Below, one piece after another: positions 1 through 52,920 of a DNA stretch of 52,920 nt. The position numbers were made by a program, and so were the translations under genes. This stretch comes from an uncultured Clostridia bacterium (GTDB lineage Bacteria; Bacillota; Clostridia; Monoglobales; Monoglobaceae), in contig CANQQJ010000026.1 of assembly GCA_947625905.1 (NCBI GenBank), forward strand, positions 1 to 52,920, given 5' to 3'. Under the pieces are notes generated by a model, which saw only the letters and a program-made list of their open reading frames with translations, was not told the origin of the DNA and made no database searches. The first letter of the stretch is position 1. Each line of letters starts with the position of its first letter.

Positions 1-96
1 AACATGATTAATATGATATAGATCCTTTCCGAGTGCATTACGCAGTGCCTCAGCGGTTATATTAAATTTTGCGAAATCCGACAAAGTTTTGTTCAT
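1..96 (-). CDS. Unknown small protein, N-terminus only (cut by window edge)
   Basis: The reading frame opens at an ATG (94-96) behind the purine-rich AAAGGAAAAA and runs off the window. The 32 visible residues begin MNKTLSDFAKFN and show no recognisable domain. The ATG lies 1 base after the stop codon (98-100) of the decayed gene upstream on the same strand, so the two look like one transcript. A small gene tightly following a toxin-like tail would fit an immunity gene. That is only an inference from position. Confidence 0.45.
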   Translation of the reverse strand, partial: MNKTLSDFAKFNITAEALRNALGKDLYHINHV

Positions 97-97
97 A

Positions 98-1103
98 TTA
101 TTTTTCCTTTCTGTGTATTAGGGTCCCTTTCGGATCAAAAGTATCTTTAAAGAGTTTTATTAGATTTCCTAATTCATCAATTATTTTATAATATATTGCT
201 TTTGAACCGGGAACAATTCCGGGTTTTTCCATTTTTAATGTATATGTGCCATCTTTGTTTTTTTGTTACAGAATATTTATTGTATTTGTTGGAACTACGT
301 TTAAAAAAGATTTTGCACTTTTCTGAATTGGTTCCGGAAGATTTGAAATTGATTTTAATGCGGTGCCTTTATCTTTGCTGATATGTATTCTCCTGCTTCC
401 TTTTGTATTGCCAAAATTTCCACCCATGCCTCCACCCATTAAGCAGTCACCTGCTTTCTGGACTTGGAAAATTCACTTTCAAATTGAATTATTTTAATTC
501 CCGAATTTGTATATTCAGCAAAAATATCATTCGGAGCCGCTCCATAGACTATAATTGTTGTTGGTTTAAGTCTTTTAACAAGCTCAGCCAGGCCTGTTTT
601 AAAGTAGGCTTTATCGACGGAATGCTTAATACACCCATGAGTTCCGACCGAAACAACCGCATTCTTCTCGATACCGTCAAAACAAAACTCAAAGGTTCTG
701 TTGTCTCTCCATCGTATGTTGGGAATTATCTCAACTCCATTTTTTGCAGCCATGAAGCAAGCGCGCGTCCGCGATATGTATTATATTCCTGTAACACTAA
801 AGGCATATTTCTGTACAAACCGAAATCAGGTGATATAATGCCATTGTATTTTTTAAGTTTATCAAGATATTTTGTCGGGTTATTCCAAAGCCTTTCAAAT
901 TTATAATCGTGTTCATAGAAAACGATCCAACAATCATAGTCTGACGTTTTTCTTTCCATAGCCTTTGAGAAAGTAATGACACGATTTGGAATTTTATTGC
1001 TTGTCTTTAAACAAGGCAGTTCAATACGTCCGTCATATTCCGCGTCTTGGACTAAATACGCATGAAAAACATCATACATATTATCCGTTATTCTTACAGG
1101 CAT
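98..1103 (-). pseudogene. DUF4417-family protein with possible toxin-like C-terminal tail, disrupted
   Basis: A strong AAGGAGGT site (1110-1117) precedes the ATG at 1103. The first part (726-1103) has the DUF4417 look, with the signature around ISPDFGLYRNMPLVLQEYNTY, and stops just after LASWLQK. The next part (439-753, another frame) continues it exactly as family members do, with NGVEIIPNIRW, a VSVGTHGCIK motif, IIVYGAAP and IIQFESEF. The break sits in a run of six T on the plus strand (740-745), and one extra A on the coding strand restores the frame. A second one-base slip near 455-460 would join SKSRK to AGDCLMGGGMGGNFGN and a further 110 codons ending KGTLIHRKEK. This tail contains one in-frame TAA near 269. 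From memory, the tail (VPGSKAIYYK, DPKGTLIH) resembles the ends of polymorphic toxins, which is a weak match. The gene appears dead unless the indels are assembly errors. Confidence 0.7.
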
Positions 1104-1189
1104 ATCGTGACCTCCTTATGATATCATATTTTTGAATTTTTGTAAACTGTATTTATGTTTTAAGTATACAAGCAAATAAGTGTCGTGGA

Positions 1190-1492
1190 ATGCCAAGAAG
1201 GATTTTTCAAGATTTGACACGATATAGTTATCAAAATCGGAGTTGTGAGTGCGTGCAGAGCAACTCATATTCATTATGCTGCAAGTGGTTCAGACGCGCG
1301 GTTTTACCGCAGGACAAGCCCTTGTTTGCCGAGATAATCGACAAAGGACAAGCCAAACGCTGCGTTATCTGCGGTGCGGCATTTGTGCCAAAGTCGAACA
1401 GAGGCAAATATTGCGAGAAATGTGCCAAAGCGGTTCGCAGGAAGAAAAAGGCGGAATACGAGCGCAGACGCAGACAGAGAGTGGATATTTAG
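1190..1492 (+). CDS. Zinc-ribbon protein of mobile-element type, probably 5'-degraded
   Basis: The last 60 residues are convincing. They run KPLFAEIIDKGQAKRC and continue with CVIC, a spacer containing PKSNRGKYC, and CEKCA, followed by a highly basic tail (RRKKKAEYERRRRQR). Two CxxC-type pairs indicate a small zinc ribbon. Basic zinc-ribbon proteins of this form are common cargo of clostridial conjugative elements, by recollection. The first 40 residues are less protein-like and the ATG at 1190 has no clear ribosome-binding site, so the true start may be lost. No partner gene is intact. A role in DNA binding is only inferred from the basic tail. Confidence 0.45.
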   Translation: MPRRIFQDLTRYSYQNRSCECVQSNSYSLCCKWFRRAVLPQDKPLFAEIIDKGQAKRCVICGAAFVPKSNRGKYCEKCAKAVRRKKKAEYERRRRQRVDI

Positions 1493-1589
1493 ACCGCTCA
1501 AAACAACGAAAAAACGTAGTATTGAAACTTTAAAAACGTATGGAGTTAGGTAATTATATTAAACCCCTTAAAAATCAACTTCAAAATGA

Positions 1590-1763
1590 GCACGGAAGGA
1601 GCAAAAAGCTACGAAAATACATACCGAAACTAGACAAGACATTCCTCAAAGCGAAATAGACGCCCTCGCCCGTCTGCTTTTGCCGGCAATACGGGAGTTC
1701 TACGAAAACGAGGAAAACCAAAAACAGTTTGAAGTATGGAAATTGAAACATGATATGAAATAA
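1590..1763 (+). pseudogene. Fragment of a mobile-element helical protein
   Basis: One frame is open from 1590 to the TAA at 1761-1763 and reads IPQSEIDALARLLLPAIR followed by EFYENEENQKQF and EVWKLKHDMK. The even mix of charged and hydrophobic residues is typical of a real helical protein. It resembles short proteins encoded in clostridial integrative elements, by recollection and without a named family. No start codon with a ribosome-binding site lies in this frame. A nearby ATG (1586) is in another frame, MSTEGAKSYENTYRN and then stop, as if a frameshift near 1630 split one small gene. A terminator follows directly. Confidence 0.4.
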
Positions 1764-1770
1764 GAAAATG

Positions 1771-1803
1771 ACCTGCTATAGTTATTTATTATAGCAGGTT
1801 TTT
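1771..1803 (+). terminator. Rho-independent terminator
   Basis: A perfect 10-bp inverted repeat, ACCTGCTATA (1771-1780) and TATAGCAGGT (1790-1799), encloses a 9-base loop and runs into a short T tail (1799-1803). It lies 7 bases after the stop codon of the preceding gene fragment, which supports that fragment having once been an expressed gene. Confidence 0.75.
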
Positions 1804-1882
1804 ATATGCGAAAATAATTTTAAAAAATATTTAGATTATGGTAATTAATCTATCTCATATATTTTGACAAAAAAATATTAAA

Positions 1883-2131
1883 ATGTTGCAAAAAAATTTA
1901 ATTTATGATATAATAAATAATGATATTTTAACCGATACGTTTTTTAAAGTATCAGCCGTTACAACGAGTTTGACAAATATTTTTGACATGTCGGGGCCAC
2001 GAGCTGTTTTCGCCGATTTAGGAGTATCAATTGCCGCATCTGCAGTTACATACAATGCGAAAAAGAAGCAGTATTTGAGGAAAAATCCGTATTCGTATTT
2101 GCTTTCGATAAAAAATGAATACACAATGTGA
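1883..2131 (+). CDS. Hypothetical protein, probable C-terminal remnant
   Basis: An 82-residue frame ends in a well-composed segment, VFADLGVSIAASAVTYNA then KKKQYLRKNPYSYLLSIKNEY. It looks like a short glycine/alanine helix followed by a basic tail, as at the end of a longer cytoplasmic protein. No clear ribosome-binding site precedes the first ATG, and the upstream residues are AT-driven and low in information. It may be the 3' end of a gene deleted at its front. I do not recognise the family. The neighbours are other remnants, which fits decay. Confidence 0.35.
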   Translation: MLQKNLIYDIINNDILTDTFFKVSAVTTSLTNIFDMSGPRAVFADLGVSIAASAVTYNAKKKQYLRKNPYSYLLSIKNEYTM

Positions 2132-2288
2132 AAGCGTTTTGTCATGAAGAAGGTTCTGTAATGCGCGGCCGTATTATATTTTTAGAATATGTTATAGATA
2201 TTCTGTCAAAATTACGGCTGCTTGACCAAATTTTTTATATGATAAAATCAAAGAAATAATAGATTTAGCAAACTATGAGGTAGAACAT

Positions 2289-3905
2289 ATGAAATGGGAG
2301 CATTTGTTTAAAGATCATATTTTAATACGCGGGTATGACTATTATAAAAACGGCACCGTAGTCGAGTTTGAGGCGGACGGTGACGTTATTCGTGCCGAGG
2401 TTTCGGGAACCGAGGATTATGAGGTTGAGATATGCTTAAAAAACAATAAAATTGATGATATGTATTGCTCCTGTCCATACGCGGAGGGCGGCAATAACTG
2501 CAAGCATATGGCCGCGGTTTTGTATGCCTATGAAGAAGAAAATGATTGCCGTGAGGCTGCCTTCGATATCGAAAAATCCGTAAACGCCGCGGACAATGCT
2601 TTTGTCCGTCGGTTTTTAATAAACGCGCTTCGGAATGATAAAAATCTGTTGGCGCAGTTTAAACGCGAATTATCGGAGCCCGATGATTTTGATTTGAATT
2701 ATTACAAAATTCGGGCGAACGAAATAGCCGAAGAAAATTCGGACAATTACGGTTACATTTCATATCGAGACGCTTATTTTTTCTACGAGGAGATCAGCCA
2801 TGAATTCAGCAACACGGCGGAACATCTCATTAAAAACAAAAGCTATGACGAGGCTTTGGAGCTTTCTCTGTTCATGACAGAATTTCTGTGCGGGCTTGAT
2901 ATTGACGATTCCGACGGCTGTATAGGCTTGCTGCTTGGCGGCTGTGAGGAATTATTGCTGGACATAATCAAAGAATGCGGCGCGCGGACCGAGGAAAAAG
3001 TTTTTGAAGAAATACTTAAGGCGGCACGAAAAACATCTTATGAACTTGCGAGAATGTGCTATGACGAATTTATCATGACACATTTTAGTGATAAAAGATT
3101 TCTGAACGACAAATTTGCTTATATTGATGAAATGATAGACATTCATGAAAAATCCGATTCGTATCACCGTGAATACGCCGTGCCGCAATATCTGACCGCG
3201 CGGCTTGAGCTTATGCAAGAGACATGCGGCGATGACGAAATTGAGAAGTTTTGCCGTAAATATTGGGCTCATACGAATATCAGAAGATTTTTGACCGACA
3301 AATATATTGATCAGGAAAAATATGAGAACGCGATCAATATACTGAACGAAAGCCTTGAAACCGATAAAGATCGTCCCGGTCTGATCCGCGAATACCTCTA
3401 TAAATTAAAAGAACTTTATAAAATAACCAATGATTATGATAATTATCTGAGCACGCTTTGGAGGATCGTTCTTAAATCGTTTGCATTATCGGATTATATA
3501 GAGCTTAAAGCGCAGTACACCGAGAGCGAATGGGAACAAAAGCGCGAACGCGTGTTTGAAGCCGTAGAAACAAATTATCAAAAGGCGGAAGTATTTTATA
3601 CAGAAGGTCTTTATGACCGTTTGCTCAAATGCGCAGTCTCCGATAACGGGCTCGAAATGATCCGCAAATACAAAGACGCGCTGGTTCCGCTGTTTCCGGA
3701 GGAAATACTTGACAAATACACGGCTGTGGTCCAAAAAGAGGCCGGATTCACATCGGGTCGAGAAACTTATAAAAGAATCGTTTCGGTTTTGCGCGAAATG
3801 CGCGAACTGCCCCGGGGAGAAGAACGCGTCCAAAAGATAGCGGCTGAATGGGGAGAGAAATACCGCCGCCGCAAGGCTATGATGGAAGAGCTGAACGCAT
3901 TATAA
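2289..3905 (+). CDS. SWIM zinc-finger domain protein
   Basis: The protein has 538 residues. The N-terminal region (residues 1-85) contains a SWIM motif with C60-x-C62-x8-C71-x-H73, preceded by the typical WEHLFKDHILIRGYDYYKNG segment. SWIM domains bind zinc and mediate DNA or protein contacts. The rest (about 100-538) is acidic, almost entirely helical and TPR-like in texture, as is usual for bacterial SWIM proteins of this length. The ATG at 2289 follows GAGGTAG by 6 bases. A weak promoter could be TTGACC at 2222 with TAAAAT at 2243. It stands alone between broken genes and appears intact. The exact cellular role is unknown, and SWIM ATPase partners are not present here. Confidence 0.85.
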   Translation: MKWEHLFKDHILIRGYDYYKNGTVVEFEADGDVIRAEVSGTEDYEVEICLKNNKIDDMYCSCPYAEGGNNCKHMAAVLYAYEEENDCREAAFDIEKSVNAADNAFVRRFLINALRNDKNLLAQFKRELSEPDDFDLNYYKIRANEIAEENSDNYGYISYRDAYFFYEEISHEFSNTAEHLIKNKSYDEALELSLFMTEFLCGLDIDDSDGCIGLLLGGCEELLLDIIKECGARTEEKVFEEILKAARKTSYELARMCYDEFIMTHFSDKRFLNDKFAYIDEMIDIHEKSDSYHREYAVPQYLTARLELMQETCGDDEIEKFCRKYWAHTNIRRFLTDKYIDQEKYENAINILNESLETDKDRPGLIREYLYKLKELYKITNDYDNYLSTLWRIVLKSFALSDYIELKAQYTESEWEQKRERVFEAVETNYQKAEVFYTEGLYDRLLKCAVSDNGLEMIRKYKDALVPLFPEEILDKYTAVVQKEAGFTSGRETYKRIVSVLREMRELPRGEERVQKIAAEWGEKYRRRKAMMEELNAL

Positions 3906-4016
3906 CTTTACCGAAACTCGAAACATTCAAGCCCCACAACCCAGCCTTTGCGGAAGGCTTGACAAACCAACAAAATATTCTCTTTAAAAATTTTCCGTCA
4001 AATCCGGCAGACAAAA

Positions 4017-4448
4017 TCAAAGTCTGTCGTTCCATACTTTGTTATCGATATATATTTCTTTAAGGTTATTTTGATTGCATATATTGCGAAACTCGTAGTA
4101 TACGACCAAGGCGCAGTCTATGTAAATTCTGACCATTTTTCTGATATAATTAATAACATGTTCGTTTATGTATTCCATATACGCGCATCTGTGTATACTG
4201 TACATATATGCGAGCGAAGCAGCGCTTTGGCACTCTGCGTAATATGGCTTGTCCTCAAAAATCTCTTTACTTTTTAAGACGAAATCAATATGTTTTTGTG
4301 CGCAGGTTTCAAAAGGATAATCGGAATAATATTTGTCCACATCGGCTTTGTTAGTTTTGCTCACTCTTTCCATCGCGAAAAATGAATAGATATTCAGAGT
4401 GCGATAACAGACCTTATATTTATTCTTCTCATAATATGATCTGCCCAT
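4017..4448 (-). CDS. Hypothetical protein
   Basis: The protein has 143 residues starting MGRSYYEKNKYKV. The ATG at 4446-4448 is preferred because GAGGT lies 7 bases upstream. A start 7 codons further up (4469) lacks such a site. The sequence is rich in Tyr, Cys and Ile and mostly helical, with no transmembrane segment or motif I can name. It lies in the accessory region between the SWIM gene (convergent) and the AbiE-type operon (same strand), so it may be part of the same island. Composition and the ribosome-binding site make it a plausible real gene. No function is proposed. Confidence 0.55.
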   Translation of the reverse strand: MGRSYYEKNKYKVCYRTLNIYSFFAMERVSKTNKADVDKYYSDYPFETCAQKHIDFVLKSKEIFEDKPYYAECQSAASLAYMYSIHRCAYMEYINEHVINYIRKMVRIYIDCALVVYYEFRNICNQNNLKEIYIDNKVWNDRL

Positions 4449-4516
4449 ATTATCAACCTCTTTATACATAATTCTTAATAAATGCTTTTAGGAATATGAT
4501 ACCATAATATATAAAT

Positions 4517-5505
4517 TTATTTAATTTGTTGGCATCCAAGCCATGCGGGATTGGCGACTAATTTTTGACGAATTGTTTCTAAAGTGTTCATTGCCTTTTC
4601 AAAATCTATTTTGTCACTTTCACGCATCACATATTGATTTTGTATTATTTTATACGCATTGCGAACATTCGCATTGTCGGTCGCATTTGCAAAGAATGTA
4701 AACTCTGACGGTGTGATGTTAGGTATGCCGTCTAATCGTTCAATTTCTTCCCGCATTCTGATATCAAGCAAATATTCCATTTGATCGGCGTCTGTCAACA
4801 GTCTTAATATATCTCGGGCTGGTTTGCCATAACCGTTAAATCATAAATATGCTTCGCTGCTTCAAAGGCGCGGTTATTTATATCCGACTTTCGCACATAT
4901 GCCTCCGCCGCAAACAACTTGTCTATAAATATACGATTGAGAGTAATTGTCTGTATCGAAAACGGCGTTACATCATATTCGCTTTCGAGTATTCGTTTCT
5001 GCTCATCTTCTGCCAAATCATATATCATAGCAGATACGGTTAAATTCTCGACCGGTTCGCTTATCGTAAATGAGGTTGCCTCAACTTTCAATTTTCCAAA
5101 ACGCTGCAATATATCATTCCTGTCATAAGCGGTGACCGGTTCATATGTGTAAACAGTCGTTATTTCTGATCTGTTGGTTTTTCCCTGAGAAGAATCTCTT
5201 GGTAAAGACGTATATTTTTTAGTCGCTTTTTCAAGGCGCTTATCATTTTGTGATCTGCTGCAATTCTTTGTATCAACCGAAATATCAATATCCTCGGAAA
5301 ATCTGTTTGTTGTTTTTAAAGCCTTATACAGCGCTGTACCACCTTTAAAATAAGCGGGCAGACCGGCTTTTTGAAATTCCGACAGTTCGCGCAGTATTAA
5401 AATGACATAATAATCTTTTTCCAACACATCGGTTCGATAACCTGTTTTTTCGTGTACAGCATTAAGAAGAACTCGAAACGCCGCTTTATCTAAATGTAAC
5501 TTCAT
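4517..5505 (-). pseudogene. AbiEii/AbiGii-type nucleotidyltransferase toxin, frameshifted
   Basis: The N-terminal 233 codons (4804-5505) hold the type IV toxin core. K54-GGTAL (residues 55-59) is the nucleotide-binding motif, SEDIDIS (70-76) carries the metal-binding acidic pair D72/D74, KLKVEATSF is the third motif and DKLFA the fourth. The frame stops after ANQPEIY. The next 93 codons (4517-4798, another frame) continue the same family with LLTDADQMEYLLDIRMREE and PSEFTFF. Removing a TA dinucleotide in the ATATAT stretch near 4806-4812 fuses the two parts. The toxin therefore keeps its catalytic core but loses its C-terminal helical part. It overlaps the antitoxin gene by 4 bases (ATGA), the usual translational coupling of the abiE pair. 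Confidence 0.8.
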
Positions 5506-6161
5506 ATTTTAATTCCCGCGTTTGCAGTATGTGCAAGCTGCAAAATAGTGTTTTTGGTATAATATCGGTCGGCGAGAGCCAGTAAATTATCATATTTCAA
5601 ACCATGCTTGCGGATATGATCGGCGACAGTTATATATGGATGCTCAGCATCAACAGGAGCTTTTGAAATCAACTCCAACGCATCAAGGGTTTGCAAGTAT
5701 CTTTTATTATACGCCGTGACCTTAGTTTTAGGCGGACGTATGGTCACGCCAAGCTTTTTATCCGTTCGTGCGCATTCCTTAGCAATATTGGTGGCTATCA
5801 GACGTTCTTTAGGCATTTGAGTTGTTAAACCCATTTGATGTAAAACTGCCGGACCGGTTTCATATCCTTTGTCGGGCAAAATATATTTATCCGCAATCAG
5901 GCGCTCTTTATCAATGCCGATTTCGCCAAACGGAGTATCGGCTGTTATATAATATATACCTTTTTGGTATCGTCTGAGCCGTGGGATCATCTTGCCGTCC
6001 ATAACGCGCTTTATCGCCACAGCTGCTGCTGCGGCAGATTCTTTTAATTCGAGATCATACGCGGAGGCAAGTCCTTCGGCGATATAAGAAGTATATATCG
6101 GTTCTCCGACAGTCTTGCCGCGTATAATGTCACATACAAAATCTATATAAGTTTTACCCAT
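5502..6161 (-). CDS. AbiEi-like (DUF6088) antitoxin and autorepressor
   Basis: This 219-residue protein sits directly upstream of, and overlaps, an AbiEii-type toxin gene. Residues 1-80 fit a winged-helix DNA-binding domain of DUF6088/AbiEi type (repeated A-K-R-VMDGKMIPRLRRYQKGIYY pattern, then TPFGE). The remainder is the C-terminal antitoxin domain. In the known type IV system AbiEi represses its own promoter and neutralises the nucleotidyltransferase toxin without a stable complex. Here a strong promoter and a palindrome lie immediately upstream (6189-6246). The antitoxin is intact while the toxin is frameshifted. Family assignment is from arrangement and texture rather than a diagnostic motif. 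Confidence 0.75.
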   Translation of the reverse strand: MGKTYIDFVCDIIRGKTVGEPIYTSYIAEGLASAYDLELKESAAAAAVAIKRVMDGKMIPRLRRYQKGIYYITADTPFGEIGIDKERLIADKYILPDKGYETGPAVLHQMGLTTQMPKERLIATNIAKECARTDKKLGVTIRPPKTKVTAYNKRYLQTLDALELISKAPVDAEHPYITVADHIRKHGLKYDNLLALADRYYTKNTILQLAHTANAGIKI

Positions 6162-6188
6162 TGCAATAACCCTCTTTGATATTTTATT

Positions 6189-6204
6189 TGCGAAAATATT
6201 CGCA
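6189..6204. promoter_or_regulatory. Operator-like palindrome upstream of the AbiE operon
   Basis: TGCGAA (6189-6194) and TTCGCA (6199-6204) are perfect inverted arms separated by 4 bases. They lie between the predicted transcription start (near 6210) and the antitoxin start codon at 6161. AbiEi antitoxins are known to bind inverted repeats in their own promoter, so this is the obvious candidate site. The position is seen, the function is inferred. Confidence 0.55.
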
Positions 6205-6217
6205 TAAATTATAATAT

Positions 6218-6246
6218 ATTATATCAAAAAATTATTAAAATGTCAA
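6218..6246 (-). promoter_or_regulatory. Sigma-A promoter of the AbiE operon
   Basis: On the minus strand a perfect -35 TTGACA (6241-6246) is followed after exactly 17 bases by a perfect -10 TATAAT (6218-6223). Transcription would start near 6210, about 50 bases before the antitoxin ATG. Confidence 0.8.
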
Positions 6247-6330
6247 CAACGTTTATGAAATATTATGCCGAAAATATTGCCATCGGTTAACAGTTCGCCT
6301 ATATGTAAGCCGGGTTCACCACAAAAATCT

Positions 6331-6376
6331 AATCCGAACTTTTCTCTCACAGGAGACGGGTTCGGATTTTTGTTTT
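6331..6376 (+). terminator. Terminator-like hairpin
   Basis: AATCCGAAC (6331-6339) pairs with GTTCGGATT (6360-6368), the loop is about 20 bases, and the plus strand continues TTTGTTTT. It could end plus-strand transcription, but no intact plus-strand gene precedes it, so it is probably left over from a lost gene. Confidence 0.5.
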
Positions 6377-6519
6377 GGGTATGATATTAAATTGTCTTTT
6401 TGTGCAAAATTATATTACCGTGTTTTATCAAATCGTTAAGTTAAATTTTATTAAAAGCAATTATACCTTGCGGATTTATATAATGTATTGTTATAATAAT
6501 ACCAAACAGGGGGATAAAG

Positions 6520-6570
6520 ATGTCAAAGGGATTGGTGTATATTTTAACAAATCCGTGTCCTGACGGGTGA
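6520..6570 (+). pseudogene. 16-codon stub, start of a GIY-YIG-type gene
   Basis: A good ribosome-binding site (CAGGGGGAT) and a TATAAT (6492-6497) precede an ATG that reads MSKGLVYILTNPCPDG and then stops. That opening matches the N-terminus of GIY-YIG/T5orf172-type nucleases, where the VYILTNP strand carries the family signature. The rest of the gene is absent and a terminator follows at 6598. It is read as a remnant. A leader peptide is less likely because nothing on the plus strand lies downstream. Confidence 0.4.
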
Positions 6571-6597
6571 GTAAAAACGGGAAGCTGACAAATTTTC

Positions 6598-6635
6598 AAA
6601 AAGGCTGCCTTTATTATAAGCAGCCTTTTTAGTTT
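6598..6635. terminator. Bidirectional terminator at the end of the glycan operon
   Basis: AAAAAGGCTGC (6598-6608) and GCAGCCTTTTT (6620-6630) form a perfect 11-bp stem with an 11-base loop. Both strands end in T runs, so it can stop the GH36 gene (minus strand, ending at 6745) as well as the plus-strand stub. A minus-strand frame of about 35 codons (near 6629-6737, reading RVYSGYELKLITYTAKAY) lies between GH36 and this terminator and may be the tail of a deleted gene. Confidence 0.75.
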
Positions 6636-6744
6636 TTGATATTAATACTATTTTTATCAAGGAAATCGCGATATGCTTTTGCCGTATACGTTATCAATTT
6701 GAGTTCATATCCGGAATAAACACGTTGGTTAATCTTTTGCGTTT

Positions 6745-8937
6745 TTACTCCTCTGATTTGACAAAATGCAGTTCAACGGGCGCATAATCTCCCACTGTTT
6801 CAGGCAGTAATATACCGCCGTTCATGAGAGCGTTTCCGGTATACACGCCTTCGGTTCCATCAAGGCGGTATTCCAAATCGGGCGCGAGACCCCGCAGTCT
6901 GACGGTGCAGGAAATCATGTTCGGTTCCGTCCTGACGACCATTCCGTGCACAAGAGCCTCCGACTTGTCATCCGACACAAATTCCCATACGGCGTAATTG
7001 TCCGCAAGCGGATCGCTCAATCTGTGATAGCTTCCGTTATGTATCAGATGTCTGTATTTTTTATAGCGGATTATCTGTTCTTTCACCGCCTCTTTTTCCG
7101 TCTCCGATAAAGTATTCAGATCAAGTTCATAACCAAAGCTTCCAGCCATGGCCGTGACCGCCCTTGTTTCGATCGGCGTTTTTCTGCCGGTTTGGTGATT
7201 GGGAACAGCCGACACATGGGAGCCGACCGAGGAAACCGGATAAAAGAACGAGGTTCCGTATTGAATTTTTGCGCGGTCATAAGCGTCGGTATTATCACTG
7301 CACCATATTTGGGGGCAATAGTACAGCATTCCCGCGTCAAACCTTCCGCCTCCGGCACTGCATCCCTCAAAGAGAACATCCGGAAAATCGGTTGTCAGCT
7401 TTTCCAGAAGTTCATACAACCCCAGAACATAGCGATGAGACAGTTCTCCCTGATTTGCGGGCGGCAGGCAGTGACTGTACCGGTCACAGATGCTGCGGTT
7501 CATGTCCCATTTTATATACACGGCTCCGCAATCACGAATTATTCTGCTGATCGAGTCGTAAAGATAATCACGCACATCGGGATTGCTCATGTCAAGCACC
7601 AGCTGGTAACGTCCGCGCATAGGCTTCCTGCCCGGGATTATAATCGCCCAGTCGGGGTGCGCGCGGTACAGATCGCTGTCCTCCGAAACCATTTCAGGCT
7701 CTATCCATATTCCGAATTTCAATCCGAGAGCTCTGATTTTTTTGCCCAATCCGTCGAGACCGCAGGGAAGCTTTGACTTATTCACGAACCAGTCGCCGAG
7801 ACCGGAGCAGTCATCGTCGCGCTTGCCGAACCAGCCGTCGTCGAGCACAAGCATATCCACTCCGAGAGCGGCGGCCTGCTCCGCGATTTTTATGATTTTT
7901 TCTTCATCAAAGTCAAAGTATGTCGCTTCCCAATTATTAATAAGCACCGGCCTTTCCGAAAGCTTGTATTTTCCTCTGCACACGTTTTCGCGGATGATCT
8001 TATGAAAATTACGCGACAGCGTATCAAAGCCGCTTGAACTGTATGAAAGTATCGCTTCCGGCGTGTTAAATTCCTCGCCGGGCTTAAGCTCCCAGCGGAA
8101 CAGCTCCGGATGTATTCCCATGATCAATCGGACCTGATTGAGCTTGTCCAGCTCGACCGCGGTTTGGCACGCGCCGCTGTAAACCATTGCCGCGCCTATG
8201 CAGCTGCCGCATGTTTCCGTGCAGTCTGTCTCGCACAAAATAACAGAAGGATTTTGATGATGGCTTGAGGTTCCCCTTACGCTCGAGCTTTCCTGTATGC
8301 CGTGAAACAGCGGAACGCGCTCGACCTGACGCTCCATCGTGGGCCTGCCGTGAAAGTGCATCCATTCCCAATTTCCGCCCCTGATATCCAGACACACGCT
8401 CGCCGCCTTTGTCAATGTTATCGGCGCGGAGCCCGGGTTTCGTATAACGGCGCATCTGGTAATAATGTCCGGTTCTTCAAACACTCCGTATTTCAGCGTC
8501 ACTTCGGTGTCGGTGGCTGTGTCTTTGAGCGTGATCTCAAGCGTGTCGGCGCTTCTTCCGCCCTCGTATACGGACGGGAGACCGGGAACGGAATATTTTC
8601 CCTTTGTTATGCTGTGTGTTTTGTACCTGAGGTCAAGAGCGCTGCTTCCGTTTTGGTGAGTCGCGGCGACGGCTGAAATTCTGAAATCTCCGACGCCCGC
8701 GCAGGAATATTCCTGCGGCAGCGTGTCCAGGGAGTAAGTGCGGTCATTGCCGGCCTCATAAATACTGCCCGTACATCCAACCTGCGGATAATCAAGCAGG
8801 TATTCCATATCGCAGTCGGTTCTCATGCCGTACCACACGTGCTTTAAAACGCCGTATTTGTCAGCCCTGATCTGATATTCGGTATTTTGTGTTGTCAATA
8901 TAAAAAGATTTTTTTCGGGAACAAATTTTATAGCCAT
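6745..8937 (-). CDS. GH36 alpha-galactosidase
   Basis: This 730-residue protein lacks a signal peptide and is therefore cytoplasmic. It hydrolyses terminal alpha-1,6-galactosides such as raffinose- or galactomannan-derived oligosaccharides. The nucleophile lies in the KWDMNR motif at D478 and the acid/base in CSDNTDAYDR at D548. Both positions match those reported for the Geobacillus enzyme AgaA. The LFEGCSAGGGRFD segment binds substrate. An N-terminal beta-supersandwich domain (about 1-330), a TIM barrel (about 330-640) and a C-terminal beta domain follow the family order and usual length. AGGAGGT lies 8 bases before the ATG. It is the last gene of the minus-strand locus, 18 bases after the YgjV-like gene, and is followed by a terminator. 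Confidence 0.95.
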   Translation of the reverse strand: MAIKFVPEKNLFILTTQNTEYQIRADKYGVLKHVWYGMRTDCDMEYLLDYPQVGCTGSIYEAGNDRTYSLDTLPQEYSCAGVGDFRISAVAATHQNGSSALDLRYKTHSITKGKYSVPGLPSVYEGGRSADTLEITLKDTATDTEVTLKYGVFEEPDIITRCAVIRNPGSAPITLTKAASVCLDIRGGNWEWMHFHGRPTMERQVERVPLFHGIQESSSVRGTSSHHQNPSVILCETDCTETCGSCIGAAMVYSGACQTAVELDKLNQVRLIMGIHPELFRWELKPGEEFNTPEAILSYSSSGFDTLSRNFHKIIRENVCRGKYKLSERPVLINNWEATYFDFDEEKIIKIAEQAAALGVDMLVLDDGWFGKRDDDCSGLGDWFVNKSKLPCGLDGLGKKIRALGLKFGIWIEPEMVSEDSDLYRAHPDWAIIIPGRKPMRGRYQLVLDMSNPDVRDYLYDSISRIIRDCGAVYIKWDMNRSICDRYSHCLPPANQGELSHRYVLGLYELLEKLTTDFPDVLFEGCSAGGGRFDAGMLYYCPQIWCSDNTDAYDRAKIQYGTSFFYPVSSVGSHVSAVPNHQTGRKTPIETRAVTAMAGSFGYELDLNTLSETEKEAVKEQIIRYKKYRHLIHNGSYHRLSDPLADNYAVWEFVSDDKSEALVHGMVVRTEPNMISCTVRLRGLAPDLEYRLDGTEGVYTGNALMNGGILLPETVGDYAPVELHFVKSEE

Positions 8938-8955
8938 AAACTACCTCCTGATAAA

Positions 8956-9471
8956 TCATAGATTTTTATCGGATATACCCCTGTAACGACATATCCCTAT
9001 CACTACCGAGACCAGCGAAACCAACTGCGCGAACACAGCCGAGCTTCCGACAATAATGTCATATACGATCCACAACACTATATTGGGGATCGTGGCATAT
9101 CGCGTGGTCTGCGGATCCTTTACGACAACGCTTATCAAAAAGAACACAACCGCCATTATCGGCAGCAAGTCGAGCGGTTTGTGCAGGCCCCAGAAGCTTG
9201 CCGCTAAATATACCGCGGAAAAAAGCGCGTTTTGCCACATGGGAACATTCCGCCCGCTCTTTCGGTACCAAGCGCTCAACAGTGTGAACGCCACCGCGAT
9301 CACGTTGAACACGGCGGCGAGCACTGTTCCTCCGAGAAAGAAAAAGCTGAGCCCGGCCACGGCGTTTGCCGCCGCGCAGCACAAAAGCTGCTGCCACTTT
9401 TCTTTTAGCTGGGGACTCAATACACACAGCAGCGTCGTCAACAGTCCCAGCGCCTGCGCCGCATACCACAT
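8956..9471 (-). CDS. YgjV-family inner-membrane protein
   Basis: This 171-residue protein has about six hydrophobic segments with short loops (starting MWYAAQALGLLTTLLCVLSPQ). It has the FFFLGGTVLAAVFNVIAVA and WYRKSGRNVP features of the YgjV family, whose substrate is unknown. Its GGAGGAGTG ribosome-binding site is formed by the last codons of the aldolase gene upstream, so translation of the two is coupled. The position between a NanA-like lyase and GH36 suggests a sugar-related transport or membrane role. That is inference only. Confidence 0.75.
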   Translation of the reverse strand: MWYAAQALGLLTTLLCVLSPQLKEKWQQLLCCAAANAVAGLSFFFLGGTVLAAVFNVIAVAFTLLSAWYRKSGRNVPMWQNALFSAVYLAASFWGLHKPLDLLPIMAVVFFLISVVVKDPQTTRYATIPNIVLWIVYDIIVGSSAVFAQLVSLVSVVIGICRYRGISDKNL

Positions 9472-9475
9472 AAAA

Positions 9476-10369
9476 TCACTCCTCCCGGAACGGCCAGCCC
9501 AGCTTGTTCAACTCCTCCCGGAACGCCGCCTTCTCGTCACCACTGAAGCTGCGCTGCGGAAATACCGCTTTTTCGGCTTCAAATCCCAGTATTTCAGCCG
9601 CGCACTTTACAGAAGGGATCACCCCGTTTTTGATCATGAACTCGATCACTCGGTTAATTTTTATCTGCACGCGCATCGCTTCCTCCATGCGCCCCTCTTG
9701 AAACAGCTTATAAATCTTTACAAACTCCGGCAGCATTACGTTATAAGTTGAGCCTATTCCGGCATCCGCGCCGGCTGCCAGTCCCTCCAAGAGCAGCTCA
9801 TCCGGCCCGTTGATAATATTCATTTCGCCATTGGTAATATCCTTCAGCTTCATCATCTCAAAGAGATCATTTGAACTCCATTTCACGCCGGTTACGTTGT
9901 CAATTTGAAAAATTTTAGCAATCAATTCGGCTGACATATGCTTCTGAGCGCCGGGATGGTAATATATAATTACCGGTATAGACACACTGTCAGCCAATTT
10001 TTTGTAATACTTGAAAATATCATCCTCGCTGTAGGCGAAAAACAGCGGCGGCACGGCAGCAATAGCGTCGCAGCCCGTCTTTTCCGAATGTCGGGCCAGC
10101 GCCACAGCGTCATCAAAAAGCATCGCGGCGATATGATTTATTATCGGAACGCGGCCGTTCACGCAGCGAACGGCCGCCTCGCACATCTGTTCGCGTTTAT
10201 CACGTTCCAAGATCAAGCCCTCTCCCGTGCCTCCCAGCACGTAAAAGCCGTCAGCTCCCTGACGAATAAGCTCCTCTATCAATTGAGCCGCCGCGTCCTC
10301 GTTGATACTCCCATCCTCGCAGATCGGAGTAAGCAGCGCCGGCATAATTCCCTTAAAAATTTTTTTCAT
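9476..10369 (-). CDS. DapA/NanA-family aldolase, N-acetylneuraminate lyase-like
   Basis: The protein has 297 residues, the normal length for this class I aldolase family. Residues 46-51 give GGTGEG, the catalytic-site tyrosine lies in IIYYHPG (Y136/Y137) and the Schiff-base lysine is K163 in GVKWSSND. The later NGPDELLLEGLAAGADAGIG and STYNV segment closely follows the E. coli sialic acid lyase (GxDE, ADGGIGSTYNI), whereas lysine-pathway DapA enzymes differ there. The usual YNIP after the tyrosine is replaced by YHPG, so specificity is uncertain. It could cleave sialic acid or another 2-keto-3-deoxy acid. Context (a sialidase-fold secreted protein and an ABC importer in the same run) favours sugar-acid breakdown. 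Confidence 0.8.
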   Translation of the reverse strand: MKKIFKGIMPALLTPICEDGSINEDAAAQLIEELIRQGADGFYVLGGTGEGLILERDKREQMCEAAVRCVNGRVPIINHIAAMLFDDAVALARHSEKTGCDAIAAVPPLFFAYSEDDIFKYYKKLADSVSIPVIIYYHPGAQKHMSAELIAKIFQIDNVTGVKWSSNDLFEMMKLKDITNGEMNIINGPDELLLEGLAAGADAGIGSTYNVMLPEFVKIYKLFQEGRMEEAMRVQIKINRVIEFMIKNGVIPSVKCAAEILGFEAEKAVFPQRSFSGDEKAAFREELNKLGWPFREE

Positions 10370-10493
10370 AGTCTTCCTCTATTCCGAATAATTGTTTGCG
10401 GCTTCCGCAACGCGGAAAAAGCCAAAAATCAATATTCTGTCGTTAATAAAAATTTTGTTGTTTCGGCTTCTTCCGCATCGGTTTTTTTGCCTC

Positions 10494-12074
10494 TTACTGT
10501 TTGCTTGCGTTGTCTATATTCTCATGGAATTGGTCATAAGCTTTCTGACACAGGCTGACATATTCGTCAACACCCATCTTCTTCAGCGAATCCTTGTAGC
10601 TCTCCCAATCCGCGTCTATGTCTTCGGTTCCCACTATCCACTTGGCCTTTTTCTGATTAACCAAGTCAAACAGGTCGGTTCTGAGCTCGCCTATGCGGCT
10701 CGCGTCCTCGGTGGTGTAATACGGTCTCGGCCACTGGTCCAAATTCACATAAGGCTCATAAAGTTTGTACGCGTCCTCAAGACCCGTCCACAGCTCGCAG
10801 TCTTCGACCTTTGTGCCGTATTCATCCGCATAAATCGGGCCCGGGCATCCGGTAACCATATTATGAGTGGTAAAATAAGCCAATGTCGTTCCGTCATCCG
10901 GCTCGTTAAACCGATAAACGCCGTTTTCGTCAACAGTGAACACCTTACCCACATTGCCGTATCTGTTCTGCAGAGTCTGGTCAAACGTAAAGAACTTATC
11001 TATCCATTTGACTGCCGCCTCCGGATTCTTGCAGGATGTTGTGATGCTGAACAAATCTCTGTTTCCGTAAACCACACCGGGATGCAGACGCCATACCGTC
11101 TCGTATCCGTCGACCTTCAGCGGCGGTATGGCAATATACTCATCCGGATTGCCCATGGGATTAGTGGCTGACCAAGTAAATCCGACAACCGAGGGATTCG
11201 ATTCGCGCTTCGCGTAAAATGTATCGTTGGTATGGGTAAAGCACTCCTTGTCTATCAGACCTTCGCTGTAAAGCTCACGGCAGAATTTGATCATTTCTTT
11301 CCACTCATCGGTCATCGGTGTAAATTCCGCTTTTTTGTTATCGATCGTAATAAAGCCTTCATATACGCCGGACTTGGTCGGCTTTCCCCATAAGCCCATA
11401 AGAGCCTCCAGGTTTTCATAGCCGGAGTCGTTTAAGAAGGTTAAGGGGATCTCGTCCTGCTCTCCGTTTCCGTTGGGGTCGCCGGTCTTAAAGGCCTTTA
11501 AGACCTCGTGCAGATCGTCTATTGTCTGCGGAACCTCAAGATCCAGCTTATCGAGCCATGTCTTGTTGATGTAGAACACGTTTTCAAGACCCAAGGACAT
11601 CAATCCGGTGTAACTCGGGAGACTGTAGATATGTCCGTCCGGCAGAGTACACGCGCCCTTGATCACAGGGTTCTTTTCAAAGAATTCGTAGAGGTTCGGG
11701 GTCGACTCTTCCGAAATATACTCGTCAAGAGGCACCAGGATCCCGCTTGCCGCGTAGTTGGAGACATCAGCTGCCTGGAGCATATTGCCGAGAACAACCT
11801 CGGGATAATCGCCCGAACTGAATTTTATTTTCAGCGCTTCGCTGAAATCGCCCGTAAGCCTGTTCCACGTAATGGGGACATCGCTGAGGCTTTCCCATCT
11901 TTCAAGCGTCGGCTCTAATTTATCCTGTTCCTTACTGCTGTATTCATACGTGACGGTAAAGCCGCCGTTATCGGCGCCCGCGTTCTCTTTGCTTCCGCCG
12001 CAGCCCGTCAGCACGGTGGCAAGCAACGCTATCGAGAGACAAATGCATACCGCATTTTTCAAAATTTTTTTCAT
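10494..12074 (-). CDS. Extracellular solute-binding lipoprotein of a sugar ABC importer
   Basis: This is a 526-residue lipoprotein with a signal peptide ending in the lipobox LTGC (C25) followed by GGSKEN, so it is anchored on the outer face of the membrane. Its length and the texture (EVVLGNMLQAADVSNYAASG, LVPLDEYISEES) fit the LplA/YtcQ-type large binding proteins that serve LplB/YtcP permeases. It would deliver oligosaccharides or glycosides. ACGGAGGAG lies 6 bases upstream of the ATG. It follows the two permease genes on the same strand with a 66-base AT-rich gap, which could carry extra promoter activity to raise its level. The substrate cannot be read from sequence. Confidence 0.9.
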   Translation of the reverse strand: MKKILKNAVCICLSIALLATVLTGCGGSKENAGADNGGFTVTYEYSSKEQDKLEPTLERWESLSDVPITWNRLTGDFSEALKIKFSSGDYPEVVLGNMLQAADVSNYAASGILVPLDEYISEESTPNLYEFFEKNPVIKGACTLPDGHIYSLPSYTGLMSLGLENVFYINKTWLDKLDLEVPQTIDDLHEVLKAFKTGDPNGNGEQDEIPLTFLNDSGYENLEALMGLWGKPTKSGVYEGFITIDNKKAEFTPMTDEWKEMIKFCRELYSEGLIDKECFTHTNDTFYAKRESNPSVVGFTWSATNPMGNPDEYIAIPPLKVDGYETVWRLHPGVVYGNRDLFSITTSCKNPEAAVKWIDKFFTFDQTLQNRYGNVGKVFTVDENGVYRFNEPDDGTTLAYFTTHNMVTGCPGPIYADEYGTKVEDCELWTGLEDAYKLYEPYVNLDQWPRPYYTTEDASRIGELRTDLFDLVNQKKAKWIVGTEDIDADWESYKDSLKKMGVDEYVSLCQKAYDQFHENIDNASKQ

Positions 12075-12140
12075 TTTCTTCTCCTCCGTTTTTGTGATTT
12101 TTATTTGTATTAAATTTTTATCTTTATTTTTTCATTTCGC

Positions 12141-13034
12141 TTATCCCTTTACCGAACCGATCATAACGCCCTTAACAAAGTGCTTCTGCACAAACGGATA
12201 CACCAGGAATACCGGTATAGATGACGCTATTACCACAGCGTACCGCACGCTTTGCTGCGCCTTCTGCATTTCCGAAATCACCTGCGAGTTTGCCGCTCCC
12301 TGTATCGACTCCGTATTCAGTGAGTTGGTAAGATTCCTCAATACCAGCTGCAGCGGATATTTGTCTGAGTCGCTTATGTAATACAAGGCCGAAAGGTACG
12401 AATTCCAATGTATCAGCGCGTGATACAGCACCATTACCGCAATGATCGACTTTGACAGCGGCAGCACTATCCTTGTGAAAAATACCATATAGCCTCCGCC
12501 GTCTATCTTGACCGACTCAAACAACTCGTCAGGAATATTGTTGTTAAAGAACGATCTGCACACTATCATGTTGTAGACATTCAGCGCTCCCGGCAGGATC
12601 AGCGCCCACATCGAATTAAGCAGATGCAGGCCCCTTATCGTGAGGTACAGCGGTACCACGCCGCCCGAAAAATACATCGTCAGCACAAAAAACACGGATA
12701 TCCATTTTCTTCCCGGCAGCTCCTTCCTCGAAAGCACAAACGCCGTCGGTATGCATACCAGCAGATTTACCACCGTTCCGACCACCGTGTATAAGATCGA
12801 ATTCCTGTATCCCTTGACAATGTCCGAGTATTCCACCAGCTTTCGGTATCCGGAAAAAGTAATACCCTTGGGATGCAGTATCGTCTGTCCGAGGTTCACA
12901 TAAACAGGATCGCTTATCGACGCCGTCAGCACAAAATACAGAGGATAAACAATGATCAACGCGATTATCAATAGGATCAGACCGTTCACAATACCGAATA
13001 TTCTATCGGTATTCATTCTTTGTTTCAGTTTCAT
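12141..13034 (-). CDS. Carbohydrate ABC transporter permease, YtcP/MalG type
   Basis: This 297-residue integral membrane protein has six predicted helices. The cytoplasmic EAA-loop reads ELFESVKIDGGG and then YMVFFTRIVLPLS, the site that docks the ATPase. It ends in the conserved FVKGVMIGSVKG tail of YtcP-type permeases. It forms a heterodimer with the LplB-type subunit encoded 15 bases upstream. AGGAGGGG precedes the start. No ATP-binding subunit is encoded in this locus, and systems of this class commonly share an MsmX-like ATPase from elsewhere in the genome. Confidence 0.92.
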   Translation of the reverse strand: MKLKQRMNTDRIFGIVNGLILLIIALIIVYPLYFVLTASISDPVYVNLGQTILHPKGITFSGYRKLVEYSDIVKGYRNSILYTVVGTVVNLLVCIPTAFVLSRKELPGRKWISVFFVLTMYFSGGVVPLYLTIRGLHLLNSMWALILPGALNVYNMIVCRSFFNNNIPDELFESVKIDGGGYMVFFTRIVLPLSKSIIAVMVLYHALIHWNSYLSALYYISDSDKYPLQLVLRNLTNSLNTESIQGAANSQVISEMQKAQQSVRYAVVIASSIPVFLVYPFVQKHFVKGVMIGSVKG

Positions 13035-13049
13035 TTCATGCCCCTCCTA

Positions 13050-14003
13050 TCAGAATATCGAATTGTCGCTGTATTTCTTTGCTATCGCGTTCACGATCAG
13101 CAGACATGTGAGGTTGACCATGGTGTTGAACAGATCCACAGCCGTTGAAAAACCGAACTGGCCTTCAAGCAGTCCCACCTTGTACACGTAGGTACTGATG
13201 ATCTCGGACCCGCCCAGATTCAGCGGAGTCTGGAGCAGCAGCATTTTATCCGCTCCGAGGGCAAATATCTGGCCCCAGCTCAATATCAGCATGATGATAA
13301 TGGTATTGGTGATCGACGGCAGTTCTATATGCCAAATCGTTTTCAAACGGCTTGCGCCGTCGATCTTTGCCGCTTCTATCTGATCCTGGTCCACCGACGA
13401 AAGCGCCGCTATATAAATTATCGCGTCAAATCCCATGTTCTGCCATATGCCCGTTAAAACATATATCGGCAGCACATACTCATCGTGCCCGAAAAACAGG
13501 ATATCTTCTTTGCCGAATTTTTTAAGCAGGATATTGACAACGCCCGTTCCCGGCGCCAGCATCAAGCTGGTTATGCTGATAACTATAACTATCGACAGCA
13601 AATGAGGAATGTAAGACACGTTTTGAACTATTTTTTTGTATTTTGTATGCCGCACCTGATTGACCATCAGAGCGAATATGATCGGCAGCGGGAACGAAAC
13701 CAGATTCGTCACTATCGCCACCTTAAAGGTGTTCCAGATCAGATGCCAGAAGTTCGGCATCGAGAAAAAGCGCAGAAAATGTTTAAGCCCGACCCACGGC
13801 GATTCCGTGATCGAACGTCCCGGGATCAGGTCCTTAAACGCCAGCTGTATGCCGTACATCGGCGCGTATTTAAACATGATCGTTAACACGATCGCGGGGA
13901 TCAGCAGCGCGTACAGAGGCATGCAGTTTATGATACGCCTTTTTAATCCCGAGCGATTTTTGTTTTTTAGCGCAGCGGCTTTTTCGGTGGTCATTATATT
14001 CAT
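13050..14003 (-). CDS. ABC transporter permease, LplB type
   Basis: This 317-residue membrane protein has six predicted helices after a basic N-terminus. Typical LplB marks are YAPMYGIQLAFKD in the first periplasmic loop and the EAA-loop EAAKIDGASRLKTIWHIELP. It pairs with the YtcP-type permease downstream. The ATG at 14003 follows GGAGAGATAGAAAG. It lies 71 bases after the 1474-residue secreted protein gene on the same strand, which ties import to the surface proteins. Confidence 0.92.
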   Translation of the reverse strand: MNIMTTEKAAALKNKNRSGLKRRIINCMPLYALLIPAIVLTIMFKYAPMYGIQLAFKDLIPGRSITESPWVGLKHFLRFFSMPNFWHLIWNTFKVAIVTNLVSFPLPIIFALMVNQVRHTKYKKIVQNVSYIPHLLSIVIVISITSLMLAPGTGVVNILLKKFGKEDILFFGHDEYVLPIYVLTGIWQNMGFDAIIYIAALSSVDQDQIEAAKIDGASRLKTIWHIELPSITNTIIIMLILSWGQIFALGADKMLLLQTPLNLGGSEIISTYVYKVGLLEGQFGFSTAVDLFNTMVNLTCLLIVNAIAKKYSDNSIF

Positions 14004-14074
14004 CTTTCTATCTCTCCATCTGTATTAATTATTTGTTTTGTCTCTTAGATGTATGTCTTGGCCGCGGCGCTTTA

Positions 14075-17000
14075 TTATAAGGCATCGCTGTTTTCCGACA
14101 GGTCGGAGGGCGGGGGAAGCCCTCCGACATTTTTCAAAAGCGGATTGGCCGCGTATCTGAACGCGCGAACCTCATCATCGCTCAAATAGCCGTAACTCGT
14201 AAGGATCACAACATCCTCCGTGTCGCATAGGTTCAAGCCGTATGCCTCGGCGAAAGCGGCGGGAGAAATATAAACGATCCCTTCTTTGACCGCAGTGTCG
14301 CCCGCCGGAACGGTCACCTCGTCTCCGAGCCCGCGAAAGACTGCGCTGCCGTCCTCCGCTGTTTCAAATGAAACACCCGCGTACGCGGCGGCCAGAGGCG
14401 CGGAAAGCTTTCCTTCATACAGCGCGTCCTTCACCAAGGTGCCACCGAACCATACGTTATTCGTCGTCTTGTCAAGTACCAGAGAGCGCTCCGCCACTTC
14501 CTTGCCGGCAAACCGGGTCGCGTTGATAAAAGACGGATAGTGGAAATGACACTGCTCAAATCTGTCGGTATCTCTCAGCTCATCCTTTTTATACGCCACC
14601 ACCTCCACGCTCCATTGCGGCGCCGTGTAATCACGCATTCTGAAAGAGTGGACCAGCACATAGTCCCTAAGCACATTGATACAGGTGTTCATGATCATAC
14701 TGTCATCCCAGGAATACGGGAAATTGTTGTAGTCGTTTTCAAACGCCGTTTCCAGGAATTTCCAGTTCTTTCCTCCGTCATAGCTGCGTGCGAACGCCAC
14801 TCTCTGCCGCTTGACCTGATTTCTGCCGGATGAGAAGGCGTTGTCATATCCCCATGCAAAGTACAGCACGTTCAGGTCATACGGATCGTTTTCGACATTG
14901 AAGCAGTTAGTGGCGCTGAAGAACGGCGTTGTGTGAATATCGTAGCTCCAGGTTTCGCCTCTGTCATAAGATACGATGTACAAAACCGCGCCTCTCTCGC
15001 TTCTGAAGTAGCACCGCGTTTCATTGCCGACCTCAACGGTCTTGGCTTCAGCCATCATACATCCGACATTATCCGGACCCAGCGGCGAACACCTGGTCCA
15101 GTTCCGTCCGTCGTCATCGGAATAGAACACCACGGTGATTCCTGTTTCCTCCGATCCCGACTTTCCCGATGTATAGTAAATTCTTCCGGAGGCTCCCTGA
15201 GATACGCGATTCGGAGATATAACATTCGCCAAATCATCCGATACAAGTGTTTGCAGTTCCCAAGTCTCGCCTTTGTCATAAGATATGTAGCACTTGGCGC
15301 AGTACTTGCCGTTTATATCCTCGGTCGGAATACTGATCATGGCACCCGATTTCAGCTGCAGCACATGCTCGGACTGACCTTTGATGGTTGTCACGGCTCC
15401 GTTGTAGCTCTTAAAGCCGTCGGAGGAGCGTATCGTCGTTTTATAATCGCTCAGGATTATCTCGTCATCCGAGTCAAACGCGTCATAGCTTCCGTATAAA
15501 CCGTCGATGATCTGTTCGGTCACACCCGTGCCGGGCTTGGAATCACCCACATAGCTGAAGCTGTCAAGAACGACCGAGCCGCGCTTTATCATAAATCCGA
15601 TGTGTCCGTGGCAGACGATCGGTTCCAGATTCGAAAAAATCGGTTCTCCGTTCACCGTCAGATCGGCTTTGACCTCGTCTTCAATACTGCTTCTGAGCTT
15701 AAGACCCATGGTAATTTTTTCGCCTATCGGCAGGTTTCCGTCTGCCTCCGCTACCGTTGTTACACTGTTGGGCAAAACGTTTATCATCTCGAATTTCCCG
15801 GTTTCGTAATTATAACCCATTTGGGTGTACATATAGGTGCTCGCGTGATTCAACACAAACCAGAATCCGCCGGAACACTCCTTGATCTCCAGTTCGGCGC
15901 TGACCTCGGCGTCGCGGGCGCTGACGTTCAGTTCGGAGATACCCGTTGTATCCTCCGCGCTCAGAGTCATGACTCCTTTTTCTGTGTCAACATCGCATAA
16001 AGCCTTGCTCGACTGCCAGAAGTCCTGTGACGCGATCTCGCCGCTTCCGTCAAACTCGTCGCTATATATGTAAATATCCTTGTAATCATTAACGGCTACA
16101 TAATTCAAACCGTCGCCGCCCGTGACGTTAATGCCCAAAGCGCCCTCGCTGCCGTTTCCCGCGGAATGTATTCCGCGGAAGGTCCCGATAAATTCGCCGT
16201 CGGCGTAGAGTCGGTTCATTCCGACGCTCGTGTCGACCCGATAAAATACCTGGGCGGGCGTATTCGGCACATCGCCGATCTTGGAGCGATACGGAATGTC
16301 GGAATCGTTAGAGGTCGTCATGGTGTAGATCTCACCGTTTAAGAACTCCACCGTGTTATTGAAATATCCGTCCGACAAAGCCAGCGTGAAGCTGTCGTTC
16401 TTGTCGGCCGTAAAGTCCAGATAATGATATCCGCCAACACCTTCAATGTTATACACCGCGTTTTGCTCGTTCACATTTGTTTTAAGAAAATGATTATTGC
16501 GTCCTTCGGGGATAGACACGCTGAAGTTTTTGACCTCAAGCCCCATGCTTTCCGCTTTGCTGTTTACCTCATCGGTTTTGGGCATCTTGAACGAGAAAAC
16601 ATACTGGCCGTTTCTGTAGACCTCGGCGATGTTTCCGTCGGTGAATATCCGCCATTTTCCCGTCGCTCCGACGCGCGTCTCTGTTCCATTCTCCGTAAGA
16701 TAAGACAGCTCTTCGGCGGTGTGCGTCATATACAGCTTGTGCATTCCGTTGCTCAGCTCCACGACCGCGGAGCCGTCCTCTCCCGCGACCTCATAGGAAA
16801 TATCGTTGGCGTAATTTGTTGAGGTCTGTCCGTTCATCGCGGTCAGCCTCTCGGAAATACCGAATATCGGCACTCCGTTTGCGTCATAGCACATGGCCGT
16901 AAGGCTGTGCTCGGAGGGCGCAAGCTCCGGCAGCGTTACCGCGTACGGCGCCTCGAATGCGCTGCCCGCCTCAACGCCGTCAAGCAGATATGTCACATGG

Positions 17001-18499
17001 GCCACGTTCTCGAACTTGTCATAGATACTCAGCGACGCCTCGTTTCCGTTTAAGTTTATCTCGCCCGAGATCGCGGGCACCACCTTGTAATACACATCGT
17101 GGCTTACCGCGTTTTCATATTCGGCGGTTATCTTATAATTTCCCGCCGCCGCGTTTTCGATCACCGCCTCATAGTTCGGCGCCTGACCGGTGGCAACAGT
17201 CTTTCCGTTTATTTTGTAATCAACATAAGGTATATCGGCTCCCTCGTCAACATTGGCGCTCAGAGTAATGGTTTGGCCCTCCAAAAACTCCGCGTTACCG
17301 AGCGGGGCGCTGACAGTGATCGGATAATCCTTAGGTTCCAATGACAGCCAGTCTATGTCCATGTCGAGCACGTCGCCGGCCAAATCGCTGTCGAAGCCGA
17401 GTACGATCTCGCTAATTGTCGAATCGTTTTTTGTAGCGGGTCTGAACGAGCCGCAGATCCTATACTCGCCGACAGGCTTTCCGTCGACCGATATCACCAC
17501 GGTTTGCAGATCGTTAAAGGTCTCATACCTCAGGATATGCCACTCGCTGTCGATAGACTCGTTCCAATACTTTGACTGGTACGTTCCCATAGAATCAACA
17601 GTCCTGAAATACGCTCTGTAGATATCGAGCCACCCTCGCTTGTTATGTTCAAAATCGGCCATGGTCATATTGAAACATCCGTAACTGATCTCGTTCACTC
17701 GGAAGCGCATTTCGTAAACATAGTCATCCGGAAAGGTCGTGTGAAGTCTCGCTTTGGTACCGGAAGTGATCCTGGAGTGTAGAATGCCGTCCGCGACGCT
17801 GTAGGTGCTCGGCAGGGACCACGGGCTCATATCCTCGCCGCCGTTAAAGTCATAACGGAAAGCGGACGGGCCGACCTCCGGTCTCGGCGTCGAAGTCGTG
17901 CCCGACACCTCATTCGGATACGGCAGCTCCTGATAGCTGTACAGCACAGCGCTGGTTGTCTCATCGCACTGAAACTGGACCCAGCCGGTGCGGGGAGCCT
18001 GATAGACTCTGAAATCGGTAACGTAATTGTCGTCAATATACAGCTCGCAGAATTCGCCGTTTACGGTTACGCGGTACTTGTGTCTGTCATTGCCGATCGG
18101 ATAGGGGATCTTTGACTCTCCGCTTGCCGGGAAAGTGTTGGAATAGTATCCTATATAATCGGGTCGAATATACAGCATGACGCGGTACGGGTTGGTATAG
18201 ATCTGAGCCGCAAAATGGTTGCCGAATTTTTTTACCTCGACCTCAAACTCGTAATTGACCTTGGGATTGGAGGCCCTCTGCAGGGAAACTACACATTCGC
18301 CGCTTTCGGGAGCCATTAAGATCGAGCCGTCGTCGCGCAGGGTCGCACCGTTTTGCAGTCCCCAGCTGCGCCACTCGCTTTTGCCTCCCGGAGGGTGCCA
18401 AGGATACGTCTCGTAATCACCGACGGCGAAAACGGAACCGGAAAAGCAGCCGATCAGCAGAGCGATGATGATAATTCCGAAAAATTTATACTTTTTCAT
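14075..18499 (-). CDS. Secreted multidomain BNR/Asp-box (sialidase-fold) protein
   Basis: The protein has 1474 residues with a signal peptide (residues 1-26, ending SVFA). Two concanavalin-like beta domains (about 30-200 and 215-395) are followed by Ig-like segments (about 395-560) and further beta-sandwich regions. A beta-propeller follows with four Asp boxes: SYDKGETW (near 1073), YSDDDGRNW (near 1126), SYDRGETW (near 1177) and SYDGGKNW (near 1238). This is the sialidase/BNR superfamily signature. I could not identify the three-arginine site, so sialidase activity is not shown. A C-terminal segment (about 1370-1450, VTVPAGDTAVKEGIVYISPAA) resembles copper-amine-oxidase-like stalk domains. 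AAGGAGGT precedes the ATG. It lies 12 bases after the 879-residue SLH gene. Confidence 0.8.
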   Translation of the reverse strand: MKKYKFFGIIIIALLIGCFSGSVFAVGDYETYPWHPPGGKSEWRSWGLQNGATLRDDGSILMAPESGECVVSLQRASNPKVNYEFEVEVKKFGNHFAAQIYTNPYRVMLYIRPDYIGYYSNTFPASGESKIPYPIGNDRHKYRVTVNGEFCELYIDDNYVTDFRVYQAPRTGWVQFQCDETTSAVLYSYQELPYPNEVSGTTSTPRPEVGPSAFRYDFNGGEDMSPWSLPSTYSVADGILHSRITSGTKARLHTTFPDDYVYEMRFRVNEISYGCFNMTMADFEHNKRGWLDIYRAYFRTVDSMGTYQSKYWNESIDSEWHILRYETFNDLQTVVISVDGKPVGEYRICGSFRPATKNDSTISEIVLGFDSDLAGDVLDMDIDWLSLEPKDYPITVSAPLGNAEFLEGQTITLSANVDEGADIPYVDYKINGKTVATGQAPNYEAVIENAAAGNYKITAEYENAVSHDVYYKVVPAISGEINLNGNEASLSIYDKFENVAHVTYLLDGVEAGSAFEAPYAVTLPELAPSEHSLTAMCYDANGVPIFGISERLTAMNGQTSTNYANDISYEVAGEDGSAVVELSNGMHKLYMTHTAEELSYLTENGTETRVGATGKWRIFTDGNIAEVYRNGQYVFSFKMPKTDEVNSKAESMGLEVKNFSVSIPEGRNNHFLKTNVNEQNAVYNIEGVGGYHYLDFTADKNDSFTLALSDGYFNNTVEFLNGEIYTMTTSNDSDIPYRSKIGDVPNTPAQVFYRVDTSVGMNRLYADGEFIGTFRGIHSAGNGSEGALGINVTGGDGLNYVAVNDYKDIYIYSDEFDGSGEIASQDFWQSSKALCDVDTEKGVMTLSAEDTTGISELNVSARDAEVSAELEIKECSGGFWFVLNHASTYMYTQMGYNYETGKFEMINVLPNSVTTVAEADGNLPIGEKITMGLKLRSSIEDEVKADLTVNGEPIFSNLEPIVCHGHIGFMIKRGSVVLDSFSYVGDSKPGTGVTEQIIDGLYGSYDAFDSDDEIILSDYKTTIRSSDGFKSYNGAVTTIKGQSEHVLQLKSGAMISIPTEDINGKYCAKCYISYDKGETWELQTLVSDDLANVISPNRVSQGASGRIYYTSGKSGSEETGITVVFYSDDDGRNWTRCSPLGPDNVGCMMAEAKTVEVGNETRCYFRSERGAVLYIVSYDRGETWSYDIHTTPFFSATNCFNVENDPYDLNVLYFAWGYDNAFSSGRNQVKRQRVAFARSYDGGKNWKFLETAFENDYNNFPYSWDDSMIMNTCINVLRDYVLVHSFRMRDYTAPQWSVEVVAYKKDELRDTDRFEQCHFHYPSFINATRFAGKEVAERSLVLDKTTNNVWFGGTLVKDALYEGKLSAPLAAAYAGVSFETAEDGSAVFRGLGDEVTVPAGDTAVKEGIVYISPAAFAEAYGLNLCDTEDVVILTSYGYLSDDEVRAFRYAANPLLKNVGGLPPPSDLSENSDAL

Positions 18500-18511
18500 A
18501 GCTTTACCTCC

Positions 18512-21151
18512 TTAATAGCGCACCGCGTAAACATAACGCAGCGTGCCGCTCTGTGTTACCATAAATACCATGTCGGGATGCGCGGGGTTCTCGTTATAGG
18601 TAATAATATCGTCTATTGTCACCTTTTGGACCTCAGGCTTCTGCGCCGTCAGATCGTACAGGTAGTAAACGGCCGACGACGTTATGTAATTCGCGAGATT
18701 ATCCATTCCCTCCACGCCGCCTACATCAGAGGGCAGAGACGTGGTATGGGTCATAAACTGACCGTCCTTATACAGCGCCGTTCCGCAAGCCACGCGCACT
18801 GAAGCCTCAAAATTGCTCAGATCGGTTCCGGGACCGCTGATCTTGATTCGATTCATCTCGTTGGGAATTTCGCCGATCCTGTACCATGTGTCAATAAATT
18901 CGCTGGCTCCGGTATTGTTTTCGGTCGTTCGGATAAGGTCTCCCTTGGCCACCTCATAGCCGCTTAAGTCCTGGGGCAATTTGTAGGTTGCCGCCGAGCC
19001 GGTCGTCAGAGCTGTGATCTCTTTGGTAATATATCCGTCGCTTGTCATTATCTCGCCCACATCCGTTACCAGCAGCGGCAAACGGGTGGTCGACAGAGCC
19101 GGGTTTCCGGCATAACTCACGATGGTTCCCGCCACATGACTTTTCGGGTCAATGTTATAAAACTCCACCGGATATGTGGCGCGTGCAAATGAGCCGGTGT
19201 AGTAATACTCCTCGGTCTCGCGCGAAGAAGTAGGTATGTTCCATGCTTCGGAGGTATTTCCGAAAGACGCGATCAGCTCTCCGTCAACATTGTTCTCATG
19301 GAAGCTCCGATACGTCGGATAATACATATTCGTTCCGATATAATCCAGCCGCAGGGAATTCTCTTCCTCGTTTTCCGGGTCATAGGTGTTGGTGTCGATT
19401 TCCGAAATTTTGCCCTCGCTGTTGAGCCTGTATCTTATCAGCTGCGACAAGGGCCACTCCGCGTTTTGGTTGTTGGTGCGCGCCGCGGAGGTCTGAAGCG
19501 CTTCCATCACCTTGTCGGTCTCGATGCTCATGTTCATCAAAACTCCGTCAAGCTTCAGCTTGGACGCGCAGTCAAGGTCTATCATCTTATGGGCGGAATT
19601 CACCAGCCGCACTACAAATCTCGTGTTGAACGTTTCGTCTTCCTTCGCGGCCTTCACCAGATAAGCCGTTTGATTGCCCGTGGTTGAAGTGTGAGTTATT
19701 CCCACGCACATATTTCCGAAGGTGTACACCGTCACGGTCTCGCCAGCGCGGACGCTTCTGTCCGAGATCATGTTTTCAGCGGTCTCAAACGTATACGCAC
19801 CGACCGTTATAGTCTCCGGAAATACGCTTATTATATTTCCTCTTAGCTCGGGAATCGTCAGATCAACGTTTATTATCTTTCCGCCATAGGTGTTCTTGCT
19901 CTCTCTGACCGCTATGACTGTGTCCGGAAGGACGGCGCTCATTGGCGCGGGAGCGCCGTTTTTATATACCCGCACTATCGTATCGTCGTCTTCGACCGAG
20001 CCCAGCATCACATCGGGATATTTTCCGTTTATCACATTGTTGACGGCATTGGCGCTTCTGACGATCATGAACGTATATGACGTCACATGCACAACGTCGA
20101 AAACTCCGTCTGTGTTATTATCAATAAACGTCAGGTTGCCGCAAGCAGGCTTCAGATCCTCCTGTGTATACTCCGGATAGGCTGCTCCGTTATAAATAAG
20201 GTCCGCCATGCTGTCAAGTCTCAGGCTCCTTACGGAGGTGCCGCTTAGATCCGAGTAATATTTGAACATTCCGTCGCCTATGCCTATGACCGACGCGGCG
20301 TCTACCGTCACAATATTAACATGCCTTTCATCCACATAAAGGCAGGCTATGTCTCTTGAATAACCGTCGCTGTCCAAATAGTATATCACCGGCTTTCCGA
20401 GCAGCTCGGGAGCCGCGGGATAGTTAAACACTTTGCCGTCAACGCTCACCTGATTCTCGACGCACGTGTTATCGCGGTGGGTCAGCGTTGTGCCTTCCAC
20501 GCCTTCGACTATACCGCGGTAAGCGATCATATGGTGGTAGCATTCAAGAACCGTGTAATCGGGGTCCACACTGTAAGTATTTACCGAACCGCCCACCATG
20601 GTCATTTTGCACATGCCCAGGTGCAGGCAGTTGTACGCCATTCTTGCGGCCTGTCCGCGGGTGAGAACATCGCCTTCGGCCACGCCGTTCGCAATACCCG
20701 TCTGCTTGCCGATAGAAACATAGTTTACAAAATTGCTCAAATGAACATATCCCATGATCACCGTGAAGATCTTGCAGGCGTCCGCGAAGGAGGCCGGCTC
20801 ATCGGGTCTGAAAAAGCCGTTGTCGCCGCTTACCGCTCCCATTTCCACCATCGCGTAGATATAAGAATAATACGGGCTGTCCGCGGGAACGTCGACGAAG
20901 ATCTGCCGGCCGTCGCCTGCCGAATCGTCAAGATCGCAGACCCTGGCGGCCATATAGACAAGCTCGCCTCTGGTAACGGCCGCGCCGAAATCCGGAGCGT
21001 CGTCGGTGAGGATGCCCAGATATTTCAGGAATCCCGCCTCTCCGTCCGTCAACAGAGCCGTGTTTTCGGCGGCCGCCGCGGCGGTCGGCAGCAGTGTTGC
21101 AAGCAATACCGCCGCCAGCGCCGCGCACAGCGTTCTTTTAAAATTCTTCAT
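18512..21151 (-). CDS. Secreted S-layer-homology protein, 879 residues
   Basis: An alanine-rich signal peptide (residues 1-28) is followed by two to three SLH motifs (about 30-195, with FVDVPADSPYYSYIYAMVEMG and NGFFRPDEPASF), which anchor proteins to cell-wall polysaccharide. The rest (200-879) is beta-rich, has repeated FxxVxVTSYTFMIVRSAN-like strands and no catalytic motif I recognise. AGGAGGG precedes the ATG. It sits 11 bases after the giant SLH protein and 12 bases before the BNR protein, so the three surface proteins are very likely co-transcribed. It may be a structural or binding component of a surface glycan-capture layer. Confidence 0.8.
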   Translation of the reverse strand: MKNFKRTLCAALAAVLLATLLPTAAAAAENTALLTDGEAGFLKYLGILTDDAPDFGAAVTRGELVYMAARVCDLDDSAGDGRQIFVDVPADSPYYSYIYAMVEMGAVSGDNGFFRPDEPASFADACKIFTVIMGYVHLSNFVNYVSIGKQTGIANGVAEGDVLTRGQAARMAYNCLHLGMCKMTMVGGSVNTYSVDPDYTVLECYHHMIAYRGIVEGVEGTTLTHRDNTCVENQVSVDGKVFNYPAAPELLGKPVIYYLDSDGYSRDIACLYVDERHVNIVTVDAASVIGIGDGMFKYYSDLSGTSVRSLRLDSMADLIYNGAAYPEYTQEDLKPACGNLTFIDNNTDGVFDVVHVTSYTFMIVRSANAVNNVINGKYPDVMLGSVEDDDTIVRVYKNGAPAPMSAVLPDTVIAVRESKNTYGGKIINVDLTIPELRGNIISVFPETITVGAYTFETAENMISDRSVRAGETVTVYTFGNMCVGITHTSTTGNQTAYLVKAAKEDETFNTRFVVRLVNSAHKMIDLDCASKLKLDGVLMNMSIETDKVMEALQTSAARTNNQNAEWPLSQLIRYRLNSEGKISEIDTNTYDPENEEENSLRLDYIGTNMYYPTYRSFHENNVDGELIASFGNTSEAWNIPTSSRETEEYYYTGSFARATYPVEFYNIDPKSHVAGTIVSYAGNPALSTTRLPLLVTDVGEIMTSDGYITKEITALTTGSAATYKLPQDLSGYEVAKGDLIRTTENNTGASEFIDTWYRIGEIPNEMNRIKISGPGTDLSNFEASVRVACGTALYKDGQFMTHTTSLPSDVGGVEGMDNLANYITSSAVYYLYDLTAQKPEVQKVTIDDIITYNENPAHPDMVFMVTQSGTLRYVYAVRY

Positions 21152-21162
21152 TGCGATCCCTC

Positions 21163-24100
21163 CTAATTCAACTTCTGCCGGAGCCGATAAATCACAACCG
21201 CGGCTTCAGCGCGCGTGGTGAACGCGCCGGGCGCGAACATATTATTTTCATCGCCGTTCAGTATCTCGGTTTCGTACAGATACGATATGCTGTCGAAAGC
21301 ATAATCGGGGATCTCGGCAAAGTCATTGAACTGCCGCGAAGGTCTGATCTTATCAAGCGCTTTATTTCGGCTGTCGAGCGTGCGCTTCACCATTACCGCC
21401 ATATCGGCTCTTGTTATCGGCTCGCCTATACCGAACCGATCCTCGCTCACGCCCTTAACAATGCCGAGGGTGTAGGCCGCTCTTACATATCCGCAGTACC
21501 ACTCATCGGGGTCAATATCGGTGAACAGCAGCACAGCGTCTGTTGCGCCGGGTTTGATGCCGAAGCTTTCCATAAGCATCTTCAGGAATTCCTCGCGGGT
21601 CACGCTGTTATCCGGATAGAAGTTTCCGTTTCCGTCGCCCGCTACAATTCCTATCTGCTGCAGGTATTTGATGCTATCCTGCGCCCACGGCACCGTTCCG
21701 AGATCGGTAAAGGGCTTCATCTGACTTGCGGCATTGTTGATATTATCCTGCGCGTTGTTGGCGGCCGGACCTGTGTTATCGACCGCGAACGACGAACCGC
21801 TGCCGGTGCTGCCGTAAAATCTTCCGCCGCTTCCCGTGCCGCCTCCGGAACCGCCGCCGAAGCCTCCGCCTCCGCCGCTGCCGGTTCCTCCGCTGCTGAT
21901 CTCGTATTGGCGCTGTTCGGTCGCCGCTTCCTCATAGGCCTCGGTGAGTTCATCCAGACTGGTAAACGTGTTTCCGGTCATTCTCATGAACATATTCTTT
22001 ATGCTCTTTACTCCCTGCATCATGCTCAAGTCGATCCCCAGATAGTCCTTATATGTGCGCGTGAGCAGTTCCTCAAGCTTTGGCCAGGAATTTGTCCGAA
22101 CGGCTTCGTTCACCTGAGTCAGGATCTCGTCTTCCATCTGCGTGTCGTAAAGGGCTTTATCCACAGCCTCTCTGAATTCGTACAAATCGGCGAAGGTACG
22201 GCCGTTCTTGTTTTCGATGAACCTGTTATACGCCTTTGCCGTCAGGCGGTCCGCCGTCTCCTTAGCGGACGCATTGCCGTATTTGTCGATAAAGCTCTTA
22301 AAGCTCTCCTCGCCGTCGATATTGTTGTATCCTATATCATCGCCGTGCAGGGTATAAGTATAAGTCTTTGACAGCTGTCCGCCGTACGCGAGACGCAGAG
22401 TGTATTCGCCCTCGGTGAATGAATAGGGGTCAACGGCGATCACAGAGTCGATCATTCCTCTGGAGTTTGTCGGCGCCTGCATCACCGCGGCGACATTGCC
22501 GTCCGCGTCTGTAAGCACGGCCGCCACATTGCATACCTTTCCGGCAAAGCCGCGGATCCGTACTTCGTTGTAATCCGCCTCGCAGGTCATGTCCGTATAG
22601 TCCGCGTCCTCCGCCGCGTTGTTCGGCGTGGTGTACATTTTCGCGTCCGCCATCGGGAAAGCCGTGTCAAAGCTGTCCCAAAGCATTACGGACAAATTGC
22701 TGCCGCTTAAATCAACGTCGGTCATTTCAAGCTGCTTTTGGATCTTGGTCCTCTCGCCCGCCGCGGCTACAAGGCCGTCGGACACCACCTTGGTCGTGTA
22801 TCCGTATTTTTTGTCATAGGCCGCCGCGATCACCGTGGCGCGTCTGTCATACTCGGATTCCGAGGTTCCGAAGTAGATCTCTCCGTCCGCGTTTATTGTG
22901 TTTCCGCTCACCGCGGGTTCATTCATAACTATCTGCATTCCCACGAACACGCTCAGATCCGATACTTCCACGCCGCTGCTTCCGGAACCTATCCTTATCT
23001 GTTTAAAGTCGGCGCTGAAATCCTCCAGCGGGATCTTGTCAAGCAGCAGAGTCCATTCGGCTTCGCCGCTTCTTCTGCGATAATAGTTATAGGTGCCGTC
23101 TCCGAGGAGCGTGCACAAATACTCGTACCATACGTCCGGGATGGTCGCGACTTCAACCGTGCCGCAGCTTGCCGACGCGCCGAATATGGTGCGGTCGGTA
23201 TAGACCGTCGGATAGATCCTCTTGCCGCCCAGATAGCTTATAATAGCGGATCCGCTGCCTCCCGAGTTCACTTTATACCTGTAGTAGATCTGATACGGAA
23301 TGTTCGGATTCGCGTCCGGGAAGGCCAGTATCGCATACTGTCCCGTCGGAACGGTTAATATTCCGTTGTTGACCCTGACCGAAGAATCGCTGAATTCCCA
23401 GTCGCCCCTGCTGCCGAAGTCCTCGGTTATAATAGTCTGGGTTTCCTCGGCTATGATCTTTGATTCATCCTCAAGTATCGGCTTCGGTTCTCTGGTGGCG
23501 ATCGGCTCGGAAGCAGTCTTGTACTGAACCAGCTCTTTTACGCTGATACTGTCACCCACATTTGCGCTCGTGCACATCAGCTGTAACAAGGATTGACTTC
23601 CGCCGACAACGGCAAAATCAAACTCGATCACTTTCACATAATTGCCGTTATCGAGCTTCCGATAATACGCCTCCTTGGTTCCGTCCCACTTGATTATGTA
23701 CGTGTACCATGTGCCCGAATCAATTTTTTCACCCAGGATCGTCAAGTGCTGATTTCCGTCCGCCAAATAACCCAGCAGGCCGTTGCCCTGCCAGAAGCGG
23801 ATCCTCTTGCCCTCGCCTCTGTAGTCCAGCTGCGGTGTGCCGGTGTCATTATTCTTAAATGTCACCTTGATCGCTCCGGGTTCAATGGCGTTGATCACTA
23901 TGTTTTTCGCTTTGAATCCCGCTGCGTCCGTTCCGCCTCCGGCCTTCTCGGTAATGTACATGGTCAGTCCGTTCTCACTGTCAAGCTCATGGCTGCCGGT
24001 TACTTGTCCCGTTCCGTCATATCCGTCATGGGTAAGCTCTACCGCGTCCGCGCTCTCCAGCTCCTTAATATCGGAGTACTTTGTAAAGTTGATATCATCA

Positions 24101-27100
24101 CCCAACTCTGTTCCGTCGAGCACCTGCGCTTCGGTGTACTCGCCGGGCGCCGGCGCGGTCGTTTCGGTCGGCTTGGGCGTTTCGTTCGGGCCGATCGTGG
24201 CTGTCGGCGTCGGAATCGCCTTATACTGCACAAATTCCTTTACACTGAGGCTGTCTCCGACGGAGCCGATCGCAAACATCAGCAGCAAGGACTGATCTCC
24301 GCCGACAACGGCATGATCAAACTCGATCACCTTCACGTAATTGCCGTCATCAAGCTGCCGATAATACGCCTCTTTTGTTCCGTCCCATTTGATTATGTAT
24401 GTGTACCATGTGTCGGAGTTAATCTTTTCTCCGTCAACTTCAAGGTTCTTGTTTCCGTTCTCCAAATAGCCCAATTGACCGTGGTTCTGGTAGAAACGTA
24501 TCCTCCTGCCCTCGCCTCTGTAGTCCAGCTGCGACGTGCCGGTGTCATTATTCCTGAATGTCACCTTGATCGCTCCGGGTTCATCCGCCTTGACCGCTAT
24601 ATTTTTCGGCATGAATCCGCCGAAGTCTGTTGTTCCGTCAGCCTTCGCGGTAACGTACATGGTCAGTCCGTTTTCGCCGTCAAGCTCGTGGCTGCCTTCT
24701 ATCTTTCCGGTTCCGGTATATCCGTCGTGCGTAAGCTCGGCAACATTCGCGCTCTCCAAAGCCTCAAGGTTTTGGTAAGAGGTAAAGTCGATGTTGTCGC
24801 CTTGCTCCGTTCCCTCAAGCACCTGCGTCTCGGTGTAAGCCGTGATCTCAGACGTGGGTGTGGGCGACGGCGCAGGCATGCCCGTAGGCGCGGTCGTTTC
24901 GGCCGGCTTGGCCGTTTCATTCGGGCCTATCGTGGGAGTAGGCTCGGGAACAGCTTTGTACTGAACAAATTCCTTTACGCTCAGGCTGTCTCCAACCTTT
25001 GTGCTCGAGCAGAACATCAGCAGCAAGGACTGATCTCCGCCGACAACAGCATGATCAAATTCGATTGCTTTCACATAATTGCCGTCATCAAGTCTGCGAT
25101 AGTACGCCTCTTTGGTTCCGTCCCATTTGATTATGTACGTGTACCATGCGCCCGAATCAATTGTTTCACCCGGAATCGTCAAGTGCTGATTTCCGTTCGT
25201 CAGATAGCCCAGCAGACCGTTACCCTGCCAGAAACGTATCCTCCTGCCCTCGCCTCTGTAGTCCAGCTGCGGTGTGCCGGTATCATTATTCTTAAATGTA
25301 ACCTTGATCGCTCCGGGTTCATCCGCTTTGACCGCTATGTTTTTCGACATAAATCCCGCGGCGTCCGTTCCGCCTTCGTCTTTCGCGGTGACATACATGG
25401 TCAGTCCGTTCTCGCCGTCAAGCTCGTGGCTGCCTTCTATCTTTCCGGTTCCGGTATATCCGTCGTGCGTAAGCTCTACCGCGCCCGCGCTCTCCAAAGC
25501 TTCAAGGCTTTGGTAAGAGGTAAAGTCGATGTTGTCGCCTTTCTCTGTTCCCTCGAGCACCTGATCTTCGGTATACGTCGGAACCTCGGGAGTCGGTGTC
25601 GGCGACGGTTCGGGCGTGCCCGTAGACTCGGGTTCGACAGTCGGCGTTTCCGTCGGTTCCGAAACAACGTAACCGACCGTAATATCGCTTACTGTCATCT
25701 TTGTTGTACCGCCGTAAAATCCGAGCTGTGTGCTTCCGTCGGCTCCGTTTTGGTCCATTCCGGCGCCTTCTTTCAGCAAGGTCCAGTTTCTTTGACCCAA
25801 ATCGCGGCGGTAGCAGTCATAGGTCCCGTCTCCCTTGAGTTTTACCAGATACTCATATTCTTTATTAACATCGGTCGTGATTGTCGCTCTGCCGAACGCC
25901 TCTCCCGAGCCGAAAGTAACTCTATCCAGATATTGAGTTATATACAATCTGCTTTTGTTAAAATGGAAAATATAACAGCTGCCGTTGACATTAGCCGATT
26001 CAGTCATTTTGGCTTTAAAGTATATCTGATACGGCTTGGTTATATCTCCTTCAAAATTCAGAAACGCGCGAGAGCTCGGCGGAATATTCACAACACCGCT
26101 TTCGGGATCAAAGGTCGCTTGGGTGCCGTCCATATTCCAATTGCTTTCCGTGCCGCTGTACTCTTTGTCCACGACATTGGTCAAAGTCGGGTCGTATATA
26201 TGATCGTCCGTAGGCTCGGGTTCGAGTGTCTCCTCGGGCTCGGGCGAAGGCGCCTCCGTAGGAGCGAATGTTTCGGCCGGGTCGATCGTGGGCGTCGGCT
26301 CGAGAACAGCCTTGTACTGTACAAACTCCTTTACGCTGGTGCTGTCTCCCACAGCGGTGCCCGCGCACATCAGCCGTAATAAGGATTGTACACCGAAAGC
26401 ACCCATATTAAATTCTTTCACTTTTACATAATTGTCATCTTGCTTCCGATAGTATGTCTCTTTTGTTCCGTCCCACTTAATTATGTACGTGTACCATGTG
26501 TCGGAATTAATCGTTTCTCCGGGAATCGTAGAGTGACTTCCATCAAAATAGCCCAATAAGCTATTATGCCAGAAGCGGATCCTCTTGCTTTCGCCTCTAA
26601 AGTCCAGCTGCAACGTACCGGATTTTTCATTTTTAAATGTCACCTTCATTGCTCCGGATTCATTGCCCTTTACCACTATGTTTTTCGGCATAAATCCCGC
26701 GGCGTCCGTTGTTCCGTCAGCCTTCGCGGTAACGTACATGGTCAGTCCGTTTTCACTGTCAAGCTCGTGGCTGCCTTCTATCTTTCCGGTTCCGTTATAT
26801 CCGTCATGGGTAAGCTCGGCTGCATTCGCGCTCTCCAAAGCTTCAAGGCTTTGGTATGAGGTAAAGTCGATGTTGTCGCCTTGCTCCGTTCCCTCAAGCA
26901 CCTGCGTCTCGGTGTATGTTTCAACTGTCGGCGTGGGTGTCGGCGACGGTTCGGGCGTGCCCGTAGACTCGGGTTCGACAGTCGGCGTTTCCGTCGGTTC
27001 CGAAACAACGTAACCGACCGTAATATCGCTTACTGTCATCTTTGTTGTACCGCCGTAAAATCCGAGCTGTGTGCTTCCGTCGGCTCCGTTTTGGTCCATT

Positions 27101-29049
27101 CCGGCGCCTTCTTTCAGCAAGGTCCAGTTTCTTTGACCCAAATCGCGGCGGTAGCAGTCATAGGTCCCGTCTCCCTTGAGTTTTACCAGATACTCATATT
27201 CTTTATTAACATCGGTCGTGATTGTCGCTCTGCCGAACGCCTCTCCCGAGCCGAAAGTAACTCTATCCAGATATTGAGTTATATACAATCTGCTTTTGTT
27301 AAAATGGAAAATATAACAGCTGCCGTTGACATTAGCCGATTCAGTCATTTTGGCTTTAAAGTATATCTGATACGGCTTGGTTATATCTCCTTCAAAATTC
27401 AGAAACGCGCGAGAGCTCGGCGGAATATTCACAACACCGCTTTCGGGATCAAAGGTCGCTTGGGTGCCGTCCATATTCCAATTGCTTTCCGTGCCGCTGT
27501 ACTCTTTGTCCACGACATTGGTCAAAGTCGGGTCGTATATATGATCGTCCGTAGGCTCGGGTTCGAGTGTCTCCATAGGCTCCGGCGAAGGCGCCTCCGT
27601 AGATTCGGGCATAATAGTCGCTGTTTCAGTCGGTTCGGGCACGATGCTTGGTGTCTCAGCAGGCTCGGGCACGGTGGTCGGCGTATCGGTCGGCTCGGGC
27701 GTGTCGGTGGGCGCTTCTGTAGGCTCGGGCTCGGCGTCGCCGAGCGTCAGATCTCTTACGGTCATTATTGATTCGCCGCCGTAAAAACCGAGCTCTGTGC
27801 CGGAATTGTTCTCCATTCCGGCGCCTTTTATCAGCATCGTCCAATTTGCCTCTCCCGGACCGCGGCGATAACAGTTATAGGTATCGTCTCCCGCGAGTTT
27901 GATCAGATATTCATATTCCGTATCGACAGCGGTCGCGATTTTCGCTCTGCCATATGCCTCACCGGAACCGAAAGTAACTCGATCAAGATATTGAGTTATA
28001 TACATTCTTTTATTGTTAATAATGAAAATATAAGAGCTGCCGTTGAGGCCTCCGGTCATTTTAGATTTAAAGTATATCTGATACGGAGCGGCCGGATCTG
28101 CATTAAACTTCAGTTTCGCATTTTGGGATTTAGGAACGGTAATAACGCCATCATTTAACGTTACGCTGTCAACCGACATAGTCCAATTGCTTTTATCATT
28201 CCTATAAACGGCATCTACAACGTTTGTCAGTTTTTTATTATATACTTGTGCGTCCGTAAACGCCTGACTCTTTCTTTTATACTGTACCAATTCCTTTACA
28301 CTGGTGCTGTCATTCGGAGTTGCACTCGCGCTCTGCAACTGTAATGATGATTGATTTCCGCCGGAAACATAAAAAAGAAATTCCTTCACTTTCACATAAT
28401 TGCCGTTATCAAGCTTTCGATAGTACACCTCATTCTTTCCGTCCCACCTTATTATGTATGTGTACCAAGTGTTAGGGCTAATTATTTCATTTGTATCATG
28501 CAAATGTTGGTTTCCATCTTTCAAATAACCCAACTCGCCGTTGGGATCCTGCCAGAAACGGATCCTCTTGCCCGCATTTCTGTAGTTAAGCTGCAATGTG
28601 CCGGTGTTACTATTCTTAAATGTAACCTTTATCGCACCCGTGTCATCCGAATTTGTCGCGATATTATTCGAGTTAAGGTTGAATAAGCCTTCGTCATAAT
28701 TCGAACTGCCCGAAGCTGATTTTGTTTTCAAAGTCAGTCCGTTAATTGTATCAACTTCAAAGCTGTCGGAATCTTCTCCCGTTACGCTTGTGTTGCTGTG
28801 GGTGAAAGTTCCGATTTGTTTCAAGCTCTCGATCGTTGTATTCTCGGCGGCAAAATTGATATTATTGGATTCCTCCATACCGTAGAAAATATCTTCCTCG
28901 CTGTACTCACCGGGCTCGGCGGCTGCCTGCGCCTCATTTGCCGCGTCCGCTTCGGGGGAAGCCGCCTCGACCGCCGATACCGGGATTTGGAAGACCGACA
29001 CCAGCATGGCAAACGCCAATAAAAAACTTAACTTCTTCATGCTTCTCAT
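21163..29049 (-). CDS. Giant modular cell-surface protein with nine beta modules and three SLH domains
   Basis: The protein has 2628 residues. The start is taken at ATG 29047-29049 (MRSMKKLSFLLAF) because AAAGGAG lies 11 bases upstream. A GTG 12 bases earlier overlaps that site. A signal peptide is followed by two kinds of beta-sandwich module of about 170-205 residues in the order B-A-A-B-A-B-B-B-A. Type B carries GDNIDFTSYQ, ELTHDGY and WYTYIIKWDGTKEAYYR. Type A carries PYQIYFKAKM, YITQYLDRVTFGSGEA and YDCYRR. Modules are joined by linkers rich in Thr, Pro and Glu. They look like LamG/concanavalin-type carbohydrate-binding folds. Then come a helical region (about 2230-2390), a Gly/Ser-rich stretch (near 2390-2430) and three SLH domains to the end. 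It is probably a wall-anchored glycan-binding scaffold. Confidence 0.85.
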   Translation of the reverse strand: MRSMKKLSFLLAFAMLVSVFQIPVSAVEAASPEADAANEAQAAAEPGEYSEEDIFYGMEESNNINFAAENTTIESLKQIGTFTHSNTSVTGEDSDSFEVDTINGLTLKTKSASGSSNYDEGLFNLNSNNIATNSDDTGAIKVTFKNSNTGTLQLNYRNAGKRIRFWQDPNGELGYLKDGNQHLHDTNEIISPNTWYTYIIRWDGKNEVYYRKLDNGNYVKVKEFLFYVSGGNQSSLQLQSASATPNDSTSVKELVQYKRKSQAFTDAQVYNKKLTNVVDAVYRNDKSNWTMSVDSVTLNDGVITVPKSQNAKLKFNADPAAPYQIYFKSKMTGGLNGSSYIFIINNKRMYITQYLDRVTFGSGEAYGRAKIATAVDTEYEYLIKLAGDDTYNCYRRGPGEANWTMLIKGAGMENNSGTELGFYGGESIMTVRDLTLGDAEPEPTEAPTDTPEPTDTPTTVPEPAETPSIVPEPTETATIMPESTEAPSPEPMETLEPEPTDDHIYDPTLTNVVDKEYSGTESNWNMDGTQATFDPESGVVNIPPSSRAFLNFEGDITKPYQIYFKAKMTESANVNGSCYIFHFNKSRLYITQYLDRVTFGSGEAFGRATITTDVNKEYEYLVKLKGDGTYDCYRRDLGQRNWTLLKEGAGMDQNGADGSTQLGFYGGTTKMTVSDITVGYVVSEPTETPTVEPESTGTPEPSPTPTPTVETYTETQVLEGTEQGDNIDFTSYQSLEALESANAAELTHDGYNGTGKIEGSHELDSENGLTMYVTAKADGTTDAAGFMPKNIVVKGNESGAMKVTFKNEKSGTLQLDFRGESKRIRFWHNSLLGYFDGSHSTIPGETINSDTWYTYIIKWDGTKETYYRKQDDNYVKVKEFNMGAFGVQSLLRLMCAGTAVGDSTSVKEFVQYKAVLEPTPTIDPAETFAPTEAPSPEPEETLEPEPTDDHIYDPTLTNVVDKEYSGTESNWNMDGTQATFDPESGVVNIPPSSRAFLNFEGDITKPYQIYFKAKMTESANVNGSCYIFHFNKSRLYITQYLDRVTFGSGEAFGRATITTDVNKEYEYLVKLKGDGTYDCYRRDLGQRNWTLLKEGAGMDQNGADGSTQLGFYGGTTKMTVSDITVGYVVSEPTETPTVEPESTGTPEPSPTPTPEVPTYTEDQVLEGTEKGDNIDFTSYQSLEALESAGAVELTHDGYTGTGKIEGSHELDGENGLTMYVTAKDEGGTDAAGFMSKNIAVKADEPGAIKVTFKNNDTGTPQLDYRGEGRRIRFWQGNGLLGYLTNGNQHLTIPGETIDSGAWYTYIIKWDGTKEAYYRRLDDGNYVKAIEFDHAVVGGDQSLLLMFCSSTKVGDSLSVKEFVQYKAVPEPTPTIGPNETAKPAETTAPTGMPAPSPTPTSEITAYTETQVLEGTEQGDNIDFTSYQNLEALESANVAELTHDGYTGTGKIEGSHELDGENGLTMYVTAKADGTTDFGGFMPKNIAVKADEPGAIKVTFRNNDTGTSQLDYRGEGRRIRFYQNHGQLGYLENGNKNLEVDGEKINSDTWYTYIIKWDGTKEAYYRQLDDGNYVKVIEFDHAVVGGDQSLLLMFAIGSVGDSLSVKEFVQYKAIPTPTATIGPNETPKPTETTAPAPGEYTEAQVLDGTELGDDINFTKYSDIKELESADAVELTHDGYDGTGQVTGSHELDSENGLTMYITEKAGGGTDAAGFKAKNIVINAIEPGAIKVTFKNNDTGTPQLDYRGEGKRIRFWQGNGLLGYLADGNQHLTILGEKIDSGTWYTYIIKWDGTKEAYYRKLDNGNYVKVIEFDFAVVGGSQSLLQLMCTSANVGDSISVKELVQYKTASEPIATREPKPILEDESKIIAEETQTIITEDFGSRGDWEFSDSSVRVNNGILTVPTGQYAILAFPDANPNIPYQIYYRYKVNSGGSGSAIISYLGGKRIYPTVYTDRTIFGASASCGTVEVATIPDVWYEYLCTLLGDGTYNYYRRRSGEAEWTLLLDKIPLEDFSADFKQIRIGSGSSGVEVSDLSVFVGMQIVMNEPAVSGNTINADGEIYFGTSESEYDRRATVIAAAYDKKYGYTTKVVSDGLVAAAGERTKIQKQLEMTDVDLSGSNLSVMLWDSFDTAFPMADAKMYTTPNNAAEDADYTDMTCEADYNEVRIRGFAGKVCNVAAVLTDADGNVAAVMQAPTNSRGMIDSVIAVDPYSFTEGEYTLRLAYGGQLSKTYTYTLHGDDIGYNNIDGEESFKSFIDKYGNASAKETADRLTAKAYNRFIENKNGRTFADLYEFREAVDKALYDTQMEDEILTQVNEAVRTNSWPKLEELLTRTYKDYLGIDLSMMQGVKSIKNMFMRMTGNTFTSLDELTEAYEEAATEQRQYEISSGGTGSGGGGGFGGGSGGGTGSGGRFYGSTGSGSSFAVDNTGPAANNAQDNINNAASQMKPFTDLGTVPWAQDSIKYLQQIGIVAGDGNGNFYPDNSVTREEFLKMLMESFGIKPGATDAVLLFTDIDPDEWYCGYVRAAYTLGIVKGVSEDRFGIGEPITRADMAVMVKRTLDSRNKALDKIRPSRQFNDFAEIPDYAFDSISYLYETEILNGDENNMFAPGAFTTRAEAAVVIYRLRQKLN
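25595..26233 (-). repeat. Downstream copy of an exact 639-bp internal repeat
   Basis: This stretch encodes one type A module plus its flanking Pro/Thr/Glu linkers and is, by direct line-by-line comparison, identical to 26936-27574 at a spacing of 1341 bases. The type B modules between and beside the copies have diverged. Identity at third codon positions too points to a very recent duplication or gene conversion. Confidence 0.9.
26936..27574 (-). repeat. Upstream copy of an exact 639-bp internal repeat
   Basis: Partner of 25595-26233. Beyond 27574 the copies differ within a few bases (CTCGGG against ATAGGC), and before 26936 the linkers differ. The spacing of 1341 bases equals 447 codons, so a recombination between the copies would delete or add one A+B module pair without breaking the frame. 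Confidence 0.9.
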
Positions 29050-29433
29050 TCCTATTTCCACTCCTTTGATTTCCCGGCGGCGCCGAGCATAACGCCGCCG
29101 ATTTTTTTATATTTCAGAATAATTATTTTTGATTTGATTTATTCACGAGTTTATTTGTGTGTTTATTTACGATTATAAATGTTCGACGGATAAAGTTTCA
29201 ATTATAAAATTTCGTCCGATATATTTTCTTCGATGTTTTTTCGTCTGAGTTGATCTATATTTACAGTAAAATTTGTGTCATCCGAGAATGCCCAAACCAC
29301 TTGATCTTATCATATATTATAGCATGATATTATGCTCCGCTCCATAGATTAAATGGTGAAAATATCTATATTTTTTTCCTTTCGGTTAAGTTTTTTGATG
29401 AATATGTATTATAACAATATATTTCCGCGCATA
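29050..29433. other. Intergenic region between GH127 and the giant SLH gene
   Basis: There is no gene here. A strong hairpin, CGGCGGCG (29075-29082) with CGCCGCCG (29093-29100), lies just ahead of the ribosome-binding site of the giant protein on the minus strand. Read on the plus strand it is followed by seven T and would be a terminator. A minus-strand TATAAT (29316-29321) sits inside an AGCAT-N6-ATGCT palindrome (29321-29336 on the plus strand), which may be a promoter and operator for the surface-protein genes. No good -35 is visible. The remainder is AT-rich without further structure. Confidence 0.5.
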
Positions 29434-31266
29434 CTATGCTTTTATATAGGGGAACTCGGTCATGCGCAGGTTGGTGCAGCCGTACGGGATAAGCTTAAGT
29501 TTTATCGGAGCGCTCTTGGGCGCAAGGCCCGACGGCTGCGCGTCGCAGCGGCCGTTACGGAACCCCCATTCGATCTCAGCCATATCGGCGGTAAGCGAAA
29601 TCGGCGGCGCGCTCGGAGTGAATGGATGGCCGTATTCGTTTTCGGTAACGGCAAAAGCGTCGCCTGCCAGGCCGTAATTCCATTTGGATTTGGGGTATAT
29701 ATAATAATCGCAGTAGGGAAATTTCCGTTCCACCCCGTTTCGGGTGTATTCCACCCGCTCCCATTCTTCCTCAACGGGCAGGGAATAGACGAGCGGGCCG
29801 CGCCATACGCAGACCATATTGTTCGGCCGCCGCAGAATTTTTGCCTCGAATTCCAGAGACACACGAACACAGCATGTGCCCTCCCATTTCCGCGCGATCT
29901 TGAAAAAGGAGCCGGGGGCCGCTTCTTCTCCGTCCACACTTGCGGAAACGGCCCAAGAGGGGATGCGGACGGACAGCGTGAAGTCTGTCGGCGCGGCAGC
30001 GGTGACGCGATAGGTCAAACCGCCGCGGAACGGATATTCGGTGATCAGCTCGCAGGTCACCGAAACGCCCCCTATCTCGGTTTCCGCTTTGGCCGGAACG
30101 AGAGCGCATGAGGCGATGCCGTCCTCGCAGCGCATAAATGATGTCAGCGCCAGCTTGGGCCATCCCTGTCCGAAATTGGCCGTGCAGCAGCCGAAGTTGG
30201 GCTCCAGTCCGAACAGATGCGCTTCACTGCCGTTGGTGCCGAACGGCTGCTTGGACATCGGGAAAGACGCGGCCTGATTGCTCATCTGATCGTACTGATG
30301 GGACCACATATCAGGGCTGACAGCCGCGGGCAGCGCGTTAAAGGCAAGCTTTTCCAGCCGATCGAGCCATTTGGGGCTGCCCGTCACCGAAAACAGATGC
30401 TCATAGGAAAACATGGCCTCGACCACGCCGCAAAGCTCGCTGCCGCGGATCGGCGAATTCCCCGCGAGGCACTCGTCGCCGGTAAAGTGTCCGTAAGCCG
30501 TGCCGTGATGTTCCTCAAGATAAGCTAACGCCGCGTCCGCCAATTCCTCGGGGTCGATATCCGCTATCCGAGAAAACAATGCCTCGGACTTGAGCATCAT
30601 GCCGATATTGACCACATGAGAAAAATAGTTCCATTCGTCCGTCTTATATCCGTCCGCCAGTCTTGTCTCAAACACGGCTTTCCAGTTAAAGCCTTGGCAC
30701 TTGAGCTTTTCCGCCAGAAGCAGCAGCCACCCGCTCGGTTTTCTGTCATAAAGCCAAAAAATGCTGATAAGCCCCTCGAACCACCGGGCAGCGCCCCAGT
30801 CACGGAGAGTGTGGCTGTCCAAATGCCTGCTTAAATTTTTAAGCGCCCGTTCCACTGCATCCTCTGCGCGGGGATCGCCCGAGCAATCGCCGTAGAGAGC
30901 CAGCACCTTCAGGATAAGCAGCGCGGCCCAGGTGTCGTAGTTTCCGCGCTCCTCTTTGGAGCAGGGACATATCCAGCCGTCCTCGTTCTGCCGCTCTAAA
31001 ATAGCGTCTATGTAATTTTGGGCGCGGCGGATCATGTCGTCGTCCTCCAGCAGATATGCCAGAGGAATAAATCCGTCCAGCCAATAGGGAACCCTTTCCC
31101 AGCCCTCGCAGCAGCCGCCTATCCAGGCGCTGTTTCTGACGTCGGGCCAGACCTTGTCCAAATTGCCGCTCAGCCCGTCCGCCTGCAGCCGCAGCTGCTC
31201 TCTCAGCCAGCCCGCGGGTTTAAGCTCGCTTACGGTCAAAAAATTATATTTTAATTTTTTATACAT
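29434..31266 (-). CDS. GH127-family (DUF1680) beta-L-arabinofuranosidase-like enzyme
   Basis: This is a 610-residue protein without a signal peptide, so intracellular. The family removes terminal beta-L-arabinofuranose from arabino-oligosaccharides or hydroxyproline-linked arabinans. The zinc-bound catalytic site is visible as ELC (E277, C279) and FGCC (C360, C361). These correspond to the Glu-x-Cys and Cys-Cys ligands of HypBA1, where the first Cys of the pair is the nucleophile. The N-terminal alpha/alpha barrel (about 1-400) and C-terminal beta domains fit the family length. The start at 31266 (MYKKLKYNF) follows AGAGGAT. An earlier ATG at 31302 lacks a site. It is divergent from an AraC regulator across 157 bases containing the palindrome CATGCGCATG (31294-31303). 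Related families such as GH146 cannot be excluded. Confidence 0.85.
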   Translation of the reverse strand: MYKKLKYNFLTVSELKPAGWLREQLRLQADGLSGNLDKVWPDVRNSAWIGGCCEGWERVPYWLDGFIPLAYLLEDDDMIRRAQNYIDAILERQNEDGWICPCSKEERGNYDTWAALLILKVLALYGDCSGDPRAEDAVERALKNLSRHLDSHTLRDWGAARWFEGLISIFWLYDRKPSGWLLLLAEKLKCQGFNWKAVFETRLADGYKTDEWNYFSHVVNIGMMLKSEALFSRIADIDPEELADAALAYLEEHHGTAYGHFTGDECLAGNSPIRGSELCGVVEAMFSYEHLFSVTGSPKWLDRLEKLAFNALPAAVSPDMWSHQYDQMSNQAASFPMSKQPFGTNGSEAHLFGLEPNFGCCTANFGQGWPKLALTSFMRCEDGIASCALVPAKAETEIGGVSVTCELITEYPFRGGLTYRVTAAAPTDFTLSVRIPSWAVSASVDGEEAAPGSFFKIARKWEGTCCVRVSLEFEAKILRRPNNMVCVWRGPLVYSLPVEEEWERVEYTRNGVERKFPYCDYYIYPKSKWNYGLAGDAFAVTENEYGHPFTPSAPPISLTADMAEIEWGFRNGRCDAQPSGLAPKSAPIKLKLIPYGCTNLRMTEFPYIKA

Positions 31267-31293
31267 TTTTATCCTCTTTTCTTGAATTTGAAA

Positions 31294-31303
31294 CATGCGC
31301 ATG
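31294..31303. promoter_or_regulatory. 10-bp palindrome in the GH127/AraC divergent region
   Basis: CATGCGCATG is a perfect palindrome 28 bases before the GH127 start. The leader also holds repeated TTTCAAG/ATTCAAG half-sites. These are candidate regulator sites, unproven. Confidence 0.3.
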
Positions 31304-31423
31304 AATTTTTTATAATTCTCTTGAAATTAAAACAATTATATGATATAGTTTGTATAAAGTCCATTTCAATTATTGCCATAAATATTGACATTTTACACAA
31401 ATTAAAAGTTGAGGATGGTGAAA

Positions 31424-32197
31424 ATGTATCTTTCGGAAACAGAGTTTCAAAGGTTTGACGCATGCTCCATGCGAAGTTTTAAAGAGGGCGAATGTCATAT
31501 AACCCGCTTGTTCAACAAAAGCGTTCTGATTTTAATGTTTTCGGGAATATTGAAATTTTCGGAAGACGGAAAGGATGTGAGTCTGGGCGTCGGGGAATAT
31601 TATATCCAGCGCCAAGGTCTGTATCAGGAAGGAAGGACCCCCTGTGACAAACCTGTTTATTTTTATATCCACTTTGACGGGGCCTTCTCGGAAAAAGCGG
31701 GAATACCGCTGAGAGGCCGCTTTTCTCGGGAAACAACGCTCCCGTATATTCGGCTTTTGGAGAGCCGTTTTCCTTTGCGCGACAAAAACAGCTTCGCGCT
31801 TAACGGTCTGTTTTATAACATTTTGGGCTGCCTGCAGCAGGAAAAAACATTGCCCCGCGACGCGGATACAGCCAATCTGATGATCACCTACGCGGCTGCC
31901 CGATGCTCTCATTCCGACTTTTCCGTCCGCGAGCTGGCGGAGCGGTTTTCTTACAGCGAAAACAGCGTTATCCGTATTTTTCGCGACAACTTCGACATAA
32001 CTCCGTATAAATATATTACCCGTCTCCGCATGGAACGGGCAAAGCAGCAGCTGCTGAACAGCGCGGACAGTTTGACCGATATAGCGCGCAAGTGCGGCTA
32101 CGAGGATTATTCGGTGTTTTATAAAATGTTTATTCGAGAAACGGGCTGCTCGCCCGGCCGCTGGAGAGAAGACAACGCCTTGTCAATATCAAAATAA
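31424..32197 (+). CDS. AraC-family transcription regulator
   Basis: The protein has 257 residues from the ATG at 31424, which has GAGG 9 bases upstream. A TTG 15 bases earlier is less likely. The N-terminal half (about 1-140) has the cupin-like sensing pattern (LGVGEYYIQRQGLYQEGR, YFYIHFDG). The C-terminal part (about 155-250) carries two helix-turn-helix motifs: VRELAERFSYSENSVIRIFR and LTDIARKCGYEDYSVFYKMF followed by the conserved GCSPGRWR. It is divergent from the GH127 gene and probably controls it in response to a sugar. It ends 6 bases from the convergent AraC gene. Confidence 0.92.
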   Translation: MYLSETEFQRFDACSMRSFKEGECHITRLFNKSVLILMFSGILKFSEDGKDVSLGVGEYYIQRQGLYQEGRTPCDKPVYFYIHFDGAFSEKAGIPLRGRFSRETTLPYIRLLESRFPLRDKNSFALNGLFYNILGCLQQEKTLPRDADTANLMITYAAARCSHSDFSVRELAERFSYSENSVIRIFRDNFDITPYKYITRLRMERAKQQLLNSADSLTDIARKCGYEDYSVFYKMFIRETGCSPGRWREDNALSISK

Positions 32198-32203
32198 AGC
32201 CGC

Positions 32204-33079
32204 TTATTCGGGCGTGTTCTGCTTGCGGTACTCCGACGGCGAAACACCGAAATACCGCTTAAACAGTATTGAGAAAATCTCGGGCGACGCGTATCCGGCG
32301 ATCTCGGCGATCGACCTGATCGATTGCTTCGGGCTGTCAATAAGCATATTGGCCGCGTCGCGCATCTGCATTGCGTATTTATATTGTTTTATCGACATTC
32401 CGTATTCCGACCGAAATATGTTGGAAACCTGCCTCGCCGACATGAACAAATATTTGGATAGTTCCTCCGAGCTGAATGACCTACTGAGACAACTTTCTAT
32501 CATTGAAAGTCTGGCATAGTATTCCGTATTTTTTGTATAAAGATCCTCGGCCGCTTCGTTTACGGACGGCAGCTTTTCCGCAATATTTAAAAATATCAAA
32601 GAAAATATGCTTTTTATCTTCGCCTCGTTTATGGGAGAAAGCCGACCGTTTTCATCCGCGTCGTCGGCAAGGATCGCGCACAGGTTATCCATCATCAGCT
32701 TGTCTATGCGAAGCCTTGTCGGCCTCATATCCCTCGCCGACAGACTGTTGATAACGCTGAAAAAGTCAAACGCGGTCTTTGTCTTGAGCCTTCGATAGGC
32801 AAAATACATAGAGATCAAGTTTGACGGGTTTTCATACAGATTCGTGGTACGGTGAACACACCTCGGGGGAGTAATGCAGACGTCCTGCCTGTCGAGCGTC
32901 AGTACGCCGTAATCGCTTTCCAGACGCAGTTTTCCGTCTAAAACAATGAACATCTCGTGCATACTGTGAAAATGCATATTCCCGGACCATTTTTCATTTG
33001 TAAATATATTCTGTTTATTCCGAAAGAGCATGATCTCCGTGTTCTCGATAATGATCGGCAGACTGTATATATCCTGCAT
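32204..33079 (-). CDS. AraC-family transcription regulator
   Basis: The protein has 291 residues. The N-terminal cupin has the MHFHSMHEMFIVLDGKL motif with ordered histidines (about 35-55), typical of sugar-sensing AraC proteins. The C-terminal double helix-turn-helix reads FSSEELSKYLFMSARQVSNI then IRSIAEIAGYASPEIFSILF, closing with FGVSPSEYRK. GGAGG lies 9 bases before the ATG and a good promoter lies at 33144-33172. It is convergent with the other AraC gene. It is a second candidate regulator of the glycan locus on the same strand downstream. Confidence 0.92.
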   Translation of the reverse strand: MQDIYSLPIIIENTEIMLFRNKQNIFTNEKWSGNMHFHSMHEMFIVLDGKLRLESDYGVLTLDRQDVCITPPRCVHRTTNLYENPSNLISMYFAYRRLKTKTAFDFFSVINSLSARDMRPTRLRIDKLMMDNLCAILADDADENGRLSPINEAKIKSIFSLIFLNIAEKLPSVNEAAEDLYTKNTEYYARLSMIESCLSRSFSSEELSKYLFMSARQVSNIFRSEYGMSIKQYKYAMQMRDAANMLIDSPKQSIRSIAEIAGYASPEIFSILFKRYFGVSPSEYRKQNTPE

Positions 33080-33143
33080 TTTCTCGCCTCCGGTTCTTCT
33101 TAATTTATTGATGTCCGCAAACTTATTTTTCTTTTCGATTTAT

Positions 33144-33172
33144 ATTATAACACATATTTTCCAAAAATACAA
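33144..33172 (-). promoter_or_regulatory. Sigma-A promoter of the second AraC gene
   Basis: On the minus strand TTGTAT (33167-33172), a 17-base spacer and TATAAT (33144-33149) precede the AraC start codon by about 65 bases. Confidence 0.65.
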
Positions 33173-33224
33173 CACAAACTTAACCGAAAAGAAAAAACTA
33201 TATTTATTTCCTCTTTTTAATCTA

Positions 33225-33253
33225 TGGAAAAGTATATATTATCTTGATATAAT
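33225..33253 (+). promoter_or_regulatory. Promoter of the PnuC-like gene
   Basis: A perfect TATAAT (33248-33253) lies 17 bases after a poor -35, TGGAAA (33225-33230). Transcription would start near 33260, giving a leader of about 55 bases that folds into the hairpins at 33269-33313. Confidence 0.5.
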
Positions 33254-33268
33254 AGGATTCAATTATTT

Positions 33269-33313
33269 GGGGCATCCCCGGATGAAACAAATTTTTTGAA
33301 AGAAGGTTTCATC
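33269..33313 (+). promoter_or_regulatory. Leader hairpins enclosing the ribosome-binding site of the PnuC-like gene
   Basis: A small hairpin GGGG-CAT-CCCC (33269-33279) is followed by GATGAAAC (33281-33288) pairing perfectly with GTTTCATC (33306-33313) around a 17-base loop. The loop holds the ribosome-binding site AAAGAAGG (33299-33306), and the start codon begins two bases after the stem. Such a fold can control translation. PnuC genes are known to be under riboswitch control in other bacteria (NAD+-II/pnuC motif), but I cannot match this leader to a known consensus. Confidence 0.5.
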
Positions 33314-33314
33314 A

Positions 33315-34061
33315 ATGGAAAATTCACCGAGTAAAATTTTATCGTCAAAAATTTCGTTTTCCGAGAATTTATCAAAGGAACGCAAGGCGGACCTTATTTT
33401 TACCTGCTTTCTGGTAGGGGCTGCGTTTTTGGGCATTACGATCACGTCTTTTGTCTTTGCGCAGGAGCTGTATATGATCGTACCGCTCTATTTTTCACTG
33501 GGGATAATGCTGCTCCAGTCCCGCGCGAACAAATATACATTTCTGCTGGGCGGATTAAATTCCGTGCTGTACTCGGCTATATACTTTCATCTGAAGGTGT
33601 ACGGCGTCGCCGCCACCACATTTTTTGTGTCGATGCCTTTTCAGCTTATCACATTTTTCCGCTGGAAAAAACACTCCGACGGAAATGTGACCGAGCTTAA
33701 AACTCTCGGCCTAAAAAAAAGATTGGTCTTAGCCGCCGTTTTTGCGGTCTGCTGGGTGCTGGCATATATTGTGCTTTCCTTTTTCGGAAGCAATTATATT
33801 CTCTTCGACAACACGCTCTTTCTGATGAGTCTGGTCACATCAACGCTGAGTGTACTGTGCTATCTTGACTTCGCTTATATCTCGTGCGTCAGCGTGTTCA
33901 TCAACATTTGCCTCGCGGCCTGCATGATGCGCGAACACCCGATACAGCTTACATATCTTATTTATAATGTGTACGCGCTGATCTGCTGCATACGGTCCGT
34001 CATTCGCATGAGCCGTATTTATAAAGAACAAGAGCAAAAAAGAAAGTTGGCCGTTTGCTGA
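33315..34061 (+). CDS. PnuC-family nicotinamide riboside/vitamin transporter
   Basis: This 248-residue membrane protein has about seven hydrophobic segments. The family core is seen in IVPLYFSLGIMLLQSRANKY, FLLGGLNSVLYSAIYF, then VSMPFQLITFFRWKKH, the Trp- and Arg-containing loop used in PnuC substrate binding. It ends with a charged helix, EQEQKRK. PnuC proteins move nicotinamide riboside or thiamine-type vitamins by facilitated diffusion, with trapping by a kinase not found here. A terminator follows at 34081. The substrate cannot be assigned from the sequence. Confidence 0.82.
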   Translation: MENSPSKILSSKISFSENLSKERKADLIFTCFLVGAAFLGITITSFVFAQELYMIVPLYFSLGIMLLQSRANKYTFLLGGLNSVLYSAIYFHLKVYGVAATTFFVSMPFQLITFFRWKKHSDGNVTELKTLGLKKRLVLAAVFAVCWVLAYIVLSFFGSNYILFDNTLFLMSLVTSTLSVLCYLDFAYISCVSVFINICLAACMMREHPIQLTYLIYNVYALICCIRSVIRMSRIYKEQEQKRKLAVC

Positions 34062-34080
34062 TACGGAACACGACATACCG

Positions 34081-34106
34081 CCGCCGCGAAAAGCGGCGGA
34101 TTTTTT
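34081..34106 (+). terminator. Rho-independent terminator of the PnuC-like gene
   Basis: CCGCCGC (34081-34087), a GAAAA loop and GCGGCGG (34093-34099) are followed by A and six T. It lies about 20 bases after the stop codon. Confidence 0.88.
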
Positions 34107-34180
34107 GTCTCCGAAACCGCTTATATCCTCGGAGCGCTATCAGAAAATAAAGTTATCTCAAAAAAATTTTTAAAAAAGAC

Positions 34181-34209
34181 TTGACAAACACCTCTACTTA
34201 TTGTAGAAT
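34181..34209 (+). promoter_or_regulatory. Promoter of the BlaI/M56 operon
   Basis: A perfect -35 TTGACA (34181-34186), a 17-base spacer and -10 TAGAAT (34204-34209) place the start of transcription near 34216. Two BlaI-type operators overlap it. Confidence 0.85.
34193..34207. promoter_or_regulatory. BlaI-type operator 1
   Basis: TCTAC-TTATT-GTAGA is a perfect 5-bp inverted repeat across the spacer and -10 box. The outer bases match operator 2, located 24 bases downstream, so both fit a BlaI/MecI dimer (core TACA-N3-TGTA). Confidence 0.7.
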
Positions 34210-34216
34210 ATGTTTA

Positions 34217-34231
34217 TCTACACAGTGTAGA
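34217..34231. promoter_or_regulatory. BlaI-type operator 2
   Basis: TCTACA-CAG-TGTAGA is a perfect 6-bp inverted repeat containing the textbook TACA-N3-TGTA BlaI/MecI core. It covers the predicted transcription start, just before AGGAGG (34235-34240). Confidence 0.82.
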
Positions 34232-34251
34232 AGTAGGAGGTATATAAAATT

Positions 34252-34605
34252 ATGAAGATTTCAGAATCGGAAATGGAGATCATGAAAATTATTTGGGACA
34301 AGGGTGAGACGGTGACGACCGCCTGCATCCTCGACAGTCTCAAAACGGAATGGAAACACACCACGGTGCTGACCTTTTTGAAGCGGCTGACCGACAAGGG
34401 CGTGCTGAAATGCGAAAGGCGCGGCAAGACCAACTTTTATTCGCCGCTGATCAGCGAAAGCGAGTACAAAAACGCGCAGACGCGGGAGTTTATGACCGAG
34501 CTTCACTCGGGCTCCGTCAAGAATTTCCTGACCGCGCTGTACGGAGAAAAACGACCCACAAAAGACGAGCTTGACGAGATAAAAGAGTGGTTCGAGGGGG
34601 TGTAG
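34252..34605 (+). CDS. BlaI/MecI/CopY-family repressor
   Basis: The protein has 117 residues. An N-terminal winged helix (about 1-75) carries ISESEMEIMKIIWDKGE, TVLTFLKRLTDKGVL and the basic wing RRGKTNFYSPL. The C-terminal dimerisation helices (about 80-117) end in ELDEIKEWFEGV. In known systems the repressor is cleaved after the partner membrane metallopeptidase senses a signal. AGGAGG lies 11 bases before the ATG. It is followed after 3 bases by the M56 gene, and both operators in its promoter indicate autoregulation. Confidence 0.95.
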   Translation: MKISESEMEIMKIIWDKGETVTTACILDSLKTEWKHTTVLTFLKRLTDKGVLKCERRGKTNFYSPLISESEYKNAQTREFMTELHSGSVKNFLTALYGEKRPTKDELDEIKEWFEGV

Positions 34606-34608
34606 CTT

Positions 34609-36252
34609 ATGACGGCTTTGCTTCACAATATTCTGATATGCACTGTCAGCGGAAGCATTATGTTCGGTTTGGGCACTCTTTTTAATTTAAGTTTCAGCAA
34701 GCGCAGCATGTCGCGGTGGTATTACGGGATAATTATTCTATCCCTAATAATGCTGCTGGTGCCGCCTGAGTTCGGCGGCTCGCTGCCGAAGCTCATAAAT
34801 ATCAGTCTGCCGGCAGAGACCGCTGCCGCGCCCGCGCCGATAAGCGGAGCAGCGGAAGGCGCGGCAAGATCGGGCTCTTCGCTCATTCAAATAATATTCA
34901 CGGTCTGGGCGGTCATAGCCTCGGCTCTGGCGGTTCGGAACATCGTGCTCTACATAAGGGCGAGCCGAACCATAAAGCGCATATCGCGGCCATGCGATAA
35001 CGCTGAGACGCTGCGAATATGCGAAAAGCTGCGCAAGGAACTCGGGGTCCGCAGTCGCGTTCGGGTCATGGTGAGCGGCGAGACGGCCTCGCCTCTGCTT
35101 TTCGGAATCTTAAGGCCCCGAATAATAATTCCCGACCGCGGCTTTGACGCCGAGAGCCTGAGGCTGATATTCGCCCATGAGCTGACCCACCTCAGGCACC
35201 GCGACCTTTTGGTAAAGCTGCTGGGAATAGCGGCGGGCTGCGTGCATTGGTTCAATCCGCTGATCTACCCTCTGCGCAGATCGCTTAACACGGTGTGCGA
35301 ACTGTGCTGCGACGAGTCGGTGCTCAAAAAGCTCAGGCTTGCCGACAACAAGGATTACGGAAGGCTGATAATCTCGGTCGTCGAGGACGGCGGCGCGGGC
35401 TACGCGGCCTACTCCACCTCTATGGCGTCGGCCAAGAGCAGCATGAAAAAGCGGCTGTCACGCATAGCGCGCTTTAAGGAGATAACGGGCGCGCTCAAGA
35501 TGATAAGCGTTTTGACCGCCGCGGCTCTGGCGGTGTGCAGCATGACGGCGTTCGGCTTCACACGGGCGGCGGAAGTCGTGCCCGAGGAGATCTCGTCGGT
35601 GTTCAGACCGCAAGGCGGCGGCACGGTCGTCAGCAGATTTTCGGCGGCTATGCGCGAAACGCCCGCTCCGACCCAGACCGAAACACCGTCGCCCGAACTC
35701 ACCGCGGGCGAAACGGAGAACGAGGCGCGGCTCCCAAACGGGCCCGAATACGCGCCGGACGATCAGCCTGTCTATGATTTGACGGGCGGGAGCGCGGAGA
35801 TCATATCCGAAGAAAACACAGAACCGCAATATGCCGAGCCCGAGACGGAGCCCGAGTATAGCGAGCCCGAAGCACAAACCGTTGTCGCGCCCGCGGTCAT
35901 CGCTCCGCCGAGCGCGCCCACCGAGGCGCCAAAAGCGGCCGAAACCGTCAAAGTTCCGGGCGTGTCGTCATACGTGATAAACCTCGAGTATGACGATTCG
36001 GGTAAAGCCGCGTCGCCGATACTTGAGGCGGCAAGCACGACAAAGCTGAGCTTTAATCTGACAAACATGATAAGCGGAGTTGAGATTTACGCGTGCGGAA
36101 AAAACGGCGAAAACGCGCGTAAAGTCTACGAAAGCGCGGACGGCTCCATAACGTCGTTCACGCTGCCCGTGACCGAGGGCGAGTGCTGCTTCGCGGTGTT
36201 CACCCGGCACGACCGCGCCCCCGGCCCGACAAACACGCTGATCATCAATTGA
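34609..36252 (+). CDS. M56 (BlaR1/MecR1-like) membrane metallopeptidase with an unusual sensor domain
   Basis: The protein has 547 residues. N-terminal membrane segments (about 5-130) precede a cytoplasmic zinc-peptidase domain with HELTH at 190-194 (H190, E191, H194) and the later ELCCDESVLKKL motif. Another membrane segment (near 298-320) is followed by a long Pro/Glu/Thr-rich extracellular linker (about 330-440). The C-terminal 105 residues (PILEAAST, YACGKNGENARKVYES, TEGECCFAVF) are not the penicillin-binding domain of BlaR1, since STYK and SxN motifs are absent. They are clearly related to the secreted protein encoded at 36738-37112. The signal sensed is therefore probably not a beta-lactam. 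It is translationally linked to the BlaI gene. Confidence 0.88.
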   Translation: MTALLHNILICTVSGSIMFGLGTLFNLSFSKRSMSRWYYGIIILSLIMLLVPPEFGGSLPKLINISLPAETAAAPAPISGAAEGAARSGSSLIQIIFTVWAVIASALAVRNIVLYIRASRTIKRISRPCDNAETLRICEKLRKELGVRSRVRVMVSGETASPLLFGILRPRIIIPDRGFDAESLRLIFAHELTHLRHRDLLVKLLGIAAGCVHWFNPLIYPLRRSLNTVCELCCDESVLKKLRLADNKDYGRLIISVVEDGGAGYAAYSTSMASAKSSMKKRLSRIARFKEITGALKMISVLTAAALAVCSMTAFGFTRAAEVVPEEISSVFRPQGGGTVVSRFSAAMRETPAPTQTETPSPELTAGETENEARLPNGPEYAPDDQPVYDLTGGSAEIISEENTEPQYAEPETEPEYSEPEAQTVVAPAVIAPPSAPTEAPKAAETVKVPGVSSYVINLEYDDSGKAASPILEAASTTKLSFNLTNMISGVEIYACGKNGENARKVYESADGSITSFTLPVTEGECCFAVFTRHDRAPGPTNTLIIN

Positions 36253-36737
36253 TTCGCGCAGCGCGCGGCGAAGCCCGCAAAACGGGCGGATAATATCCGC
36301 CCCTACGGGTGCCTATGACATATCATATCACCGCAAACGTTCAAACTCCGCCAAACCCGTAGGGGCGGCAATCTGCCGCCCGCTTAGTCCCTAGGTCCTA
36401 TTTCCTAGTCTCTATGTTGGCAGCTCCTCCCGGGAGGAGGCAGAATATAGGCGCCCCTTGGGGAGAGCCGGGACGTCGAGGGCTCATGTCCTCTTGTGTT
36501 AATAATTTGTGGCCTCGTTTATTCCTAAAATCGGAATATTGTAGTGCCACGAACCCGCTCCGCGGCTCCGGCCACAGCCGTCCCCTACGACCACATTGCG
36601 CAAAATGCCGTAGGGGCGGACGACTCGGCCTCCCGCCATTAAACCGAGCGCGGGAAATACGCGAACGATTCTTGCCAAACTGTCTCCGCGTATTCGCTAT
36701 TCGCTATTCGCTAATCTCTATGTTGGAAGGATTATAT
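36253..36737. repeat. Intergenic repeat array 1
   Basis: There is no gene here. It begins with GC-rich hairpins (GGGCGGATA-A-TATCCGCCC near 36287-36305, and GGCGGCA-ATC-TGCCGCC near 36364-36380). A block of 243 bases (36385-36627) follows that is repeated at 38876-39118 with one visible difference. The block contains the palindrome CCTCCTCCCGGGAGGAGG, a CGCCCCTTGGGGAG hairpin and the core TGTGGCCTCGTTTA...CGAACCCGCTCCGCGGCTCC. It ends with TATTCGCTATTCGCTAATC boxes leading into the ribosome-binding site of the next gene. Confidence 0.85.
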
Positions 36738-37112
36738 ATGAAAATTAAAATATTAAAAAAATTATGCGCCGCATTGCTTGCGGCAGCGGCCGCGCTTGCC
36801 TCAATGACGGCGGCGGCCGAAACGGTCACACTGCCCGCCAAGTCTGTGTATGTCGTGACATGCGCCGAGGACGGCGCAACGCCGATACTTGAAATGAGCG
36901 AAAGCAAAAGCCTTTCGGTCACATCGGTAAATCTTATAAACTCGCTGCAAATTTTCAGATGCGGAAAAAACGGAGAAGACTCCGAACCCGTCTATGAAAG
37001 CGGCGGCGATATCCGCGGGTCGTTCAAGATGAGCGTCAGGCGCGGCGAATGTTATTACTTTAAGATAGGATGCGTCGGAGGCATCGAAAATGAAAAACTT
37101 ATCATAAAATAG
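36738..37112 (+). CDS. Small secreted protein, paralogue of the M56 sensor domain
   Basis: The protein has 124 residues. The ATG at 36738 follows GGAAGG by 7 bases. Longer upstream frames run through repeat DNA and are rejected. The signal peptide is residues 1-27 (ALASMTAAAE). The mature part aligns along its length with the last 105 residues of the M56 protein: ETVTLPAKSVYVV against ETVKVPGVSSYVI, then PILEMSES against PILEAAST, CGKNGEDSEPVYES against CGKNGENARKVYES, and RRGECYYF against TEGECCFA. It could bind the same ligand outside the cell or contact the sensor. The function is unknown and I know no named family. Confidence 0.78.
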   Translation: MKIKILKKLCAALLAAAAALASMTAAAETVTLPAKSVYVVTCAEDGATPILEMSESKSLSVTSVNLINSLQIFRCGKNGEDSEPVYESGGDIRGSFKMSVRRGECYYFKIGCVGGIENEKLIIK

Positions 37113-37126
37113 GAGGACGGATTATT

Positions 37127-38818
37127 ATGAAAAAACTTAAAAAAATATTATCGGCTGTTTTATCTGCGGCGGTGGCATTGACCGCGGTCTCGGGGCTCAC
37201 GGCCTCGGCGGAGGGAAGCGTCACCGGTGCGCGGCTCAGGGAACTTGCGGAGAGCGACACTCTTGACAAAAACCCGTACGCGGCCGAGATTTTGGAACAG
37301 ACCTACACGGTGCACGGCGCCGACGTGCTTGGCTTTAGCGGCAGGATCGGCGACATTATCGACCCGAAAAAGGCCTTTGCCGCTTACGGCGACGCGTTCG
37401 ATATTACCAAGTTTTTTGAAGCCGACAACGGCGGCTCTAAAAATTTTGACGAGGCTATCGCGGCACAGCGGCTTTCATTCATCGGCAATACATCCGATAT
37501 TTCAACGGAATACTACGCCCGAACCGAGCCGACCGTGAACTCGGACGGCGCCAAATCAAACGCTGTCAGCATTTTTGTAAACACTCTTAACGGAAAACTT
37601 TACACCAACCTTAACGCAAACCAATCAATATTTATTGACGACGAAAACTACGAAAAAGCCGCCGAATTGATCAACAGCGGCAATATCGGAACGCCGATCA
37701 AGGCCTATATATTTAATTCAAGCCATGCACTGGGCGTTGAGAGCGACACGGGATGCTATATTATTTCGTTCATGAAATACGATGATCGTTACGCGTCTTA
37801 CCTTGGCAAGGATGACGGCAAAATAGAAGCCGACCGAATTTACACCGTTGATGAATATAACGCCCGAAAAATCGGCGCGGCCGATAACGAGGCAACGGCC
37901 CGCGCGCTTTTGACGCAAAAAATCCACGAGGCTGTGCCCGACATAAAAACCGCAGCCGAGCTTGACGTCGTTCTTGAAAACAACAAAACGGACGGCGACG
38001 ACAGCTTTTCAAGGTACATAGGCACCGAGCCGCAGTACAGCGACGTCACGGCAGATCAGGCGGCGGTCACGAACCAAATGAGCGACCTCGGCGTTATCAC
38101 AGGCGAAAACGGTTTGTTCAGACCCGACGACAATGTTACGCGCGCGGAGACCGCGGCCATGCTTTGCAGGCTGTTTGAGATCGAGCCCTCCGAGACAGCC
38201 GATTTTCCCGACGTGCCCACATCCCACTGGGCTGCGGGCTATATCGGAGCCTTGGCAAGCGAAGGCGTCATCAACGGATTTGAGGACGGGACCTTCCGCC
38301 CAAGCGACAGCGTGACTTATGAACAGGCAGTCAAGATGACCGAAAACCTGCTGGGCTTAACCTTTGAAAGCGATATATGGATGTACGGCGAATATCCCGT
38401 GGGAAATTTGGCCACCGCCTCTCAGCTCGGTCTGACCGACGACCTCGGCAGCTTCGACTCTGGAAGCGCCGCGTCAAGAATAGACATGGCCTGCATCCTG
38501 AGCCGCGCTTTGGATTCGGACATAATAACCAATTGCTGTTATCTGGACGAGCTCAACAACGAGATCGGGTTTTATTCATTAAACGACATCAGCCTGAGCA
38601 GTTTCAAAAACGGCGGCAAACTGACCGGCAAATGGCAGAGAAGCGATGAGGAAAAACAAAAATACGCGGACGAGATCGGAAAAGAATATATCGAAAAATG
38701 CGGCGGCGTGATCGACGAATGGAACGAAAAAACCGGCAGCGCCATGAGCAAGGAGATAACCCTCAGAAAAAACTGCACCCTCAAAAACGCCAACCCGGTC
38801 CCGAGGATAACAACGTAG
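37127..38818 (+). CDS. Secreted SLH-domain protein, paralogue 1 of 3
   Basis: The protein has 563 residues. The signal peptide (residues 1-28, ending TASAEG) is followed by an N-terminal domain of unknown fold (about 30-300, starting VTGARLRELAES). A conserved bridge SFSRYIGTEPQYSDVTADQA leads to SLH motifs (about 315-470), including NGLFRPDDNVTRAETAAMLC and FPDVPTSHWAAGYIGALASEG. The C-terminus ends PVPRITT. SLH domains attach to secondary wall polymers, so the N-terminal domain would be displayed on the surface. It starts 14 bases after the small sensor-like gene with GGAGG upstream and is likely in the same transcript. It shares signal peptide, bridge and tail with the next two genes. Confidence 0.85.
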   Translation: MKKLKKILSAVLSAAVALTAVSGLTASAEGSVTGARLRELAESDTLDKNPYAAEILEQTYTVHGADVLGFSGRIGDIIDPKKAFAAYGDAFDITKFFEADNGGSKNFDEAIAAQRLSFIGNTSDISTEYYARTEPTVNSDGAKSNAVSIFVNTLNGKLYTNLNANQSIFIDDENYEKAAELINSGNIGTPIKAYIFNSSHALGVESDTGCYIISFMKYDDRYASYLGKDDGKIEADRIYTVDEYNARKIGAADNEATARALLTQKIHEAVPDIKTAAELDVVLENNKTDGDDSFSRYIGTEPQYSDVTADQAAVTNQMSDLGVITGENGLFRPDDNVTRAETAAMLCRLFEIEPSETADFPDVPTSHWAAGYIGALASEGVINGFEDGTFRPSDSVTYEQAVKMTENLLGLTFESDIWMYGEYPVGNLATASQLGLTDDLGSFDSGSAASRIDMACILSRALDSDIITNCCYLDELNNEIGFYSLNDISLSSFKNGGKLTGKWQRSDEEKQKYADEIGKEYIEKCGGVIDEWNEKTGSAMSKEITLRKNCTLKNANPVPRITT

Positions 38819-39418
38819 GTACTGGGGAACCCCTCTCAGTCAGCTTCGCTGACAGCTCTCCCCAAGGGGCGAGCCTAGTCCCTAGGTCCTATTTCCTAGT
38901 CTCTATGTTGGCAGCTCCTCCCGGGAGGAGGCAGAATATAGGCGCCCCTTGGGGAGAGCCGGGACGTCGAGGGCTCATGTCCTCTTGTGTTAATAATTTG
39001 TGGCCTCGTTTATTCCTAAAATCGGAATATTGTAGTGCCACGAACCCGCTCCGCGGCTCCGGCCACAGCCGTCCCTTACGACCACATTGCGCAAAATGCC
39101 GTAGGGGCGGACGACTCGCATGTCCTAAATGATTTTATGATGTGTGGCCTCGTTTAATTTTCGTCAATGAAATACTTATATTAAACGAACCCGCTACGCG
39201 GCTCCGGCCGCAGCCTGCCCGTTCTAATCGCTATTTACTAATCGCTAATCACTACGTTGCCACCTCATCCGAGCGCCTTCGGCGCCCACCGTCCCCTCAA
39301 GGGGAAGGCAAATATAGGCTTCCCCTTGAGGGGAAGCTGTCAAGCGGAGCTTGACTGATGAGGTGTCCTATTCACTATTCGCTAATAACTAATCACTATG
39401 TTGAAAGGAATGATTTAT
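38819..39418. repeat. Intergenic repeat array 2
   Basis: There is no gene in these 600 bases. They hold a GTCAGC-TTC-GCTGAC hairpin (38839-38853), the 243-base block shared with array 1 (38876-39118) and a second, related core (39121-39257, GTGGCCTCGTTTAATTTTCG...CGAACCCGCTACGCGGCTCC). A 105-base element (39261-39365) is bounded by CACCTCATC/GATGAGGTG and holds a 16-bp inverted repeat TCCCCTCAAGGGGAAG. TATTCGCTAAT-type boxes follow before the next start. From 38961 to the next gene start the array is nearly identical to 41421-41880, at a constant spacing of 2460 bases. Confidence 0.88.
39261..39365. repeat. Two-armed palindromic element, copy 1
   Basis: The termini CACCTCATC (39261-39269) and GATGAGGTG (39357-39365) are perfect inverted repeats. 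Inside lie a side hairpin GCGCC-TTC-GGCGC, the central 16-bp inverted repeat TCCCCTCAAGGGGAAG/CTTCCCCTTGAGGGGA and a second side hairpin GTCAAGC-GGA-GCTTGAC (39339-39355). In the copy at 41721-41825 the second hairpin reads GTCAGAC-GTA-GTCTGAC, with both arms changed together. Confidence 0.85.
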
Positions 39419-41179
39419 ATGAAAAAAATCAAAAAATTATTATCGACAGCACTGGCCGCAGCGGTGGCATTGGCCGCGGTTTCGGGGCTCACGGTCTCGG
39501 CGGAGGGAAGCGTCACCGGCGCTCGGCTCAGAGAGTTGGCGGAGAGCCGCAGGCTTATCGACAGGCCCGACGCGGAGCAGATACTTGACTGTGAGTATAA
39601 CGAAATGCAACACTCGTTCACACTTGAGGACTTAGACAAGATGGACCCGATCACGCGCGAATATGTCTATGACATCACCGAGGAGCGGCCCGCGCCCATG
39701 AGGTTGGGAGATATGCCGGGCATCGAGACGGCGTTCGGCTGCGGATCTTCGGCGGAGGTCATTGCCGATGGGGTCGCGTCCGGCAAAAGCTTTGACGAGA
39801 TCATGAGCGAGCACGATAATCTGTACTATATCGTCACCGACGAAAAATGTTACACGCTGTTTGATCCGCCCGAAGGCCCGTACAGCGGCGCGATCACCAA
39901 AGTGATAGACGTCAATTATTACGCAGAGGGCGAGAACGGAGAACTCCGCGAAGCCGATAAATCCGAGGGCAGCCTTCGGGTCAACTGCCACGACGCCGGC
40001 CTTTTTGACTTCGGGAACGCGTATGACAAGATAGCCGACGCCCTGACCGACGCGGGCTGCAAGTCGATCGACGGCGCTTGTATCGAACCCGCTAAGGGGA
40101 TAAGCGTTTCCACCGACATCGGATGCCTGTATGTGCCCGTTCGGGACGTGAGCGGAAAAGAGGCCGAGTATATAGGTGAAAACATCGGAAACCTTAACGC
40201 TTTTGAGGCGTACAAAATAGACGACTATGTTAAATTCATGGAGATGCGCGACGAGGAGGCCGCGAAAGCGTCCGCGCTGCTCGGCGAGAAGCTGCGCGCA
40301 AAAATGCCCGGCTCCCTTGACAGCGAAAGCTATAAACTAAATACGACGTTCGGCGAGGCGACCGACTGCTTCTCGCAATACATCGGCACCGAGCCAAAGT
40401 ATTCCGACATAACCGACGGGCAGGCGGCGGTCACCAATCAGCTGACCGATATGGGGATTGTCAACGGCTCAGGCGGAATGTTTTATCCCGACAGCGATGT
40501 GACGCGCGCCGAGGCCGCGGCGATAATTTGCAGACTGCTTAATATCGAGCCGAGCATAACTGACAGATTCACCGATGTTCCCGATGACTGTTGGGCGGCG
40601 GGATATATAGGCGCGCTTTCCAAGATGGACATGATCGACGGAACAAGCGATTCGCAGTTCTCGCCGGAGGAAAGCGTGACATACGAGCAGGCGCTGAAGA
40701 TCATTATAACCATGCTGGGCTACGCGGGAAATCAAACCGACTACTGCGGCGGGTTCCCGACGGGATTTATAAAGCTCGGTCTCGATCTGGGCCTGATCGA
40801 CGACTGCGGCAGCTTTGACTCGGGAACGCCCGTATCCAGGATCCGATTCGCCTGCATGATAAGCCGCGCGCTGGACACAAGGCTTTCGACAACTACTGTC
40901 GGGATCGGCGGCATGGGCGCGCAGATCTACGAGATCGCGGACGCCACGCTTTACGGATATTTAAACGGCGCCGAGCTGAGCGGCAGTCTGCTGCGCGGCA
41001 AGGGCGAAAAAGAGGCGTTCAAAGAGCAAAAGTCCGCCGAGTACGCCGAAAAATGCGGCGATATCATCGACGAGTATAAAGAGATCACGGAGTCGCGCAA
41101 CACACTTGTAAAAGAGATAAACGGCATCTACGTCGCGCCCCTGATAAAAAGCAACCCCATTCCGAGAATAACAACGTAG
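39419..41179 (+). CDS. Secreted SLH-domain protein, paralogue 2 of 3
   Basis: The protein has 586 residues from the ATG at 39419, which has GAAAGGA 9 bases upstream. The signal peptide is nearly identical to paralogue 1 (ALAAVSGLTVSAEGSVTGAR). The N-terminal domain (about 30-310) has diverged strongly and is acidic. The bridge CFSQYIGTEPKYSDITDGQA and SLH motifs (about 325-480: NGSGGMFYPDSDVTRAEAAA, FTDVPDDCWAAGYIGALSKM) are conserved. It ends IPRITT. Divergence only in the displayed domain suggests varied binding targets on a common anchor. It is flanked by repeat arrays on both sides. Confidence 0.85.
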   Translation: MKKIKKLLSTALAAAVALAAVSGLTVSAEGSVTGARLRELAESRRLIDRPDAEQILDCEYNEMQHSFTLEDLDKMDPITREYVYDITEERPAPMRLGDMPGIETAFGCGSSAEVIADGVASGKSFDEIMSEHDNLYYIVTDEKCYTLFDPPEGPYSGAITKVIDVNYYAEGENGELREADKSEGSLRVNCHDAGLFDFGNAYDKIADALTDAGCKSIDGACIEPAKGISVSTDIGCLYVPVRDVSGKEAEYIGENIGNLNAFEAYKIDDYVKFMEMRDEEAAKASALLGEKLRAKMPGSLDSESYKLNTTFGEATDCFSQYIGTEPKYSDITDGQAAVTNQLTDMGIVNGSGGMFYPDSDVTRAEAAAIICRLLNIEPSITDRFTDVPDDCWAAGYIGALSKMDMIDGTSDSQFSPEESVTYEQALKIIITMLGYAGNQTDYCGGFPTGFIKLGLDLGLIDDCGSFDSGTPVSRIRFACMISRALDTRLSTTTVGIGGMGAQIYEIADATLYGYLNGAELSGSLLRGKGEKEAFKEQKSAEYAEKCGDIIDEYKEITESRNTLVKEINGIYVAPLIKSNPIPRITT

Positions 41180-41878
41180 GGACTAGGGAATAGGGACTAG
41201 ACCCACCTCCGTCAGGCTTCGCCTGACACCTCCTCCCGGGAGGAGGCAGAATATAGGCGCCCCCTCGGGGGAGCTGTTGCGGAGCGACTGAGGGGGTGTC
41301 CTAGTCCCTAGATCCTATTTTCTAGTCTCTATGTTGGCACCTCCTCCCGGGAGGAGGCATGGGCGGCAGATTGCCGCTACAGATTTCATCACACCGTAGG
41401 GGCGGATATTATCCGCCCGCGGGACGCCGAGGGCTCATGTCCTCTTGTGTTAATAATTTGTGGCCTCGTTTATTCCTAAAATCGGAATATTGTAGTGCAA
41501 CGAACCCGCTACGCGGCTCCGGCCACAGTCGTCCCCTACGACCATAGTACGCAAAATGCCGTAGGGGCGGACGACTCGCATGTCCTAAATGATTTTATGA
41601 TGTGTGGCCTCGTTTAATTTCCGTCAATGAAATACTTATATTAAACGAACCCGCTACGCGGCTCCGGCCGCAGCCTGCCCGTTCTAATCGCTATTTACTA
41701 ATCGCTAATCACTACGTTGCCACCTCATCCGAGCGCCTTCGGCGCCCACCTTCCCCTCAAGGGGAAGGCAAATATAGGCTTCCCCTTGAGGGGAAGCTGT
41801 CAGACGTAGTCTGACTGATGAGGTGTCCTATTCGCTATTCGCTAATTACTAATCACTACGTTGGAAGGAATGATATAT
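41180..41878. repeat. Intergenic repeat array 3
   Basis: There is no gene in these 700 bases. A full two-armed element (about 41204-41299) has GTCAGGC-TTC-GCCTGAC (41211-41227), CCTCCTCCCGGGAGGAGG and CCCCCTCGGGGG. Next is a TAGTCCCTAG/TCTATGTTGGC box (41301-41338) and another CCTCCTCCCGGGAGGAGG. A GGCGGATA-T-TATCCGCC hairpin (41401-41417) replaces part of the block seen in arrays 1 and 2. The remaining core (41421-41578), the second core (41581-41717) and a second two-armed element (41721-41825) match array 2. The order of boxes shows modular reshuffling. Confidence 0.88.
41721..41825. repeat. Two-armed palindromic element, copy 2
   Basis: It has the same layout as 39261-39365 with CACCTCATC/GATGAGGTG ends and the 16-bp central inverted repeat. 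The variable side hairpin is GTCAGAC-GTA-GTCTGAC (41799-41815). Compared with copy 1 two base pairs have changed on both arms, so pairing is kept. Confidence 0.85.
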
Positions 41879-43573
41879 ATGAAAAAACTTAAAAAATTAT
41901 TATCGGCAGCTCTTGCCGCGGCGCTCGCGTTGACAGCAATTTCGGGGATAACCGTCTCGGCGGCGGGGCGGGTGACCGCCAATGATATAAAAGAACTCGC
42001 CGAGGTTACTCTGCGCGAGGAGCCCGATTATAAGGCCATACTCGGCACGGCCTACATCCCCGAGGACGGAGACATAACAAGCACCGCGATATACGGCGAT
42101 ATTATCGACCCAAGCTCCGCGTTTTTGGTTTACTCAAGCGCGGAATGCTATACGCGTCTGATCGGAAACGGAGCCGACACGCTTTCGGAGGCAATCGGGC
42201 TTTGCGAAAACGGCGCAAACAGCGGCACGCGCTATGACAGCTCGGGCGACAGGTGCTACTATCAGCCTCTGCCGGACTATCCGAACTGCGCGGACTATCC
42301 GCAGCTTAGCGGCGCGGCGGCTTACAGGCTGCGCATAAGAGACGGCGAGCACGTTGAGCTTGCGGTGCAGCCGCTCTATAACTTCGCGGCGGAATATCAA
42401 AAAGTTGCCGACGTCATGAACGAATACGGCCTTGATAAGCCCGACGCGGTCTATCTGTTCTCGGGAAATCCGTCATTCGGCGGCCCGCTCAAATCGGCGT
42501 CCTTCGGCGTCTCGGTCGACGGCGAGGAATACATAATCCCCGTAGGCCGGGACATCAATGACAAGCAGGGCGGCGCGGGCCTTGAGGCCTATAGGCTTTA
42601 TGACATGATCGACTATAACGCGTATTTTAACACCCATCGCGCGAGCGTCGAGGATATACTCAAAACTGCGGAAAGCGAGCGCCTTGAGCGCCTGCCCGGG
42701 GTCCGCACCCGCGAGGATATCGAAGATGCAGCGAAAACCGTCGGCACAAACGACACCGACAGCTTTTCGAAATACATCGGCACCGCTCCGCACTACTCCG
42801 ACATAACCGCGGGGCAGGCGGCGGTCACCAACCAACTGACCGAGCTGGGTGTCATAAGCGGCTTTGGTGGGAAATTCTGCCCAAGCGACAATGTGACAAG
42901 AGCCGAGACCGCGGCAATGCTGTGCAGACTGTTTGATATCAAAGACGGGAACGAGGGACCGGCCGCGTTTTCGGATGTGCCGCAAGATCACTGGGCGGCG
43001 GACTGTATCGGAGCCCTCGCGCAAAAGGGTGTGATAAGCGGGCTCGGAAACGGCACGTTCGAGCCGGAGCAAAGCGTGACATACGAGCAGGTATTCAAAA
43101 TGGTCGAGCAGCTGCTGGGCTACACCGGACAGATGCTCGTGAGCTATGGCGGTACTTATCCCGAGGCCAACGTGCTGGCGGCCGTGAAGCTGGGTCTTGC
43201 GAACGACCTTAAAAGCTATGACTCGGCCGACCCGATCTCAAGGATCGAGCTGGCGTGCGTGCTGAGCCGCGCGCTCGACGCCCACACAGCGACCGTTGAG
43301 GTGTATATTGAAAACCTGACCGAGGGAGTTTATTACTACACCGACGCGACCCTGAGCGACCTTAAATGCGGCGCGGAGCCCGCCGGAAAACTGTGCGAAA
43401 GCGACAACGAGTTTTGGGAGTACACCCGGGCGCTTAAGTCGGAATACGCCGAAAAGACGCGGGACATCATCGACGCGGCGGTGTCGCAAACCGGCGGCAT
43501 GGGCATAGACCTGGGCGGCGGCATAACGATACGCGCCAACCCCAAAGCCGATATCCCCAGGATCACAAGCTGA
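41879..43573 (+). CDS. Secreted SLH-domain protein, paralogue 3 of 3
   Basis: The protein has 564 residues from the ATG at 41879 behind GGAAGGA. The signal peptide is MKKLKKLLSAALAAALALTA and on to VSAAGRV. A divergent N-terminal domain (about 30-300, several Tyr/Asp-rich strands) is followed by the bridge SFSKYIGTAPHYSDITAGQA. SLH motifs (about 310-470) include GKFCPSDNVTRAETAAMLCR and FSDVPQDHWAADCIGALAQK. It ends DIPRITS, a variant of the shared tail. A terminator follows at 43590, so this gene closes the cluster. Confidence 0.85.
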   Translation: MKKLKKLLSAALAAALALTAISGITVSAAGRVTANDIKELAEVTLREEPDYKAILGTAYIPEDGDITSTAIYGDIIDPSSAFLVYSSAECYTRLIGNGADTLSEAIGLCENGANSGTRYDSSGDRCYYQPLPDYPNCADYPQLSGAAAYRLRIRDGEHVELAVQPLYNFAAEYQKVADVMNEYGLDKPDAVYLFSGNPSFGGPLKSASFGVSVDGEEYIIPVGRDINDKQGGAGLEAYRLYDMIDYNAYFNTHRASVEDILKTAESERLERLPGVRTREDIEDAAKTVGTNDTDSFSKYIGTAPHYSDITAGQAAVTNQLTELGVISGFGGKFCPSDNVTRAETAAMLCRLFDIKDGNEGPAAFSDVPQDHWAADCIGALAQKGVISGLGNGTFEPEQSVTYEQVFKMVEQLLGYTGQMLVSYGGTYPEANVLAAVKLGLANDLKSYDSADPISRIELACVLSRALDAHTATVEVYIENLTEGVYYYTDATLSDLKCGAEPAGKLCESDNEFWEYTRALKSEYAEKTRDIIDAAVSQTGGMGIDLGGGITIRANPKADIPRITS

Positions 43574-43589
43574 AAAAGTTATTAATAAC

Positions 43590-43617
43590 GGCGGAGCCTC
43601 GGCTCCGCCTTGTTTTT
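43590..43617 (+). terminator. Rho-independent terminator of the SLH cluster
   Basis: GGCGGAGC (43590-43597), a CTCG tetraloop and GCTCCGCC (43602-43609) are followed by TTGTTTTT. It lies 16 bases after the stop of paralogue 3. Confidence 0.9.
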
Positions 43618-43624
43618 CTGCTGT

Positions 43625-44458
43625 TTAATTTTGTTTGGCGGCGTTTTGTATGATATCTTCGCTGACACCCGCCTTGCGCAAATTTTCTATCATTAAATTT
43701 ATTCCTTGTGCTCTGCCCAGATCCATGCCCAGGTTCATGCCTATGTCTATGCCTTCTTTTCTGGCGGTGTTAAGAGCTGTCTTTTCCGTTCTCAGCGCGT
43801 CCTCGCGCCTCTCCGCCATATCTTTCACGTCCTTTTCGTCGCTCAGCCTGAAGATCACATCCGTCGCCTCGCGTATCGATTCAACATTGCTCTGTCTTAA
43901 CATATTCAGATCACCCTCGCTTTCCGAATTGATAAGCTGCATCCACAGCTTTTTCCTGTCTCCCGCGTCTATTTTCTTGTCGAGCTTCGGCAGCTCGAAA
44001 AAGTGTATCGCGCATGTGTCCGTAAGTATCTTGTTATGCTCAAGATCAGCCATCGTGTAGGTCGATGCGAACGACTCGGTATCAAACATCTTGAAATCCA
44101 CTATGTTTATCGAGATCGTCGGCCGTATCTCGTCGTAGCCCTGACCCTTCTTGAGCTGTGTTCCGTATCTCTGCGCCCAGTAGTACAAGCTGCGTTCGGC
44201 AAACGCTCCGTAGTTGTTGACCTGCACTTCCACGTTTATAAGCTTATTATCCACCGTGAGCTTCAGGTCAAATCTTGTGAACTTGCCGTCGATCTCGTCG
44301 GGCGTTATCTCGGTGTTTTCCACAACAATGTCGGTTATGCTGTCGTATTTGATATCGAGTATGTCCGATATGAAATGCTTTAGCAGCTTTTCGTTGTCCT
44401 TTCGGGTAAACATTATTTTGAATACCACATCGGTCTTTGGTTTAACGATCTCTTTCAT
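43625..44458 (-). CDS. Rpn-family PD-(D/E)XK nuclease (transposase-like)
   Basis: This 277-residue protein is of the recombination-promoting nuclease / putative transposase family. The N-terminal KPKTDVVFKIMFTRKDNEKL and LLKHFISDILDI are typical. The nuclease core shows FDLKLTVDNKLINVEVQVNN, where D-xn-ExQ supplies metal-binding residues, followed by RSLYYWAQRYG. The C-terminus has helical repeats (EGIDIGMNLGMDLGRAQG), typical of this family's tail. The start is taken at ATG 44458 with AAAGTGGG 8 bases upstream. A GTG at 44467 is also possible. Rpn proteins act on DNA and promote RecA-independent recombination in E. coli. It is convergent with the SLH cluster. Confidence 0.88.
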   Translation of the reverse strand: MKEIVKPKTDVVFKIMFTRKDNEKLLKHFISDILDIKYDSITDIVVENTEITPDEIDGKFTRFDLKLTVDNKLINVEVQVNNYGAFAERSLYYWAQRYGTQLKKGQGYDEIRPTISINIVDFKMFDTESFASTYTMADLEHNKILTDTCAIHFFELPKLDKKIDAGDRKKLWMQLINSESEGDLNMLRQSNVESIREATDVIFRLSDEKDVKDMAERREDALRTEKTALNTARKEGIDIGMNLGMDLGRAQGINLMIENLRKAGVSEDIIQNAAKQN

Positions 44459-44550
44459 ATCGGACACCCACTTTCTGAACTTATTATATCATACCATGCT
44501 GACAAATACAAGAATTTTTTATATTTTATAAAATATATTTCCGCAACGCG

Positions 44551-44581
44551 AAAACGGACAGATGTTTTTTCTGTCCGTTTT
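44551..44581 (-). terminator. Terminator of the decarboxylase operon
   Basis: AAAACGGACAGA (44551-44562) pairs with TCTGTCCGTTTT (44570-44581), a 12-bp perfect stem whose ends supply T residues on both strands. It lies 23 bases downstream of the oadA stop codon on the minus strand. Confidence 0.8.
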
Positions 44582-44603
44582 GAATTTTTTTAATATATTA
44601 AAT

Positions 44604-46001
44604 TTATATCGGGTGGGTCATGTCGCTGTAGTTCACCATGTCTTTGTCGATATTATATTTATCGGCTTTTCTCTGCTCGAAGAACTTTACAGCCACCTGC
44701 TCAAACAGCGCGTAGGACAACACATCCTCGGGCTGCTCGGTCCACTCTGCGCATTCCTTTTTGAGCTTTTTGAGCTCGGGCTTTATCAGGTCGGCCGGGC
44801 GGCACTTGATGGCCTTCTCGTTTCCGATAATCTTTTTTCTGAACGTCTCGTCAATGGGCACGGGCGTTTTGCCGTACTCGCCCTTGCATATGCCCTTGGT
44901 CTCTTTGGTGACCATTTTGTATCTCTCGTCCATCAGCACATTGAGCACCGCCTGAGTGCCGACGATCTGGCTCGTGGGCGTGACAAGCGGAGGATAGCCC
45001 AGGTCCTTGCGCACCTCGGGCACCTCTTTTAACACCTCGTCGAGATTATCCTCTTTGCCCTGCTGCTTGAGCTGGGAAACCAGATTCGAGAGCATTCCGC
45101 CCGGAACCTGATACTTGAGCGTGTTAATGTCAACGCCCAGCACCTTGGTGTCGAGCAGGCCTTCGGCAAGATATTTCTCGCGCAGTGGCTTGAAATACTC
45201 GGCGATCTCGGTCAGCAGGTTGAGGTCGATGCCCGTGTCGTACTCGGTACCCTGGAGCGTGGCTACCAGAGGCTCGGTGGGCGGCTGCGACGTGCCCAGA
45301 GCCAGCGGAGACAGCGCGGTATCCACCACGTCGACTCCCGCCTCGATCGCCTTTAGATACGTCATCGAGGCCACGCCGCTGGTGTAGTGGGTGTGAAGCT
45401 GGATCGGGACCTTGACCGCCTTTTTGAGCTTTTTGACAAGCTCATACGCGGTGTAAGGCGTCAGCAGTCCGGCCATGTCCTTTATGCAGATCGAGTCGGC
45501 TCCGCAGTTCGCGTACTCCTTCGCCAGCTTCACGAAATAGTCTGTGTTGTGCACCGGGCTGATCGTGTATGATATAGCCGCCTGAACATGGCCTTTCTCC
45601 TTTTTTGTGGCGTTTATCGCCGTCTGGAGATTGCGCACGTCGTTTAAGGCGTCGAATATTCTGATTATGTCTATGCCGTTCGCGATTGACTTCTGAACGA
45701 AGTATTCCACAACATCGTCGGCGTAGTGACGGTAGCCCAGCACATTCTGGCCGCGGAACAGCATTTGGAGCTTGCTGTTGGGCGCGGCTTTTCTGATTTT
45801 TCTCAGGCGCTCCCACGGGTCCTCGTTGAGAAAGCGCAGGCACGCGTCGAACGTCGCGCCGCCCCAGACCTCAAGCGAGTGGTAACCCGCCTTGTCCATC
45901 AGAGGCAGAGCCGGAAGCATCTCGTCGGTGGTCATTCGGGTCGCGATGAGCGACTGGTGCGCGTCGCGGCATATAGTTTCGGTAATTCCAACTTTTGCCA
46001 T
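44604..46001 (-). CDS. oadA: Oxaloacetate decarboxylase alpha / pyruvate carboxyltransferase subunit
   Basis: This 465-residue protein is the carboxyltransferase subunit that moves CO2 between oxaloacetate/pyruvate and biotin. The TIM-barrel part (about 1-300) shows ICRDAHQSLIATRM, the SLEVWGGATFDACLRFL segment and the lysine motif ICIKDMAGLL. HTHYTSG supplies metal-binding histidines. The C-terminal helical domain ends without the biotin attachment domain found in longer OadA proteins, because the carrier is separate (47357-47755). AGGAGG lies 8 bases before the ATG. It is the last gene of the operon, 34 bases after oadB. Confidence 0.92.
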   Translation of the reverse strand: MAKVGITETICRDAHQSLIATRMTTDEMLPALPLMDKAGYHSLEVWGGATFDACLRFLNEDPWERLRKIRKAAPNSKLQMLFRGQNVLGYRHYADDVVEYFVQKSIANGIDIIRIFDALNDVRNLQTAINATKKEKGHVQAAISYTISPVHNTDYFVKLAKEYANCGADSICIKDMAGLLTPYTAYELVKKLKKAVKVPIQLHTHYTSGVASMTYLKAIEAGVDVVDTALSPLALGTSQPPTEPLVATLQGTEYDTGIDLNLLTEIAEYFKPLREKYLAEGLLDTKVLGVDINTLKYQVPGGMLSNLVSQLKQQGKEDNLDEVLKEVPEVRKDLGYPPLVTPTSQIVGTQAVLNVLMDERYKMVTKETKGICKGEYGKTPVPIDETFRKKIIGNEKAIKCRPADLIKPELKKLKKECAEWTEQPEDVLSYALFEQVAVKFFEQRKADKYNIDKDMVNYSDMTHPI

Positions 46002-46035
46002 AATATTATCCTCCTAATCGGTTGGTATTCAAAAT

Positions 46036-47298
46036 TTAAGCAAACATCGCGAGGAAAACTCCCGCCGCCACCGCGCTGCCGATAACGCCGGCAACGTTGG
46101 GGCCCATGGCGTGCATGAGCAGGAAGTTCGAGGGGTTCTCCTTCTGGCCGACCTGCTGCGAAACTCTCGCGGCCATCGGCACCGCGGAAACGCCCGCCGA
46201 GCCGATGAGCGGATTGACCTTGCCGCCCGTGAGCTTGCACATCAGCTTGCCGAGCAGCAATCCGCCCGCCGTGCTGAAGCAGAAGGCAATAAGGCCCAAA
46301 AGCACGATTCCCAGAGTAGCGGGGGTCAGGAAGGTCTCGGCTTTGGCCGTGGCTCCGACCGTGAGCCCCAGGAAGATCGTGATGGTGTTCATAAGTCCGT
46401 TTTGCGCGGTCTTTGCCAGTCTGTCGGCAACGCCGCTCTCTTTTATCAGGTTGCCCAGCATGAGCATTCCCACCAGAGCGACCGCGTCGGGCACGATAAG
46501 CGCCACAACGATGGTAACGATGATCGGGAACAGAATGCGCTCGGTCCTGCTGACAGGCCTCAGCTGCTCCATAACGATCGAGCGCTCCTCTTTGGTCGTC
46601 ATGAGCTTCATGATCGGGGGCTGGATAACCGGGATAAGCGCCATGTAGGAGTATGCCGCGATGGCTATCGCAGGGAGCAGCGCGGGCGCCAGAGTCTTTG
46701 TCACATATATCGCGGTGGGGCCGTCGGCTCCGCCGATTATACCTATCGATGCGGCTTCGTTAACGCCGAACCCGATCGAGGGGATCAGCGCGCCCATTGC
46801 CAGCGCGCCCAAAAACGTGATAAACACGCCGAACTGCGCCGCCGCGCCCAGAAGTATGCTCTTGGGGTTGGCGATAAGCGGACCGAAGTCGGTCATGATA
46901 CCGATGCCGAGGAATATCAGCGGCGGATAAATTCCGAGCTTCACACCCAAGTACAAGAGATCCAGAAGACCGCCCTCTGCGAAAATACGCTGTATGTCAA
47001 GGTGTCCGTCGATCATATACTGCGGGTCGGTGAAGAACTCGGTGTGCATAAGTATCGCGCTTGAGTTTTGGAACATCGGCAGATTGGTCAGAAGCACGCC
47101 GAAGGCGATTGGGAGCAGCAGCAGCGGCTCGAACTTCTTGACTATCGCCAGATAAAGAAGCAGGCATGCGATGGCTATCATCAGCGGCGTTCCTATTACC
47201 TCAAGAATATTCTTTCCCGAGGAAACCGCGGTCATCATATTGTTTATCAGCGCCGCGATGCCGGTGCTTCCTAAAAAGCTTGAAAAAGCGTCTAACAC
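46036..47298 (-). CDS. oadB: Na+-translocating decarboxylase beta subunit
   Basis: This 420-residue integral membrane protein has about nine to eleven hydrophobic segments. It decarboxylates carboxybiotin and uses the energy to pump Na+ out. The key motif IGIIGGADGPTAIYVT carries the conserved aspartate of the Na+ site, and the C-terminal SAVPMAARVSQ and NFLLMHAMGPNVAGVIGSA match OadB/MmdB/GcdB. The start codon is GTG (47298) with AAAGGGTG upstream. Its partners MmdA, OadA, the biotin carrier and the small OadG-like anchor are in the same operon. Confidence 0.93.
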   Translation of the reverse strand: MLDAFSSFLGSTGIAALINNMMTAVSSGKNILEVIGTPLMIAIACLLLYLAIVKKFEPLLLLPIAFGVLLTNLPMFQNSSAILMHTEFFTDPQYMIDGHLDIQRIFAEGGLLDLLYLGVKLGIYPPLIFLGIGIMTDFGPLIANPKSILLGAAAQFGVFITFLGALAMGALIPSIGFGVNEAASIGIIGGADGPTAIYVTKTLAPALLPAIAIAAYSYMALIPVIQPPIMKLMTTKEERSIVMEQLRPVSRTERILFPIIVTIVVALIVPDAVALVGMLMLGNLIKESGVADRLAKTAQNGLMNTITIFLGLTVGATAKAETFLTPATLGIVLLGLIAFCFSTAGGLLLGKLMCKLTGGKVNPLIGSAGVSAVPMAARVSQQVGQKENPSNFLLMHAMGPNVAGVIGSAVAAGVFLAMFA

Positions 47299-47356
47299 AA
47301 AATCACCCTTTCGTTGTTTCGATTTGATTTAAGTATGTTTCTCGCAGGAATTTTGC

Positions 47357-47755
47357 TTAGCCGATCGAGATCAGCGGATCGCCGGTATTGACGGCAGCGC
47401 CCTGAGAGGTGCACACAGCGGCGATCTTGCCAGCTTTGGGCGCCATGATCTCGTTTTCCATCTTCATTGCCTCGAGCACGCAGAGCACGTCGCCCTCGTT
47501 CACGGTGTCGCCCGTGTTTACCTTAACGGAGACGATCGTGCCGGGCATGGGCGCCTCGACCGTGGTCGCGCCTGCGACGGGAGCCGCGGCTGCCTGAGCC
47601 GCCGGAGCGGGTGCGGGCGCCGGAGCGGGTGCGGCGGACTTTGGAGCCGGAGCCGCGGATCTGGGAGCGGGGGTCTGAGCCGCAGCCTCGGATGCGACCT
47701 CCTCCACTTCTACTTCGTATGTTGTTCCGTTAACGGTCACATTAAATTTTCTCAT
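47357..47755 (-). CDS. Biotin carboxyl carrier protein (decarboxylase gamma/delta type)
   Basis: The protein has 132 residues. A short N-terminal strand region [20 protein letters not shown] is followed by a flexible Ala/Pro linker (about 28-62). A biotinyl domain (about 63-132) follows with the biotin-accepting lysine K98 in EAMKMEN and the PMPGTIVSV opening. It carries CO2 between carboxyltransferase and the membrane pump. AGGAGG lies 9 bases upstream. Three tandem 30-base repeats stand immediately before this site. Confidence 0.94.
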
Positions 47756-48120
47756 AATATTTTCCTCCTAACTTAGTTATTAGTAATTAGCGAATAGTGA
47801 ACATCGTTATTAGTGATTAGCGAATAGTGAACATAGTTATTAGTAATTAGCGAATAGTGATTACGCGGGATCGATTTGGCGAAAATCGTTCGCGTGTTTC
47901 CCGCGATCGTTGGGGACGGGCGGCCGGGGTCGTCCGCCCCTACGGTATTTTGCTCACGTTGGTCGTAGGGGACGGCTGCGGCCGGAGCCGCGAAGCGGGT
48001 TCGTGGCACTACCGTATTCCGATTTTACGAATAAACGAGGCCACAAATCAATAACGATTTGCTGTATGAGCCCTCGGCGTCCCGCTGCCTCGCCCTTGGG
48101 GCGAGGCAATTTTTCGATCG
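47756..48120. repeat. Repeat-filled gap inside the decarboxylase operon
   Basis: There is no gene here. Positions 47776-47860 are three tandem copies of a 30-base unit (GTTATTAGTAATTAGCGAAT and onward). Positions 47918-48092 hold, on the minus strand, a diverged copy of the core repeat of arrays 1-3 (GTGGCCTCGTTTATTCG...CGAACCCGCTTCGCGGCTCC). GCCTCGCCCTTGGGGCGAGGC (48088-48108) forms a hairpin. The core repeat points in the direction of operon transcription, as it does at the SLH cluster. A frame through it that repeats YSLITNN is not a gene. Confidence 0.85.
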
Positions 48121-48495
48121 TTAATACGTCGAATTGATCACGTCCTCGAGGCCGGCTTTGTTCCATTCGGGGGACGCGTTTCCCACTCTGCGGTAGGATT
48201 TTATGTTCAAATGATATGTCGATGTGCTGTAGGCTGCGGCGATTGCGGCGGTCAGCACAGCCACAAGCTCGCCGTCGTCCGCGGACTCCGCCTTATTCTC
48301 ATCCGCCTTTTGCGCGGCGGGCAATGCCTTGCTCTGAGCCGCGGGCAGCGCCTTGGCGGCCTTGGCGGGTTCTTTGTAGAATATCGCTTTGAACGCCATC
48401 AGCACCAGCATAAGTATAACCAGAACGCCGAACACAATTGCAAGGCCCACGACTGTGACCTGAAGGCCCTCGGCCAGCGCTTCACCGATAGTCAT
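48121..48495 (-). CDS. oadG: OadG-like small membrane anchor subunit
   Basis: This 124-residue protein has one transmembrane helix near the N-terminus (about 12-36, VTVVGLAIVFGVLVILMLVL). A cytoplasmic Ala/Lys-rich linker (about 42-70) and a C-terminal segment, ELVAVLTAAIAAAY, follow. This matches OadG/MmdD-type subunits that dock the carboxyltransferase and biotin carrier on the beta subunit. It starts 31 bases after mmdA and is followed by the repeat-filled gap before the carrier gene. Confidence 0.85.
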   Translation of the reverse strand: MTIGEALAEGLQVTVVGLAIVFGVLVILMLVLMAFKAIFYKEPAKAAKALPAAQSKALPAAQKADENKAESADDGELVAVLTAAIAAAYSTSTYHLNIKSYRRVGNASPEWNKAGLEDVINSTY

Positions 48496-48526
48496 AACTC
48501 AAGTCTCCTTTCGGTTTGATTTCTGT

Positions 48527-50068
48527 TTACAGCGGAATATTTCCGTGCTTTTTGGCGGGCCTTGTCTCGCGCTTGCCGGCGAGCATCTCAAGGGCGCTTA
48601 TTATGCGGGGACGGGTCGAGTCGGGCTCTATCACGTCGTCCACATATCCGCGGGCTGCCGCCACATAGGGATTCGCAAACTTGTCGGTATACTCCGCGAT
48701 CTTCTCGGCGCGGGTCGCTATCGGGTCGTCGGAATTCGCTATGTCTCTTTTGAATATAATATTCGCGGCGCCCGAGGGTCCCATGACCGCGATCTCCGCG
48801 GTGGGCCACGCGAACACCATGTCCGCGCCCAGGTGCTTGCTGTTCATTGCAATATACGCTCCACCGTACGCCTTTCTGAGTATAACGTTGATCTTGGGCA
48901 CGGTCGCCTCCGAGAAAGCGTAGAGCAGCTTGGCTCCGTGGCGTATAACACCGTTGTGCTCCTGATTGATGCCGGGCAGATAGCCGGGAACGTCAGTGAA
49001 GGTGACGAGCGGAATATTGAAGCTGTCGCAGAAGCGGACAAATCTGGCCGCCTTGTCGGACGAGTCGCAGTCCAGCGAGCCCGCCATAAACTTGGGCTGG
49101 TTGGCGATTATGCCGATCGTTTTTCCGTTCATTCTGGCAAAGCCGATCACTATGTTTTGCGCGAACTTTTCGAACACTTCAAAAAAGTCGCCGCCGTCAA
49201 CCACCTCGCGTATCACGTCGCGCACGTCGTAGCCCTTGTTCTCATCCTCGGGAACTATCTCCTCGAGTTTGTCCGAAAGTCTGTTGAGGTCGTCGCCGCA
49301 GGCGTATACCGGAGCGGTCTCAAGATTGTTGCCCGGCAGGAAGGAGAGCAAACGCTTGAGCTCCGCGAAGCATTCTGCCTCGGTCTTAAACGCCTTGGCC
49401 GCCACGCCGCTCTTTGTCGCGTGTGTCGCGGCTCCGCCCAGCTCCTCAAAGCTTACGTCCTCGCCCGTGACCGATTTTACGACCGCGGGGCCGGTGATAA
49501 ACATCTGGGACGTGTTTTCAACCATAAAAATAAAGTCACAGATAGCGGGAGAATACACCGCGCCGCCCGCGCATGGGCCCAGGATCAGTGAGATCTGGGG
49601 CACAACGCCCGATGTCAGCGTGTTTCTCAAAAAGATGTCTCCGAATCCCTTGAGCGCGTCTATGCCCTCCTGGATCCTGGCGCCGCCCGAGTCGTTGATG
49701 CCGACTATCGGAGCGCCCATCTTTGCCGCCATGTCCATGACCTTGCAGATCTTGGCCGCGTGCATCTCGCCGAGAGAGCCGCCTATTACCGTGAAGTCCT
49801 GAGCGTAAGCGTAGATCAGTCTGCCGTCCACCGTGCCGTAGCCCGTCACAACGCCCTCTCCGGGAGCGTCTGTATTCGCCATGTTGAACTCGCTGCATCT
49901 GTGCTTCACAAACGCGTCGATCTCCACAAAGCTGCCCTCGTCAAAAAGCATGCCGAGTCTCTCGCGGGCGGTCATTTTGCCGCTGTCGTGCTGCTTTTTG
50001 ATTTTGCCGTAGCCGCCGCCCTGCTCGATCGAGGCGCGCAGGCTCTGCAAATCCTCTGTTTTACTCAT
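48527..50068 (-). CDS. mmdA: Methylmalonyl-CoA decarboxylase alpha / acyl-CoA carboxyltransferase
   Basis: The protein has 513 residues from ATG 50068, with GAAGGAGG 9 bases before it. A longer frame to 50122 lacks a site. It belongs to the crotonase-like carboxyltransferase family that moves CO2 between an acyl-CoA (methylmalonyl-CoA or similar) and biotin. The N-terminal half has GKMTARERLGMLFDEGSF and GGSLGEMHAAKICKVMDMA, then GINDSGGARIQEGIDAL, the first oxyanion-type glycine motif. The C-terminal half has FVDVPGYLPG-like FTDVPGYLPGINQEHNGVIR and AYGGAYIAM, then WPTAEIAVMGP. Length is normal. It is the first gene of the operon. Confidence 0.93.
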   Translation of the reverse strand: MSKTEDLQSLRASIEQGGGYGKIKKQHDSGKMTARERLGMLFDEGSFVEIDAFVKHRCSEFNMANTDAPGEGVVTGYGTVDGRLIYAYAQDFTVIGGSLGEMHAAKICKVMDMAAKMGAPIVGINDSGGARIQEGIDALKGFGDIFLRNTLTSGVVPQISLILGPCAGGAVYSPAICDFIFMVENTSQMFITGPAVVKSVTGEDVSFEELGGAATHATKSGVAAKAFKTEAECFAELKRLLSFLPGNNLETAPVYACGDDLNRLSDKLEEIVPEDENKGYDVRDVIREVVDGGDFFEVFEKFAQNIVIGFARMNGKTIGIIANQPKFMAGSLDCDSSDKAARFVRFCDSFNIPLVTFTDVPGYLPGINQEHNGVIRHGAKLLYAFSEATVPKINVILRKAYGGAYIAMNSKHLGADMVFAWPTAEIAVMGPSGAANIIFKRDIANSDDPIATRAEKIAEYTDKFANPYVAAARGYVDDVIEPDSTRPRIISALEMLAGKRETRPAKKHGNIPL

Positions 50069-50558
50069 AATATATGCCTCCTTCGTCACGTCACAAATTT
50101 CTCCGCTTATCGCAAAAGCCATATGCGGCTTTTGCTCATCGCTGCGAATTTGTTCCTTCTTCCCAAAAACGCAAGCGTTTTCGGGATCCCTTTTTTGCGC
50201 TTTATTGGCGTTTTGTGGTAGCTATTTATATGCTTTGTTGCTAATTTTCGTTTTGGCTCGCCTTTGCCTCCCCTGCCGTAAGCTGGGGGCAAAGATGGGC
50301 GCCCCCTCGGGGATAATCAGCAAGCTTGCTTGCGGGTTCAAAGCTATCTTTCAAAATTGCTTGCAATTTTGACCAAGAGCTTCCTTAATGCTGTCGGGCA
50401 ACGCCCGACTGAGGGGGGAGCCTAGTCACTACGTTCCCACCTCCGTCTGCGGCAAGCCGCAGCCACCTCCTCCCGGGGCGAGGCAAACCCATACGTTCGC
50501 GGGAATATGCGAATGAATTTCGCCAAATCAACTCCGCGTAATCACTATTCGCTAATTA
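50069..50558. repeat. Palindrome-rich region upstream of mmdA
   Basis: There is no gene here. Several perfect hairpins are present: GCAAAAGCC-N6-GGCTTTTGC (50112-50135), AAAACGC/GCGTTTT around 50166-50181 and CAAAATTGC-TT-GCAATTTTG (50352-50371). A partial two-armed repeat follows with GTCGGGC-AAC-GCCCGAC (50393-50409), the TAGTC...ACGTT box and CACCTCCTCCCGGG. It ends in TATTCGCTAATTACTAATC boxes that overlap the 3' end of the next gene. The hairpins nearest mmdA lie in its leader on the minus strand and could affect its expression. I see no convincing promoter. Confidence 0.7.
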
Positions 50559-51389
50559 CTAATCACTACGTTTGTAGCGCGGTTTCTTCTTCGGGCGTGC
50601 GGGCGCGGGTCTGCGCCGCTTAGCCGCCTTCTCGCCGTATATATAACGGCTCTTCTCTCGGGACGACACCTTGCCGGTGCCTATCTTTTTAAGCATGTTG
50701 ACCTCAGACTCCGAAAGTCTGCGCCATTTGCCGAGCGGCAGATGTCCCAGCGCAAGCCCCGCCTCGCGGGTGCGCTTGAGGCGTTTGACTATGCAGCCCG
50801 TTGCCTCGAACATCTTCCTCACCTGACGGTTCCTGCCCTCGTGGATAGTGATCTCGATTTTGGTTCCCAGCTGCGTCGCGCCCAGCACCGAAACCTCGGC
50901 GGGGGCGGTGCGGCGGCCGTCGATCACGACTCCGTTTCTGAGCCGCGTTATGGTCTGCATATCTATCTTGCCGGTCACCTCGGCGATGTACGTCTTTTCA
51001 ACATTATTCTTCGGGTGGGTGATCCTGTAGGTCAAATCGCCGTCATTGGTGAGCAGCAGCAGCCCCTCGGTCTCGTAATCCAGCCTTCCGACCGGATATA
51101 TCCTGTCGGGAATGTCGCTGACAAGGTCCATCACGGTGTCGCGCTCCTTGTCGTCGCTGACCGTGGTGACGAATCCCGCGGGCTTGTTGAGCATGATATA
51201 AACGAGCTTACGCGCCGGACGGACTTCCTCCCCGTCCACCGTCACAACGTCTCGGTCTTCCTCGACCTTGACGCCCATCTCGGTGACGGTCTCACCGTTT
51301 ATGGCAACTCTGCCGCTTTTTATGATTTCCTCGCTGCCGCGCCGCGATGCCACGCCGCAGTCCGCGAGATACTTTTGCAGTCTGACCAT
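50559..51389 (-). CDS. rluB: RluB/RsuA-family rRNA pseudouridine synthase
   Basis: The protein has 276 residues from ATG 51389. Ten upstream codons are open but lack a site. An N-terminal S4 RNA-binding domain (about 1-60, RLQKYLADCGVASRRGSEEI) is followed by the synthase domain with catalytic aspartate D104 in PVGRLDYETEGLLLLT and the family motifs TYIAEVTGKI and IHEGRNRQVRKMFEATG. The C-terminus is a basic tail (AAKRRRPAPARPKKKPR). It converts a uridine of 23S (or 16S) rRNA to pseudouridine. The last codons and the stop (YKRSD) fall in a repeat box. Confidence 0.92.
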   Translation of the reverse strand: MVRLQKYLADCGVASRRGSEEIIKSGRVAINGETVTEMGVKVEEDRDVVTVDGEEVRPARKLVYIMLNKPAGFVTTVSDDKERDTVMDLVSDIPDRIYPVGRLDYETEGLLLLTNDGDLTYRITHPKNNVEKTYIAEVTGKIDMQTITRLRNGVVIDGRRTAPAEVSVLGATQLGTKIEITIHEGRNRQVRKMFEATGCIVKRLKRTREAGLALGHLPLGKWRRLSESEVNMLKKIGTGKVSSREKSRYIYGEKAAKRRRPAPARPKKKPRYKRSD

Positions 51390-51454
51390 AAAAATCCCCG
51401 TTCCGCGCTTTTGACGCAAAAATCAAAAGCGTCTTAAAAACACATTTGTGGTAT

Positions 51455-51483
51455 ATTATAACTCATTTTCGCCTCAAATTCAA
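51455..51483 (-). promoter_or_regulatory. Sigma-A promoter of rluB
   Basis: On the minus strand TTGAAT (51478-51483), a 17-base spacer and TATAAT (51455-51460) lie about 65 bases before the rluB start. Confidence 0.7.
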
Positions 51484-51496
51484 CACGAACCGAGGC

Positions 51497-51531
51497 AAAA
51501 AAATAACCGATTATATTTCACAAAATCGGCT
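51497..51531 (-). terminator. Terminator of the MATE transporter gene
   Basis: On the minus strand AGCCGATT (51524-51531) pairs with AATCGGTT (51505-51512) with one G-T pair, followed by A and seven T (51497-51503). It lies 50 bases after the MATE stop and before the rluB promoter. Confidence 0.7.
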
Positions 51532-51580
51532 ATCTATTAGTATTTTTGTATAATTTTTAACAAATCGGTTTTTATTCATT

Positions 51581-52920
51581 TTATTCCTTAAAAGGAATAC
51601 CGAGCTTTTTGAAGGTTCGGGCAAGGAACACGAAGCACAGCACGACGGCGGCTATCTCGGCGATAGGGAGCGACCACCATATAAGCTCGAGCCTGCCAAG
51701 CAGCGACAGCAAGTACGCCGCGGGCGCCAGAATAACCAGCTGCCTTGATACCGAGACCATAAGCGAATACAGTCCCTGGCCCAGAGCCTGAAGCACCGAC
51801 AGCGAAACTATGCTGAAGCCCGCCGCCAAAAAGCTTATGCTGATTATGCGCAGCGCGGGCACGCCCATAGCCGTCATCTCGGGCGAGGCGTTGAACATCC
51901 ACAAAAGCTGCCTCGGGAAGATCTGGAATATCAGAAATCCTATGAGCATCGCCGCCATGGCGTATGTAATGCTGAGACGCATGGTCTTTATAATCCTGGG
52001 ATATTTTTTCGCGCCGTAGTTGTAGGCTATTATCGGCACCATACCGTTGTTCAGGCCGAATATCGGCATGAATATAAAGCTGTTCAGCTTGAAGTACACG
52101 CCGTACACCGCGGTGGCGGTCGAGGTGAACGCGATAAGTATCTTGTTCATGATAAACGTCGTGAGCGAGGATATCGCCATCATCAGTATAGAGGGCAGGC
52201 CCACCTTGTAGATATTGGCGATAATGTCGAGCCTGGGCAGCATTTTCTTTAAGCTGAACTTCAGCTCCTTGTTGACCTTTATGTTGAAAACGACCGTCAG
52301 CAGCATGGCGATTATCTGGCCCATAACGGTGGCGGCGGCCGCTCCGGTAACGCCCATTGCGGGCAGGCCGAACTTGCCGAAAATGAATATCGGGTCGAAT
52401 ATTATGTTTATGACCGCGCCGATACCCTGGGTTATCATGGTGTATATCGTCTTGCCGGTCGCCTGGAGCAGCCTCTCGCCCATTATCTGACCGAACAGTC
52501 CGAACGAGAATATCGTGACGACGCTCATGTACTGATAGCCGTACTGCACGATTTGGGGATCGCTCGTCTGTATTGTGAAAAACTTGTGCGACAGCGTGAG
52601 CCCGACAACAAGAATGACAAGCCAGTTGACGACCGCCAGAAAAACGCTGACGCTGGCGGCCTTGTTCGCGGTCTTAAAATCCTTCGCTCCCAAGGATTTG
52701 GACACGAACGAGTTGACTCCCACTCCCGTGCCGCTCGCGATCGAGATCATAAGATTCTGGACCGGGAACGCCAGCGACACGGCGGTCAGAGCGTTCTCGT
52801 TGATCTGCGCCACGAATATGCTGTCAACTATGTTATAGAGCGCCTGTACGAGCATCGAAATGATGATAGGGAGCGACATGGTGATAAGCAGCCGATTGAC
52901 CGGCATAACACCATGTCGCT
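51581..52920 (-). CDS. MATE-family efflux transporter, 5' end beyond the window
   Basis: There are 441 residues visible from the MPVNRLLITMSLPIIISMLV segment, with 12 hydrophobic segments, the full MATE core. Typical features are ALYNIVDSIFVA in helix 1, NENALTAVSLAFPVQ, GTGVGVNSFVSKSLGAKD and the GLNNGMVPIIAYNYGAK repeat at the start of the second half. The codons before this methionine (RHGV) stay open to the window edge. Family members commonly begin with a few residues before MPVN, so the true start probably lies outside. It exports drugs or metabolites using Na+ or H+ gradients. Confidence 0.92.
   Translation of the reverse strand, partial: RHGVMPVNRLLITMSLPIIISMLVQALYNIVDSIFVAQINENALTAVSLAFPVQNLMISIASGTGVGVNSFVSKSLGAKDFKTANKAASVSVFLAVVNWLVILVVGLTLSHKFFTIQTSDPQIVQYGYQYMSVVTIFSFGLFGQIMGERLLQATGKTIYTMITQGIGAVINIIFDPIFIFGKFGLPAMGVTGAAAATVMGQIIAMLLTVVFNIKVNKELKFSLKKMLPRLDIIANIYKVGLPSILMMAISSLTTFIMNKILIAFTSTATAVYGVYFKLNSFIFMPIFGLNNGMVPIIAYNYGAKKYPRIIKTMRLSITYAMAAMLIGFLIFQIFPRQLLWMFNASPEMTAMGVPALRIISISFLAAGFSIVSLSVLQALGQGLYSLMVSVSRQLVILAPAAYLLSLLGRLELIWWSLPIAEIAAVVLCFVFLARTFKKLGIPFKE

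Follow-up and report, generated by a model that had tools for sequence, protein, structure and literature searches.

The closest described relatives of the locus reported here are the BlaR1/BlaI-BlaZ and MecR1/MecI-PBP2a systems. Like the locus, they combine a BlaI repressor carrying an N-F dipeptide at a corresponding place with an M56 metallopeptidase that has HExxH and ExxxD motifs and a C-terminal extracellular sensor. The portions of PMC9834060 drawn on here give the HExxH and ExxxD motif definition of the M56 family and place the cleavage site of S. aureus BlaI at N101-F102. In the same portions and those of PMC7593790, the BlaR1-type sensor is related to a class of exported proteins, the class D β-lactamases.

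A second parallel is the sigma-I/RsgI system of Clostridium thermocellum, in which a membrane regulator carries extracellular modules such as CBM3 and GH10. Modules of the RsgI kind are also present in secreted cellulosome proteins, some of them under the control of RsgI systems (PMC4711584, in the parts consulted). The likeness, within those parts, is an extracellular sensing module of a kind that also occurs in secreted proteins. In contrast to the locus, RsgI is an anti-sigma factor, and an M56 peptidase with a PF03965 BlaI repressor is found here instead of an RsgI/SigI pair. In the same parts of that source, the RsgI-matching modules sit in multi-domain cellulosome proteins and not in a stand-alone domain gene next to the sensor.

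Further M56 proteins whose tails are not penicillin sensors (in Pfam, for instance, DUF4825, Peptidase_M23 and Cu_amine_oxidN1) likewise combine M56 and BlaI with assorted extracellular tails; unlike the locus described here, 77 of the 80 sampled outside the order have no free copy of the tail in the same locus. Among the matches listed from the open-access literature, seen as titles and the beginnings of abstracts, no description of a sensor tail paired with its free copy was found, in agreement with the sequence-only reading of this DNA.

Organization of the locus

The window, that is, the whole stretch of DNA analysed (52,920 nt), covers positions 1-52,920 of the forward strand of contig CANQQJ010000026.1 (GCA_947625905.1) from an uncultured Clostridia bacterium of the Monoglobaceae. 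The host is a relative of Monoglobus with a draft genome of 2.96 Mb that is rich in repeats. The locus contains the following features.

34078..34099, + strand: hairpin resembling an intrinsic terminator, 3' of the upstream gene
34181..34209, + strand: promoter, TTGACA - 17 nt - TAGAAT (11 of 12 matches; conserved in 8/8 aligned loci)
34194..34206, no strand assigned: operator O1, CTACTTATTGTAG, covering most of the spacer and the first three bases of the -10 element
34218..34230, no strand assigned: operator O2, CTACACAGTGTAG, just past the -10 element, identical in 8/8 aligned loci
34252..34605, + strand: BlaI-type repressor, 117 aa (PF03965), with N91-F92 approximately where BlaR1 cuts its repressor
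34609..36252, + strand: M56 (BlaR1-type) membrane metallopeptidase, 547 aa (PF05569)
35581..35940, + strand: M56 linker rich in P, T, E, S, A and Q, residues 325-444
35941..36249, + strand: putative extracellular sensor domain of M56 (domain A), residues 445-547
36738..37112, + strand: free copy of domain A, 124 aa, predicted to be exported (signal peptide by inspection)
37127..38818, + strand: S-layer-homology (SLH) surface protein 1, starting 14 bp past the free copy
39398..41179, + strand: SLH surface protein 2
41861..43573, + strand: SLH surface protein 3
43590..43609, + strand: terminator-like hairpin past the last SLH gene

The repressor matches PF03965 with E 1.1e-28 (100.4 bits, cut-off 22.6) and scores below every cut-off of the NCBIfam CopY, BlaI and MecI models. 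Its N91-F92 dipeptide, the predicted scissile site, leaves 26 residues after N91 and is kept in 8/8 A-type BlaI proteins; the two other BlaI proteins of the same genome have no N-F at the corresponding place. The peptidase matches PF05569 with E 4e-41 (141.6 bits, cut-off 31), and its zinc motifs are HELTH at residue 190 and ExxxD at E231-D235. Its hydrophobic stretches include residues 91-109 and, as the last one, 299-317. A linker of about 120 residues precedes domain A; it evolves faster than the rest of the protein (dN/dS 0.25-0.56 across the four pairs for which a value was obtained).

The gap of 485 bp between the M56 gene and the free-copy gene contains a dispersed repeat and weak hairpins. 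A regulatory role of this repeat, which lies 5' of the free copy, was considered and rejected on account of its 59 genomic matches. A pattern scan of the window found no operator directly before the free copy, and the free copy is predicted to be, likely, co-transcribed with M56 across the repeat-bearing gap.

Dyad operators over the promoter are a feature of bla and mec systems, and the same arrangement, characteristic of BlaI, MecI and CopY targets, is predicted in the locus. The CTACnnnnnGTAG palindrome occurs twice in the window (34194-34206 and 34218-34230; expected 0.28), and two such palindromes were reached in 2/100 shuffled windows. The backwards pattern is also found at two places of the genome, and the operator count alone is no more than chance. 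The operators are convincing because of their place at the promoter and their conservation, O1 and O2 being present in 8/8 aligned loci. The operator sequence CTACACnGTGTAG was found in 10 genomes out of 13, and these are precisely the ones that carry an A tail; each has one site immediately before its A-tail locus, and the reversed control had no matches. In genome G019, another promoter, bearing O2 and a degenerate form of O1, stands some 130 nt upstream of an exported SLH gene outside the locus, which makes surface proteins likely targets. Thus the BlaI repressor, the M56 peptidase with HELTH and the two palindromic operators proposed by the sequence-only reading were all borne out, and so were the neighbouring SLH genes, which adjoin the free copy in relatives too.

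Sensor tail of the M56 protein

Domain A is 103 aa long. A Pfam scan of the tail found no family above the cut-off and no match to penicillin-binding proteins (PBPs) or β-lactamases. Against the NCBIfam blaR1_generic model, the M56 protein scored 115.7 bits, compared to a cut-off of 400, and the match covered residues 91-320 only. The tail has one SxxK motif (STTK, residue 476), which is present in 8/10 aligned M56 tails and is missing at that place in the tails of G013 and G026; K[ST]G was found in none of the aligned tails. The M56 protein therefore has neither the SxxK plus K[ST]G domain nor the 400-bit score that define BlaR1 and MecR1. An ordinary β-lactam or muropeptide sensor of the BlaR1 kind would agree with the M56 and BlaI partners and with the single SxxK; the missing K[ST]G, the absence of SxxK from that place in two tails, the short length, the low NCBIfam score and the Pfam result make it highly improbable, and penicillin or ordinary BlaR1 sensing was rejected. 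The earlier description of a tail of about 105 residues lacking penicillin motifs holds for K[ST]G and, at 103 residues, nearly for the length, but not for SxxK; its main point, a non-penicillin sensor, agrees with the Pfam, NCBIfam, motif and alignment evidence.

Two weak similarities of domain A were set aside. GUB_WAK_bind, a plant galacturonan-binding family, was treated as noise (6/16 A members, best E 0.011; the free copy reached 14.5 bits compared to a cut-off of 29.4). The match is a tempting one in a relative of Monoglobus, a pectin-degrading genus. PD-L1, found in a PDB sequence search with domain A, was dismissed (best E 0.5).

Judged from its sequence, the locus is a BlaR1/BlaI-type signalling unit in which the predicted sensor is the small domain A and not a penicillin-binding domain. 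It differs from BlaR1 and MecR1 not only in this 103-aa tail, which leaves the protein under the NCBIfam BlaR1 cut-off, but also in its free copy, a nearly bare domain that is no known enzyme, and in having SLH surface proteins as neighbours.

Free copy of domain A

Residues 445-528 of M56 and the free copy are 40% identical over 84 aa (BLASTP, E 3e-17), with the ETV, PILE, CGKNGE, VYES and GEC positions in common. Domain A is present in only two genes of the 2.96 Mb genome, the M56 tail and the free copy (the third place had E 1.44); the idea that A is a widespread domain with copies throughout the genome was therefore rejected, as both copies belong to the M56 locus. Both are under purifying selection, since dN/dS was <0.4 in all five pairs compared. 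Here and below, export was judged by eye from a signal peptide or lipobox.

Besides Monoglobus, one genus of the same family was found to carry domain A, there in a more distant form. The free copy is present in 6/9 Monoglobus genomes with an A tail. It is absent from G020 (96% complete), G022 (98%) and G013 (74%) despite their A tails, and from G026 too, which argues that signalling does not need the free copy. In G013, an in-frame stop parts the A tail from its M56. The G026 tail, from an M56 protein with 31% identity in the M56 comparison, was not found by profile A1 at E 0.01, and its E-value with profile A4 is circular, as that profile includes it; against profile A5, built without G026, hhalign gave a probability of 93.8% and E 1.8e-7. 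Loci L006-L012 are not independent of G015, G022, G018, G020, G021, G016 and G019.

A chance likeness or a decayed M56 fragment might be suspected, as the protein is small, the draft genome rich in repeats and assemblies can be faulty. This explanation is next to impossible given the BLASTP E-value, the free copy's own start and signal peptide, its purifying selection, its presence in six genomes and the recurrence of the pattern with further domains (see below); a chance or pseudogene origin was rejected. Hence the observation of a sensor accompanied by an exported copy of its sensor domain is confirmed. The domain recurring as a secreted protein 485 bases downstream, as first read from the letters alone, is a real and selected gene, and a search for two findings that would count against that reading, a tail that is an ordinary BlaR1 domain or that is absent from homologous loci, found neither.

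Pairing with other tail domains

In a sample of 147 genomes of the class, 82 have M56. The in-order set comprised 59 M56 places, of which one with three internal stops (G033:C18:110676) was left out; among the 58 processed, seven had tails <40 aa. The 80 class-wide loci are a non-random sample, hand-picked approximately best E-value first among the matches listed from a larger number, with an open frame long enough for a tail. BlaI accompanies M56 at 78/80 of them. Pfam (E ≤0.001) identified a Peptidase_M23 domain in five of the 80 tails, and transglycosylase, amidase, SpoIIP, VanW and SLH domains in one each.

A same-strand downstream paralogue with a signal peptide or lipobox was found in the own locus of 14/131 M56 tails. 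These represent five tail types (A, B, C, and those of loci L146 and L182), and three come from the 80 class-wide tails outside the order. L151 was dropped from the count, because its match is a neighbouring M56 gene (G110:C28:29767-30744) cut by the stretch end; L181 was counted twice, once among the class-wide loci and once as a member of family f14. The cross-locus background was 30/6320 pairs, and 239/17947 in a second comparison; it overstates chance because it includes true homologues and M56 fragments. BlaI was present at 28/29 positive loci checked.

For type C (BamE-like, in another family, f14), the free copy was found in 16/26 loci, in some of them only 35-51 bp past the M56 stop; the other 10 had none in the stretch examined, and some of these stretches end soon after M56. 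One f14 free copy precedes M56 instead of following it, and for two others the stretch contains no M56. Three of 12 domain C members matched BamE (PF04355) at E ≤0.1 (best E 0.00097), one of them with 16.0 bits, under the cut-off of 23.2. For domain B (loci on C1 and C25), the A2 profile matched an FN3 domain of tenascin-R with E 3e-5 in a PDB sequence search. A common scattered domain was rejected for B as well, with three copies in the genome, all in M56 loci.

The comparison of A with B (hhalign probability 0.65%, E 0.089) does not support a single family uniting the two. The corresponding values were 3.6% and E 0.012 for A and C, 4.0% and E 0.011 for B and C, and 0.3% for A and the L146 type; the L146 and L182 types gave no alignment of note. 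These profile comparisons show no demonstrable relationship among A, B and C, though such small β-rich domains may have a distant common origin. Thus the pairing of a sensor with a free copy recurs with different domains in some other bacteria of the class, and is more than a local oddity.

Possible role of the pairing

We propose, at about an even chance by our own estimate, that the M56 tail and the free copy recognize the same extracellular target and that the products of the operon remove the signal. The tail, on its flexible linker, and the free copy would both bind this target. A wall or glycan fragment, as put forward in the sequence-only reading, would be a candidate ligand, and carrier, decoy and co-sensor would be candidate roles of the free copy. 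Target left unoccupied would engage the tail; the protease would then open and cut BlaI, derepressing the operon. The SLH proteins and the free domain could cover, anchor or titrate the target and thereby silence the sensor in a negative feedback. BlaR1 would follow the same logic, its sensor being related to the exported product that removes the signal.

Alternatively, the free copy could act on the sensor itself, as an antagonist or agonist, by homotypic binding to the M56 tail or by reporting export or passage through the wall, with no shared outside ligand. In A, B and C, the free copy consists of one small domain and hardly anything more, a soluble partner would be within reach of a tail on such a linker, and the free copies group apart from the tails, as partners might, in the trees of A (weak support, 28/41) and B (good support, 96/94), the tree of C being poorly resolved (56 columns). 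We nevertheless find this scheme rather unlikely, as several genomes keep M56 without a free copy and the free protein of L182 carries two copies of the domain.

The trees of A and B also allow one origin of free copies in each, and the Pfam matches of the 80 tails show that M56 tails often resemble exported wall or surface proteins. Both would fit a free copy that is simply one effector of the operon, an exported binding module aiding the SLH proteins, its domain having been captured by M56 with no feedback through it. Such a by-product leaves unexplained why a copy stays beside M56 in many species and with several domains, and we regard it as unlikely.

Returning to recognition of a shared target, the pairing suggests that a sensor of this kind may monitor the very target to which its own exported product is directed, and BlaR1 with its β-lactamase looks like a special case of a wider pairing. 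We also consider, as a tentative and rather doubtful generalization, that self-likeness is how M56/BlaI receptors sense as a class, the tail copying a domain of the system's own exported product and monitoring coverage of the target by competition.

M56/BlaI pairs are common. At E ≤0.001, none of the 80 tails outside the order matched a transpeptidase or β-lactamase family in Pfam, so most of these sensors may respond to other signals. If the pairing has the proposed meaning, BlaR1 and β-lactamase would be recast as one case of a receptor borrowing a domain of its exported product. If sensing by self-likeness holds, penicillin induction by BlaR1 would be a specialized case of a general circuit that keeps surface and wall proteins in homeostasis, and studying the free copy could lead to the ligand of an orphan M56. 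Should sensor and exported copy share a binding partner, the small soluble copy would be a ready reagent to fish out the signal.

Organization of the BlaI-M56 locus

The contig belongs to a 2.96 Mb genome; of the named relatives found, uncultured Monoglobus MAGs are the closest. Six genes on the plus strand (34181-43609) are flanked by two terminator-like hairpins, in the following order:

34078-34099: terminator-like hairpin, upstream bracket of the six-gene stretch
Gene 1, +: BlaI, 117 aa (PF03965)
Gene 2, +: M56 peptidase, 547 aa (PF05569)
Gene 3, 36738-37112, +: exported protein, 124 aa, no Pfam family above cut-off
Genes 4-6, +: SLH surface proteins 1-3
43590-43609: terminator-like hairpin, downstream bracket of the six-gene stretch

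The SLH proteins share 36-39% pairwise identity. The 485-bp gap between the M56 gene and gene 3 bears an intergenic repeat of ~250-300 bp, whose copies (36469-36768, 38960-39259, 41420-41719) precede gene 3, SLH gene 2 and SLH gene 3. The copies in front of the two SLH genes share 97% identity, unlike the proteins they precede (36%). The repeat is dispersed, since parts of it match 59 places in the genome. Elsewhere in the window, a 2632-aa ORF (21163-29061, -) has, by eye, similar repeated segments and C-terminal SLH-like motifs.

The M56 sensor tail and its free copy

The M56 peptidase carries HELTH at residue 190 and ExxxD at 231. Its final hydrophobic segment spans 299-317, and it has a 120-residue linker (68% P/T/E/S/A/Q); its C-terminal end, residues 445-547, is termed domain A. 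The sequence-only reading, in which this domain recurs as a free exported protein, was borne out: the tail and the 124-aa protein share 40% identity over 84 aa (E 3e-17). Profile and single-sequence searches both place domain A in these two genes only within the genome.

The tail had also been described as lacking the penicillin-binding motifs of BlaR1. This holds for K[ST]G, absent from the A tail of the window M56, and needs amending for SxxK, present once, at residue 476. Of 10 A tails, 8 have SxxK at this place; the two that lack it there are those of genomes G013 (Monoglobus) and G026 (another genus of the family). The NCBIfam model blaR1_generic gives 115.7 bits (cut-off 400) and covers residues 91-320 only. 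A penicillin sensor was rejected.

Promoter, operators and BlaI

The promoter (TTGACA-17-TAGAAT, 34181-34209) carries one palindromic operator, O1 (34194-34206), overlapping the spacer and the first bases of the -10 element, and a second, O2 (34218-34230), just 3'. In all eight aligned loci O2 is identical and O1 retains CTAC-N5-GTAG. The operator pattern CTACACnGTGTAG is present in 10/13 genomes, the same ten that have an A tail, G026 included, and sits just 5' of the A-tail locus in all ten; the reversed control pattern had no match in the 13 genomes. A second operator site occurs in four genomes (G019:C2, G016:C16, G021:C3, G022:C38) and is absent from the window's own genome. At G019:C2 (locus L254, 665-1372, -), an O2-bearing promoter whose O1 is degenerate lies ~130 nt 5' of a lone exported SLH protein (SLH 22.2 bits vs 20.8).

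The window BlaI has N91-F92 at about the cleavage place of S. aureus BlaI, which is cut at N101-F102 (PMC9834060). The dipeptide is present in 8/8 A-type BlaI proteins and absent at the corresponding place from the two other BlaI proteins of the genome. In the three locus sets surveyed, BlaI was found at 58/58, 78/80 and 24/28 loci.

Distribution of domain A

A profile search detected domain A in 9/51 genomes of the order, all Monoglobus (9 of 12 genus genomes), with nine M56 tails and six free copies; the free copy is absent from some nearly complete genomes. One of the nine tails is split from its M56: in G013:C8 (L027) the M56 frame stops at 369 aa and A follows in-frame as a separate 189-aa ORF, so either the gene is broken or the assembly is at fault. 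In G014, a single-contig Monoglobus genome (99% complete), neither an M56 match at E 1e-10 nor domain A turned up. A distant A tail is carried by the M56 of G026 (M56 proteins 31% identical; hhalign probability 93.8%, E 1.8e-7, using an A profile that excluded the G026 sequence). With G026 included, the profile matched 10/391 genomes class-wide, eight of them in the window's own family; the other two, partial matches at E ~0.005, are not accepted as carriers of A.

The G026 locus comprises BlaI, M56 and an SLH protein and has no free copy, which suggests an older core of BlaI, M56-A and SLH; from this comparison, the free copy looks like an addition within Monoglobus. In five pairs each, dN/dS was 0.05-0.40 for the mature free copy, 0.09-0.30 for the A tail, 0.14-0.23 for the M56 core and 0.25-0.56 for the linker (one linker value undefined).

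The same pairing at other M56 loci

Each tail was compared with the ORFs of its own locus (131 tails; the class-wide part was hand-picked, and most of the genomes in the survey are drafts). Order-wide, 11/51 tails have a paralogue (A 5, B 6), all in Monoglobus; elsewhere in the class, 3/80 loci do (L146, L181, L182), excluding L151, where the matched ORF was a neighbouring M56. Phmmer recovered the identical set, and 14/14 paralogues lie 3' of the M56 gene on the same strand.

The window's genome has three M56 genes, on contigs C26 (the window), C1 and C25. At C1, a tail of FN3-like domain B (PDB sequence match, E 3e-5) is followed by an exported free B copy and a WG-repeat/SLH protein; the C25 locus combines a B-tailed M56 with a WG-repeat protein and lacks a free copy. 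At L146 a ~233-aa tail domain is accompanied by a lipoprotein copy, and at L182 the lipoprotein contains two domain copies. At L181 the tail is a ~60-aa BamE-like domain, C, whose secreted copy is encoded after an SLH gene. The tails of these three loci are of different types. Within the family of L181, domain C matched in 20/70 genomes, giving 26 M56 loci with a C tail; at 16 of these the fetched stretch also encodes a free copy, judged by eye to carry a signal peptide. The copy is downstream in 15, and some begin only 35-51 bp past the M56 stop. SLH scored above cut-off in 8/10 neighbour proteins tested at these loci. Exported free BamE-like copies also occur at L238 (3483-3731, -) and L239 (497-748, +), with no M56 in the fetched stretch. 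The A, B and C profiles gave no convincing alignment with one another. No account of such a tail and free copy pairing was among the open-access papers listed by literature searches.

Pfam matches (E <=0.001) of the 80 tails outside the order cover 20 families: DUF4825 (13), Cu_amine_oxidN1 (6), peptidase M23 (5), and one each of transglycosylase, SpoIIP, amidase, VanW, SLH, WG repeats and others; transpeptidase and beta-lactamase families are absent. Many M56 tails thus resemble pieces of proteins exported to the wall or surface, and those with DUF4825 and M23 are putative receptors fused to wall-hydrolase-like domains. At L177 (7505-8419, -) the tail, by eye, combines SLH motifs with another domain; this receptor may be anchored in the S-layer.

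Proposed mechanism

In the established BlaR1 pathway (PMC9834060, PMC7593790), engagement of the sensor domain activates the protease and BlaI is cut. Motifs for such a relay are present in the window M56 and BlaI; by analogy, an engaged A tail would activate M56, leading to BlaI cleavage. The domain common to tail and free copy implies one target for both; that the two instead touch each other directly seems unlikely. The free copy lies in a putative unit under the BlaI-controlled promoter, a position that implies feedback, in which operon products would cover the target and so switch the sensor off; a mere effector without feedback we consider more unlikely still. Recognition of the same target by tail and free copy, with products feeding back on the sensor, is the reading we favour, at about even confidence, and little is left for other explanations.

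RsgI proteins of C. thermocellum carry module kinds found in cellulosome proteins (PMC4711584). BlaR1 itself is a circuit of the same shape as the one proposed here, because its sensor resembles class D beta-lactamases and the product that removes the signal is a beta-lactamase.
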